From Sclerodactyla briareus (taxonomy: Eukaryota; Echinodermata; Holothuroidea; Dendrochirotida; Sclerodactylidae): a DNA stretch of 64,000 bases. The notes under the pieces are model-generated. The model ran no database searches. It was not told where the DNA came from and saw only the letters and a list, made by a program, of their open reading frames with translations. Shown piece by piece: positions 1 through 64,000 of the stretch. Location: positions 1-64,000 of the forward strand of contig JAODTK010003333.1 in the NCBI GenBank assembly GCA_026419785.1, written 5' to 3'. Positions within the stretch are counted from its first letter, which is position 1. Each line of letters begins with the position of its first letter. Made by a program: the position numbers and the translations under genes.

Positions 1-2340
1 GCATGTTTTCCGAGCATTTTTATCGCAAAAGTCCGCAAAAATCACTTTGCTTTTTTTCCTTCCAAATTTTCCATGACTTTTTTCGCCCGAATTTCATCTC
101 AGAAAATTGGGGGGGGGGGGTGTCTGCCCCCAAGACTTTGAAATTATCGAGTGAACAAAATGATTCGAATCATTACATCGCATATTTACCTACAACGCCC
201 TGGAAGAGAAACGGCCATTGTTTGCGCGCGAACACTTGATAAATTAGGTAGTTTGGCTATTCGATTTAAATTCGATAACTCGTTATGGACAGGGTAATCC
301 TAACCACTGTCGGGCCCTAGGTTCTGGGTCCAGATCTTCACCTGGGACTCGCACCTGGAATCATGGACTTAAGACGTTACAACGCGATTATTGTTTGGTT
401 AGACAAAATTGAACATTTTTAGAGTGATCAATCGGGCACGTCTTATTTTTTTTTTATCACGGTCCGGAAAAGTGGGGGGGGGGGACAAGGATATAATATC
501 CCCCCTTAACTTTTGAAAGTGGGGGCGCGTACATGTCCCCCGTCCCCCACCTGTTGACGGCCGTGATGGTACAGTTTCTATCTACCATGACCTCTCTTTC
601 TTTGAATCATTTGATTGCATTGTATGTTATCCGCATGTAATCTCAGTATTTGATGTTCATTTCTGTGGTGGAAAGCAATAAACAGTCAACGATGTATGTT
701 TGTCTGGTATTATGGATGCCACGAATCGTAATTCTATGATCTGGGCCGGTAGTGATTCCCATTGGCGTAGTATGGTATTTTTGAATGGGAAAACTCGCAT
801 TTTCGGGTGACCGTGGATGCAATTTACTCCATAAATGCATAACGACGAAACAATGTTATCACACTGAAAAAGGAATAGAAACGCGGTGTTCCTACTCGAA
901 AGTGAGGGTGGGGGGAAAGGAAATGACACTCCCCTTGTTACTATATCTCGATTTTGGCTCAGCAGACTGCTACCTATATACTCCCGAGAATAGATCCATT
1001 TCCCGAATCTTTTGGCATAATGGTGACATGGCAAATCGCCCATTGCGCACGCGTCTGAGGTAATTTTTGAATTCCTTTTTTCATTATACATGACCTTTAC
1101 ATAGCCTAATAAACTCGAAATTCTCCGTCCTAATTGACGTATGAAAGGCTCCTCCATATAACTTTTTTGGCACCACATATCTTGAATGTATGATCAACTC
1201 ACGAACCCCGAGCGTACACTTCCAGGGCGCGCCACTACAGTTTGGGGGGGCAAATCCAAAGCAATTCAGGGGGGGGGGGCCGATCAGTGATGGGGAACAT
1301 TTTGTGTTTGAAAACTCATTCATGTTATGTGGCCTCCCCAAAAGTTGTGTGTCATGACCCCCCGGACCTTGCACCACGCCTTCCTCCATGCTACTTCCTC
1401 CACGTTCCACTATGACTGATATGTCCTCGATCGAGGGGTTGGTGGCCAATCCTTCCGTAGGTTGCTTCCGTATCACGGTCCATTGTTACATTTTTTTAAT
1501 TGTCTTCTTCGTTCACGAACATACATCTTCTATTCAGGTTCCTTAAAAATCGCGCCGCTCATAGACCGAACTTTTTGCCGCGACGGACCGACTTTTTTCA
1601 ATATCTCAAGGGGGGGTGTCACAACCCCCCCCCCCATGTTTTGCGGCCCCTGACCAGTGTAGATCTGCGCTACGCGGTTGGTCTCTTCAGATACTATGTC
1701 CCGGCTAGCTTCTGACACGCCGATATGAGGTGTTTTACTGTCCTCATCTGCAAAATTTGCACAAACCCCCCTTTATTTTTCACTTGCTGTCATGACAACT
1801 TTCATGATCCGATTTGGGAGTCTTCGTATTCAGTGTCTGGTCTTGTGCCGCTGTGATGAGTGCCTCTGTCTCGATTTTCAGGCATGTTCATGACAGCACT
1901 ATGTATGCCTTACTGGTGGGGTCACATCCCTCCACTCGCGGGATATTGGCCTTGCCTGGGCTTGTTCTTCCATTTCTCCTTATATTCCTGTGTCCATTCT
2001 GCTTTCCATTCCCCTTTCCTTTTCCTTCCCGGTGGTTTCCCGGATTGCCATGCTGCTTCCAGTAAGTTTCTGTTCTTCCTCTTTCTTCATTGCCAGGAAC
2101 TCGATGAGCCCCGCACCCTCCGCACGTCCTTCACTTATCGTGCCCTCCCCTTCTTAACCCTGCCCCCTTCGCCTCGGTGATATTGTCTGTGGATGTCCGC
2201 TCTTGGATGGAGCCCACCGGGCTTTGATGAGTTTCGCGAGTTTTTCGGTCGAGGCTCCGCTAACGTCGCTTTGTGTCAAGTCTAATATTCCTGCGGTGTG
2301 TGGCTCAGTATATACCGGCATGGCATATGCATGGCTTGGA
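1..2340. other. Intergenic, G/C-tract-rich, no gene recognised
   Basis: No stretch here has convincing coding character. What stands out are runs of 8-12 G or C near 110, 474, 1270 and 1625, and a C/T-rich block at about 1970-2160. The longer open frames, including a 173-codon one on the minus strand at 657-1178, have no recognisable motif or splice context. Confidence 0.6.
456..567. repeat. 112-bp inverted-repeat (MITE-like) element
   Basis: The left end reads ATCACGGTCC (456-465) and the right end reads GGCCGTGAT (559-567), so the ends are inverted copies of ATCACGGYC. The interior holds an 11-G run and opposing C runs that could pair. A further ATCACGGTCC occurs near 1474. This fits a short non-autonomous element or fold-back repeat. 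No target duplication was identified. Confidence 0.4.
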
Positions 2341-2347
2341 TAGGTTT

Positions 2348-2370
2348 ATTAATTATTATTATTATTATTA

Positions 2371-2411
<41 letters not shown>

Positions 2412-2430
2412 ATTATTATTATTATTATTC
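2348..2430. repeat. (ATT)n microsatellite
   Basis: Near-perfect ATT/TTA trinucleotide run with two TAAT interruptions. It makes poly-Ile and poly-Tyr open frames that are not genes. Confidence 0.95.
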
Positions 2431-4269
2431 TCTTATTATATTATTTCAGACCGAGAATCTCTTCCCTATCCGTACCCCTTATTTATAAAGAATTTCAAGC
2501 GAGTGTCCAAGCAATGTGTATGCCACTGCGTTCCCCCAGGATTTTTCCACCGATGACCTGTATTTGGTGAACCTGTTTTAATGAAAGCAATATGAATAAC
2601 ATAGAGGATCTCTGTCCCTGCATGTAATCAATTGGACAGAGATAATAAACGACCCGTTAAACACTTCAGTAATGAAGCTCTCTGCTCACATGTCGTTGAG
2701 ATGTTTTGGAATATTTATTATACAAGGGTCCGTTGACTCATCAACCCCAGCCATTTGTTCGACCATTATATAATACAACATTGGGGTGACCTGTTGGGGG
2801 AAACTTCCTTTTGTGGGGTGGGGGGGGGCTTACCTCATCCACTCCCGCTCCTTCGGCCAGCCACTGCCTGAATTACGGACTAGTTTTTTTTGTTTGTTTT
2901 TTTCCTTGGTCCGTAAGAGAGGTGATAGGTAGTTTTAAGTGATTTTAATTGCTTACCATGTATTAAAGCTATGCGGTCATAGCACGAAATTTGTCCAACA
3001 CAAATAGGGCCATTTGAGTTTCGCCCTAGGCCACGTGGATTTTGTCAACTTTGATTTTTCCTCCTAAAATAGTCCATACTGCTGTAGGCCTATTAGTGCA
3101 TGGGCAATCACCTTAACTTTAAGTTCCTGAGTGCCCAAATGACCAGGATAATATCTCTAACTAGTTTTTAGCATGTCGGGTAGCAGCTATACCCTTCATC
3201 ATGGTCTCTCCGTCCGTTCTTTCTCTCCGTCGTTCGTTCGTCGTTCCGTTCTGTTTGTTAGTTCGTTCGTCCATTCTTTTCGTCACGTTCATTCGTTGCT
3301 TCTGAACCGTACATGCTATCAGGGTGAACTTGGTGTGTGGTGGAGCATGCTCCTGGCTTAGGCTTATGTTACATTTTTTGTTTGCATATTGTGATCAGAT
3401 TTTAATTAACTCCAAATAATTACCCCCATTTGCCTACCCCACAGCCCTTTCCCATTGAACTATCTCTGTGAGAGTGGTTTGTTTAATTATTTCCTCCAGC
3501 TGTGGCTTGGCTGCTGGTATTGGGGGGGGGGGGGGGTGCTCTGGTTGGGGGGGGGCTGTTTAATTTTGTCTTTCACACTGAGGTTGCTGGGAATACAGGA
3601 ATGGGGATTTCCACTGTTACTGCTATGCCTAGGAGTTGTGGCTGGGTTACACTAAAGTTTTGTCGGGTAATAATAGCTAATATACAGGCCTAGGATGAGT
3701 TAGTTGGGTACGATGTGCTGGGCACTGATAGAATCAGTAGGCTATGTGGTAGACATGGGGTTCAAGGGCGGGGCGATCATGGAGGGGACGGCTTCCCCCC
3801 CCCCAATATCGCGTTTGAGGGGGAAAGCAGCATTTGCCCTCCCCCCCCCCCCCCATATTTGAGTCCGACCTGCTATTTTCGCTTACACTGTAACCGACAT
3901 AATCCAGCATCAACCGTGTTTAACAAAGGCCAAATGACATTAATATCATTGAGTGATTCTGCTAGTAAATTGGCGAAATTTTTGCGCGCTAAGCGCACTG
4001 CGGGTATTTCATTGATCGGTAGTGTTCAGACACATGAGTGCCTTGTTGCAGACATATGAATGTTTCCCTCAACAAAAACAAAAAGCCTGAAATTCCCTCT
4101 GGTGATGTTCTTATAATATTATCAATGAAAGAAGGTTCTCTTCAATCCTATCGTTTGCAAAAGACTGGCTTTATTACCAGCTCGGTGTGTTCACTCCTCC
4201 ATTGGACTTTGTCGATGTCTTGCTAGGGGACTAGTTCGTTAAATACGACCACAACCCCTATCGCTATCT

Positions 4270-4720
4270 TGAGGTGAAGATGGGTTGAGGCGACGGGTGT
4301 AGTCTACCACCTGGCTGGATCTGTGATTTTTCTATTATTTATGGTGCGACCACTTGTTGAAAATTGGGTGCGCGGTGTCACTACTATCCTATGAAACTGT
4401 ATGAGGGTCTGGTCGGTGCTGCATCGAAAAAGGCTGCCAGGGCACACACACTTGCGTTGCGTTACCAAAAAGACATGATTCAAGTGAAGAGACGGCTTTC
4501 CGAAAGGTGAAGTCCATATTGCCTAAATTATTCCGCTGGACTGCCCAAAAGTTGTAAACTTTGTTCCTTTGAAAGGGAATGAGTTGAGGCGACGGGGTAA
4601 GCTTACCACCTGGCGGACCTTGATTTTTTTCCGGCAAATATCGTCTATTTACAAATTAAAATAGAGTATTCGACATCAATTTCTGGGAGCGACCATTGTT
4701 GAAATTTGGGTTGCGAGCAC
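4270..4720 (+). repeat. Two diverged direct copies of one repeat
   Basis: Blocks at about 4275-4375 and 4573-4715 share GTTGAGGCGACGGG, TACCACCTGGC and a later GCGACCA..TTGTTGAAA segment in the same order. They are about 300 bp apart in direct orientation, so they are two copies of one dispersed or tandem unit. Confidence 0.6.
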
Positions 4721-5705
4721 AGTGCACATACTAAGGGGGATGGCACACGGTGCGGTGTAAACCCCTAAAATACTATGAAGATTCGACCAGGGAACGTCCA
4801 CAATTTCCGTGCAAAACAGATTAAAAATCAGTGAAGATACGTTTTATAAGCCAGATTGCCTGAACTGAGGGAATTTCCAAAATGTAGAATTTTCGCGCGC
4901 GCTTCGGGCGCAGTTGCGGTTGTATCTGTATTGTACTGATTTGGCCACAACTCTGGCCCAATCAGAGTGTCCCTCCAATGCGCCTTTGGTCCGCAAAGAA
5001 GATAAAAATGGGGGCCGTAATCTTCGAGTAAAAAACTATCTAAGTGATAGGTCAGAGAGAGTCAGTGAATGTCGATCGTTGTAAAACCCGGATCTTGCAA
5101 AATCTCGCGCTTCGCGCGAAGTAAGAGTGGTGTTGCAATGCCAGTTTCATGCTCCTTCTATGACCGTAACCTCACTTGCATCGTATTTCAGAATGTACAG
5201 CAGTTTTTGGAGAACCTTTCCTGAAATTAAATAAATGGTTCAATTTCAGGAGGGCTGCTTACTGTCCCTTAAGGCTTGGGAAGTGCCGTTTCCTGCATCT
5301 AGGGGTCTGTTCAAACGAAAAATTTATTTGGGACGCTACGCGCCAACCTGTAGTGGCGCTCGCTTAGATAGTAATTCGTCTTGTCCTCCCCCCTCCCCCC
5401 AACCGCCAACACAAATCGCCGCCCTTGGACATGTTCCAAGCCATTCCAAGGTTATGACAGATGACAGTGAAGGTCAATCAAATGTGGATTGGTGAAGAAA
5501 TAGCAAGTGTATGTCCGCCACAGGGTTTTGCGCCGATGCTATCAAGACGTTTCGACTTGCGCTTGTTATTATAGACTACACATACACAGAGAAATGCAGT
5601 AAAAACGGTTTGTTTCACTCGTTAATGGGACAGTACGTTTGTCCCTAAAAAAAAGTATATATTACGATTTGGCCGAGTCAGGGAACAAGCATTTTCATCT
5701 GAAAG

Positions 5706-5740
5706 GGGCGCCGCCAGCGGGGCGCCCTTCTTTTTTTTTT
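5706..5740. other. GC-rich hairpin followed by T run
   Basis: GGGCGCC (5706-5712) and GGCGCCC (5721-5727) form a perfect 7-bp stem with an 8-nt loop, followed by ten T (5731-5740). It resembles a bacterial terminator, but this is animal DNA, so it is recorded only as structure. A Pol III-type T-run context is possible but unproven. Confidence 0.4.
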
Positions 5741-6485
5741 AGAATCCCTTATTTATAGAATCTGCCAAATGTGAAATGGCAACCCATATTTAGCAAATAA
5801 TGGCGATGCGAATGTTAGCTTCCACTTATTAAAAGAGGCTCAGCTTTGTGGATGGATTCAATAATCTTACATGAATATTCCCACGTTATTGAAAGTACCC
5901 CCTATATTTTGTTGCATGGCCGACAAACGGCGAAATGGCATACCAAACGACGGCATGATTCATGTATCGTATCAAATGAATTTGAAGCCCGAGCTTTTAG
6001 TTCGATTTATATATTTTTGTTGAGTTGTTGGCTCGTGTGAATCGTGTCAGTTTCTCGTCAGGTTAAAAGCGCGTTTATATTTTGTCGATTTGTATTTGTT
6101 GCAACACTGCATGACCTGGCCCAATTATAGGTTCGAAAATGTTGGTAGTAGTTGAATAAACGTGAAGTTGAGGGGTAATCAAACCTTCCATGTTCATAGG
6201 CATTCGGTTGTAACCACGGATATCTTATTATTTACTGGATAGTTCTTCCAACCGCAAATGTGCAACTAGTGCAATAGCGCCCCTCACGCTCAGAAAACTC
6301 CAGCAGGACCTTTCAGGCTGCAGTATGAAATACGTACGAGCCGCGAACCCTGACTGGGCGATGGTAACGAAAATATGATTTTCCACATGACGAGCTTCTG
6401 TGAAAGAGCTACAATTTTCGGCATTATAGAAGATTACAACAGTGGACCACTGACTCTACAGTCACTGATTTTAGTGATTACCAAT

Positions 6486-7745
6486 CTTCTTCTTCTTCTT
6501 CGTTGATACTGCCCAACATCCTGCGAGGGACAAAACGAGCAGGGATAGTGTGTGCGTTGTGAAAAAAAATAGGTAATCATCCGAATGGTGTCTCGCATTG
6601 TCCCAGACAGCAGCTCTGAAGAGATCTGGGTCTTCTAATGATGTAATGCTTGATGGGAGGCTTTCCGATCTCTCTTTTGGTTAACGGAAATGAATGAGTA
6701 TTTATAACTGTCTCGACGTGTATGATGTTCGATATAACTATTTTCGTTTGAACGGCGGGTTCTTCGTTGGGTCGAGTGCAGGTAGTTAGGAATCGGTATG
6801 GCTAGTTGTCCCACTATGGCCTTATGAAAGATGGTAGAAAGCTTCTCCCAGTCCAGCTTTTGGACAAGATGGTGCACTGTGTTCCCAGTCATAGTCACTG
6901 AGCACCCTTCTGACTGCCGCTTGTGAATTTTTCGCAACCTTTTGGATAAGTTTCCTTCGTACTGGGGGTCCCAGACCGCAAGCAATCAATACTCGACGGG
7001 AGGGACCGAATAGGGTCCTTTGTCCTTCCTGTTTTCATTTCCGTCGTGCAGAAGTTCAAGTTTCTGCTTGCAAAACTAAGCGTTTTATTTGCTGCCAGAG
7101 TTTATCCGATTTTACGTAAACGTGAGTGTACCATTTCAGATGTTTTGGATATTCAACACCATGTAATTAGAGAAAGTTTGTTTTCTCTAAGATGTACCAC
7201 TTAGAGTAGAATGTGTTTACTGTTCACTGGAATACGTCCAGCAGGTATGCGAAGCACAAACCTTTTTGTGTTTTAAAATTTCAACGTTGCCATGTTTCAA
7301 CCCAAGAGGATATGGAGTTCAGGTCGCTTTGTAAGAGATTGGCGTCCTGTGCTGAATGAATACTTTATAAAGGACACAGTCATCAGCAAAACGTCGAACA
7401 GTCGAGTGTAGATGGTCTGGCAAGATCATGCTGGAGTGGGCGTTAACAGCGAATGGTCCCAGAACTGTTCCCTGTGGAACACCAGAGTCAACGTCCGCCT
7501 AATTGGAAAACTGGCCACCTAAAACAACCCCGTTGCTTACACGTTGAAGACGTCCGGTGTGAAAAGACAACATGTTTAGTCCCCCATAACTCCGTAATGC
7601 GTAGTTTGTTTATAGCCATGCGCCTGTGAACAGGTCCCAGTCTTGATCGTGTTCACCTCGTATTAGCTTCATTCACTCATATGAGCAGGATGACCCTTTA
7701 ACCAATCGGTGATTTGCCTAAACAAATGTTGTGATTTGTGCGACT
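6486..7745 (-). mobile_element. Decayed LINE (non-LTR retrotransposon) RT remnant
   Basis: Read on the minus strand, this is the 3' half of a Jockey/CR1-type ORF2. At about 7490-7455 it encodes GVPQGTVLGP, the conserved RT palm motif. At about 7398-7375 it encodes RFADDCVLY, whose FADD is the RT catalytic motif. Next comes LQSDLNSISSWVETWQ after a one-base frame break near 7330, then a weaker thumb-like stretch. At about 6980-6640 comes the RT C-terminal region, with VWDP, RKIHKRQ, LDWEKL and a basic YLHSTQRRTRR-type stretch. A short (GAA)n run at about 6501-6486 fits a LINE 3' tail. Several stops and frameshifts, and the lack of an endonuclease domain in frame, mark it as a dead, 5'-truncated copy. 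The family assignment within LINEs is inference. Confidence 0.85.
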
Positions 7746-8596
7746 GTGGTAATCTATACAAGAGCGATACACCCTCTATTTTAGGACGGCTTCTCATATC
7801 GTCTTCTTTACAGCTAAGTCTCATTGCAGCCGAGCATATATCACTCCTTCACAAAAAAATATGAGGCAACCTAGCCCCCCCCCTGCCCGAAACGAATAAT
7901 TCGCCGTCCACAAGTGGCCCTTATGGCCCAATTAATATGTGATTATAGTGTGGCATCATCCCTATGTGATTTATATCCACGCAACATTTTTATGTGTTTT
8001 TTTCGAGATATATTGTGTTTCGGGGAAGTAGCCGTCGCCAGAACAACTTTAGGCTTTAGCGCCATACCTCTTCAACGATTCATCCTATTGATCTGAAACT
8101 TGAAACACATGTCCGCCCTTGTAAAATATCTGATGAGTTCGAAAGTCGGCTTCACTGCATGTCTGCTGTGCTCTATTTTGCAGGTTCTACAAGAAATACA
8201 CAGTCAGGCCGATTTAGACGGAACTTAATGGATGGGGACAAAGTTGGTCCCGTAAAATGTGATGGTGATTTCAAGGTCACCAGAGGTAAAGTTCAGCGGA
8301 GGTGGGGGGGGGGGGGGTCGCGATTTTCCTAATTTGGTCGGATTCGAATGAAACCTGGTGGAAGTGTGGACGTTGTTGTCCTAAGCAACTCATAAGAGCC
8401 ATTTGTGGCACGGAGGTCCAAATTTGCCCATAAATCAGCCATTTTCTTTCTTTTCCAAACTTGGAGAATGTGGAATACTGATTGATCCTGGACAACAGGT
8501 AGGGCAATTCAAAGTCACTGGAGTTCCAATGGACATAATTTTAATACCCGCACCACTTTTAAGTGTCCGGGATAATATGGTTTTGAGGCTTTCTAG
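7746..8596. other. Intergenic with one copy of a dispersed repeat
   Basis: No gene was seen. A segment at about 8240-8395 (GGGGACAAAGTTGGTCC, then TCAAGGTCACCAGAGGT, then AAACCTGGTGG) is a relative of the two units at 10860-11090. A G run lies at 8306-8319. Confidence 0.5.
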
Positions 8597-8950
8597 TCAA
8601 TAGGCCCTGTTATCAGACCTCTGAATTATTGACCATGGATCGATACGTAGGCCTACCGATATGTTACTTGGATTAAATTATCTTATTGAAATCGTATGAA
8701 TTCTGTAAAATCATGTTAACCTTCTCATGCACGTTAGTAGATCGTACCGATCCACCTAGCTTATCAGCGGTAGCATGGCTGCGGCACACAACACTAAGAG
8801 TTTCAACCTGAACCATGGACCACTCTCGGTTGCATAATCTGATAATAGGCCCTGTTATCAGACCTCTGAATTATAGACCATGGATCGATACGCACTGGTA
8901 TGGTCAGGCCTACTTGAGCTGAATTATCTTAATAAAATCGTAATGATCAG
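8597..8950 (+). repeat. Pair of direct repeats around AATAGGCCCTGTTATCAGA
   Basis: Two copies (about 8600-8710 and 8845-8950) share AATAGGCCCTGTTATCAGAC and CCATGGATCGATACG. Both end in an AATTATCTTA..AAATCGTA tract. The spacing is about 245 bp. Confidence 0.8.
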
Positions 8951-9595
8951 TTGATGACAAAATATAGTGCTCGATATAACACATGACTTAACAATGTTTA
9001 AGAACTAACAGTTTTCGCGTTCGTCGCCATTTCTTTTAAAACACATTTAGACTTTGAACGTTTGACATAATTGATGAAAAAATATAGTTCTCCATACGAC
9101 AGTTGACTGACAACTGTTTAAGACTAAACAATGTTCTAAGCACTGTTTCGCCATGTCTTTTGAAACACGTTCATACTTATAACATTTGACACAATTGATG
9201 ACCATATAGTGCTTAATATGACACATGATTCGACAATGTTGAGGAACTAAACACTGTCCTTTACACTGTTTCGCCATTTCTACCACGGTTTATACTCTAA
9301 ACATTTGATACAGTTGATGATAAAATAGTGCTTAATATGGCACACGACTTAACGAAGAACTGAACACTGTTCTATATTGCCTACCTGTTTCGTCATTCTT
9401 TTGAAAAACGTATATAGGCCGATACTCTAAACATTTGACACAATTGATGACAAAATATAGTGCTCGATATAACACATGACTTAACAATGTTTAAGAACTA
9501 AACAATGTTCTATACATTTCGTCATTTCTTTCGAAACACAAGTTTATACTCTAAACATTTGACACAATTGATGACAAAATAGTGCTTAATAAGTA
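8951..9595 (+). repeat. About 123-bp tandem array, 5.3 copies
   Basis: The anchor TTGATGA recurs at about 8951, 9070, 9195, 9314, 9444 and 9568, giving periods of 118-131 bp. Each unit continues with a TAGTGCT..ATA block, a CAATGTTTAAGAACTAA block and TTTCGCCATTTCTTT. The first and fifth units are identical over 58 nt (8951-9008 and 9444-9501). Confidence 0.9.
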
Positions 9596-9646
9596 CACGG
9601 AAGATGCACACTAATTTGCACGTGTCGTTTTAATATCGATCTGCTC

Positions 9647-9744
9647 CTATGTGGAGCCAGGCCAGTTGATGGCTGTCTTGGTTGCACACTGAGCAATCAT
9701 GGTCTCCTATCAGACAAATTCTAAAGCATGATGGCTCCACATAG
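9647..9744. repeat. Short inverted-repeat element
   Basis: CTATGTGGAGCCA (9647-9659) is the exact reverse complement of TGGCTCCACATAG (9732-9744), enclosing 72 bp. It could be a fold-back repeat or the ends of a small non-autonomous transposon. No clear target duplication was seen. Confidence 0.5.
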
Positions 9745-10109
9745 CGAGTGAGGGCCTGATCGCCGGAACAACCCACAGCTGTCATTTCGACCGAGAACGG
9801 CCCCCCAAAAAATCACAATCTGGTCCACCCCTTAGTATCCATTTTCCAACGTTGGGATCACCGTAACAGACTATAGAGAGGATTTTTTGTTGTTCTATGT
9901 CTTTGCTCGCCAAACGTCGGGATCACATAGCTGTCTAACCAGACTAGCTATGGAGAAGATTGAAAATAAATTGGTTGTAGGCCGGCCCATAAACACTCAT
10001 TCGAAATCACCGCTATTCCAATACAATAATTTATCAATTTGGCAATAAATGCATTAGACCTCAATTACCAGGAGAATTACCCATACGATTCAGAAGAAAG
10101 CCTCAAGCC

Positions 10110-10440
10110 CAATTTTCCCTTATTCAGTGATCGTATCCTATCCGAAACTATATCCGAATTGGAAACCCGCAAACTATTACTAATCCAGTTTTTCCTCCCC
10201 GGCATCCCATGTTTTACTCAGTTTCGAAAATCAATTCTTTCAGTTCCGAATTCTTATTCAGTGATCGTAACTAACGAACCAATTACCAGCATTCACCATT
10301 TTTATTCAGTGCTCGCCCAATTGCCTGTCCAATTTTATCAGTGATTGCAACCCATTCGACCCGAACCCAACATTCTATATCAATCTGTTATGCAGTGATC
10401 GCAAACAATTTGCCCTTCCACATTTTTTTCAATCATGATC
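10110..10440 (+). repeat. Diverged tandem repeats with TTATTCAGTGATCGTA
   Basis: TTATTCAGTGATCGTA and close variants recur near 10122, 10254, 10305, 10333 and 10389. A fading copy lies near 10427. Spacing is uneven (28-130 bp). The 101-codon open frame here arises from this repetition and is not called as a gene. Confidence 0.6.
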
Positions 10441-10582
10441 GTAACTACCCACAAACCGTATTTCCTTTCCAGCCTCGTAACCAATTTACTTTTCCTAATC
10501 CTTATCTTTTCCCAAAAGAGGCCCTCCTAATACTATTCATTGCTTTTGTTTTTTCAATACCTAAAATAAAATAAAAAAAACC

Positions 10583-10712
10583 TTGGGCGAAACGACTCGA
10601 ACCGGGCAGGTTGGGCGAAACGACCAAGCAGGCAAGTTGTAATGGGCGAAACGGTCAACTTGGGCGGATAGGAGGTTGGGCGAACGGGAAGTTGGGCGAA
10701 ACGACCAGCTTC
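10583..10712 (+). repeat. Minisatellite with TTGGGCGAAACGACC core
   Basis: Five to six imperfect copies of TTGGGCGAAACGACC lie in about 130 bp, including degenerate TTGGGCGGATAGG and TTGGGCGAACGGG forms. A (GCC)n run follows at about 10735-10750. Confidence 0.8.
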
Positions 10713-10849
10713 CGTTTTGAGCGTGTAGCCGCCGTCTCCGCCGCCGCCGCCGGAAACTTTAGGGCGTTAAGCACTCAGCGCAATAACTCTCTAACGCCTT
10801 TATCGATTTGTCGGAAAATGGGAACACGTCCGCCCTAGTGGAATCTGGG

Positions 10850-11095
10850 ATGAGTTCGAAAGTCATCGATTACACGGAATGTGGTGGGTGGGGACAAAAG
10901 TTGATCCAGAAAAACATGATGGTGATTCGAGGTCACCGGAAGACAATTTTTTTTTCTCGCGAAAATACAGAGTTAGTCCGAAGGCACACGAAACCTGGTG
11001 GGTGGGGACAAAAGTTGGTCCGCAATAACATGAGCGATGATTTCAAGGTCACCAGAGGTCAAATTTGTGTTTTTTCGCGATTTTTTTCCGAACTT
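10850..11095 (+). repeat. Two tandem copies of a 130-bp dispersed repeat
   Basis: Two units share GGGGACAAAAGTTG, AACATGA..GATT, AGGTCACC and TTTTTTCTCGCG/TTTTTTCGCG. A third relative lies at about 8240-8395. Confidence 0.7.
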
Positions 11096-12109
11096 GTAGG
11101 CTACATGATTCCTCTTCCTCTGAACGAGGTGCACAAAGGCTGTTTCTGCGGGGATATACACGTTGGCGGTTGACCCGTCTGCACATGTCTAGTCATATAT
11201 ACCAATTCGGGGAGGAGAGAAGGTAGGAGAGTGGTATCCAGGCAGAAGAAAGGAAGAGAAACGGTCGAAGTTTTTCGGGAGTCCGAACTAGTAATGCCCA
11301 CCTATCCCAACTCAGCCAGCGTCGTCCGTCGTCGTCCCTTGGCCCGCTATTCCGCCGTTCGAGGCATATTTTCAGTTGGGCACATGATGCGTCAACCGCC
11401 TTCCAGTTATTGATAAGTCTTCCATGGTTGTAACCTTCTCAGTGCAGGTTTCGTTTTTGGGGGGGGGTGGATTGTGAAGGACTATACGTAATGCACAAAA
11501 TGGCGGTCTTTTCAGCGAACTACTTCTGAATATGAATATAACCGTGCACTAAAACAACGTTCTAGCCACTCTTCACGAAGACAAGACACTTTTATACGGA
11601 GTCCATAGCATTGTAAGAATATGTGAATTTATTGAGACTTTGATTACCCAGCGCATTACTTGTCAGTGAGGACAACTGCATAAGCTGAAGCTGCATAACC
11701 ATACAGTAGGCTAACGTTGGACCAAGGCCTAGGCCTAGGCTATCCTGAGTAACACTAACAGCAGGTAATTTATTTAGCCTAGCCTAGCCTAAGCTATACC
11801 CTGATTTACTGGAAGGTACTAAGAAGGCTGTTACTCCAGATCTAGCAACTTCTTGGGGCATACCTCGATATTGATGCCTCCTTTGAAGTCCCACCTCCGT
11901 GACTTCCAATCTAGCATGCCATAGGCCTAGGCCTAGGCTAGACTCTTAAACTGTACAATGAATGGTTTTAGCAGCAGGTGATCACGTCGAATCACGACAG
12001 GGTCACCAATCAGCAAACAGGTGATCACGTTGGGGTCACAATTTAGCAACACGAGATGTGGCCACCATCCCCTGCTGCTAAATAAATATCCACATAAAGG
12101 GCTCGGATC
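11096..12109. other. Intergenic, AGGCCTA-rich
   Basis: No gene was recognised. Nested palindromes of AGGCCTA occur at about 11727-11745 and 11921-11942, with a related TAGCCTAGCCTAGCC run at about 11775. Such motifs are frequent in echinoderm DNA, which is one reason for the taxonomic guess. Confidence 0.5.
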
Positions 12110-13098
12110 CAGTGGTGTCGCCAAGGGGGGGGGGGGCCAGGGGGGCACGTGCCCCCCTCGAAAAACCTCCAACCCCCCCACCCCCCGTGTTCCCCCCTCC
12201 CCCATGTGAGATTTGTGGTTTTCGAAAAAATTATTCTGTAGTCAGTAAGCGACTACCGGTACCAGTTTGTATGAAATAGATCTGGCAAAAAACAAAATAC
12301 CACAAGAAAGGCAGTAAAGTGTGCCCCAATCCGCCTCAAAAGCGATAAAAAGTTAAACAAATTCGCACTCCGCGCGTGTCCTAGTGGTGGCTTTTGTCTC
12401 GTCGCTTTCTCGTCATCTCTGCACACTCCATGGAACTTTTTGCCTCATTGGCCCCCTAACTCATACATATCTGTGAGGTGAAATACAACCAACCATTCTC
12501 ATTGACCTGCAAAAATGCAGTTAACCTTCTTTTTCGGTTTGTTTCATCCTCCCTCGACCACGCGAGATTTGGAACTGCAGAAATAGCGTGGCTATCAGAC
12601 TGACACGATTTCAAGGAGTTTCTCAAGGTAACTGACTAAACTGAGTCATATAAGTTGGAACAGTAGACTAAGGATAGCTAAATGTCCCAAATTTTCTGGT
12701 GAGATCCTCTTTTTCCAAAGTGCGGGAAAAACTCAGAAAAAAAATTGCGTGCTTCGTGCGCACTGGTGAACATAAGTGTAGAGCACAAATTATTTAACAT
12801 TCTGGCCAAATTTGGGCAGTGATAATAAGACCAAGGTCTGACTAAATGTTAAAATTTTCAATTGATTACAGAATTTGTGATCACAAAAGGACCAGATTTG
12901 AAAGGGGCTTGGTAATGTAGCCTAAAACGCTCAGGACAGGTCATTCCGGCCATCTGGGTGGTTGTGCAATCTAAAAATTTTGTGTATGTTCCGCGCCAAC
13001 TCATGGTGGTGCTCGCTTAGATAGTATTCTTGTGCTCTCACAAAATGTTTGTGCCACTCTTGTGCCCCTCCAGTTTGAAAAGTCTGGTGACGCCACAG
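12110..13098. mobile_element. Possible non-autonomous hAT-like element
   Basis: The left end CAGTGGTGTCGCCA (12110-12123) resembles the CAGTGGCGTAGCCA-type ends of many animal hAT elements. The right end TGGTGACGCCACAG (13085-13098) is its inverted relative (11 of 14 matches). Just inside the left end is a long G run and a complementary C-rich stretch. The interior has no transposase frame. The expected 8-bp target duplication is not evident, so the pairing of these two ends is inference. Confidence 0.4.
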
Positions 13099-14557
13099 TG
13101 TTGGCGCTGGGATTTATATTTCCGCCCTTCAAGAAAAATTTGGGGAATCGGACAAAAGTGGGGGGGATTTCTAGAATTGTTGATTGGCTGTCAGCTACCT
13201 ATGCAGTGCATTGCATTTTGCGATGATATTTTTCAGCAGGGTATCAGCCAACATAAGCCCGGTTTTGTTGAACAACTGTATGCATGTTTGTTCTCTCTCA
13301 GAATTATTAAACAAACAGCACTACAGCAGAAATACATTGTATGTTTGATTAAGGAAAAGTCATTGGGCCTATGACCTTCAATCCTACCTGCCCCTTTAAA
13401 AAAAAAAAAAAAGACCAGCACTTATGCAAACCAGGCCCCCACCCCGTCCCACTCTATGCACCCTCTGTGACGGCGATCATTTGCAACTGACCCAAACAAA
13501 TTTAAGCCTATGGTCAGCGCTTGATCTACTTTGCCCTCAGCTCCAAATTAGTTCAAGGGACCGCATAGATGTATCATCACCATCTCAAGCGAGGCAATCT
13601 CCCAAAACCACCCAACCTGTCCCCACCCCTGAATCTGTTATCTTCTCTCCAAGCAAGTCTAGCATGAATCCCAGCCCATTTAAAATTATTTTGAATACTT
13701 TTAGATTAGTGGGCCTGTGGCAAAGTCGTACAATCCACCACAGTCAAACCCACCAGGTGGCCTAGCCTTGGATAGCCTGCAGGGTACTACACACAAGATA
13801 GTGTAACCTATTGCACATGATTGTATGGAAGGACTTAGATCGTGAATGACAAACATCGGTAGAATACTCTGGAAAAAAAGCTTGAGTAGAGTAGCAAAAT
13901 GGAATATTGAAGTATTTTCATTTGGACCTGATCAATTATGTCTGTGATTACACAGACTTTGCAGGAAGTAACGTTAGCATAATATTAATGCAGCAGTATA
14001 TATTAGGGCCTAATCTCATGTGCATGTTATGTGATGTGGCACTGACAATCTTGCCCATAGGACTCATACATAGACTAGAAGAGATTGAGTGTTACTTGCA
14101 GCAAAGTGGGTTGCATGGGGTGCTTGGGTACCGAGTAGGGCGATAGATGTTGTGTAGTGCCCAAGGAACTGAGTTGTCATCATGTATACGAAGGCTCTTC
14201 AACGTTAGGCATACGACTTCTTTGGTCTGATTGGTAGTTCCACAATATTAGAATGAATGGAATATTTATGTGCCATTACTAAGTATCGGGCTTCAGGGGT
14301 GTTTTGTTGGTGTTATGTGACACTTTCCATCGCAAAAAAAGAGGGTGGAGTTTCCCGCATATGACAAATGTCTCTGCGGGAATCCTGAGAGGAGTGAGGG
14401 AATCCTGAGAGAGTGCGACCGGAATTGGCAATCACTAACCTTGGCGCGAAACCCAACACTGTGCCGCCACTGCTCAGATCTGGTGGCAGTGTGCGGTGGT
14501 AGGTGATTCTTCCATGTCTATGGTGGCTTGTAATGTGTGCCAGTGTAGGTGATGACG
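13099..14557. other. Intergenic, no gene recognised
   Basis: A poly-A tract lies at about 13399-13412. A 113-codon Pro/Ser/Thr-rich open frame at 13424-13765 has no motif and no strong splice context, so it is not called. At 14386-14415 a GGGAATCCTGAGAG motif is directly repeated. Confidence 0.5.
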
Positions 14558-14956
14558 TTAGAGTCTGCAAAAAATAAAAAAGTATGGAAAAACACCGGAG
14601 ACAACGTGGAATCGGTAGAGATATGCACAAATGCATGGTGTGAGTGCAGGATGCGGTTCTAGATAAGATTGTCTGTGGGTCACTGTCATGGCATAAGATG
14701 ATGGAGGCATCGTAGAAAAGGCTGGCAATAATGTTGTCAAGGTTGCCGAGGCAGGAGTATAGTAAGTTCTTTGCATAGTGAAAGTGTAAAGACACTGGGG
14801 TGAATCGTTGAGTGGTTGCGGCTTCATGAAACGTGGCGTAGAGCTGAATGCCTGTGAAGGTGCGAATAACGGGTGCGAATCGTGAGTCGGAACCGGCTGA
14901 TACCGTGCCCTGTGGGCTTGCTGGAGGCGGGGAAATGCTAGAGGTTGTAACTCTAG
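14558..14956 (-). CDS. Possible minus-strand exon, Pro/Ser/Thr/Gln-rich
   Basis: Not recognised. On the minus strand, a good-looking acceptor (pyrimidine-rich tract ending CTGCCTAG at 14957) is followed by a frame open for about 132 codons to a stop at 14558. The peptide is rich in Pro, Ser, Thr, Gln and Tyr, with stretches such as PVPTHDSHPLFAPSQAFS and TYYTPASATLTTLLPAF. This composition would suit a disordered segment of a regulatory protein. A donor has not been fixed, so the exon may end earlier. There is no partner exon nearby that I can name, and a chance open frame remains possible. Confidence 0.25.
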   Translation of the reverse strand, partial: LELQPLAFPRLQQAHRARYQPVPTHDSHPLFAPSQAFSSTPRFMKPQPLNDSPQCLYTFTMQRTYYTPASATLTTLLPAFSTMPPSSYAMTVTHRQSYLEPHPALTPCICAYLYRFHVVSGVFPYFFIFCRL

Positions 14957-17779
14957 CTAGGCAGGATGAAGTGAGGTAAAATCAGTGATGAATATAGATA
15001 GAATAGTCAACACAATCGTGCGGTGTCGGAAGGTGGTGGCGTCGTATTGCAGTGATCGCACGCTGAGCGGTTATCGGGACACTGTTAGTTACGTGCGGGG
15101 AGGGCGATGAACGGCAAGCGAAGCTTAGAATGTGGCGCAACTGGTACACGTGTTGGACAATAGCAAAAACAAAAAAAAAAAAAAATATGAGTAAACATGC
15201 AGGGTGATGAAATGAGTTCATTCAGCTTAATGAACGGATGATTCAGTGAACCCACCTAGAATTGAAGATGGTTATTGATGCTGAAGATCTGCAGGAATTG
15301 TTGATCAGCGAACAGGGTGGAAATAATTAGTGTCAAATTTCTTGTCCGTTGTAACGGGAGACGACCGATGGGAAAAGGAAAAAATCCTGGAGTGCCAGAT
15401 TGCTATGAAATGTCAAGAGTTGGAGTGGCTAGGCCCTTAGCCTAGCCTAATTATTTGAGAATGTTCAAAAGATGGAAATGGCATTTTTAAATTGCTGGGA
15501 ACTTGGATTTGGTACCTTCGCAGAGGGTCCCTTTTGATGTCACGAGGGATTTTTCTGCTGGATCGTGCTGTGAATTCCCATAAAACATGTGCTTTCAAAA
15601 GATTGAACTTGAACTTGATTACTAATCATGCACGCCTTTGCCCCCGTCTTTTTTGGCTCGGAAACACGCAAATGATGCGAAGCCGGAAGAAAGAGTGCAG
15701 TTTTTCAATTTTTGCGCGCACATTTAACATGATTTGGAGAATCTATACAAGAACGGACACCACATTTGCAATGTCTGTTTGTCTGGAGCAGCAGTTTTAG
15801 CATGCCTTTGTTAGTGCGTGGAAAGTAGGGAGCGCGCTCTCTACCCTTGGTGCTGTCCTAGAATCAGTGGTGCCGTATTTGGCAAGTGGACTAGTGTGAA
15901 CTACTATGATCAATAAAATGCAGAACAAATCATGAATCAAGCTGATTTCTTGGTGAAGGATTAATGGTACATACAGAAACAGTCTGTTAGTTTTTAAAGA
16001 GAATCCATTTCATGACCATTGTACTTCAAGAGGATTAATTCCCAAAATATATATGGCCTAGGCAACCTGCGAAAAACTTGTTCATGGGGGCACTTGTGTT
16101 ATCGTTAACAGTCAATGAAGCAGGCCTGAAAAATCATGATATTTCATCTGTGTGGGTGCATCGCCACCAAATTCGATATTCCCTTTGTTATCTTCTGTTT
16201 TTGATGATGCTGTATCAGATGTAAGGGACTATGTACACTACAACTTGAAATGTGCCTGCACCTGTGCTATGGTATACCATACAGTGTGTGTATCATACTT
16301 GTCGGTCAGTATCGTGCTAGTGCACGACCATCTGTCAGTCACCTGTCACATGACTTCTCTGTGCATTATTTTGCAATGACTGGCTCATGATATACACACT
16401 ACATTTGATGGAGGACAAGCGAGGCAGCAAGTGACTAACTTACCATCAGTGTAAGCAAGTGTTTTCCTTAAAAGAGGTACTCTCCCCCTCCCGTTGGGAT
16501 AATGCTAAAGGGAGCCTGTCCCATCTGGAATATGGGAATGTCCAAGGAGGTGATGGAATAAGCATGAGTAGGTCACCTCTGTATTATGGCAGTGGAGAAC
16601 TGCTGTGAATTGTGCGATTTTTGAATTGTGGAGTCGGCAGTGCTGGAGTCGAGTCCTCTCAATCCAAGTGTGAGTCATCAGTGTCCAAGCCTGAGTCATT
16701 GGCGTCCGAGTCACAGGGTCTGTGTCAGAATCATCGAGTCCTTACGCAAATTTCACCTACAGGTACTAGTTTAATAACAAATTTGAGGCACAGCTATATA
16801 CACTGTAACTTGCTACCAGGCAATTCTATGAAGCAGTGGCTAATATTAACATATGAATACAGAGAATTTTAAATAGAGGACTGGTGGTCTACATCTGGAC
16901 AAGATTTGGGTATTCCAGGTTGTGTTCAGGTTTGTGTTAGGTATCATAATAGGCCTAAACAGGAATAATGCGGGCCGTTTAGTTTTTTAAGTAGGTATCA
17001 CAATATTTGAGTGAGTTTCAAAAAATTTATGGTGATATTTGTCCATGTTGATATAATGCCAAAAAAATTGTACTGAGTAATAGACATCGGACAGAGGAAA
17101 TACGGAAGAAGTTTAGGCTACTCTTTTGGGAGGTTGTTCGTATATTTAGTTGTCTTGGATGATTGTAGAATCAGTTGCATCTGTCCTTTAAAAAAATAGA
17201 GGGACTCGGACAAGGACTCAGTCCGAGAAGACGTGTAGACCTTCACGTAAGTTGGGAGTTCTAGTTTCTCAAAATTATTGGTTCAGGCGTGGGTTGGGAT
17301 TTCTGTGTGATTGATTGCCAATTGAACAAATCGAACCAAAGTGTGGAACAGCACTCTCATAAAAAATATTATTAATCACATATGTACGGTTCTCATGGTC
17401 TACTCCACAAGGAATCGCTAAGCCTCTGGCTTTGGGTATTAAAATGTAAACGCTTTTGACACTATTATATAAAAAATGGAACAATTTGAAGTTCCAATCA
17501 TTTTTTAGCTGAAACAGCTATGCTGGTGAGCTATTGGAATCTGCATGTACTATCTAGCTCTTGATCAGTTGTGTTAACATGTTTTTTGCCTCCCGAAACA
17601 GTCAGTCTGTGAGGATGTCTACCAAAACTTGGACCCATATGTTCCTTGACCCATTGAGACATGTCTGACTGTGGAGGTTGCAAGCGTCAAAGGTTATTAA
17701 AGAGGACAATATAGGCCTAGTGTAAAATTTCAAAGTATGACTCCTCATACAAATTTTGGCACAGTGCTAATGTTCAGTC
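14957..17779. other. Intergenic, minor repeats only
   Basis: No convincing exon was seen. A roughly 24-bp imperfect minisatellite built on GAGTC..GTCC lies at 16630-16740. At about 17408-17433 a GGAATCGCTAAGCCTCTGGCTT motif resembles the right terminus of the element family described at 50.24 and 59.33 kb. Confidence 0.5.
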
Positions 17780-19110
17780 CATAATGATGGTCGATCATAA
17801 CCGTACCGTGAGGTGTTGAGAAATTTTTGGTCCAAGGTCCCAATTGGGCCCGAGGGCCCATTTTATGAAAATTTCACAACAATGGTACTTGAACTGCATT
17901 CTCCTCCCACAAAACGGCCACAAGCTTCAATAATTTTCGCCAATGTTACATGTTAAGGCTTCATGGGTAAAGGGCCATTTGGGTTGTTCAGGAATGTTGG
18001 GGTCAAGGCCCAGTTTGGGCCGTAGGGCCCCATAGGTGAAATGCCACAAATCTTTATTCTACAAGTTAGTTGCACATGCTGATGTCCGGTCATATGATGG
18101 TCTAATAGCCGTACCTTGGGGTGTTCATGATTTTGTGGTCCATGGTCCGACTGGGCCTGAGGAGCCAATCATGAATATTTCACACAATGGCTGTTTGGAA
18201 ATGCATCTCCTCCCCAAGCTTCAATTGATTTCTTCAAAGTTACATGTTGTGGTCCTAGGTAGAGAGACATTGAGTTGCTACTGTAAGAGTTGGGCCAAGG
18301 TTTTGCCCAGTTGGGCCATAAGGACCATTATGTGAATTACTGCAAATTCTTGTTGTATCTCCTACAAATTTAGTTGCCACAGTGCAGATGTTCAGTCATA
18401 ATGATGGTCTAAGCCATACCTTCGGGGTGCCCAATTATTTAGGACTACCACCCAGTGTGGGCCCGAGGGCCCATCATGTCGAATTATGCAAAAGGCTCCA
18501 CCTCTCACAAGTTTGGTACATAGTGCTGACATTTGGTCCTAATGATGATCTAACAGCTATACCTTCAGGTTTTTCAGGAATTTTTGATCCAAGGTGCCGG
18601 CTCCCACTTGGCCCTATGGCCATTTAGAAAGTCCATGGAATTTCGCACATTGGTACTTTGCAATGCATTTCTTCCCGAGTTCCAATTGATTTTTGTGAAG
18701 TAAATGCTCAGGGTTTGTTAGTGGTCCATCAGGGGTATTTGCGAACTCCTAGCTCAAGGCCCAATGTGGGCCCTAGGGCCCATCATATAAAATAACATGT
18801 TAAATCAAATGCCGACAAATTTCGATGCAAAGGTCAGTGCTGATGTTAGGTCATAATGACGGTCTAATAGCCATATCTTCAGAGTTCTCAGGAATTTGGA
18901 CTTGCGACCCAGTGTGAGCTAGAGGGCCTCCATGTGCTACCACGCAAAATGCTTCTCCCTCTACATATTTTGGTGCACAGTGCTGTTGTGCGATCAAACT
19001 GTTGGGATAGTCATCCTAACGCTTCAAGAATTTTTGGTCGAGTACCCCTGTGGGCCATATACAGCCTATCTTTCCATCCCAGTGCTTTTTGGCACCCAAA
19101 CAGTTATTCT
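17780..19110 (+). repeat. About 150-bp tandem array with GGGCCC palindromes
   Basis: About nine diverged units. Each carries AATGATGGTCTAA, a GTTCAGGAATTTTTGGTC-like stretch and a palindromic core such as GGGCCCGAGGGCCC (17848, 18460) or GGGCCCTAGGGCCC (18768). Cores fall near 17848, 18018, 18152, 18302, 18460, 18607, 18768, 18917 and 19052. The same family lies in reverse orientation at 56.7-57.9 kb. Confidence 0.85.
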
Positions 19111-21152
19111 GTGACAGATTTCAAGCAACGAGGACACAATTTATTGGCAGAGGGGGATTGCTTCTTACACACTACTCCATGGCCATGACCTTTCTCTTCA
19201 CATATTTGAAGGGAGGGGTCCACTGCTCCCCTGAATCCTCCCACCCATTGCCGCACTTCCCCTGCTGAGCACAGGGCATAACACTCTTGCATCACAACTG
19301 ATATACAGCTGAATTCATGTTGCTCAAAGGCTTATGGAAATTGAGGGCTAGTAAGTGATCCTTGCTCTCCAAGTGACTTGTCCCTAAGCAGGGAGGGTCA
19401 TCATCCCCAGAGTGATACCAGAGCCTGGCAGATGATGATGTTTGGTCAGCCCAGAGAGAAAGTAGGTCATAGCAAAATTAGACTGGAGTAACCAGTCAAA
19501 ACATGAGTCTAGTAACATCTGTGGGCATTGTTGTCATGAATTCATTCTCTGTTAAGAGAGACAAGAATCTGTGAATGTTCTGATCATCGTAGTTTTCAAG
19601 ATTACCAGGGGACAGTTTAAACTTGTGAAGGGCAGGGTCAAAGGTTATTAACGGGCAAAAAGACCATTATGTGTATATTTCCAAAGGTATCTCCTACAAA
19701 GTACATCAGATGTTCTTGAAACTGTTCGTAATTTTCTCTTCCAGCTGTTTGCAACATCATATAATGTCATTAAATTGAAACAGTAACATGAAGCAAAACA
19801 GTCAGTCTTCGATGGATGTTGACCAAGCTTGGACCATTGTTCCCATCGACCTTTTGGGCCATGTGAGGGTCTAGGTCATAGGTCATAAAGGGGGAAAAAT
19901 ACGGCGCTTGTGTGAAAATGCCTCTTTCTCAATTGGCCATTCTTTGATGGGACGTTGACAAAACGAAGTAAACAATGTTTTAGACTGATATGACATATGT
20001 GGCATATTGAAGATCAATGTCAAAAGTCAGTACAGGGGCACATAGGCCATTGTGTGAAACTGCCTTCTTGCCTCATGATCTTGAAACATTAACACATTCA
20101 TCTTGTACAGTTGTGGGTTGAGCTACGGCACAATTGGTGCTCCAGTTTAACAATGTGGTTCGAGGCTTCAATAAACAATATATATATTGTATATGACAAG
20201 GACGATGTGTAGATTATTGTCACTGTTAGACATCTCCGATATTCACTACATTCCGATAAATCTGTTAAGACACATCTGTCCAATTCCATTCCTTCATGCT
20301 TGTGTGACACACCTCTTTGAGACCTGACATTTCATGTTCTGATTCATTCTTCGCTTATGTTGTAGACAAGAGCCTCTAAATGAATGAAACTCAACAATAC
20401 TAAGTAAGTCTGTAAATAAGTAGTATTAAGTTGATGCGATATGTCATCGGTGGACACAGTGGCAACAATAACTGAGGAAGCCCCAAGAAAACCGTTTCCT
20501 GGGTATGGAAAAAACTGAGCTTCGGGAGGCGGATGGGTAGCGTTTGTCCTGATAATGCCACGGGTACCAGCGAAAGGAGAATCACCCAACAGCAGAGGTC
20601 AGCCTGTTATACAAGAGAGAGCACACAGTCCGGTCAGAACATGGTCTCTACAGCACAATATACATTACATCCATTAGAGAGGAAGGAGGAAAGAGGAAAG
20701 ATTGGTGTGTTCTAATATATCTATATATATATATATATAGATGTATAATTATATATATTATAAAAAGTAAAAAAATTTTATTAAATAATTTAAGCAGCAT
20801 AATTAGCTAACTAAAACGTATCAGTTACGCGCCATGTTGCGTGCACTATGGTGCAGGGGATATTTATCGACGCATGATTATGACCGGGAAGAAGGATTTG
20901 TTTGATATTATTTTAACATGTTGTAACGGTTGTAAGAAGTTTCATTTCATTGTCAGTTGATAAAGATCCAGGTAGGAGGCGACGGAAAATTTCTGTTGAT
21001 TGAAAATAAAATTGTTGCAATTATAAACCGCCACACATTCTTGCTCATCTATATGATAATTCCAACACACGGCAGGGTAATAATATAATATATATATAGA
21101 TATATATTATATATATATATATATAATCAGGAGAGAAATCCAATCTCTTCAA
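19111..21152. other. Upstream flank of the PWWP gene, dispersed repeats and AT microsatellites
   Basis: At 19620-20070 lie diverged units with TCAAAGGT and TGGACCATTGTTCCC, relatives of sequence at 56.1-56.5 and 57.9-58.1 kb. AT/TA microsatellites at 20711-20760 and 21080-21127 flank a 320-bp AT-rich block. A promoter or first non-coding exon for the gene at 21.15 kb is expected nearby, but none could be pinned down. Confidence 0.5.
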
Positions 21153-21293
21153 ATGAGCAACAATTTGGTGTTTGTTTTCATAGAGTACAAACGTTCCGGA
21201 ATCTCCGCAACTGTGATTGGCAAAACCGTATATGGACCGGGTGACAAGGTGTTTGCCAAAATGAAAAGTTGGTCCATTTCTGGCCTGATAGGG
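21153..21293 (+). CDS. HDGF/LEDGF-like gene, first PWWP exon
   Basis: This exon encodes the start of a PWWP domain, a chromatin-reader fold that binds methylated H3K36 nucleosomes. YGPGDKVFAKMK matches the family's opening GDL(V/I)FAKMK. Just after it, dropping one A from the AAAATGAAAAG run gives KMKLVHFWPDR, matching KMKGYPHWPAR with its WP pair intact. As written, the frame instead reads SWSISGLIG, so the exon has a one-base lesion. The donor (GTACGT at 21294) is good. The start is uncertain: an ATG lies at 21153, but an acceptor-like TTTTCATAG near 21182 would make this an internal exon. The family call rests on this and the next two exons together. Confidence 0.8.
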
Positions 21294-22860
21294 GTACGTT
21301 GCTCACTCTCTCCTTTTCTTTCCCCCTCAGAGGTTCAGTCTGAAAATCTCAAGAGGCATCTGGTTTTTGCATGGTTATACAACGAGGGATATCTTATTTA
21401 GATACATGTATAAAAAGCTCTGTGTTACTCACAATAACTTGAGGGACGCTTATAAGATGTATCAAGGTAGTAGTAGAGCACCTGTCACATTGAAAATCTG
21501 TTTCATACGTATCGGCTGTGCTCAACAAAAGATTAATCCGAGTAGTAGTTACAACAATGATTAATCGATTAAGAATATCAAGTTATCGAGCTATTATAAA
21601 ATGAGAAATGGTTCCATGATTTTCCAGGGATACCCTCGCAGAATATAAAGTACAGGAAGCGTGTAATGTCGTATGAGGAACCTCAAATTACTTTCACAGG
21701 CATGCTTTAAGGCTGGACAGCGTTGCGATTAATCGCTAAACGATCGGACAGAAATAACTTTACCAAAAAATACGTGCGATTAATCAGTTCCCTCATTGCT
21801 CTTCTAATCTCATCCACCTTGACCCCATTTTCCACATTTTCTGCCAGTCATCTTGGTATTTTAAAATGTTAAAAATTCAAGTTATTCCTTTCTCAGTGTT
21901 TTTTCTGAAGTTGGTTTGAATCATTCAATCACGCGTGTGAATAATCGCGATTTATTTGCTAAATGATCGGAATTTTTTGCGAAGAAACGTTTACTGATTT
22001 TGCTACACGACACGCTCTAACCTGTTTTGCTTGAGAATGTACGGTAGTACACTTCCCTGTACGCAATGAACCAGAACTTATGAGGAAGACAACACTGTAC
22101 AGGGATCAAACGCAAATAGTAAGCTCTTCATAATCCTAGTGGAATGCAGCAAGTTAACTAAGATCTTTACAACTTGGTGGTGTTCAGAATCAGTACTTAC
22201 TTCACAGAGGGTGAGGTTAATTGCACAGACCCCTCTCACTCAATCTCCGGAGTGCTGGAGAACATTGTTGATAGTTACTCTGAGTTCGCCAAGCATTCGA
22301 ACCCGCCAGGAGAGATATGTGCAATGATGGCAATTGAGTATTGAACAACCTTTCCTGGGCCTGATGGCTTGCTCTTTCTGTCTATAGACTGTGGTGTACA
22401 TGGTGATGAAAATGGTAAAATGTATGTGTTCAATTTCTAGCATTCCTTGGGTGAGGAAGTGAACTATATGTTATCCACTGTTAGGATGCAAGAGACAAAA
22501 TTCTGCTACAGTAGCTAACACTGTACATTTTCCACCGTGAATTAGGCCTACTTGAGCGTGTAATTTACGACAAATCCGCTTCTAATTGTAACCTGCAAAT
22601 ATCTGATAGGGATACTCAAGTTTAATGTAGTATGTTTGTAGAAACACCAGTAACCACTGTTATGATGTATTAGGATAATATATTCTTTGGGTAACTACAT
22701 GTAGGGTGTCAAAGTTGAATAGGAAAATAAGCAATTCGGTAGGAAGTGATCCAGGCATGGGGGAGAGAACCCCAGCCTATCTTTCTAATTGTTATATTTG
22801 ATAATTGGCAAGGTGTTATTAGGTCACCACCTTTTTTTGATGGTTTGTTACATTTTGCAG
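21294..22860 (+). other. Intron 1 of the HDGF/LEDGF-like gene
   Basis: AT-rich, with GATTAATCG motifs at about 21560-21970. It holds no coding-like stretch. It ends in a good acceptor (TTTGTTACATTTTGCAG). Confidence 0.6.
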
Positions 22861-22935
22861 GTGGATGATGTTCCTGAGGGGGGGTTTAGCCTCCCCCCAA
22901 TAAGTACCCAATCTTCTTTATGGCACCCATGAAAC
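22861..22935 (+). CDS. HDGF/LEDGF-like gene, second PWWP exon
   Basis: Clean acceptor (TTTTGCAG) and donor (GTAAGT). The frame opens VDDVPEG, then needs one extra C in the GCCTCCCCCC run to read PPPNKYPIFF, and one extra T in TTCTTTATGG to read YGTHET. These three blocks match, in order, the middle of the HDGF/LEDGF PWWP domain (V-D-E-V-P-D-G, then N-K-x-P-I-F-F, then F-G-T-H-E-T). Conserved splice sites and exact protein blocks, with both breaks at homopolymers, point to missing bases in the assembly rather than decay. That is inference. Confidence 0.85.
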
Positions 22936-23388
22936 GTAAGTTTACAATATCTGGGGTGTGGGGCCTGGGAAATTGTGAAGTTCGTCCTTGTATATAATAC
23001 TTCAGTAGAGTGTTGTGAATGGTTTTTATGATGGCACTACAGTGATACAAGTTAGGCTATTTTTTGGCTCTGGCACTCGAAGAAAAGGAAAACGAGAATT
23101 GCTGGGGTCTGTCCATGCCAGCTGGGGCAAAGTTTAACTTGACAGAAGCCTGTCCATGGTATAATTAAACGTGGCGCATAATGTCATTGTGTCAACGTCA
23201 TAGGGGCACACTGGACTGTCGATGTGGCATGTACAGTGTGCAGACATCTTTGGGAACTTCCCATGACGAAAACTAAAACATCCTACCATCACAAAATTCA
23301 TGATTCCCCCCCCCCCCTCCCCCGTACTTCTCCACATGAACCATATCTGGAGGATTGGGGGAATTGGATGCTTCTCAAAGGATGGTGA
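22936..23388 (+). other. Intron 2 of the HDGF/LEDGF-like gene, 5' part
   Basis: Non-coding as far as I can see. It contains a C-rich tract at 23307-23325. A second open frame (MNHIWRIGGIGCF...) starts at about 23337 and overlaps the one listed next in another register. Confidence 0.4.
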
Positions 23389-23697
23389 CCGTTTGAAAAT
23401 AGGCAGTATGATAGAGCTTGGGGAGCTATTGTCTACACCCCAAGCTGTTTTGTGGTGAACATGCTCACTTATGAAACCAAGGAGAGGCCTATCCTGTTGC
23501 TGGACTTCGAGCAAACAGATTTTAAGAGTGCTCTACCCAAGTTGACAGTCAACAGGATCGGGTACCACCTCAAGCCTGTACTAATTGAGGCTGCAATGCA
23601 GACTGTCACAGCTCGCAGTCAATGCAAAAGAGTCTTGTGGCGGCCTTGCGAGAAGCTCCAGTTAATTGCGCAATGGACCGTGAAACATTATTGAGCA
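23389..23697 (+). CDS. Unidentified coding-like open frame within intron 2
   Basis: Not recognised. The frame is open for about 102 codons from a stop just upstream to a TGA at 23695. It begins FENRQYDRAWGAIVYTPSCF, contains RPILLLDFEQTDFKSALPK and HLKPVLIEAAMQTVTA, and ends in QLIAQWTVKHY. The balanced composition and lack of low complexity look like real protein. It lies in the intron between PWWP exons 2 and 3, and its frame does not fit either. It could be a fossil of a mobile element or another gene's exon on the same strand. A second overlapping frame on the same strand weakens the case. Confidence 0.3.
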
Positions 23698-24075
23698 GTA
23701 ACTGTATTGTGTTGTGAGACACAATGGAGAAATTGCATTAGAAGAGGAACAGGGATACATTTCAAACTTGTCCGAACGCCCTCACCTTTCATACTCAGGT
23801 AGTCGGTATGTGATTACCTGTATTGCGTTACAAGAGGTCGATATTGTTTACCTTGGTGGTCAGGAATGATCTGGCTATGAATCACTGAGCCTTTGGCTTT
23901 CTGGTTATGCTTCATTTCAAGCCTTGCGAACCCAGTATGAAACTTGTCAGTCATGAAGGCCAGCCCTGAGGGGGGGGGGGGGGTTCTTCTCTGCCTAGTT
24001 ATGTACACGAATACCTCAGTTACTATTTGAAAAATGATCTTGTTTTGATTGGAATTCTGTCTGTTTCTGCCTTAG
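23698..24075 (+). other. Intron 2, 3' part, with a repeat terminus
   Basis: At about 23878-23903 is AATCACTGAGCCTTTGGCTT, a relative of the right terminus of the elements ending at 50.25 and 59.34 kb. A 13-G run lies at 23970-23982. Confidence 0.5.
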
Positions 24076-24203
24076 GCTTTCATGATGGCCAAGGATCTCT
24101 ACCCGTATGAGAAATTCAAACACAAGGACGCCAAGGAGCACAAGCGGTATGAGGCATTAATGGCTCTGGGAGATCGAGAACAACGCGACACAGTCATGGT
24201 GAT
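24076..24203 (+). CDS. HDGF/LEDGF-like gene, third PWWP exon
   Basis: Open and undamaged over its whole 128 nt. It encodes AFMMAKDLYPYEKFKHKDAK followed by EHKRYEALMALGDREQRDTV. In HDGF and LEDGF the PWWP domain ends AF-x-x-x-KD-(L/I)-(F/Y)-PY..., followed by a KR-x-x-F-x-E-x-L-x-x-(I/L) helix, so order and spacing fit well. It follows the GTHET end of the previous exon, as in the family. Acceptor TGCCTTAG and donor GTACGT are good. It ends in phase 2, which fits the next exon exactly. With the two preceding exons this completes one PWWP domain over about 3 kb of genome. Confidence 0.85.
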
Positions 24204-26698
24204 GTACGTTTGTAAAAGTCGCCACGGAAGTTTGTCGTATAGCATAGGTCGCCCCGAACAATCAGAATACCCATGTTAGCTGCTGCAACTAGTGTATTGG
24301 GCCTCGAAAAGGAAGCTAGAAGGAAAATAGGAAGATATGAAGGAAAATCACACTAATAGCAACAGAACAGTTATCTTTGTTCAAGGTTAACATGTGGTAT
24401 GTTATAACAGGTGCCATTGAGCTGACGTGACTTTATAGCTGATCAATGATTATGAATGCAGAGTTCATGAATTTCATGAGTTGAAAAATTGAAACTGTCA
24501 TTCATTGCTACCAAGTCCGACAGAACAAGTGTCAACTTTAAACAAGATAATATGAGGAAAACATTCCTCTTAATAACACGAAGCAACATTAAGAGGGACT
24601 TTGGGCATTATTCAATGATGATCTAACCTACTGCTTCAGGAGTTGTGTTGCTATTAATAAATCTAGTCTATCATCTATCTATCTACCTAGACTCTGTCTG
24701 TATGTCCGTCTGTTCATCAGTCAATCCATGGACCATCGTCCATCCATCCATGGACCATTCATCTATCCAATGGGCTGTGGATCTTGGTTTATTGCTCCTG
24801 GGGCAGTGCTTCTTAACCTTGTTAAATTTTCAATTGAAGGTTTTTTGAGGGTCAGTAGAGTCACACAGAATCATGCAAAAAGGTATGCTAGCTCTGGGGG
24901 GCTATTGATTTGACAGCAATGGACGTGTGAACTGTGTTTAATGACTATTGGGAGAAATCTCATAAAGGTAAAAAGGAGTTATTGAAGGGGCATAGTAGGC
25001 CATTGTGTGGAAAAAATTCAGATGTGACTTCTCTACAGAAGTATTAGTTGGATAGCTCAGTCGGTAGAGCTAAGACTTGTGGTCGAATGGTCCGAGATGG
25101 AAACCGAGCCAATTAGCGTTTCCAGTGCGTCCTTGGGCAAGGTGCTGTATCTTCGTAGCCCGGTCCAATCCAGCGTTATTGGGAACCCCTGAGAGGTTAC
25201 TTGTAATCACAAGTGCCGCTGAGTTACGGCAGCCGTGTGATGAAATGTCCCGGGGACATGTTGTGGCCGGCAACCATTGACGGTTGCAGAAGTGTATAGC
25301 ATTTGAGATGTTGCATTATGGTGCGGGACGAAGTTTAGTACCATTGACCAGAGGGTGATGGCCTTCAGTGCTTCAAGACCGTAACATGGTATATGAGAAC
25401 CGGTACATTATTTATTAATATATTATTCGATTTTTTGGAATCTTGTCCATAATATTTATTGGGCAGGGCTTTAGCTCTCGAGTCATTAGGGGTTTGTTAG
25501 CTGGTCAAAAAACAGTGAAATCAAGCCAAAAATGTGTTTGTTTGCGGCCCAGGTAGGCTATAGGCTGTTTTCGATGGAATCTGATGGAACTTGGACACAA
25601 AGTAAATTGATATTTGGGGTGTTCTTGTCACTGAAGGTCAATTGTTCTCTAAGGGAGGGGTCTATAAGGGGCACAATGAGGGTCATGGTGAGGAGGTAGG
25701 AAGGAAAAAGACAAATCTTGTACTCCGACAAAGGAGTCTCAGATTTCCCTGAAACAACGTGGCCTAATGTTGCTTGCAAAGGGTCCCATGATACAAACTA
25801 GTTCTTAAAGCTTAAATTAAGGCAATGATCAAAGAGGTTAGAGCATGAAAAGGACCATCTAACCCATGATCTTTTTTCGAGAATTGAATGAAATTGCCTT
25901 AAGATTCCTTCAGCTCAATCGGGTCAGCAGTAAATAACCGCCTCGGATTCTCTCCACATGGTGAAATTCCCTCAAAAGCTTTTATTCCCTGTATGGTATT
26001 CTATTGTTCAGTAGAAGTTACATTAAAGTGAAGCAAATAACTGCTGGGACTAGTGAGTGTGGGAACATTTTGTTACAGTAAGTGAGGGCAGAGTAACTAA
26101 CCTATCCAATGCCTATCTGCCTCATCAATTCTATCACCGTCAAACAATAGGCACTTTATGATGCACCACCTATTACCCCAGGGTGACAGGTTGAGTCATC
26201 GTTTGTGGGCCAAATCATTTCACTTGTAATTATGACTTTGATGACAATTTCCTTGAATCTCCTCAAAGTAAGTTCAGCCAATTCATCATAGGGAGTAATG
26301 CACTTGCCATGCTTGCTTTCCGAAATACAGTATTCAGATTATGGAGGGGTTAATAGAAAAGGTGGCTTACTTGTGAGAGAGGAGTTAAGGGAGAGTTAAG
26401 TTAGGTTGTTTTATTCTGACCCTGGTGGAATGACAGTCCCCAGAATGACTGTATTGGGAATGGCTGAATTACAGTGAGTATTTACTACATAGAAGAACCT
26501 GATGAAACTCTTCTAAGAAATTGGTACATCTCTCGCTTTGAGATAATTTCTGAGATGGATCTCACCAAGGAACTCTGATGTATTTTTGTTGTTGTTTTCG
26601 AGAGTGTCCTGAATGAGATTCTCAATCACTTGTTTTGACTACAAGACACTACATACACATGTGTCGATTGTGGCAATAACATCCCTATCTGTTTACAG
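24204..26698 (+). other. Intron 3 of the HDGF/LEDGF-like gene
   Basis: Contains (ATCT)n/(CCAT)n simple sequence at about 24665-24775 and a tRNA-type SINE at 25045-25330. The rest shows no exon. It ends in the acceptor CTGTTTACAG. Confidence 0.6.
25045..25330 (+). mobile_element. tRNA-derived SINE
   Basis: TAGCTCAGTCGGTAGAG (25053-25069) is a near-perfect Pol III A box. GGTCGAATGG about 12 nt further on resembles a B box. A region with TCCTTGGGCAAGGTGCT follows, a core motif shared by several animal SINE families. The tail is diverged. Open frames on both strands over it are incidental. SINE identity is well supported, the exact family is not. Confidence 0.75.
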
Positions 26699-26780
26699 CA
26701 GCAGACAAACAACGAAGAGACATCTCCAAGAAGCGGAGAAAGAAGAAGAAGAGGAGGAGGAGGAGGATGAAGAACCAGAG
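26699..26780 (+). CDS. HDGF/LEDGF-like gene, acidic exon 4
   Basis: After the acceptor TTTACAG the frame carried from the previous exon continues perfectly (phase 2 plus one base), reading SRQTTKRHLQEAEK and then eight Glu and DEEPE. The GTGTGA donor follows at 26781. An acidic stretch soon after the PWWP domain is typical of HDGF-family proteins. The intact phase across a 2.5-kb intron supports both exons. The two other frames are Arg- or Gly-rich and do not connect. Confidence 0.75.
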
Positions 26781-28025
26781 GTGTGAGAAAGGCCTGGAGA
26801 ATGCGCTTCTACTGGATCAACATCGAGGCCCCCACCCATGCCTGATCAGGCAATTTATGGATCTCATCGGTACACGAAGGGCAGATGAGATTTGTGTCAG
26901 TCTTACCATTTCACCTATATCTACTGTTGATGGTTGCATAGAACAGTGCATGGTAATGATAGGGCTGCCTTCTCGTTTTTTCCGCCTCTTTCTTCACATG
27001 ACGGTTGGTGTGTATCACTATAAAAACCCACTTTCATGCCAAATTCCCCCTAATAGCCTGTTGGGCACATTACATACTCCTTGCAGAATTGCACGAGTTT
27101 ATCACTGCATTGCACAATTATAACATCCGATAAAATTTGTTGTACGAAAGAGTTGAAATATGTCAACTTGACGTCCCCGATAAAATGTATCGTATCGTTT
27201 TCACATAAGCATAGGTTTAACTAGACCAGGGTTTCCCTTGGCTATGGCAGAACTGGAAAAGTCATGGAATAGCGAGGAATATTAATGAGGAGCGTTCACT
27301 TTCGCAAGTTGGGCCAGCGTCATCATCTCTACTTTGAGTTACCCCATTTTTCGAAGATGACCAGTAGCTGCAATGTGAGGGGGGGTGGGGGTGGGTTGAT
27401 GGGGGAGGGGGGGGGGGGAATATCACTAATAGTGGATGCCAATTAATCATCTTTCTCTTTTCCAAGGTCTCTAGTTCTGTATCTTCTTGCACCCCACCAC
27501 TGTATGTTCCCAAACAACTATTCGAACCCATTTACTTCGGGTTTCAAGGTGTGTAATTTATTTTGAGTTCAGCTTATTTATATATATTCTTCACACTGCC
27601 CCAGTGATATAAGTAACATTGGTTGGATCTTTCACTTGAAAAACAAAAAAAAAAAAAGGGCTCGGGGGGCTTGGCGAGCTGGAATAATTGGAGTGGGATG
27701 GGAGAAAAACATGAGAAGCAGTATAATGGGTAGTAGGTCCGAGTCAATGTTCAATATTGAGCCAGTCGCTTCTCTGTATGTTGATTACACTCCCTCACAT
27801 TGTTACCATAGAGTGCTTAGAGTACTAGTGGGGGAGGGGGATGCAGTTGCCCTAGTCCGCTCCTTTGCTGGGCCTTGCATTGGTTCAATCCTCACCTAGG
27901 TTACTGCATGATTCAAGGAATGTGGGTATCATGTATTGTCCACAAATGCTTTTTTTTTTTGGCATTCTAGAAATGATTTTCAGGTCGTTACCTGTTGCTC
28001 CTAACCACTATTTTTTCTTCTTCAG
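26781..28025 (+). other. Intron 4 of the HDGF/LEDGF-like gene
   Basis: Holds G-rich microsatellite-like sequence at 27376-27420 and a poly-A run at about 27642-27657. No exon was seen. Confidence 0.55.
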
Positions 28026-28072
28026 GAACCTGGCACGTCCTAGAGAGAAAAGAAGGCAAGGAATCCCGAAAG
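28026..28072 (+). CDS. HDGF/LEDGF-like gene, probable small basic exon 5
   Basis: Acceptor CTTCTTCAG and donor GTAAGA bound 47 nt. Phase 0 from the previous exon gives EPGTS, then a stop. If one base is missing near TCCTAGAG, the rest reads ERKEGKESRK and leaves in phase 0. The Glu/Lys/Ser composition suits the linker of this protein family. Because the exon is short and needs a correction, it is less certain than the PWWP exons. Confidence 0.5.
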
Positions 28073-28079
28073 GTAAGAC

Positions 28080-28485
28080 ATTTAAAGTTGAGGGAGGTCT
28101 GGGTGCTCCAATTTGTTACCACTCTGGGTGAGTCTGGGACTGGTTTTACGAGAGGTGTAGGTTGACTCTGGTGTGTATAAACCTAGCTCAGGTGAGATCG
28201 GGGGCCCAGCTGTATAACTCCTAGTGTGTTTTAGACCTCTAATAGGTTAGGGGGGAGAGGGGTGGTTCAGTCCTGTTATAACTCGGAGTGTTGTCTCGAA
28301 CCTAAAGTTATTAGGGGAGACTAAGGTGGCCAGTCTGGTACAACTCTGTTGTCTTTCGTACCAAGGTTAGGAGAGGTCTGGGTGGTCCAGTTTGTTATAA
28401 GTCTAGTGTGTCTTAGGCCTATAAGGTTAGGGAGATATGGGTGGTTCAGTCTGTTATAACTCTAGTGTGTCTCAAAACTCTAAGG
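28080..28485 (+). repeat. About 60-bp minisatellite, first block
   Basis: Imperfect copies of a unit that reads roughly AAGGTTAGGGGAGA, then TCTGGGTGGTCCAGTCTG, then TTATAACTCTAGTGTG, then TCTTAAGCCTCT. The array lies in the intron just after the small exon at 28.03 kb and resumes at 29.28 kb. Confidence 0.85.
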
Positions 28486-28486
28486 T

Positions 28487-29281
28487 AGTGGCAAGAATTT
28501 TCCGCATCGTGGCAAAATCCGAGGAAATCGCAGAAATTATTCTGGTATATGTTGAGTCCCCTTAAAGCGGAAAGCATTGTTCTGCTTGAAAAAAAAAAAC
28601 CTTCAAATTATTTTAGCGATTTAATTCCTGAAAAATGCACAAATATCATGATAAATTCAAAAATGGCAATCACGCGAGCCACATCGTTGCTGCTGTAATC
28701 CTACCACTCCATTAATTCCATGGTAAAATTCAACGAAAACATCGTTTTCATTTTCTTCCGAATCTCGAAAAGCTACGCACGTTGTGATATACAGTGCCTA
28801 AGTGCAAGCCACTAGCATCGGCAACCGGCCATGTACTGTAGTAGGCTACGTCAACTCGTAACACTGGGGGATTTGCATTATTGACATTACGAATTTGCAT
28901 CGATCAACGAAAACTGGGCCGAAAATTTGTGCGCATGCACAGATAAATGCTGCCATGAGATCCAGAAGAACATTCTATTGTTAAGTGTTACATGTTATCA
29001 GTTTGATTATTACTGTCAATTTATAACTACCTAAATACATCATGGTATTGCAACGGGCAGAGTGGCATCAATGTAGATTCTTCCCGAAGGAAACGAACAC
29101 TTGCGAAAGGCACAGTCTACTGTAGGCACATTGTGCATCAGGAATTTAGCTCAACGTCAGTGTATGGCCATACGCTCAAAACAAGACATTTTAAAAAGCG
29201 GAATAGAGCGGAATTGGTCCTAAAAGCAGAAAAAAAGCAGAATTGACTTTTAAAAAGCAAGAAAAGAAACTTCTTGACACT
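28487..29281. mobile_element. 795-bp TIR element inserted in the minisatellite
   Basis: The left end AGTGGCAAGAATTTTC (28487-28502) and the right end GAAACTTCTTGACACT (29266-29281) are inverted copies with 14 of 16 matches. The minisatellite is interrupted inside its CTCTAAGGTTAGG motif and resumes with CTATAAGGTTAGG, as expected if a target duplication was made. Ends of this type and an 8-bp duplication would fit a hAT-like non-autonomous element. No transposase frame is present. The target duplication cannot be proven because the site is itself repetitive. Confidence 0.6.
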
Positions 29282-30400
29282 CTATAAGGTTAGGAGGAAT
29301 TCTGGGTTGGGCCCAGTCTGTTTATAACTTTGTGTGCCTCCAAGCCTACTAAGGTTAGGGGAGAGTCTGGTGGTCAGTCGGTTAAAACCTCTGGTGTGAC
29401 TCAAGCCTCAAGGTTAGGGGAGATTGGGTGGGCCCCAGTCTGTTAAAAAACTCTGGTGTGGCATCAATCCAAGGTTGGGGGCAGCCTGGGTGGTTGGTGA
29501 GTTGTATACTCTGGTGGTCTCAAGGCCCTCTAAGGTTAGGGGAGAGATTCGGGTGCGCATCTGTTGAACCTCTGGTGTGCCTCGGCCTCTAAGGTTAGGA
29601 CAGCTGGGTTGGCCCAGTATGTTTATAAATGAGTGGGCCTCAAGCATCTAAGGTTAGGGGAGATCTGGGTGGCCCAGTCTGTTTAAAAAACTATGGTGTG
29701 CCTCAATCCAAGGGGGGGCAGCCGGGTGGTGCAGTCTGTTATAACTATGGTGTGGTCTCAAGCCTATAAGGTTAGGGAAGATTGGGGAGTGGCGCAGTCG
29801 TTGAAACTCTGTGTGCCTCGAGCCTCATAAGGTTATAGGGACAGCCGGGTGGACAGTCTGTTATAACTGTGGGTGCATCAAGACTCTAGGAGGGAATCTG
29901 GGTGGCCCAGTCATTGAAAATCTGTGTGTGGCCTCAAGCTCTAGGTCGGGCAGCGGGGTGGCCCAGTCTGTTGAAACTCTGGTTACCTCAAGCCTTAAAG
30001 GTTAGGGGCTGCCTGTGTGGACCCAGTCAGTATAACTCTGTGGTGTCTTAAACCCAAGGTTAGGAGAAGTCTGGGTGGACCAGTTGGTGTAAAATCTAGC
30101 GGTCTTAGGCCGTAAGGCTAGGAGGTCTGGGTGGCTCAGTCCGATGTAACTCTGGTGTGTCTTAAACCTAAGGTTAGGGGCAGCATGGGTGGGGCACAGT
30201 TGTTATCATCGAGTGTGTATCTAAGCCTCTAAAGCTAGGGGGACTGGGTGGCCCAGTTGTTATAGCATAAGGTATGGGGCAGCCTGGGTGGCCCAGTCTG
30301 TTATAACTCTGGTGTGTCGTAGGCCTCTAAGACTAGGGAAGGGGTGTCTGATATAACTCTGATGTGTCTGAAACCTAAGGTTAAGTGAGGGTTTGCTTAC
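29282..30400 (+). repeat. About 60-bp minisatellite, second block
   Basis: Continuation of the array before the insertion, with roughly 18 imperfect units built on AAGGTTAGGGGAGA, GGGTGGCCCAGTCTG and ACTCTGGTGTG. Single-base gains and losses are very frequent between units. Confidence 0.85.
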
Positions 30401-30712
30401 TCCCATTATATTTGACTCTTTCTTAGTGATTCATTCTGGGATCATCACAAGCTAAACAGACATACATACATACATACACGAGGCTCTTGATGGTGAAGTC
30501 GAATAGTGTGTGTGTATAGGCGAAGGTGCAATCTGGGTTAGGACATGAGTTCACTCACCCTCCAAATTTATTCTAATTCCAGAAAATTCATTCAATTATG
30601 TAGTGTGTGTGTATAGTGAAACTTCGTTAACTGATAACTGCCAGACCCTGGATGGAGACGCTCAGATCGGCATGTTGGTTCCGTATTACAAAGGGTTACA
30701 AAAATCTGTTAG

Positions 30713-30763
30713 ATCAAATATCAGAACCTGAAGATGATGAATCATCATCTTGGACTGAATCAG
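30713..30763 (+). CDS. HDGF/LEDGF-like gene, probable acidic exon 6
   Basis: Between ATCTGTTAG and the donor GTGAGA, one frame reads QISEPEDDESSSWTES, an acidic Ser-rich stretch typical of HDGF/LEDGF linkers. It leaves in phase 1 and joins in frame to the next candidate exon (EDENKSVVM). It does not join in frame to the exon at 28.03 kb as read, so a base may be missing or another exon may lie between. Confidence 0.45.
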
Positions 30764-31030
30764 GTGAGATTTGATGTTACTGTAAGCTATTGTTTTCAGC
30801 TCAAACCAGCCTGTCTTTCTATTGATGTCATTTAGAGGTGGCCAATTTCCAGATAGTTAGAGATTACATTTGCCAATTCAATTTAAACAAGTAATTCATG
30901 GATTGCTGAGAGTAGGGCAATCCAGAATTTCTTACTTGTTATTCCTATCAGTTAGAAACTTGATATGGGTACATGATCAAGATGAATATCGTGGTGATAG
31001 ATTTTGTTTTCCCCCCTCATTTCCTGACAG
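30764..31030 (+). other. Intron between exons 6 and 7
   Basis: Short intron with no recognised content. It ends in the acceptor CCCCTCATTTCCTGACAG. Confidence 0.5.
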
Positions 31031-31124
31031 AAGACGAGAACAAAAGCGTTGTAATGAAGGCATGAGTGGGATGAAGACTATGCGACATATCTACCCCTTG
31101 AGTACGATGAGGGGTGATGAGGTT
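31031..31124 (+). CDS. HDGF/LEDGF-like gene, possible exon 7 with frame break
   Basis: After CCTGACAG the frame carried from the previous acidic exon reads EDENKSVVMK, then a stop. A one-base shift near AATGAAGG gives HEWDEDYATYLPLEYDEG, ending at a GT at 31114. A third frame, RREQKRCNEGMSG..., stays open to a better donor (GTAAGT at 31125). Which frame is real cannot be settled by eye. The phase agreement favours the acidic reading. Confidence 0.35.
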
Positions 31125-33960
31125 GTAAGTAATAAATTGAGTCGCTGTCTGTGAAACATGCCAACTGATGGCATATCATGCAGGACATTATCGAAAAATT
31201 AAATTTTAGAAGCTAGAATGAGTTCCGGTTGTCACAGGTAGGGGTGTTCCATGACGAGAAATGGTTGTTGAACCGTGGTGGGGCGGCTGGGCGTCCTTAA
31301 CAACCTTCAGTCAAGGTGGGTTGGAAGCACAATGTGTCTTTTCAGACATTTACATCATGTATCTCGATGTCGTAGTCAGAAACAATTCTAATAGTTTGCC
31401 TATACTCTTTAAACAAGTGGGGTCAATCAGAATAATAATAATTAATTAATGTATAATAATAAATAAAATGTCACTTAATATAGTGCAGACAGGAAAAGCC
31501 CCAAGAGCCTTTAAGTGCTTTACCAAAGTGAACATATGGAAATATGAAAGTTGGGTGGTCCAAACAGGGTATCAAGCCAAGCATACATGAAGATTGCAAA
31601 TGAAATGATTTAAATCATTATACATGATTCATAAATACCGTATGGTTTCCTGCAAATCTGATCGGCCGAAGAGTTGAATCAAGAACAGTATCGATTCGAA
31701 TCGAGGGTAGAGTGCTTTGCATATTTTGTGTCTGAGCGAGAAGTCATAATTATCTGGAATTGATTGGGACAGCTGGTGACGCAAGCCAATAGTAACTGTA
31801 AATTACGAGTACCAGGCCAGCTCACAAAGTGAACCTATTAAGCCTTGTTTGATAGGTGCTATGGTGACACATTGTATGGTCATGAAATCATTGTTGCATA
31901 GTAGTACAGTCTCCATAGCGCAGCACGCAAAATGACCACTGTACTGCTAGGAGTACTACACATGTGTGTACGTTTCGTACAGTGCCCGCACACAACCCAG
32001 CTATCTGGCTCACAAATACAATGATAGAGGAGGTTATATTCTCTAATTTTTAGGTCTAAAACATGAATACTACGCAGCTAACTCTAAAAACTAATTACTC
32101 CCAGATAATGGAACAATAGGTACACGGCATGCCAAATTCTCTCAAACTGTATCAAGTGGCCTTCAAAATAAAACTGATGTTTGCCGGGTCAACGACTTGG
32201 CATAGGCGATACCGTTGCTATCAAACGTTACAAAAAGATAGGCTACACAACTTGTCGGTTTTGTGATGAGTTAATGTTAGAAAATCAGAAAAATACATCA
32301 CCTTTATCCGGTTACCTGTTACTGTCTTGGATATCCAACTGAGGATTGTTATTGCATTTCAGTGTTCACATGTTCGATGTCCTCTAAATTGTGTACATAG
32401 TTCAGTTCTAAGTTCAAGCGCAAGCATAAACAGTGTAGAAAAACTTCATACCGTGGATTACGCTGGTGTGTGTGAATATGAAACTATATTGTCTTATGGT
32501 ATCTTGACTATGTTAAAAATTAGGGATTCGCTCATTATGAGGTCACTGTCCTGATTAGGAGAATGTTTATATGAACAACAATGTTTTTTTTTATTGCATT
32601 TAAGATCTCTGAAGATGTCTATGGTAGAGGCGAAGCTCTCGCCTTCAAGACTGGGGTTTTAAGCCTACACGATGACGTCATCATTGGTCTAAAATGCAAC
32701 AAACGCCCTCGGAACCCTCATATTTATTACCTAAAGAGTGATGCCACCCGGCTCTCATTTATCCTTTGAATATACTTTGTCTTGATGATCAAGATTTCTC
32801 ATCACAGATGTAGGGAGAGTTCCACAAATATTGTAGATCTGGGGGCTGCAATGCTCACACAATCTAATACTTGATACTTGTGAGTGATATCAACAATGAA
32901 AATTAAAGGGAAACCCTTACCACCTCAGATTGACCTGGAAAAAATTGTTGCCTACCACCATGCAGGGTTATAATTGATCCTGTCAATCAAGCTCAAAACT
33001 AGACTACTGTGTAACTGGGTGTGTGAAATAATTTGTGTTTTTTAATTTACGATAAGCAATACGTTTGTCTGTTGATAATGTGTTTTATTTCCTAGCCATC
33101 GCCCCTATTTTTTTTGGCAAGCGTCAGATGTAGGCTTCGGACAGTGTGAATGTTCGAAGCCCTCATCATCTGATGTAGACCCTTTTTTTCAGGTTAGTCT
33201 TCTGTCCTGGTGAACATAAATCTTAAATAAATCATAAAATAATCATAAATACTCTGACAAGTAATTAGGTTTATTCAGAGGAATATGAGAGGGGTAATTG
33301 AGTCTAATATGAATAAGCTTAGGTTAAGTATAACAAAATTGCATGGAAACTTGAGATTTGGTTATCTCAAATCATATTGAATCTTCTCAATATGTCAGTT
33401 AAATTCATCTCAATAGCACCTATAACGTCTAAATTCACCAGGAATCATCTCAAATATCCCAAATAACTTGGCCTAAAACCTCCCAATAGGACAAATAGTG
33501 AAAATAGGATGAGCACCCAAATCCTTAATAGGAGCTAGTGGTTAAAGAATTTCTCAGATGAGAACTTGTGCTCAGTGCACTTATAGTAACGTGCAGGATC
33601 AAACAATCGACATAGCGCATGCAGTAATGTGCATGGTGTAACCAATCGATGAGGTGCGTGCATAGGGAACGTTTAACAATTCTATTCAATTACAGATGGG
33701 GTGTAGTGTAATGATTGATCGTATTGCCCAACTGTTGTTCAATAAATGTCTCTGAGGTATTGCACCATGATGAATAAGTCTGGTGTCAATGGGGGGGATT
33801 TCTTTGTAAATTATTTTGAATGAGATAGCGAGCTGGATATACTCATGCCAAGGTGGGACAATCCTGTGATATGGGACACACTGCATACAGGTGATTCTGT
33901 GGAGAAAAACATCCACCAGTATATCAGGTCGTATACTCTTGTGTGTTTTTCTTCTGCGGT
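31125..33960 (+). other. Intron region of the HDGF/LEDGF-like gene
   Basis: Mostly featureless AT-rich sequence. A 62-codon open frame at 32581-32769 (KISEDVYGRGEALAFKTG...) follows a TTTAAG but has no donor I trust and is not recognised. A hairpin lies at 33123-33177, listed separately. Confidence 0.45.
33123..33177. other. Imperfect hairpin, miRNA-precursor-like length
   Basis: TCAGATG then GGCTTCG on the left pair with CGAAGCC then CATCTGA on the right, with a small bulge on one side and a loop of roughly a dozen nt. The total of about 55 nt is within the range of small hairpin RNAs. There is no evidence of expression. Confidence 0.35.
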
Positions 33961-34243
33961 TTCGGATTTCACGTCTGGGTCTAAGAAGCCCAAGAAGCCG
34001 AAAAGCGAGACGTCGGAGGAGGAAGTTGACAACATGTGGAAGGGCCCAAGAAGAAGAAGCGTAAGACGAAGGAGAAGAAAAAGAGGAAAAAGAGCGAAGA
34101 AAGGCGGAGGGCACTTCTGATGAAGAAGTTGAGCCTAAGAAGAGAGGAAGGCCAAAGAAGACCCAGGACAGCTCTCAGGACGAGGAGGATGACGCCACGA
34201 AGAAACGTGGCGGCCTCGCAAGAAGGAAACTCAAGAGAGCAAG
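33961..34243 (+). CDS. HDGF/LEDGF-like gene, AT-hook exon 8
   Basis: The sequence reads GSKKPKKPKSETSEEEVDN, then in a shifted frame PKKKKRKTKEKKKRKK, then in a third register GTSDEEVEPKKRGRPKKTQ, followed by DSSQDEEDDATKKR. The KRGRPKK core is a canonical AT-hook, which binds the AT-rich minor groove. The donor is GTAAGG at 34244. LEDGF carries the same combination of lysine-rich nuclear-localisation sequence and AT-hooks after its PWWP domain. At least two one-base shifts are needed, near 34035 and 34090-34105. The acceptor is not certain. A 142-codon frame on the opposite strand is only the antisense of this Lys/Glu-rich stretch. Confidence 0.7.
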
Positions 34244-35219
34244 GTAAGGTGTTGCTCTAACTGCCATGCTCATGTTGAAGATAGCGGAGGAATCATAAGG
34301 GGGGCCCCTGTGTGTTATCATCTTGATGTGAAGATGACATTTACCATCTTACATAAATAGTTTGTTGGGTTCAGAAGCTTGATAGATGGGGCTTCAGTTG
34401 GTTCCGGCGGAAGTGGAAGTAAATTTGATGTCACATGTGATTCTATATTACAAATGTTGCTGAAGTTTAATGAAACTGAGAAGAGGTATATAGACTACAC
34501 TTAGTCCCAACAAAGTCCCAGTGCAAGTTCGTGTTGTTTATGGGTTTTTTCATACTCAGTCAAATGTGGACAGAACCAAATGTGGTCCTTGAGGAATTGA
34601 AGAGCTTTTTGGTATCAATTGAGACTGTTATATAGTGTCTTGCATGATGTTCAGGAAGAAGACAGACGATAACCTGTGGTGTGTATACATGCATGTGCAG
34701 TTGGTTGTCATGCAGTGGCCATGAACAGAATTCCTCTGAAAATTTGTATGTTGTATCAGGGTTGGATAAACAGGATATGATTAGCGTAAAGTCTCTAATT
34801 AGGTAATGTAATTAGCCTGTTCTTTACATTCTATTGTTTCAGTCATTACATTAGCGAGATCACAGACGAACCCTAGAAGCTATGGTGATGTGGTGTGGCA
34901 TGTAGGTACGGTGTATGTAGATGGAACCTGGTTCGATTTCCACTCGGAAATTTGCTGAACAAGTAGTCTAATTTGCAGATGTTAAAGTTTGTCCGTATGT
35001 TCACAATACTTGGTCTACCTTCAATCTTGGGTAAATACAAGAATGTTGGAGGTGGTCAATGTGTCTAATTTGCATGGCTGCTGCAAATTTTCAAATTTAG
35101 TGCATTTTCCCTCATGAAACATGGTTGATGTGGTTCAAATTCAATCCCAAGGTATCAAATTCACGGGAGAGATCGTTGAAGTAAATAATATAATAATTAG
35201 TCCATACAGAGTGGTCAGG
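34244..35219 (+). other. Intron, no feature recognised
   Basis: Unremarkable AT-rich sequence with no exon-like segment or clear repeat structure. Confidence 0.5.
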
Positions 35220-35890
35220 AATTGAGGTCAGAGGTCAGTTGAGTAAGTTTTGTCGTTTTACCTAAAATTACAAAATGCTTCCTCTCCTAAATTGAGATCG
35301 GATAACTATCAAAGTTAGTCAAAATTATCAGTGACAATAATACATATTTGATATACAGAAGATTTATCTGAGTCATTTATGCCTAATTTCGGGTTGACAA
35401 TGCTGAACCTGATAAATATTTTCGAATTGTCTTTGATCAATAGTGTATACTGGGTGGTCCAAAGGCTTAGGGCATGGTAATCTAGAAGTAAGTTTTGACC
35501 ATTCAACCTAAAATTACAAAATGCTTCCTCTCCTAAATGGAAATCAGATGATTTGTGAACGTCGTCAGCCTTATCAGTGACAATAATACATATTGGAATA
35601 CAGAAAATTTATCTGAGGTATTTATGCCTAATGTCGGGGGTTGAAATCTGAACCAATGAAGAAAAATATTTCAGACTATTTATTTGATCAATAGTGGAGT
35701 CGGGGTGGTAAAAGGCTGAGGGTCAATGGTAATCTAGAAGTAAGTTTTGACCATTCAACCTAAAATTACAAAATGCTTCTCTCCTAAATTGAGATCGGAT
35801 AACTATCAAAGTTAGCAAAATATGACAGTGACAATGTTATGTATTGGGCATACAGAAATTTGATCCAAGGTCATTTATGGGTAATTCAAA
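35220..35890 (+). repeat. About 245-bp tandem repeat, three copies
   Basis: Copies are anchored by ACAAAATGCTTC at about 35271, 35515 and 35768. Each continues with TCTCCTAAAT, TATCAGTGACAAT or a variant, and ATTTATGCC or a variant. The first copy starts with AGGTCAGAGGTCA (35225-35237), a perfect DR1 arrangement. Confidence 0.85.
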
Positions 35891-35990
35891 CCAATGAACC
35901 GCACATTGAATTCTTACCTAGTATACTACCTGATAATCCACAGCCCAAAGACTAATGTTCGAAAACGATCAGCATCTACACGAGCGCCAG

Positions 35991-36136
35991 AAGGGTAAAG
36001 CTAGAAGTGGAAATCTACGGAGGAGGAGGAGGAGTCTGCTGAGGAGCAGGACTCCTCAGACCAGGAGGAAGAGGAGGAGAGCAGCAGTGAAGAAGTGTGG
36101 TACCCAGAAGAAGACGACCTCCAGGCAAGGCCAAAG
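35991..36136 (+). CDS. HDGF/LEDGF-like gene, acidic/AT-hook-like exon 9
   Basis: Preceded by GCGCCAG and ending at the donor GTAAGG (36137). The central frame reads SAEEQDSSDQEEEEESSSEE, and a shifted frame then reads PRRRRPPGKAK. Acidic Ser/Glu stretches followed by an Arg/Pro-rich, AT-hook-like patch recur in HDGF-family linkers. Two one-base shifts are needed, one in the GGAGGAGG run and one near GTGTGG. The acceptor lacks a strong pyrimidine tract. A degraded copy lies at 38064-38216. Confidence 0.55.
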
Positions 36137-37048
36137 GTAAGGGAGGAGATGGTACCGAAGAGAAGGGATACCTTCTAGCAAGGTAAGGGTGGTTGGTGGT
36201 GAATGATGGATACAAGGCCCCCAAGAAGGCTGGAGGTAAGGGCTAGTAGGGATGGTGATGAGATCACGGTACCAAGGATAAGGGAGGCAGGCTAATAGTG
36301 AGATGGTGGTGTGGTGATAAAAGGGGTACTGGCTCTGAAGAAGGTTGCGTCTCTGGGAAGGCTTATGCTAATGAACATGAGAGGTTGAAGTACTACTGGT
36401 GCGTACTAGAAAAAAAATTGGTTGAGGCTACCAGTGAGGGAAGAAATAGTGTTGTGGTGGTGAGGTACCGTTACAAGAAAGGTGGCTCCGCTTATGGTAT
36501 TGTTGTTAGGGTACTGGCAACAAATATAGAAGAATAGCCCTAGATTCACCTATGTAAGGGACAGGGTGATATTGAGGGTGAGGTACTGGTACCAAAGGGG
36601 GGGGGGGAAAAAAGGGGGTCCTAGGGGTAAGGCATGGAGAGGTAGTAGTACTGCCTAGTTACTGGTATCAATAAGAAGAAAAAATGGACAATGATTAGTA
36701 CATCGGAATTATAGAACCATTATACAAAGTAGAACACATTTGCTAATTGTGCAAAAAGTCTATGATGTGGAGGTGGTGTCTGTGGGAACTCCTGTGGAAA
36801 AATACCTCTAGAAAACCCTCAACTGTGAATATTATGCCAACAGTTATGTATGAAGAAAAAATAACATATTTTGGGAAACATCACTATTCTACTCTTTTCT
36901 CCACATTAGTGCAATGTGGGACATTACAGAAATTACGCATCGGGCATTGGGTTGCTGAAAAACATTGATCAATTGAAGGAGACTGCAAAGTCCCAAGTGA
37001 TGTTAGCAGTTTAAGTGGATCGTCTCAGTCTTGGTTTCATTTTGCCAG
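36137..37048 (+). other. Intron inside duplication A
   Basis: Gly/Val-codon-rich, G-rich sequence with repeated GGTAAGGG and GGTACC motifs at 36130-36640. No exon was accepted. It ends in a good acceptor (GGTTTCATTTTGCCAG). Confidence 0.45.
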
Positions 37049-37167
37049 CTCAAGAGAAGAAGCAACGGAAAACTCCTGCGAAGAAGACGCTGCAAGGAAG
37101 ACACCAGCAAGGAAAAACACCCTCCCAAGAAAAAAGGCAGAGAAAAGGCACCTGTATCAGATTCAAG
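37049..37167 (+). CDS. HDGF/LEDGF-like gene, Lys/Thr/Pro-rich exon 10
   Basis: Bounded by ATTTTGCCAG and GTAAGA. With one or two bases corrected it reads QEKKQRKTPAKKT, PARKTPARK and KKGREKAPVSDS. This is a lysine-rich basic stretch with a KTPA repeat ending in an acidic Ser-rich turn, as in HDGFL2/LEDGF linkers. The duplicated copy at 39150-39271 preserves PARKTTAGKTPPKKKGRE, which supports the corrected frame. Histone-H1-like tails have similar composition, so composition alone would not identify the gene. Context does. Confidence 0.6.
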
Positions 37168-38040
37168 GTAAGAGGAATAATGATATGCCCATGGTCTTGC
37201 GTTTATACCTCTCTGTAGCTGATGGTTAACCAACTTACAACAGGACCATATTTTGGTGCTATTTTTAGGGAAAAATTGCCCCCCCCCCCAGCTCTTTTCG
37301 AGTTCTTATTGAGAATGTCCGGGTGACTACAGGATATAATATTGTTATTGAATAAATATGGTTGAATCCAGCCTTCAAAGGACAGGGAGTGACTCTGGAA
37401 TTAGTTGGAATCTGCCTACTGTCGTACATATGTGGGCAACAGGCTGTAGACTTCACAACAAGTTTTGACCATGTGGTTTAAAGCTGGCAGGGGCCACCAC
37501 TCTATGGGGTAGGGCGATTATTAGTCTGAGTACTGCTCAGACTGCTGTGCTAGAGAGGTGGTTAAGGAAGAGACTAAAGAGCAATATTCACAAATTGGTG
37601 GTCATTAATTCCTTTCGTTTCAGTGGTTTTAGGTTCGGTTTGGCACAGACTACGTTGAACCAGGTTCCAGCTGTATTGTAGGGAATTTTGAAAGTTTGAT
37701 GATTCAGCATTGCTTCAAAACATTTGATTTATTCGACAAACAAAAATTAGGTGAAACTGAAAAAGGATCAAAATGCCCTCTGTTTGATTTGGTTTCAGGC
37801 CAGCATGCAATCCTATTGCAGGAATCAAGTGATTATAATATTGATGGAAATTATTGGCCTTACAGAGGCTTCTCCCCAATGGGACCCCATCCAACAGCTG
37901 AAATTCCACACAATTATGGTCACCCCCAAAATATGCTGGCTTCTTAGAAATTATAAGTATTATAGTTCAATAATAGTTACAAGGACAGCCTCTCCTAAAC
38001 CCATCACCATTATCATAAGTACCTCCCTCACATGAATCAT
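37168..38040 (+). other. Intron inside duplication A, 3' part
   Basis: Contains a 10-C run at 37271-37280. Open frames at 37696-37947 are not supported because they break in the second copy. Confidence 0.5.
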
Positions 38041-38063
38041 CACATTTCTACATCGAGCGCCAG

Positions 38064-38216
38064 AAGGGTAAGCCTAGAAGTTTGAACTACGGCAGGAGGA
38101 GGATGGAGTCTGGCTGAGGAGCAGGACTCCTCAGACCAGGAGGAAGAGGAGAGAGCCAGAGAGATGAAGTGTTGTAACGCAAGAAGACAGGACGAACCTC
38201 CAGGCAGAGGCCAAAG
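38064..38216 (+). pseudogene. Second copy of exon 9, frame-broken
   Basis: Corresponds to 35991-36136: GCGCCAGAAGGGTAA, GAGGAGCAGGACTCCTCAGA and CCTCCAGGCA are retained. Extra and missing bases destroy every frame, and the donor has lost one G (AAAGTAAGG). It is either sequencing noise over a real exon or a decayed duplicate. Confidence 0.55.
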
Positions 38217-39149
38217 TAAGGGTCGAGATGGTACCTAGAGGAAGGGGATACCTTCTAGCCAGGTAATGCGTGGTTGGTGGTGGTGATGATGTTGATACAA
38301 TGCCCCCCAAGCAGGCTGGAGGTAAGGGCTAGTAGGGATGGTGATGAGATCCCGGTTACCCCAAGGATAACGGGAGGCAGGCTAATAGTGAGATGGTGGT
38401 GTGGTGATAACAGGGTACTTGGCTCGAAGAAGGTTTGGTCTCTGGGAAGGCTTAGCTACTGACATGAGAGGTTGAAGTCTTACTGTTGGGTACTAGAAAA
38501 AAATCTGGTTGAGGCTACCAGTGAGGGAAGAACTAGTGGTTGTGGTGGTGAGGTAAGTGTAACCGGTTACACAAGAAAGGTGGTCCGCTATGGTATAGTG
38601 TTGTTAGGGTACTGGCAACCAAATATGAAGAATACCCCCTATATTCACCATGTAAGGGACAGGGTGATATTGAGGGTGAGGTACTGGTACCAAAAGAAGG
38701 GTGGTCCTCGGGGTAGGCTATTGGAGTAGTTAGGATACTGCCCTAGTTACTGGTATCCAATAAAGTTGAGAACAAAATGGCCAATTGATTTAGTCACATC
38801 TGAATTATACGAAACCATTTATCAAAGTAGAACACATTTGGCTAATTGTGCCAATATTCTATTATGTGGAGGTGTGTCATGTGGGTAACCCTGTGGAGAA
38901 ACTACCTCTAAACCCTTCAACTGTGTAATATTATGCCAACGTATGTTATGAAGAAAAAAAAACATATTTTGGGAACATCACTATTTCTCCTCTTTTCCCT
39001 CTTTCTCCCCTCAGGTGCAATGTGGGCATTACAAAATTTACGCATCGTGCATTGGGTTGCGGAAAAACATTGATCAATGAAGGTAACTGCAAAGTCCCCT
39101 GATTGTTAGCGTTTCAAATCGTGTCTCGTCTCAGATCTTTGTTTCATTT

Positions 39150-39271
39150 TGCCCATCTCAAGAGAAGAAGCACCGGACAACCCTGCGAAGAAGACGCCTG
39201 CAAGGAAGACAACAGCAGGTAAAACACCTCCAAAGAAAAAGGGCAGAGAAATCACCTGTATCAGATTCAAG
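39150..39271 (+). pseudogene. Second copy of exon 10, partly broken
   Basis: Corresponds to 37049-37167. The frame KKTPARKTTAGKTPPKKKGR is intact here, and in this stretch it is cleaner than the first copy. The acceptor AG is lost (GCCCATCTCAAG in place of GCCAGCTCAAG). The donor GTAAAG at 39272 is weakened. Confidence 0.5.
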
Positions 39272-40158
39272 GTAAAGGAATAGGATATTCCGCCATGGTC
39301 TTGCGTTTATCACCCTCTCTTAGAGCTGATGGTTAACCCAAACTTTCACACAGGACCCCATATTTTGGGTGCTTTTTTAGGGAAATTGCCCCCCCCCCCC
39401 CAGCTCATTTCAGAGTTCTCTTCCTTCTTGAGAATGTCCGGTGCTCCAGGATAATATTGGTATTGACTAATATTGGGTTTGATACCAGCCTTCAAAGGAA
39501 CAGAGTGACTCCTGGAATTAGTGGACATTGGCCACTGTCATTCATAGCTAGCTGGGCAACAGAGCTTGTAGACTTCACAACAAGTTTTGACCATGTTGTT
39601 TTTAATACACTGGCAGGGGGCCACATCCTATTGTGTAAGGGAGATTTTAGCTGAGTACTGCTCAGACTTGCTGTGCTTTCGAGAGGTGTTGTAAGAGAAG
39701 GACGAAAAGAGCAATCTTACAACATTGGTGGTCATAAGTTCCTTTCGTTTCAGTGTTTTTTAGGTGTCGGTTTTGGCACAGAGCTTCCGTTGAACCATGT
39801 TTCCAAGCTGTATTTAGCGGAATTTTTGAAAGGTTGACCTGTTGTCAGCATTGTTCAAAATTTGAATTTCTTCGACAAACAATCATTTGAAACTGAAAAT
39901 ATGAATGGCAAACTGCCCTCTGTTTGATTTTGGTTTCAGGCCAGCCATGCCCTCCATGCAGGAAATGCAGTTATTTATAAATATTGATGGAAATATCCTG
40001 GGTCCTTACAGTGGCTTTCTGTCTTTCCCTCAGGACCCCATCCACCAGCGAAATTCCACACAATCTGTCCACCCAAAGATGCGGATTCCTTCGAATTATA
40101 AGTATTATAGTTCAATAATAGTTTGACAAGACATCTATCTCCTTAACCATCACACCAT

Positions 40159-40191
<33 letters not shown>
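40159..40191 (+). repeat. 33-bp poly-G tract
   Basis: Uninterrupted run of 33 G between ACACCAT and ATCAATCAT. It is the longest homopolymer in the window and is absent from the first copy of duplication A. It may be a real expansion or an assembly artefact. Confidence 0.95.
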
Positions 40192-40192
<1 letters not shown>

Positions 40193-40239
40193 TCAATCAT
40201 AACCACCTCCCTCACATGATCCACATTTCTTCCTTTCAG

Positions 40240-41035
40240 CAGTGTCTCGAAGGACTCTGATAGTGAGTCCTCAACTTGGAAGCAGAACAGACGAGCTCAA
40301 CGCAGAAGCTTGCTGAGGAAGCCACGAGAACTTGAGGAGGAACGGATCCGAGAGATGCGGGCGACGTGAGAAGCTTTAAAGGAAGAGAAGAGAAAATAAG
40401 GAAGAACAGGCTGAGACAAAAAGGAAGAACGAAAAAAATTAGAGTCAATCTCATCATCTTTGGTAGAGGGCAGATTAAGGTTGGTGGTGGACAAGGTGGA
40501 GCAAATCAACAGAAACGTCGGTAAAGGTCGAAGTGGACAAAGAACATAAAAGAAAGAAGCGCAAAGGACCAAGCCACGTACAAAGGAAGTATCAAAGAGA
40601 ATGAAAACGGGTAGGAATGGAAAAATAAGGTTTGATTAGAAGGATATAAGATTAAAATAAACACAAGGAAAGGCTGCAAAGGCGGAGGAGCCTCGAAAAA
40701 AAAATACTGAAGAAGAACAGGATGAGAAGAAAAAAAAAACCGTGAGTTTGTAGAAGAGCAGCGAACGAAGCAAGAGACAATAGAGAACCCCCAGGTGGTG
40801 GACCGGAAGCTAGGAGATGAGAGAACAACAGCTGAGGAGGCCGGAATAAGTGAAAGCAAGAGCGGGCTAATGAAAGATCAGGACTGAGGCGGCGAAGTAC
40901 AAATACAAGAGGACACATGAATAAAAGTAAAGGAGTATGGAAGGACACATGAAGAAACAGAAATGTGGGCAATGGGTGGAGGGGGGTGCCCCTTTGATTG
41001 TTAAGAAAGTAGAAACGCGAATATAATATAGAAAC
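40240..41035 (+). CDS. HDGF/LEDGF-like gene, long Lys/Glu/Arg-rich exon 11
   Basis: A strong acceptor (TTTCTTCCTTTCAG) opens SVSKDSDSESSTWKQNRRAQ. Later registers give KLAEEATRE, LEEERIREMRA, EALKEEK and EEQAETKRKNEKN. For about 790 nt the plus strand is strikingly purine-rich and reads Lys/Glu/Arg/Gln in whichever frame is open, but the open frame changes every 40-150 nt. HDGFL2 and LEDGF have such charged helical segments before the C-terminal domain. The repeated shifts suggest uncorrected long-read errors over a real exon. The 3' end and donor are not determined. Opposite-strand frames of 73-131 codons here are antisense shadows. Confidence 0.55.
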
Positions 41036-41410
41036 TAAGAGAAACAATCACTGTCCTGCTATTGGGGTCGAGTAGGTTAGACAACTGACTACACATCGTT
41101 GTATGAGTGTTATGTGTTCACCAAGCCCCTTTCTTACGTACCACGATTGACTGTAACCCAACGCTCGTTCAATCTGGGCCTGAACAATAACTGTGCTGTT
41201 ATTAGGAATAGGTTACCGAACTCATCGAATGTTTGCAATGTGCAGTAATTTAATGCATTGTAAACATATCCATTCTTGCACTTGTCTTGTGATACCTCAC
41301 CAACCGTTCACATTGGCCCTGCAAGAGCTGTCTAGTTAATAGGCTTTAACGAAAAACGCGAACTCAGTACCCGTACACTAATGTAATTCTTGTTATTTTG
41401 CTCAAATCCT
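41036..41410 (+). repeat. Diverged short repeats upstream of duplication B
   Basis: Segments with GTTCA..TTGGGCCTGAA, GCTGTTA and TAGGTTA recur at about 41165, 41310 and 41430, with a spacing of about 120-150 bp. Confidence 0.6.
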
Positions 41411-42058
41411 GTTTTGCTGTGTACCAGTTCATATTGGGCCTGAACTGCGCTGTTAGTGGTTAGGATACAACACATCAATGTGTGAGTGTTATGTGTTTGT
41501 TCAAGCTATCTTTTGACTACTACCAGTTCAATTGGCCTAGCCACTTTTGGTGGGTAGGTTAACAACACATCTGTTGAGTGTATGTTTTTAACAACCCATC
41601 CTCTGTATCAACTTTGACATCGCACAGGAATTGAAAATATCATGGGCAACAGTTTCCAACCCCCTACCCAAATTGGGCCTGAGTTAGTGGAATATTGGAT
41701 AGATTGTTTATCACTGTTTTTAAGGGGCATCCAGGGGTCTGCTGAATCATTTTGAGATAATTAACTACAGATTTGTACTACAGAAACGAATCAAAGCATT
41801 ATTTTTAAATGTTGGAACACCATATCTTCTTTTATGTTGATAGACTTTGAATACATAGAAGCATCTTGGCGTATGAACATGAAGAAGCTTGTTTTGTGAT
41901 GTTCCATATAGTGGAGCTCGTGTCATAGTTTGCTCTAAGATAATGTATCTCATGGTATGGCTTAAAGTCACTAAACTTACCGTCTCTCAAGAGTATTGAT
42001 GAATTGAAGTAGTCAATCCGTTTTGGCCTGGTAGTCATGTGAGCGAGTTTGGAATTCC

Positions 42059-42295
42059 ATGAGTCAATCTTACAGCCTAGGTAATTTCCTAACTGCCCAT
42101 AATAAGATGCGTTTTAGCTTACTATCGGCAATAGTTACTGAATGCTTTCTGAAGTACTCACATCTCGATACTGACCGTGTCAAATTCCTCACTGCTAGAG
42201 GACACACCACACTGTTCCATCTTGCCCTGATCAACCACGTGTTTTCCATCATCCGGGAGCTTGGTGGACCCTATTGGGTGAGGTCAAGTGCATAG
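42059..42295 (+). other. Unidentified open frame in duplication B
   Basis: Open for 78 codons, including FLTARGHTTLFHLALINHVF and SIIRELGG, which loosely resembles one ankyrin repeat. It is followed by GTGAGG. In the second copy the frame is broken. An open frame on the other strand overlaps it. Not called as a gene. Confidence 0.25.
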
Positions 42296-42411
42296 GTTTG
42301 GGTTGAAAGTATTACGTTACTTACTTGAGTAAAGTACGCCAATACCATTGCTTTTCCTTGACTGATGCGCCTTCTCATGGTGATTATACCCTCTTTCACA
42401 GCGCTGGTCAG

Positions 42412-42515
42412 ATTCTGAAGTGGATTACCGAATACGAAGGATTCGAGAAAAAAAACAAACGCCCATGTTTGATCTAAACTGTAGTAGATGCAGACTCCTG
42501 GAACCATTGATTGAG
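42412..42515 (+). CDS. Possible first exon of an IBD-like domain
   Basis: Between GGTCAG and GTGATT, 34 codons are open: SEVDYRIRRIREKKQTPMFD followed by LNCSRCRLLEPLIE. The integrase-binding domain of LEDGF/HDGFL2 is a C-terminal helical bundle that binds partner proteins such as JPO2 and MLL/menin. It starts with an R-L-x-x-I helix and later has R-C-...-L-(D/E)-E-L. This peptide shows R-I-x-R-I and then R-C-x-L-LE-x-L, in order and at about the right spacing, in the right place in the gene. The second half of the domain (TLKKIRRFK-like) was not found. Treat as a hypothesis. Confidence 0.4.
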
Positions 42516-42539
42516 GTGATTTGTATGATTTCTTATTTT

Positions 42540-43700
42540 TATTTCACAAGTGCTCAAGGCAAGAATAATGATATGCCAGGTAAGACTGTCCTCCCTTTTT
42601 CTTTCAGGGGGTTGCCAAGCATTAACTATATATACCAAGCATATATATATTTACTCTTAGTTTTTTTGATTGTTTTTTAAGCTCACCACCCCTGCATATG
42701 GCTGGGTCAGCTATTTTTTGATGTGTGTTGTCCCGTCATCTGTTAGAGTCTACCCACTTTGATTCACATTGCTGCTCCTCCTGCAGTGTTGGTCGAATCA
42801 GATGAAACTTGGTCACATGCTCACTGAGTGAAGGGGCATCTGGGGGTTTTCATGATACGTTCATCTAGATTAAATTTCGGGGTTCGGCCTTTTCTGAAAC
42901 TGCAAAATGTTTCTTCTACCGTTCAATCGGATTTTCATGGAAACTTTGTCATTTCTCAGCGCAATTGTACTATGGGGTGTTCCGGATTTGAGGGCAAAAG
43001 GTCACTAGGGGCATTCTGGCCGAAAGGTTCTTTTTGGGGTCAAACATCAAACGCCCCTTCTCCACAGACATGGAGCTATCATATTACCCAGAGAGGCAGT
43101 AGCAGGCAAGTGTAGAAACCGTGAAGGGCTTATATAAGAGGCTTCATACTCCATGTTAGAGACAAAACCATTGATTGAATCATTCAATGATTGGCCAAGC
43201 CACTAATTACACTTCTTCTCAACATACCGACAAATATCTAAAACAAATCGTTCATTTCATTTCAAACATGAGTTCAGAATAAGCATCTTTACAACTCTTG
43301 CTGACTTGTTTACATTTTTTTCTTCTTCGTTCTGTATTGGGAAGAATAGTAGTGATGAATATTATCCGCAGGTGAGTTCATCCAGAAATTCTACTTTAAG
43401 TTCCATTCCGCCGTTTCATTTCAATGTCCTCCGTCCCAGCCCATGGAGCTAACCATACTTGTAGTAATCTATCGTAATTGACTGATATAAAAACTACACT
43501 TGAAAAATAAATCTGTTGATCACGATAGTATTAAGGTGTCAAAATTTGTCATTTCGTTGAATAGGTTATGTTTGCGAAACCAACTATATTTGTTACGTCC
43601 GGGTAACTTTTTTTGGAAATTTGTGAACTGATCCCCATTTCTCCAAAATATTAAGGATTGAGTGCTGTAATTTTTCTTGAAATTATTCTTGTAAGATGAG
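42540..43700 (+). repeat. Dispersed ~150-bp repeats inside duplication B
   Basis: Diverged units carry GAAACTTGGTCAC, GGGGCATCTGGGG, AACTGCAAAATGTTT and GGGGTGTTC..GAGGGCAAA. Related units lie at 45.9-46.2 and 60.8-61.2 kb. No exon was accepted, although a 27-nt stretch before a strong GTGAGT at 43372 might be one. Confidence 0.5.
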
Positions 43701-43749
43701 GTTCGAACGATGGCATCCTTGATTCCTTGACGAAGTCAGAGGTCTTTGC

Positions 43750-44520
43750 AGTCACGTCGGTGTGTGGTGTGTGTGTGTTGTGTGGTGTGTGTGTGTGTGG
43801 TGCGTTGGTGAATCCGGTAAACGGGGACACACACGGGATCTTTTCCACGTAACTGGGGTTACAAACGCGAACCGTGGATATCCCCGTTTGTTTGTCACCG
43901 TTTCCATAGGAAACGCCCCACAAAAACCGGAATTAGGGGATATCCCCGGTTCCCCTATGTTTCCCTTAAAACTGACTGCTTAAAATGATACTTGTAGTGG
44001 GTAGGGGTACCCCTATGTAGGTTTTTCCCTGATGTCCCCATTTCCCATAGGTGAAAGATCAATTTCCCGTTTGTGTGTCCCCGTTAGGGGGGCCCCCTAC
44101 ACAAGTATGTGTGTTTGTGTGTGTGTGGTGTGTGTGGTGCATTTGTGGCTCCAGTAAAACGGGGACACACACGGGATCCATTCCACGTAACGGGGGATAC
44201 GGCCGCGAACCGGGGATATCCCTGTTTGTTTGTCCCCGTTCCTCCATAGGAAAACGCCCCACAAAAAACGGAATGGGGGGATATCCACAAAAAACGGAAT
44301 GGGGATATCCCCGGTTCCTGTGTTTTCATTAAAAAAACTGCTTAAAAAATGATACTTGTAGTGTAGGGTAACCCCCTATGTAGGTTTTGCACTGATGTCC
44401 CCATTTTCCCCCTAGGTGAAAGATCAATGTCCCGTTTGTGCGTCCCCGTTTGGCGGCCCTCCACGGTACTGTGTGCGTGTGTGTGTGTGGTGGTGTGTGT
44501 GTTTGACGCCCGCTTGTAAA
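43750..44520 (+). repeat. TG-rich composite tandem repeat, ~350-bp units
   Basis: Two units start at about 43760 and 44105, and a third begins near 44460. Each has a (TG)n stretch, GGGGACACACACGGGAT, a palindromic GGGGATATCCCCG and TGATACTTGTAGTG. A duplicate of this array lies at 46875-47655. Confidence 0.85.
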
Positions 44521-45550
44521 CTGGATGGGCAACAACAATGAAGCTCAACTTGGTCATGACTGTGTACGCAGTTCATTGGCCCTGAAACTGCTGTTAGTGG
44601 GGTAGGTCAACACACTCAATGTGGAGTGTTATGTTTGTTCAAGCCTTTTTTGACTATATCCAGTTCATTGGCCTGACCACTTGTGGTGGGTAGGTTACAA
44701 CAAATCAATGTATAGTGTTATGTTGTTTTACCCATCCTTGTGGTATCAACTTGACATCCATAATTGAAATCATCTGGGCACAGTTTCCAACCCCTACCAC
44801 AAATGGGCCGGATTTAGTGGAATATTGATAGATTGGTTATCCCTTTTTTTAGGGGGCCATCCCGGGGGTCAAGCTTGATCATTTTGAAGAATAAATGTAA
44901 CTACAAGATTGTACGACTAGACGCATAAGCATTATTTTATTAAATGTGGAACACCATATATTCTGGTAATTTGATGACTTGAATCCAAGAAGCATCTTTG
45001 CGATGAAAAATGAATACTGTTTTTGTGAAGGTTCCATATAGTGGAGGCTAGTGTCATAGTTCTCGAGATTATTTATCTCATGGTATGGCTAAAGTAACTA
45101 AACTTACCGTCTCTCAAGAGTATTGATTGGGAATTGAGTAGGGGCAATCAAGTTTGCCTGTATTACATGTGAGGCAGTTGGATCATGAGTCAATCACAGC
45201 CTATGTTATTCCTAACTGACCATTAAGATTCTGTTTTCGCTACGGATGGCAATAGTATCATCTAACTAAGTGGTCCGGTGCGCTGCATTGCTTTCTGAAG
45301 TACTTACCGATACTGACGTTCACATCCTCACCCTAGAGGACCACACCACACTGTTCCAATCTTGCTGATCAAACCAACGTGTTATTCCATCCGGGGCGTG
45401 GTGGACCTATTGGGTGAGGTCAAGTGCAAGGTTATGTTGAAAGTATTTACTTATTACCTTGGAGTAAAGTACCTAATCCAATTCTTCCTTCCTGTTGACA
45501 TTATGCTGCTTCCTTTGCATGGTTGATTATACCGGCCTTCCGCCTGTCAG

Positions 45551-45654
45551 ATTCTGAAGTGGATTACAGAATCCAGGAAGGATTCGAGAAAAAAAACGCC
45601 CAATGTTATTGAATCATATGTAGTAGATGCCGAATCCTGGAAACCATTGTGGAG
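45551..45654 (+). pseudogene. Second copy of the IBD-like exon, frame-broken
   Basis: Same length (104 nt) and same boundaries (CTGTCAG, GTTATA) as 42412-42515. It begins SEVDYRI as in the first copy, then compensating and non-compensating indels give a stop after about 20 codons. Confidence 0.5.
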
Positions 45655-46874
45655 GTTATATGTATATTTCTTATGTTTTTCACATATTGCTCAAGGCAAG
45701 AATAATGCCAGGTAAGACTGTCTTCCTTTTCTTGCATCAGGTGGTGCCAAGCATATTTACTCTTGAAGTTTTTTTGATTGAATTTTTAGGCTCACCCCCG
45801 CCATATGGGCTGGGTCCGCTATTTTGATCGTGTGTGTTCTGTCTATTGTTTAGTCTGTCCCAAATTGATTCAAATTGCGCTCCTCCTGGTCATTGTGCTG
45901 GTCAAGATCATGATGGAAACTTGGTCACAATGATTACTGAATGAAGGGGCATCTGGGGTGTTCAGGACGGTGAGGTCAAAGGTCATCAGCAGTAAATTTC
46001 GGCCATTTGTCTGAAAACTGCAAAATGTTTTCTCTACAGTTCAAATCGATTTCATTAAACTTTGGTCAGTTTTATCAGGCGACCAATTGTACATAATGGG
46101 GTGTTCAGGAATTGAGGGCAAAGTCATCTAGGGGTCTTCTGCCGCAAGGGTCATTTTTTGTTGGGGTCCAACCAGTCAAAAAACGCCCCTTCTCCCAGAC
46201 AATGGAGCTATTATATTCTAGAGAGGCAGTAGCAGGCAAGTGTAGAAACCGTGAAGGGCTTATATAAGAGGCTTCTATACTCCAATGTAAAGACATTGAT
46301 TGAATCATTCAATGATTGGCCCAGCCACTAATTACACTCTTCTCAAAATTACGAAAAATATATAAACCAATAGTTTCAATTTCACTGAGTTGCAGCTAAT
46401 ATCTTACAACTCTTGCTGACTGTTTCACATTTTTTCTCTTCGTTCTGTAGTGTAAGAATAGTGAATTATATTATCGCAGGTGAGTCATCCGAATTCACTT
46501 AAAGTTCCATTCAGCTGTTATTTCATGTCCTCCTGTCCGGACCATGGAGGCTAAACATACTGTAGTAATCTATCTTATTGCCTGATATAAAAACTACAAT
46601 GAAAATAAATTGTTGATACTGAGTAGTATTAGGCAAATTTTTCATTTCGTTGATAGGTTATGTGGCGAACAACTACTAATATTTGTTTACTTCCGGGTAA
46701 CATTTTTTGGAAATTTGTGAACTGATCACCATTTCTTTCTCCAAAAGATGAAGGATTGAGGTGCTTTGTAATTTTCGGTTACAAAATTATTCTGGTGTAG
46801 ATGAGGTATCGAACGATGGCCATTCATGGTGATCTCCTTGACTAGTCAGAGGAATCTATGGCAGGAAAGGTCCA

Positions 46875-47655
46875 CGTCGTGTGTGGGTGTGTTTGTGTGT
46901 GTTGTGGGTGTGGAAAAGTGTTGTGTGTGTTTGTGGCTCCAGTAAAACGGGGACACACACGGGAGCCTTTTCACGTAACTGGGGTACACAAACAAGACAA
47001 CCGCGAACCGGGGATATCCCCGTTTGGTTGTCCCCGTTTCCATAGGAAAAAACCCCCACAAAAAAACGGAATGCGGGGATATCCCGTTTCGGTATTTTTC
47101 CCTTAAAACTGCTTAAAAAATGATACTTGTAGTGGTTGGGGTACCCCCGCTATGTCGGTTTTTTGCACTGTGTCCCCAGTTCCTTCCCATAGGTGGAAAG
47201 ATCAATGTCCCTTTTGTGTGCCCCGTGTAGGAGAGGCCCCCTACACAAGTATGTGTGTTTGTGTGTGTGTGTGTGGTGTTGCTTTGTGGATACAGAAAAA
47301 CGGGGACACACACGGGATCCATTCCACGTACTGGTGATACGCCGCGCGAAACCTGGGATATCCCAGTTTGTTTGTCCCCGTTTCCATTGGAAAACGCCCC
47401 ACAAAAAACGGAATGGGGGATATCCACAAAAAAACGGAATGGGGGATATCCCCGGTTCCTGTGGTTTCCCCTTAAATGCTTAAAAAATATACTTGTAGGT
47501 GGTAGGGGTACCCAATTTAGGTTTTGCACTGATCCCCATTTCCATGGGTGAGAGATCAATGTCCCGTTTGTTCGTCGTAAAAAAACCGCCCGTTTTGGCG
47601 CCCTAACACAGTTATGTAGTGCGTGTGTGGTGGGGTTTGTGTGTGTGTGTGTGAC
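46875..47655 (+). repeat. TG-rich composite tandem repeat, second array
   Basis: Counterpart of 43750-44520, with units starting near 46880, 47250 and 47620 and the same GGGGACACACACGGGA and GATATCCC motifs. A 204-codon minus-strand open frame over it is a by-product of the repeat. Confidence 0.85.
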
Positions 47656-47690
47656 GCCCCGCTGTAAATCCACTATAACTCGACCCCAGC

Positions 47691-50140
47691 TGGTGGATAA
47701 GCTCATACTGTATGTGTGTTCGCCCATGATAGTACAAGACCCTATTGTTTTTGGGGTCGTCAGATGTCATCTGAGGTCACCAGAGTCAAAGTCTGAAAAC
47801 CCTGTTAACATGATCAGTTCCAGAATGTTGGTCTGATCAAGTTAAAATGGTGTATAGCTCTCCTGGGGGAGAACAGGACCCTATTGTTTTTGGTTCAGGT
47901 CGGTAGGAATTTTTGTAGAAATGGAGAATTTGTGAAATTTCAATAGTTTTTGGTCAATTTTGGCTTGGTAAACAACGATAACTCGACCCCCACCCCTGGA
48001 TGGATGGAAGCTCATACTTGGTATGTTTTGTTCCCCATGATGATTAATGAACCCTCTTGTTTTGGGGTCAGGTCAGAGTTCACCCGAGTCAGTCTGAATC
48101 CCTTGTAAACACGATAAGTCCAGAATGGTGTGTCTGATCAAGTTTAAATTAGATGTATAGCTTTCTTATGGGGAGTACAGGGTTCAGGTCCGGGAGTTGT
48201 GAATTTTGGTCATAATAGAAAAATTTGCAAAAATTCAGTATGTTGGCCAATTTTGGCTTGTAAAACAGATAACCTTGACCCCACCTAGATGGAGAAGCTT
48301 CATACTCTTATGTTGTGTTCCCCATGATGAGTACATTAACCCTAATTGTTTTTGGGGTCAGGTCAGAGTCATCTGAGGTCAACCAAGGTCACAAGTCTGG
48401 CAACCTTGTAAACAAACGATAATTCCAGATGGTTAGTCCTGATCAAGTTTGAAATGGGTTATAGCTTCCTCCTTATGGGCGAGTACAGGGGAACCCTATT
48501 GTTTGTTGTTTTGGTTTTCAGTCGGGAGTGAATTTTGGTCGAAAATAGAAACTTTGCAAATTTCGATAATTTTGCCAATTTGGGCTGTACCACGATAACT
48601 CGACCCCACCCGATGGATGAAGCTCATACTTGGTATGTGGGTTTCCGCATGTGAGTACATGAACCCTATCGTTTTGGGGTCAGGGTCAAGTCATCGTAGG
48701 TCACCAGAGGTCGAGTTTCTGAAAACCTTGTAAACATCGATAAGTCCAGAATGGTTGGTCTGATCAAAGTTTTTTGAATTCATGTTTATAGCTTTCCCTT
48801 TCTTGTGGGGATTACAGGACCCTATTGTTTCTGGTTCGGTCCGGGTGAATTTTGGTCGAAAATAGAAAAATTTGATATTTTGGCCAATGTTGGCTTGTAA
48901 ACACGATAACTAGACCTCGCCCCACCCCGGATGGATGAAGCTCATACTTGTATGTGTTTTCCCCCCATGAATGAGTAACATGAACCCTATTGTTTTGGGG
49001 TCAGGTCAGAGAACGTCTGAGGTCACCAGGAGGTCAAGTCTGAAAACCTTGTAAACGATAATTCCAGAATGGTTGGTCTGATCAGTTTAAATTCATGTGT
49101 ATAGCTTTCTTATGGTGAAGTACAGGACCTATTGTTTCTGGTTCAGGTCAGGGTGAATTTTGGTCAAAATAGAAATTTGATATTTTGGCCAATTTTGGCT
49201 TGTAAACATGATAACTTGACCCCACCTGGATGATGAAGCTCATACTTGGGTTACTGTATGTTCCCCCCCATGAGGAGTATAATTCTCCCTATGTTTTGGG
49301 TCAGTTCAGAGGTCCCGAGAGGGTCAAAGTCTGAGAACCCTTGTAAACACGATAAGTCAGAATTGTTGGTCAGGTCAATTGAAATTAGTGGTAAAGCTTT
49401 CTTATGGGGGATTACAGGAACCCTATTGGGTTTTTTGGTTCAGGTCAGGAGTGAATTTGATCGAAAATTTGTGAAAATTTGATATGTTAAGCCAATTTTT
49501 GGCTTGTTAACATGATAACTTGACCCCACCTGGATGGATGAAGCTCATACTTGGTTTGTTTGTTCCCCATGATGATTTATAGTGAACCCTATTGTTTTTG
49601 GGTCATGTCTGAGGTCAACCGAGGTCAAAGGTCCTGAAAACCCTAAACAAACAACGGTAGTCCAGAATAGGTTGGTCCTGATCGGTTGAAATTAGGTGTG
49701 TATACTTCCATTAATCGGGGAGTCACATTGAACCCTATTGTTGTTGGTAAAAGGCTGGGTGAATGAAAGGGCTCATACTTGGTTTTGTGTATTCCCCATG
49801 ATGAGTTACATGAATGCTTAATTGGTTTTGGGTCAGTCAGAGGTCATCTGAGTCAACCGAGAGGTCAAAGTCCTGAAAACCTTGTAACACGATAAGTCCC
49901 AGAATGGTTGTTCTGATCAAGTTTGAAATTTAGGTGTAACTTTCTTATGGGGATTACAAGACCTATTGTTTTTTGCAGGTCAGGGTGAAATTTGATCAAA
50001 ATAGAAATATGTGAAATTTGATATTTTAGCCAATTTTGGTCTTGGTCATCTAAGGTCATCTACGTCCCCAGAGTTCAAGTCTTAAAACCTGAAATTTTAG
50101 TGTGTATCTTTCTTACCAAGGGTACAGAAACCCTATTAGT
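47691..50140 (+). repeat. About 305-bp tandem array, roughly 8 copies
   Basis: CTCATACTT or a variant recurs at about 47701, 48011, 48300, 48623, 48941, 49239, 49543 and 49771. Units contain CGATAACTCGACCCCACC, TGGATGGATGAAG, CCTATTGTTTTTGGGGTCAG, AGGTCA half-sites, AGTCCAGAATGGTTGGTC and TAGCTTTCTTATGGGG. The last unit is truncated. Units differ mainly by small indels. Confidence 0.9.
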
Positions 50141-50251
50141 GGGTTGGTAAGATAGGAAATTTGTAGTTTAGTTTGTTAGGTTGCCTATATGAGTCTGGTA
50201 CTATCTCTGTGTGGCTGGCTATGATTTTGACAGAAACAGTCAAGGAATCAC

Positions 50252-50541
50252 TAAGAAGCCTTTGGCTTTTCTGGTTTCACTATCATTGATGTTTTCTTCC
50301 TTGAATTACCAAATGGAAACTTTATATTGATGTTCTATTTTTGTGTGGTACCTTCGCCCAGTTTATTTTCAATTCAGCCTGATGTCCATGCAAGACGAGT
50401 TGAAAACAAATATAAACAGTTAATCGAATGTGTTACCTAAAGTGTGATACTAGGTTGAAGGAACTTATACACTGTAAAGATAATCGGGGTCGCTGACAAA
50501 GTGGCCATTATCAACACCTATGTTCCCCTGCTATTTGACAG
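50252..50541. other. Short interval with no feature
   Basis: Nothing recognised beyond the palindromic AAGCCTTTGGCTT just after the element end. Confidence 0.5.
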
Positions 50542-50652
50542 GCACTGACAGTGTTGTTAAAGGAAGATTGCAGGATGAACTATAAAGAAGCTAATATAAC
50601 AGCTGGAGAAAATATGAAACGTATCACCCCACCCGTCAAGAAGTCAAGGCCT
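50542..50652 (+). CDS. Unidentified exon candidate, 37 codons
   Basis: A pyrimidine-rich acceptor (TGCTATTTGACAG) and a strong donor (CCT then GTGAGT at 50653) bound 111 nt open in phase 0: ALTVLLKEDCRMNYKEANIT followed by AGENMKRITPPVKKSRP. Not recognised. Its phase would allow joining to the exon at 42412-42515, which ends in phase 0, so it could belong to the HDGF/LEDGF-like gene's 3' part, but its sequence does not match the rest of an IBD. Confidence 0.35.
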
Positions 50653-51864
50653 GTGAGTTTTTGCTGTGTTGTACAAGATAGCACCCCAGCATGCATTCAA
50701 AAGCGATGTCATACCTGCACACCCTGTATATATGTTCCTTGTTTTCACATCAGAATTACCCATTGATTTCACTTTGGAAATATTGGTCCATGGGATGATT
50801 GGCTGTAATGGGTTTGGTACCTATTGTTGATGGTTCCTTTGTGAGATAAGACAAAAAACCTCTGTGTAATTGATTTTATTCAGCACAATGGAACAACGAA
50901 TACATAACCATCATTACTTGTTTGTTCAATCTATACAACATGATGCATTTATTGCACACAGGGATTCTCCCTCTCCCTACTTTTCTGCCTAATGGACCAC
51001 ACCGGAAGGAGGCCCATGACTCTCCAGCATCATGTTTTCTCAGTCCCCACATTATACGCTCCTTGTATCCTTGCCCACTGTTGTCCTTAAAGGCCAGTGG
51101 TCATGTAAATATGACTGGACGATTAGTGCTTTCTGCTGCAGTTCATCATACAGACAAAACTCCAGACCAAATTTCAGCCCCGATTCATGTACGATAAGGC
51201 ACAATCAGCTTAGCAAACTCGCCTTGTGACATCCACAGTGGGAACTGCAGGGTCCGCCTATTATACAGAGGCAATGTAAAATATATACGTCGTCAAAACT
51301 TATACATAAACAAATTATAGATTGATCCAAATAGAACCTGCAAAATGGGTCCATAGAACACTAACGAATGTGTCTCCGTGATTTCGATTGAACCATACAT
51401 GAACTTTTCGTCCTTTTTCGATCATGGGCGCTAAAATGCAGTGCATTCCCTATGTAACGCTCTGCCTCATCCTCCCCGATGTCGAAATTTCTAAAAATTC
51501 ATCAAAGTAGATTGAAATTCCACAGCAAGGCAAAACATGCGAGAACCTACAAATCCAGGTGTTGGGTTTTGATATGTCTCTCTCAACTGGGCTAGTTTAA
51601 ATCTCTTACATGACCATTGGCCTTCAAAGTTCTGGTGATTCCTTACCTTAACAAGCTCTGTACGTTAGTCCGAGAGGACATTGGTTTGGGAGAAATGTAG
51701 ACTATCTTAACCGCTGTTGGCTTAACAAAGTGTTTTGGTAATATATGGTGACAAACAATGTAGGTGGTGTGAGGGTATGATTGCTACATTTGGATTATTA
51801 AATTAATGAGTATTAAAAATTATTATTATTGACATTAATACTCTCGCGGAGACTTCTAAATCCA
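50653..51864 (+). other. Non-coding interval with a dispersed repeat
   Basis: About 51090-51610 is a diverged direct copy of 54360-54890. Shared features in order: GTGAC..TGGAC/TGGGAAC, TAATACA/TTATACAGA..CAATGTA and TTCTGATATGTC/TTTTGATATGTC with CTCTC. No gene was seen. Confidence 0.5.
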
Positions 51865-51999
51865 ATGGCTGGAGCCGTGCTTTACTCGTCACTGGAAGAA
51901 AGTGGTTGTGATGACTTCACAAGCATGGTCTTTGCAAATCGAAGACATTATATTTTGTCAAGTTTCATGCTGTACAGCAGTATATATGATAGCTACTAG
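51865..51999 (+). CDS. Small open frame, unidentified, possible exon
   Basis: Forty-four codons from ATG: MAGAVLYSSLEESGCDDFTS, then MVFANRRHYILSSFMLYSSI. The composition is protein-like but not recognised. It is 250 nt upstream of a better exon candidate on the same strand. At 52032-52108 a further frame (NSDPDALLEVLFSCGIKQIS) precedes GTAAGT but meets a stop first. Confidence 0.2.
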   Translation: MAGAVLYSSLEESGCDDFTSMVFANRRHYILSSFMLYSSIYDSY

Positions 52000-52246
52000 G
52001 AGTTATTCTTGGTGTGTCATACTCACTTCCAGAACTCTGATCCCGATGCGCTGTTGGAGGTTCTTTTTTCATGTGGAATCAAGCAAATCTCTTAGTTTGG
52101 AAAAACCAGTAAGTTTGTATCTTCATTTAGCCTTTTTGTGAGAGGTGGACTGAATGGGGGACTTGTCATTCTTTCCACTGGAAAACAAAGAAATAGAAGT
52201 GTTGGTTTGTTGACTAATTTGATCTATCACTCTATTTCACGCTCAG

Positions 52247-52499
52247 ATCTTTCAATCCATATCTTGCGGCAGATGACCTGTCACTCATTGACAACAACGA
52301 ATCTCTTCTGATTCAGTGCAACATCAAGAAAAGTGGAAATACTGTTGTCGACAAACAGAACCAAGCATATTTTACTAGCACTCTTACTGCTGTTTGTATG
52401 CAGTGTTACGCTCAAAGCAAAAGAGTGTACGGGAAGCATCCTTGGACTGACAGTTTGAAAAATGGCAGTGGGTCACTGCTTGTTGAAATAGATGGCTAA
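52247..52499 (+). CDS. Unidentified terminal-exon candidate, 83 codons
   Basis: A good acceptor (CTCTATTTCACGCTCAG) is followed by a frame open to TAA at 52497. It reads SFNPYLAADDLSLIDNNESL, LIQCNIKKSGNTVVDKQNQA, YFTSTLTAVCMQCYAQSKRV and YGKHPWTDSLKNGSGSLLVE, ending IDG. The balanced amino-acid use and full openness over 250 nt in an AT-rich region argue for real coding, probably a last exon. I cannot assign a family. The segment at 52032-52108 may be the preceding exon if its frame carries an error. Confidence 0.45.
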
Positions 52500-55400
52500 G
52501 AGCTTAGGTTGCAAAACTGACTTGCAGCTTAGCAAATCACAGCAGAATAGCTCCCATTTTGGTTCAGACGATGATATATAAAATGGAACTTTCCACTATC
52601 GTCCATGGTGCTCTGCATGTTGAGCGTTATATTGGAGGCAAGCCCTGGACATGCTGTACTGAAGTTCCTATACAGAACAGAAATCAGTGTGGAACGTATT
52701 TGTAAGCCGCGACAGCGCCCTTACTCATAGTAGTGTTACTAGTGACATGTGATTGTGCTACATGATTCGCATTTCGTCAGAAGATTAGAATATGTTCCGT
52801 TAACAGTCTCCTCTAATTGAGGCTAATTCGAGCTTCACATCAATAAGCTCTAGTTCACTCCATGATGTTATAGTTATACGCCTAGATGGTGTTTCTTCAT
52901 GCCAGCCGCAATCGATTCGTCATTTCGAATTAACTATGATGTTTCTGTGCTTCCGTAATAGATTGTAATGACTTTCCCCGCGTAAAAACAAACTTTTTTT
53001 TGTTTTTTCGAAACGAGTAACACTCACTGAACGTATGTTGCAGAATTTGCACTACTATGAATACCATCTTTAACATGAGCAACAAAGGTATTTTCGGAGG
53101 TCTATGGTCGAAGAAATTCGCAGATAGGGAGTAAACAAACAAACTAATGGTTTCAACATGTTACAACGCAATAGGCACCATACCAAACAACGCTCTAATG
53201 GTCTTCTCCAGTTAATATCTAGCTCCATGATTGGAGGTGAATGAACAATCCAGGTGCCGTGCCCGACAGTAGGAGGGAAAAAACAAAACAACAACATCTG
53301 TGGGCTCCTCTGAAGGTTGGAAAACCACAACTTTGTTGACCACAGAAACAAGTTTGACTTCCACATACGAGAAACTAAATAATGATGAAGCAGCTCCTAT
53401 GATTTATGAAATGTTGAAACACACTTTCTTCGGATTTCCAGAAACAAATATGAAATGTTGATAATCATGTGTGCTGCATCAATGTAATTCAGCATTACAA
53501 AATAAGCAAAGCTTGTCGTCACGGTCTGCTTAACCCCAACAGGATAATCAACTCGCTATAACAGTCACCAGCCATGGCCCCCTTTATATTTTGCGCCTGT
53601 ACCGTCAACCCTTTTCTCTGTTTAACCTCTACGTTGTGTCAAAGCATGCACGTTCTCGGAAGTTCACACTCACACGGATTGGACAATTCATCGCTCCGGG
53701 CAGACACAACGACGTGAAAAACATTACGTTAGAATATTCGGTAGCTAACCAGACTAACATTTTCTATTCAGCAATAAAATGTGAAAATTCTTGAAAGGGA
53801 AAGATTGAACTGTGATCACTCCATCATACCTTGCATTGGAGATGCATGAATAATCCGACCAAAGGGAAGTGCCAATGGCCTCACTCCCCCCCCCCCCCCC
53901 CCCTCCTCCCTCCCATTGGCAATAAGTACAATACAATTTATGGGCCCATAGACACGTGGCTGCTGCAATATTTGCTAAATAACACTGCAAAACACTGAAC
54001 TGGCAGGAATTCTTTTTTTTTGGTTAAAAATGTATTGATCACTGCCACTTCGGTCATAGGGGGTTCTGTTCCAAACCCCCCCACCCCCTTCTTAGGGTAA
54101 TAGCTCCCTCCCTGCATTTACAAGAGAATGAGATGTTACCTAATGTTTTTTTTTTGCGGATCCATCACGGTGCTGTAGGGTGATGGACGAAATCGCCAAT
54201 GCCTTCAGCTTATCCTGATCCTGTTCTCTGACGGATCATGCTGAATTGTTCAGAGCTATCAAGAAGGTCATTGTAGAAGCCCTGGTTACACTTGCTCATT
54301 TATGCATGCATTTTAATGTAAATCATGCAGACTTACAAAAAACAAAACGATCACAGGAGCATCTTGAAGGCTGATAGTCATGTAAACTATCTTACTTGAC
54401 TTTCAGTCTTTCCATTCATTACATTATGGCAGTAATCCCAAACGCCGAATTCCCCGCCGATCCAAATGAGCCGATATGACACAAGCAGCTGTGACCTTGG
54501 ACCCTCACAGGGAGTACTGCTGGAACCCCTGTAATACAAAGTCAATGTAGAACATGTAACTTGAAAAACCAGTAACAAACAAACTACAAATGGGAGCCAA
54601 GAGAAACCTACAAAATCGTTGACAAAATCTTTTTCATTTCCAAGTGAATACCTATTCTCGTCTTCCTGTTATCATAGGCGCACGGAAACGAACCATTACT
54701 GTTTGATGAAGTCTGTGAGCGGTCTTTGCATATTCCCACAGATGCAACATAGATTCCTCAAACGCCTCAGATAAATTTGAAAAATAGCCCGAAGAGGCAA
54801 CATGCTAGCCACCTCCAAAATTTGTGGTTCTGATATGTCCTCTCTTAACCACTTGAAGGAAATCTGTTGACTGGTCTTCCACTGAAGCTAGAATGTGATA
54901 ATGAAAATGAATCAAGAGCCACTTCAGATATGTTTGTACTATCAAGCAGTTCAGTGGTATATCTTCAGTCCCGACCCCTACAATTCAACATGTGATTTGG
55001 CTCCTGTGGAAAATGTGCGCATTAAATTCCAGATGGAGAATATGCCAAATTTAAGAAAATAATTACAAAGCATTTGAAATATTTCAGGCAATATGTTGAA
55101 TTCAAAACAAATTGGCGTCACTTCGGAATTGGTGACAAAGTCTCAAGATAGGCGTTGCGGAAAGACCTGCGTCATCTAGTATGATTCTGCAAGTGACTAG
55201 TAACTTCAGAAAATGCAGACTTCAACCAAATCATTCAAAATGCCTTTCAAAATGGAGCTTTCGTATTACATGCTCATTTCAAATGCTTTTATAGATAACT
55301 AAAATAAATTGAGAATCTCCTGACAAGGTTAAAAACCAGATATTAGTTCATGTAGCTCACTGGAACTCATCGTAATTGATTGAAATGACCTACTTCATAG

Positions 55401-56400
55401 CATGGGGGATAGGATCAGGAGGTTAAATGGATGATAGGGTGTACAATGGTGGAAAATGTTGCCTAATAATGCACTTACTCTCCTGATATTGACCAGCTTG
55501 ACACCAATTGCAAATGTGCCCATTTTTCACATGATATCTGATAAACCTCCAATTAGCACCTGAGGTTAGGTACTCTGGACGGCCTACATCACCTTTACAT
55601 ACTGCCACGACACTTGAGTGAGTTTAACCTTCAAAAACCCCCAGCACAATATGTAGTGGTTGTTCCCCTTCCCCCCCTTTCAAATCTTTTCTCCACACGA
55701 TCGGTGGATCCAGAGCCAACAAGGCAATGTGAAGACGTAGGGGTAATTGATTAGCATTATGACTGGAATGGCCCATCCCAACACTTCTAATCAGTTCAAG
55801 AGAATGACTGATGGAGATCAGTCAGGGGTGGTTGATGCTTGAACAGACAACGGGTCGTGAACAGTTGATTTTTGCTGTTGACGAGGTTTCGAGAGGGAGG
55901 GGATTAGTTGCAGATGAGAGTAGCATGATCCTCATCACAAGGTTGTAGTTTGCCAGCCCCTGAATGTTCAATGTGGATGCCGTTAAGGAACTTTGGGTCC
56001 AGCCGTTACCGCTGGATGGTTCAGGTTGGAATCATTAAACTAGAGCACCAAGGGTGCTGTTAGCTCAAACCGACCAAGATTAACGTGGTATGTTAAATGT
56101 TCAAGATCATGGAGACCAAGAAAGGGCAGTTTCAAACAATGGCCTATGGGCCCCTGTAACAACTTTTGACATTGTTCTTCATATGCCGGATGTCAATAGC
56201 AGTCAATAACATCGGGTCCAAGTCTGATCAATTCATCGAAAATGACTGTTTTGCTCTTTCATCAGATGTTACTTTTTTAATTCTAATAGCACTGAGTGCA
56301 TCCACAATCTGTAAACCAGCTGAGGAGAGAATATTATGACACAGTTTCAGAAAAGGAGTACTAAGTAGGAGGAGATACATTTGGAAATGATTACATATAA
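52500..56400. other. Long interval with no recognised gene
   Basis: Contains a long C tract at 53885-53903, C-rich sequence at 54075-54090 and the repeat copy at 54360-54890 (a relative of 51090-51610). Minus-strand open frames at 52930-53366 were considered but have no motif or clear splice sites. Confidence 0.5.
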
Positions 56401-57905
56401 GACCGATAGTGCCCCTTGACCTTTGACGCTGACCTTCACAGAGTCACACAGGTACGCATGGGTCATTAAAACATTGATTCAAGGTTTGGTCAACATCCAT
56501 CACAGAATGACTGTTTAGGGGCCAAAAAGACAGTTGTTTGACACAATGGATAGAGTAGATCTAGCTGTAGGCCGAAGTGGATCCCTCGGAGCCCTCAAAT
56601 TCTTGAAAGTCTGTAGTTATGGCTACCACATTATGATCGAACTTTGCACCAAAATATGTAGCAGGCGAGGCCTTTTAATTATGTGATTGCACATGATAGG
56701 GCCCCGACTGGGTCCTCAAGTCAAAATTCCCTGAGAACCTTGGAATGGACTGCAATAAGACCGTCATTATGACAGAACATCCGCACTGACTCCGTGCATC
56801 AAAGTTTGTAGAAGTATTTGTATGAGTTTAACATGATGGGCCCTAGGGCCCACAATTGGGCGCTTTGAGCCAATATGTTTCCCAAACACACCCTGAGGGG
56901 ACCACTACTTAACCAAGGAGTATTCCATGTAACTTTGAAGAAAATCAATTGGAACTTGTGGGATGGGAAGAGAGTGCACTGGTGAAATTCCATAGAATTC
57001 CATAAAATGGTCCATCAGGCCAAGTGGGACCTTGGATAAACAATTCCTGAACAACCCGGAGGTTGAACTGTTAGACATCTTATGAACGAATGTCAGCACT
57101 GTGAACCGAAAACTTGTAAGAGGAGGAGAGCAATTTGCTAATTCCACATGATGGGCCCTCGGGCCCACACTGGGGGTCTTGGGTCCTAAATTCCTGGCAT
57201 CCTGAAGTCCTGGGCATCCTGAAGGTAAAGCTATTAAACCATCATTATGACGAACAATCACCATGGTGCAACTAAATTTGAGGAACAAGATTTTTGCGGT
57301 ATTTTCATATAATGGGCCCTGAGTCCGAACTGGGCCTGAGCACAAAATTCCCGAACTTCTCCAATTGCCCTCTACCCAAGTACCATTAAATGTCACTTAG
57401 AAAAAGCAATTAAAGCTTTTGGGAGGAGATGCATTTAAGCACTATGTGTGAAATATCAGAAATGGGCCCTCGGGCCCAAGTCGGACCTTGGACCAAGAAA
57501 AACCCGAACACCCCAAAGGTATGGATATTAGAACTAATCATTATGACTGAAATCAGCATGTAAAAATTACATTGGCAGGAGATACAAGATTTTGCGTAAT
57601 TTCACATAATGGGCCCTAAACCCAAAATGGGCCCTGGGCCCAAAATCCTGAACACACCCCCAATGCCCTTCCCCAAGGACAACAAAACATGCAACTTTGA
57701 GAAATAAAATTGAGCCGTAGGAGGAGATGCATTTCAATACCATTGTGTGAAATTTTCATAGAATGGGCCTCAGGCCCAAGTGGGACCTTGGACCGAAAAA
57801 TCCTGAAGGTACGGCTGATAGGACCATCATTAGACCCAAACATCAGCGCTGTGCACATAACAACATACAATTTTCAGAGGAGATACATTTTGAAATTTAC
57901 ACAAT
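56401..57905 (-). repeat. Inverted counterpart of the 18-kb GGGCCC array
   Basis: On the minus strand the same ~150-bp units appear, with cores such as GGGCCCTCGGGCCC (57150, 57464) and GGGCCCTAGGGCCC (56840). Translated by chance frames, both loci give SVGPRAHHVEL, which shows the homology. The 56401-56530 part matches 19.8-kb sequence in reverse. Confidence 0.85.
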
Positions 57906-58350
57906 ATTAGCCTTATTGCCCTTTAATGCCTTTGAAATTGAACCGCAACAGGGTCAGACATGTCCCAATGGGTCAGGACATTGGGTCCCAAGTTTGTTGA
58001 ACATCCATAACAGAATGAATTTGGGGCAAAAAGGCAATTGTTAACACCCTGGATGGATGGATGGATGGATGCGATGGAGTGCAAGATGAATTGGACATAG
58101 AACAGCACCAATTGTGGAGGTCATAGGTGGCAACTGTTACTGGTAGAAACTAATGTCAGGCCCTATGGTCTGTTCGAACCTTGTTTGGATTAACTGACAG
58201 TGTATTGTACCTTCAGGTACTGAGATGTTCTAGTTGGTAGTTACTCGGTTACCCACTGGCTTAGGGGCTGTCTGTACGCTACCGAGTGACCTAAGAATAT
58301 CATTATCCTAAATTATGATGCAACCATGAACAGGTTCGAGTGGAGGGTAG
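57906..58350. other. Repeat remnants before the lectin exon
   Basis: Contains a (GGAT)n run at 58053-58073 and a relative of the 56.1-56.5 kb repeat. Nothing else was seen. Confidence 0.5.
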
Positions 58351-58505
58351 CTCATGTTTGAGTGTCCCAAAGGCATAATCCAGATCAAGTCCGCCCTCTT
58401 CATAAGGACGGAAAATACCGTGGACATCTATGACCCTAGTACATTGCAACGATACTTAACGACAATGAAAATGTTGAAGTGGCCACATTATGGTGATCTG
58501 GTTTG
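58351..58505 (+). CDS. SUEL/Gal-lectin domain exon, partial
   Basis: After GAGGGTAG the frame reads LMFECPKGIIQIKSALFIRT followed by ENTVDIYDPSTLQRYL. The galactose/rhamnose-binding SUEL domain starts L-x-C-P-x-G-x-I-x-I-x-S-A-x-(Y/F)-G-R-T-(D/E), and this peptide matches nearly every fixed position except Gly in GRT (Ile here). The domain occurs in sea-urchin egg lectin, latrophilins and PKD1-like/REJ proteins. Only the first half is visible. The second Cys and the C-terminal KYL-x-V-x-Y-x-C motif are missing, so it is a split exon or a fragment. A possible donor (GTGATC) lies at 58493. CTGTCTGTCCGTC simple sequence follows at once. Confidence 0.5.
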
Positions 58506-58660
58506 TCTTCTGTCTGTCTGTCCGTCCCGCCGTCGTCCGTCTGTCAGCAGTTCTATCATTGTGGATTCTCAGAACCTTATCATCACGTATGATTTGCCTT
58601 TGAACATTATAGTTATCTTCAGCGGGAATGGCAATTGGTTCCTTGTGAGCGATAATTTTT
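58506..58660 (+). repeat. CTGTCCGTC simple sequence and repeat flank
   Basis: A short (CTGT)n/(CCGTC)n run at about 58506-58548 precedes the element below. No exon was seen. Confidence 0.6.
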
Positions 58661-59338
58661 TATTCCTTGATGACGTCAGAGGAATCTATGCAGTCATGAT
58701 AGTGCGTTGGTGTGTGACGTCTAGCTTGTAACATGATAAACTCAACCCGCGATGAATCAAGGTCAGTACAGGTAATGGGTTCCCCATAATGAATACAAGA
58801 TTCCTATTGTTTTGGGGTTATGTCGCAAGGTCAAGAGAGGTCAAAGTTTGAAAATTTTGTTGACACGGTAAGCCAGGAATGGGGGGGCCCTGGGGGGGTT
58901 GATCAAGTTGAAATTTGGTGTGTAGCTTTCTTATGGGGATTCCAGGAACCGTATGTTTTTGGTTTTAGGTTAGGGTGAATTTCGGTCAAAATTGAAAAAT
59001 TGTGAATAGTCAATGTTGCCCAATTATGGCTTGTAACATGTAACTCATTCACTGGATGTGAGAGACCCTACGTGGTATGGCAGTTTCACCACAATGAGTA
59101 CATGAAAAACCCTATTGTTTTGGGGTGGGTTAGAGGTACATTTGAGGTCACCATAGGTCAAAGTCGGAAAATCTCAAAATTCAGTTTGTAGCTTTCTTAT
59201 CAAGAGTATGGAACCCATTGGGTTGGTGGGGTAAATGGGAAAATTTGTCAGAGGTTATGTTGCCTATAATGGAGCTGGTGCAATCTCCCCATTTGTCCTG
59301 GGTCTAGCTATAGGTTGTCAGAAAGGTCAAGGAATCAC
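58661..59338 (+). mobile_element. Short member of the TIR/305-bp element family
   Basis: The left end TATTCCTTGATGAC resembles, and the right end GTCAAGGAATCAC (59326-59338) equals, the ends of the unit at 46829-50251. The interior contains about two 305-type units (CCTATTGTTTTGGGG, TAGCTTTCTTATGGGG). It is followed by a close variant of the AAGCCTTTGGCTT palindrome (59340-59353). Confidence 0.5.
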
Positions 59339-59390
59339 TAAGCCTTTGGGCTTCGTGACGTTGAAGGACTTTGGTAAGCTGCTTCCTGGT

Positions 59391-59662
59391 TAAGTTTACA
59401 GTGTGATTCAGGACTTGATGCTGGCAGAGTGGAAGCAATGTTTCCCTTTCCTATTCCCAGATAAGGAGATACAAGAACAGCGACCAGGTGCGCTAAGAAG
59501 GGGAGTATTGTTACAACAAACTGAAGCTGGTGTTTGTCATGCAGAGAGACCCTGGAACAGCTAAAACCTATCAAGAGCAGAAGTCCGCCCCAATAAGGAA
59601 AATGTGAAAGTCCGAGCGCTGAGGAAAAGAAAGGAGGTCGGTAAAGATGAATTCATAGTTGT
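59391..59662 (+). CDS. Unidentified coding-like stretch
   Basis: After AAGTTTACAG one frame reads VIQDLMLAEWKQCFPFLFPD, KEIQEQRPGALRRGVLLQQT and EAGVCHAERPWNS. It then meets TAA at about 59561. The same frame continues NLSRAEVRPNKENVKVRALR, KRKEVGKDEFIVVVLKC to a stop. It is protein-like but not recognised, and the internal stop makes it a decayed element ORF or an exon with an error. Confidence 0.25.
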
Positions 59663-59667
59663 AGTCC

Positions 59668-59886
59668 TCAAATGCTAGAACCTTTGTCGAAATCCGGGCG
59701 TACAAATTGCAAACCTATAAAGTGCTTGGAGCACATCTCCGAGCTTGGGAATATCCATGAAGCAGCATATTCAACTACACGTGTTTCATTCCTCGGTGAA
59801 GCAGAAGAATCTATGTGTTCAGGATGTGCATGAGGTAGATGTGCTAGGTGAGATTGACCATCTCTGGATGGAGTGGCCGTGTACAT
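59668..59886 (+). other. Second coding-like stretch, frame-shifted
   Basis: MLEPLSKSGRTNCKPIKCLE and HISELGNIHEAAYSTT are open in one plus frame. Another plus frame continues KQKNLCVQDVHEVDVLGEID, HLWMEWPCT to a stop at 59886. A minus-strand frame also spans it. Possibly a retroelement remnant continuing from 59.4-59.66 kb. Not recognised. Confidence 0.25.
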
Positions 59887-61269
59887 AAAATCAATCCATA
59901 TTGGTTACGGTGACACCTTGGGCGGGGCCTGAAAGATAACTTTGAGTGTAAGATACAAATCCCATTGGAATTTTGGGGTAGGTAGGGAATATTGTGCAGG
60001 CCTATCCTACTTTCAAAGGATGTTAGGCGGGCTGGCTCAAACTTAAGATTAATCGAATTATTAGTGCAAATGATTTTCGATCAAGAGAATATAAAGTTCC
60101 GATTAATCGGCAGATACAAAATAAGCAATGTTTTGGCCCTATCTCCCGTTCTGACAGTGTCTGACTCTAGACACACACTGATATTGTAACAGAGAAAGCT
60201 CTGCCAGTCAGCCTTATTCATGTGTTGTACATGTCTGTCCAGGAGAAATACGATACGACCTCCCTGCAATACATACCTACCAGAATTAATACAGAAGAAA
60301 TTTGACTAATCTGATTATTATCGTGTCCAAATTGATAATCAATTATTAGGTTAATAGCGAGGTCACAGCCCTAATGTTAGGTGGTGTACCACACAGGCAT
60401 TGTATTAGTGGCTATTATTTTTCTAATGCTAAAAATTTTTCACATTGGGTGTTTGCAGCCTGCAATTTTCCATATATGAGCCACTTCGAATCTAGTTTCC
60501 CTGTTACTATACCGTGAGGAGATGAAAGGTTCTTAAAAAAAAGTCAGAATATGCATGGTTCATTTCAGAATTGAATGCTCTTTTTTATGGCACTAAAACT
60601 ACCCTGCAGAGAAACGGCTGCTTCCTCCCCCCAATCTGTTTTTCATGATTGGGTTCAATTTTCTTTAGCATTGTACAAGGAATTGGATGGTAGAAGGTCA
60701 TTAAGAGGTGTAGGGCAATTATGTTCAATTGTAAAAATAATATTCAAATTACAATGTTTTTGGCCCTTGAATACTCATGATTTGATGGATTTGACCACAC
60801 TTGGTCACAATATTTAATTACCATGGGTTCATCATTGACCACCTAAAATCAAGGTCAAATGCATAACAGGGCATAATGGCCAGTTTGTAGAAAACTGCAA
60901 AATCTCTTTTTCCTGCAGATTAATTCAGATTGCCATGATATGTGAACAGTATGCATTAAATAGTATAACCTTATGGGTCCCACAGTAATTGAAGGTGGAA
61001 GGTCATTTAAAAGGGGTGTTAGGCATTTTTGTTCACCTTGTAGATTAATCCAATTTTTCATGTTTGGCCAGTTAAATCTCATTATCAATATTCTTGACTT
61101 CTGGGTGACATTTGACCACCCAAAGTTGAGGTCAGAGTCATTGACAGAGCCTAATGGCCATTTTGTGGATGTAGTGCCACAGCATTGGTACACCCGAACA
61201 TACTGACGCGTATATCTAGGAGATGAATACCTATGCCTTCTCCTTGGGGAGCCTCAGGGATGGGTAAAT
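59887..61269. other. Interval with diverged dispersed repeats, no gene
   Basis: At 60680-61190 are diverged units with AACTGCAAAAT, GGTCATTTAAAAGGGG and GACCACC, relatives of the 42.8 and 45.9 kb repeats. Minus- and plus-strand frames of 77-112 codons over them are repeat-derived. Confidence 0.5.
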
Positions 61270-62480
61270 TATATAAATATATAGGTAAGATGTTCTCTTC
61301 ATAGGTGACGAACTCCTAAGTGGTTGATAGGGAAAATTGTTCTTTGGTCATAGGTTAACTGTTCTGTGAGAGATGGCAAATCTTCTCTGTATACCTAATT
61401 CCTCATGAGTGTATGGGTAAAAAAAAATTTATTTGTAGGGTCATAAGTTAACGCCTCCGTGAGTGATAGGTTAGAATTGTTCGCTGTCATGAGGTTAACT
61501 CCTCAGTGGGTGATAGGTAGATTGTTCTCTGGTCAAGGTAACTCCGCAGTGAGTGAGGGGTAGATTGTTCTCTGTCATGAGGTTTAACTCCTCAGTGAGT
61601 GATAGGTAGATTGTTCTCTGTCATAGTTAACTCCTCAGTGAGGGATGGTAGATTAATTCTCTGTCATAATTAACTCCTCAGTGATGATATGTTAAATTGT
61701 CTCCTTCAAAGTTAACTTCTCACTGACTGAATGTTGATTGTTTTCATCTGTCATAGGTTAACTCCTCAGTGAGTGATAGGTAATTACATTCTCTGTCATA
61801 AGTTACTCCTCAGTGAGTGATAGTAGAGTGTTCTCTGTCATAGGTTAACTCCTCAGTGAGTTGAGAGTCTAATCCTTCTTGTTGTAGAATAACTCCTCAT
61901 GAGGGATGGGCGCATTGTTCTCTGTCAATACCGAATTCTCAGTGAGGGAATGGGTGAATTCGTCTCTGTCTTAGGGTAACTCCTCACCGAGTGATGGGTG
62001 AATTCTCCTCTGTCGTAGGGTAAACTCCCCAGTGAGTGATGGGTAAATTCTTCTCTGTCGTAGGGTAACTCCTCACCGAGTGATGGGTAAATTCTCCTCT
62101 GTCTTAGGGTAACTCCTCACTGAGTGATGGTAATGCTTCTCTGTCGTAGGGTACCTCCCCTCCGATTTGATGGGGTAATTCTTCTCTGTCTTAGGTAATC
62201 CTCACTGAGTGATGGGAAAGTCTTCTCGTTCTTAGGGTAACTCCTCACTGAGTGAGGGTAAATAATTCTTCCTGTCCGTAGGTAACTCCCCCCCGAGTGA
62301 TGGGTAATTCTTCTCTTTCTTAAGGTAACGTCCTCACCGAGTGATGGGGTTAAATCTCCTCGTCGGATGGTACTCCCTAGGGAGTGATGGGTAAATTCTT
62401 CTCTCTGTCTTGGGTAACTCCTCACTGAGGGATGGTAAATTCTCCTCTGTCGTAGGGTATCTCCTAGTGAGTAAAGGGTA
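61270..62480 (+). repeat. About 43-bp minisatellite, about 26 copies
   Basis: Units read roughly TAACTCCTCAGTGAGTGA followed by TAGGTAGATTGTTCTCTGTC and ATAGG. From about 61975 the variant GGTAACTCCTCACTGAGTGA with AAATTCTTCTCTGTC and TTAG or GTAG dominates. Spacing averages 43-44 bp with many small indels. Units abut directly, so this is not a CRISPR array. Confidence 0.92.
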
Positions 62481-63216
62481 ACTTTTCTTTGTTGTGCTCG
62501 CTTTAATTATACCTCTCGACCTGTGTTTGTAATGCTACGGGAGAGTAGGGAAAACAATCTGGCGCCCCACCGTTACCACTGTACAACACTGTAATTAAAA
62601 TGGATGATAATGATATCGAGTCAAGTTCGCAGAGACATTTTTGTGGCTGACGCATACACACGCTTCATCACATCAACTAAATATCGTTCAACTCCCCATA
62701 CGAAATTACATATGCTATACAAACACAACTTGGCAATTAACCCTCCCAGCACAACCCCCCCTTCCCCCCCACAATGTCCCTCTACAAATCAGGAAGGCTC
62801 AAAAGCAGTGACACTGTGAAAATTACCAATTGAGACACTGGATATTAAATGTTGTTTGTACCCAGACTTCTTGCAACCCAAACTTAGCTGTGAGCATGCG
62901 CACACTGGGTGCTGGCAGTTAAACTAGAATGTGCACAGTTTGAAATGTGAACCATGTCTCATCACTGCTTACAGAAATATAAAAAATTCTCTTGTTTTTC
63001 TACCTCCATCGAAATAATGACCGCAAGTACTGGGGAGAGAATTGCCAAATGACAAAAGTTGTTTTCTGCAGTTTTCCCATCCCCAGCACAGACACATCAG
63101 AAGCTGTCCAACCCGTCCATGTAACATAGACAGTAAAACCGAGGTGAAGGTGACAAACATGAACCTGAGAAAACCCAGAGAAGGACAATATTCACCTTCA
63201 CCTTCAGAAGCCAAGG
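62481..63216. other. No recognised gene
   Basis: A C-rich patch lies at 62747-62771. A plus frame at 63042-63275 (TNMNLRKPREGQYSPSPSEA...) and minus frames opposite it are open but unsupported by splice sites. Confidence 0.45.
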
Positions 63217-63726
63217 CTAGTGATAATGCAGTACCTCAATTAACTGATGAAGGCACAGTACATTCATATTATTGAAACTATAGTTTGTAACACTCCGCCT
63301 GATCTCATCCATGGTCGAAGGACCTGTGACGGTTTGTTGCAACAAATAGTTAGCATAGAATGATTCTGACACAAGGATGGTCTGGAGATGGTTCTTCCAT
63401 CCCCAAAACGCTAGTGAATCGAAGAACGGGAAGGTTGCTGGTACCCTGTGAATTCCTTCATCGGAATCTGGCGATGAACCCGAGCATTGCCTGCTGAGGA
63501 GTTGATCTAGACTTTGATTCACGGGCTGGAGGAGTTTTGCTCTAGAGGCATTTGGCACCAGTGTCTTGGAGGAAGAAAAAAGCAGGTCTCTGTGAGGGGC
63601 TCTGCCCCCATCCCTGTGGAAGACAAGGAGAATGGACAACGCAGAACCCGAGAGCCCGAGAAAGGTGACGGCGATGATGGGGGCAAGAGAGACGCGGCGA
63701 CACAAAACGACGGGGAGAGGATCCAA
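63217..63726 (-). CDS. Possible minus-strand exon/ORF, 169 codons
   Basis: Not recognised. The frame is open from ATG to stop. It starts MDPLPVVLCRRVSLAPIIAV with a hydrophobic stretch (residues about 13-36) that could pass for a signal anchor, and later reads NQSLDQLLSRQCSGSSPDSD and NHLQTILVSESFYANYLLQQ. Its second half (63217-63560) looks protein-like. Its first half overlaps the acidic plus-strand frames below, and both cannot be real there. No TATA or polyA signal was identified. Confidence 0.25.
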   Translation of the reverse strand: MDPLPVVLCRRVSLAPIIAVTFLGLSGSALSILLVFHRDGGRAPHRDLLFSSSKTLVPNASRAKLLQPVNQSLDQLLSRQCSGSSPDSDEGIHRVPATFPFFDSLAFWGWKNHLQTILVSESFYANYLLQQTVTGPSTMDEIRRSVTNYSFNNMNVLCLHQLIEVLHYH

Positions 63727-63922
63727 GCGGAGGCTCCTCCGCCAGAAGAAAGGTGTAAGGACGAAGAGGACGAAGAGGAGGAGCGCCTGGGAGAGGAGTG
63801 GTGGGACAAGGCAAGGAGCTTCTACAGATGACAGAGGAATTCAGGAAGCTGGAACCAGACTACGCCGACCCTGACCAGTCTGAGAAGGATGACATCAAGA
63901 CGAATAGAGTGGGAGTTGAACT
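63514..63922 (+). CDS. Possible acidic plus-strand exon at the window end
   Basis: Not recognised. One frame reads GQRRTREPEKGDGDDGGKRD, AATQNDGERIQAEAPPPEER and EEDEEEERLGEEWWDKA, and then a stop. A second frame, overlapping by one base shift, reads GQGKELLQMTEEFRKLEPDY and ADPDQSEKDDIKTNRVGVEL to a strong donor (GTGAGT at 63923). If a base is missing or extra near 63815, the two join into one acidic exon of about 400 nt. The start is unknown. The region is much more GC-rich than its surroundings. The gene would continue past the window. Confidence 0.4.
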
Positions 63923-64000
63923 GTGAGTGTTCAGCGAGCCTATACCTGGGGACAATGATGATGGTAGGTACTGCAACACTCATCGGTAACATCCAACACA

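Follow-up and report, generated by a model that had tools for sequence, protein, structure and literature searches.

Background

The PWWP domain of LEDGF recognises H3K36me2/3, and within the HDGF family only HRP-2 has both a PWWP domain and an integrase-binding domain (IBD) in common with LEDGF/p75, as stated in excerpts of a 2024 review (PMC11640333). W21A is named, in a passage of PMC3842248, among the mutations reported to disfavour chromatin binding. The IBD binds partners that carry FxGF motifs, and JASPer (CG7946, Drosophila) provides an invertebrate example of the PWWP-IBD architecture, a layout reported in 94 eukaryotic proteins, according to excerpts of PMC6877644. A protein of the HDGF clade is mentioned for Nematostella in part of another report (PMC3457860).

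Here we describe a locus on a 64-kb stretch of DNA (the whole stretch analysed, hereafter the window) which very probably holds the 5' portion of an animal gene of several exons with a PWWP domain, a linker and an IBD, of LEDGF (PSIP1)/HDGFL2 type, whose reading frames are most likely broken by uncorrected sequencing errors. HDGFL2 (HRP-2) gives the best PDB match of the PWWP domain, and has the same order of PWWP domain, charged linker and IBD, with IRRYK in the IBD; the present locus is unlike it in that the frames are broken in this assembly, the beginning of the IBD could not be located in the window, and the IBD pieces sought in their HDGFL2 form do not rise above shuffled controls. PSIP1 (LEDGF/p75) also shares the order of PWWP domain, AT-hook-like motif or motifs and IBD, and the IBD pieces score highest with its sequence, but its PWWP match lies about 9 bits below that of HDGFL2. 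HDGF and HDGFL3 have a PWWP domain of the same family, but are described in excerpts of the 2024 review as being without an IBD (PMC11640333), unlike the present gene with its likely IBD.

Results and Discussion

A PWWP domain in three plus-strand exons

The PWWP domain was located in three exons, which follow one another on the plus strand:

21237..21293, plus strand: PWWP exon 1 (PGDKVFAKMK..WPDR), with a frame change near 21274 and the donor GTACGT at 21294
22861..22935, plus strand: PWWP exon 2 (VDDVPEG..PPNKYPIFF.YGTHET), with frame changes near 22890 and 22919, the acceptor TTTTGCAG and the donor GTAAGT at 22936
24076..24203, plus strand: PWWP exon 3 (AFMMAKDLYPYEKFKHKDAKEHKR..LWEIENNAT), with frame changes near 24153, 24164 and 24189, the acceptor CCTTAG and the donor GTACGT at 24204

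A frameshift-tolerant scan of both strands with HDGFL2 PWWP queries gave scores of 59, 99 and 95 for exons 1, 2 and 3, each the best in the 64-kb window, against maxima of 37, 37 and 41 for the same queries in first-order Markov shuffles (n=5, a single strand of each). A chance match had been considered for the PWWP domain, and is excluded by these scores. Identity to HDGFL2, with the frames fitted to that template, is 14/19 in exon 1, 18/25 in exon 2 and 23/40 in exon 3. We take the aromatic-cage residues of the LEDGF PWWP domain to be M15, W21 and F44; M, W and F are seen at these sites in the aligned letters, that at W21 lying past a frame change.

The peptide read through all three exons matches PF00855 with an E-value of 4.8e-9 (37.1 bits, cut-off 25.6), and matches HDGFL2 (E 4.6e-28), HDGFL3 (4.3e-27), PSIP1 (4.2e-25) and HDGF (1e-24) in the PDB; its frames were picked by eye, so that both the PF00855 and the PDB E-values are flattering, and the scan against shuffles judges the domain more fairly. 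At E ≤0.01 the PDB gave 19 distinct sequences, 17 of them from these four proteins, closeness being judged here among proteins with solved structures only. The remaining two are MITSUBA-1 (E 6.1e-4) and LD23804p, which we take to be JASPer and whose PWWP match is far weaker (E 9.2e-8). When the open frame of each PWWP exon was searched singly no Pfam family was matched; against the PDB, exon 1 alone gave no match and exon 3 alone gave HDGF as its best, at E 0.058.

These results bear out most of a sequence-only reading of this DNA, which had proposed a PWWP domain of HDGF, HDGFL2 or PSIP1 type split over three plus-strand exons. The motifs GDKVFAKMK, WPDR, VDDVPEG, NKYPIFF, YGTHET and KDLYPYEKFKHKDA are read from the plus strand in the order it gave, the exons are real by the scan, and the matches to PF00855 and to the PDB sequences support, at the level of sequence similarity, assignment of the gene to the HDGF family. 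What did not stand was the coding continuity. The PWWP domain has no single open frame across its exons, and the template alignment has to shift frame at two adjacent places in exon 1, twice in exon 2 and three times in exon 3. GDKVFAKMK and WPDR are in different frames, VDDVPEG, NKYPIFF and YGTHET are spread over different frames, and LWEIENNAT lies one frame on from AFMMAKDLYPYEKFKHKDAKEHKR; the proposed 'KR..E.L helix' (KRYEALMALG) proved to be partly an out-of-frame reading, with LWEIENN in the next frame.

The splice sites had likewise been called conserved, with a matching junction phase. All five named dinucleotides are canonical (GT at 21294, 22936 and 24204; AG ending at 22860 and 24075), but the phases do not match: at the end of exon 1 one extra base follows the WPDR codons, and exon 2 stops after the second base of a codon, whereas exons 2 and 3 each start on a codon, so that both PWWP junctions are off by one base. 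The last codon in the alignment of exon 2 to the HDGFL2 template includes base 22936. An ATG in frame with exon 1 is present at 21153; the 5' end and the start codon are uncertain, given the frame noise.

Candidate linker exons downstream of the PWWP domain

The following linker exon candidates, all chosen by eye, lie between the PWWP exons and the putative IBD:

33983..34243 (start approximate), plus strand: charged linker exon candidate (KKPKKPKSETSEEEVD), with SETSEEEVD, lysine-rich runs and the donor GTAAGG at 34244
36010..36136 (approximate), plus strand: acidic linker exon candidate (EEEEESAEEQDSSDQEEEEESSSEEV), with a noisier counterpart at about 38082-38216
37049..37167, plus strand: basic linker exon candidate, copy 1 (KTPAKKT..ARKTPA..PPKKKGREKAPVSDSR), within a 2.1-kb duplication
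39156..39271 (start approximate), plus strand: basic linker exon candidate, copy 2, with frame breaks elsewhere than in copy 1
40240..40450 (perhaps to about 41000), plus strand: linker exon candidate (SVSKDSDSESSTWKQ..TSSTQKLAEEA..ELEEERIREM), with the acceptor TTTCAG

In the first of these an AT-hook-like motif, KKRGRPKK, is open in one frame at 34137-34160, and a second one following it, KKRG/RPRKK, needs a frame change. A Pfam search of the open frame 33824-34120 gave only matches below the cut-off, to unrelated families, and the candidate at 40240 matched no Pfam family; to us, the latter candidate (40240..40450) presumably resembles the HDGFL2 linker.

Upstream of these candidates, positions 26690-26790 are lysine-rich or glutamate-rich depending on the frame, and may be an exon or a simple repeat; the open frame 26680-27120 gave only Pfam matches below the cut-off.

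Two putative pieces of the IBD

Further downstream, two pieces resembling the IBD were observed:

54159..54266 (exon bounds unsettled), plus strand: putative IBD piece (DPSRCCRVMDEIAN..DHAELFRAIKK), with frame changes near 54203, 54220 and 54225, and 12/34 residues identical to PSIP1
59461..59600, plus strand: putative IBD piece (IRRYKNSDQV..YNKLKLVFV), directly after a CAG, with four frame steps, and 19/50 residues identical to PSIP1

The two pieces are on the same strand and in order, and join at KK/IRRYK. Queried with the corresponding pieces of PSIP1 they score 47 and 47, against a shuffle maximum of 42 for each (n=20), and with laxer penalties 53 and 59, against maxima of 46 and 52 (n=9). 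A template-guided read-through of both pieces matches PF11467 with 29.9 bits (cut-off 26.3), covering profile positions 21-103 of 120, and nine shuffled windows handled alike gave a single PF11467 match of 14.3 bits. Read through by eye, the two pieces reach 25.9 bits on the same profile, below the cut-off; the second piece alone reaches 13.1 bits and the first piece alone gives no match.

Less favourable results came from other queries. With the whole PSIP1 IBD both places score 50, but one of five shuffles hit 59. In its HDGFL2 form the first piece was not found (the best score in the window was 32, elsewhere, with a shuffle maximum of 41); for the second, a score of 37 compares with a shuffle maximum of 39. 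The opening part of the IBD, sought in the window, was not found above shuffles.

These weaker results leave room for a different gene, of PWWP-only HDGF/HDGFL3 type, in which case the IBD-like pieces 30 kb downstream would belong to another gene or be due to chance. Such a gene would agree with the near-equal PWWP scores of HDGFL2 and HDGFL3 (100.6 and 97.5 bits), with the dependence of the IBD on read-through, and with the shuffle exceeding the whole-domain query and the HDGFL2 forms that do not exceed shuffles. We nevertheless consider it most unlikely, since the PF11467 match is above its cut-off and above all nine shuffled controls, the pieces lie on one strand in the right order with a join at KK/IRRYK, and charged, AT-hook-like linker sequence lies in between. 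The IBD is thus judged likely to be real from its sequence, and therefore points to a gene of LEDGF/HDGFL2 type, with weaker support than for the PWWP domain. We infer that all the pieces belong to one transcript and that the gene, which probably spans at least 38 kb, is intact in the organism.

Beyond the second IBD piece, an acidic open frame (EEDEEEERLGEEWWDKARSFYR) on the plus strand at 63511-63831, which matched no Pfam family, may supply a C-terminal exon to the present gene or belong to another one.

Error-like duplications and the broken frames

Two direct duplications lie between the first linker candidate and the IBD pieces:

35975..40153 (35975-38007 and 38047-40153), plus strand: 2.1-kb direct duplication, probably a single sequence that appears twice, with errors
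41417..47668 (41417-44520 and 44560-47668), plus strand: 3.1-kb direct duplication, with the same error-like divergence

The copies of the 2.1-kb duplication differ by 116 substitutions, of which 17 (15%) are transitions, against 186 indel events, and those of the 3.1-kb duplication by 205 substitutions, with 43 transitions (21%), against 296 indel events. When differences were simulated, in five runs for each setting, transitions made up 29-37% under random sequencing error and 50-63% under two evolutionary settings. The observed shares fall below even the error simulation, for which we have no explanation; such low shares speak against evolutionary divergence of the copies. Furthermore, in the basic linker exon, present in both 2.1-kb copies, the frame is lost, as judged by eye, at places that differ between the copies, and these breaks are consequently read as noise private to each copy. 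The duplicates imply about 50 indels per kb in each copy, nearer to raw reads; the PWWP exons, which lie outside the duplications and total about 250 bases, have seven frame steps, a number within this rate.

False 'homotype' duplications of about read length, produced by sequencing errors near contig boundaries and mistakable for exon duplications, have been described in long-read assemblies, as have frameshifts from short indels before polishing, according to excerpts of PMC8081667; the unpolished contigs mentioned there, at Q30-35, are far cleaner than the present stretch.

In an alternative reading, the locus is a decayed HDGF-family pseudogene that has kept its exons and introns but lost its frame through mutation; this reading draws on the frame steps, from which none of the three PWWP exons and neither IBD piece is free, and on the two PWWP junctions that are off by one base. 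Decay, however, does not sit well with the five canonical splice dinucleotides, nor with residues as well kept as those shared with HDGFL2 (14/19, 18/25 and 23/40, though with frames fitted to the template), nor with duplicates that are indel-rich and transition-poor and whose frame breaks are private to each copy, and we regard a pseudogene as very improbable. Uncorrected sequencing errors, and not gene decay, most likely account for the frame breaks, and the direct duplications are probably false. There is a slight chance that the 2.1- and 3.1-kb duplications are real and recent and that their differences alone are errors, in which case the lineage would have one or two of its linker exons in an additional copy, and the DNA-binding linker between the PWWP domain and the IBD would be lengthened.

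A run of 33 G residues is found at 40159-40191, right after the second 2.1-kb copy, and looks inserted, because the letters beyond it are those that follow the first copy. Other repeats were seen in the window. An inverted pair, 17571-19114 and 56500-58047 (1.5 kb, 71% identity), is probably a dispersed element; its copies differ by 198 substitutions, 76 of them transitions, and by 157 indel events, which comes closer to divergence mixed with error, and the pair is probably older. Tandem arrays, with units of about 44, 60 and 305 bases, occupy 61440-62472, 29314-30192 and 48599-49627.

Other searches of the window

Pfam searches of 10 of the 44 open reading frames of at least 100 amino acids gave, at E ≤1, a sole match of 12.7 bits (cut-off 27). 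The window yielded no tRNA in a tRNA search, and no Rfam family at the gathering score. Four pattern matches in viral contigs and 23 in bacterial or archaeal contigs included no relative, and provide no argument against an animal gene.

Conclusions

By homology with its described relatives, the PWWP domain of the encoded protein would dock on nucleosomes with methylated H3K36, the basic linker, with its AT-hook-like motif or motifs, would contribute DNA binding, with the IBD bringing partners with FxGF-type motifs to active chromatin. Two warnings follow for sequence of this kind: an indel load such as that found here can be enough for gene finders to miss a conserved chromatin gene, and the probable false duplications could be mistaken for exon duplications. 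For the biology, the locus would be an ordinary, conserved orthologue within a known family, read from noisy sequence.
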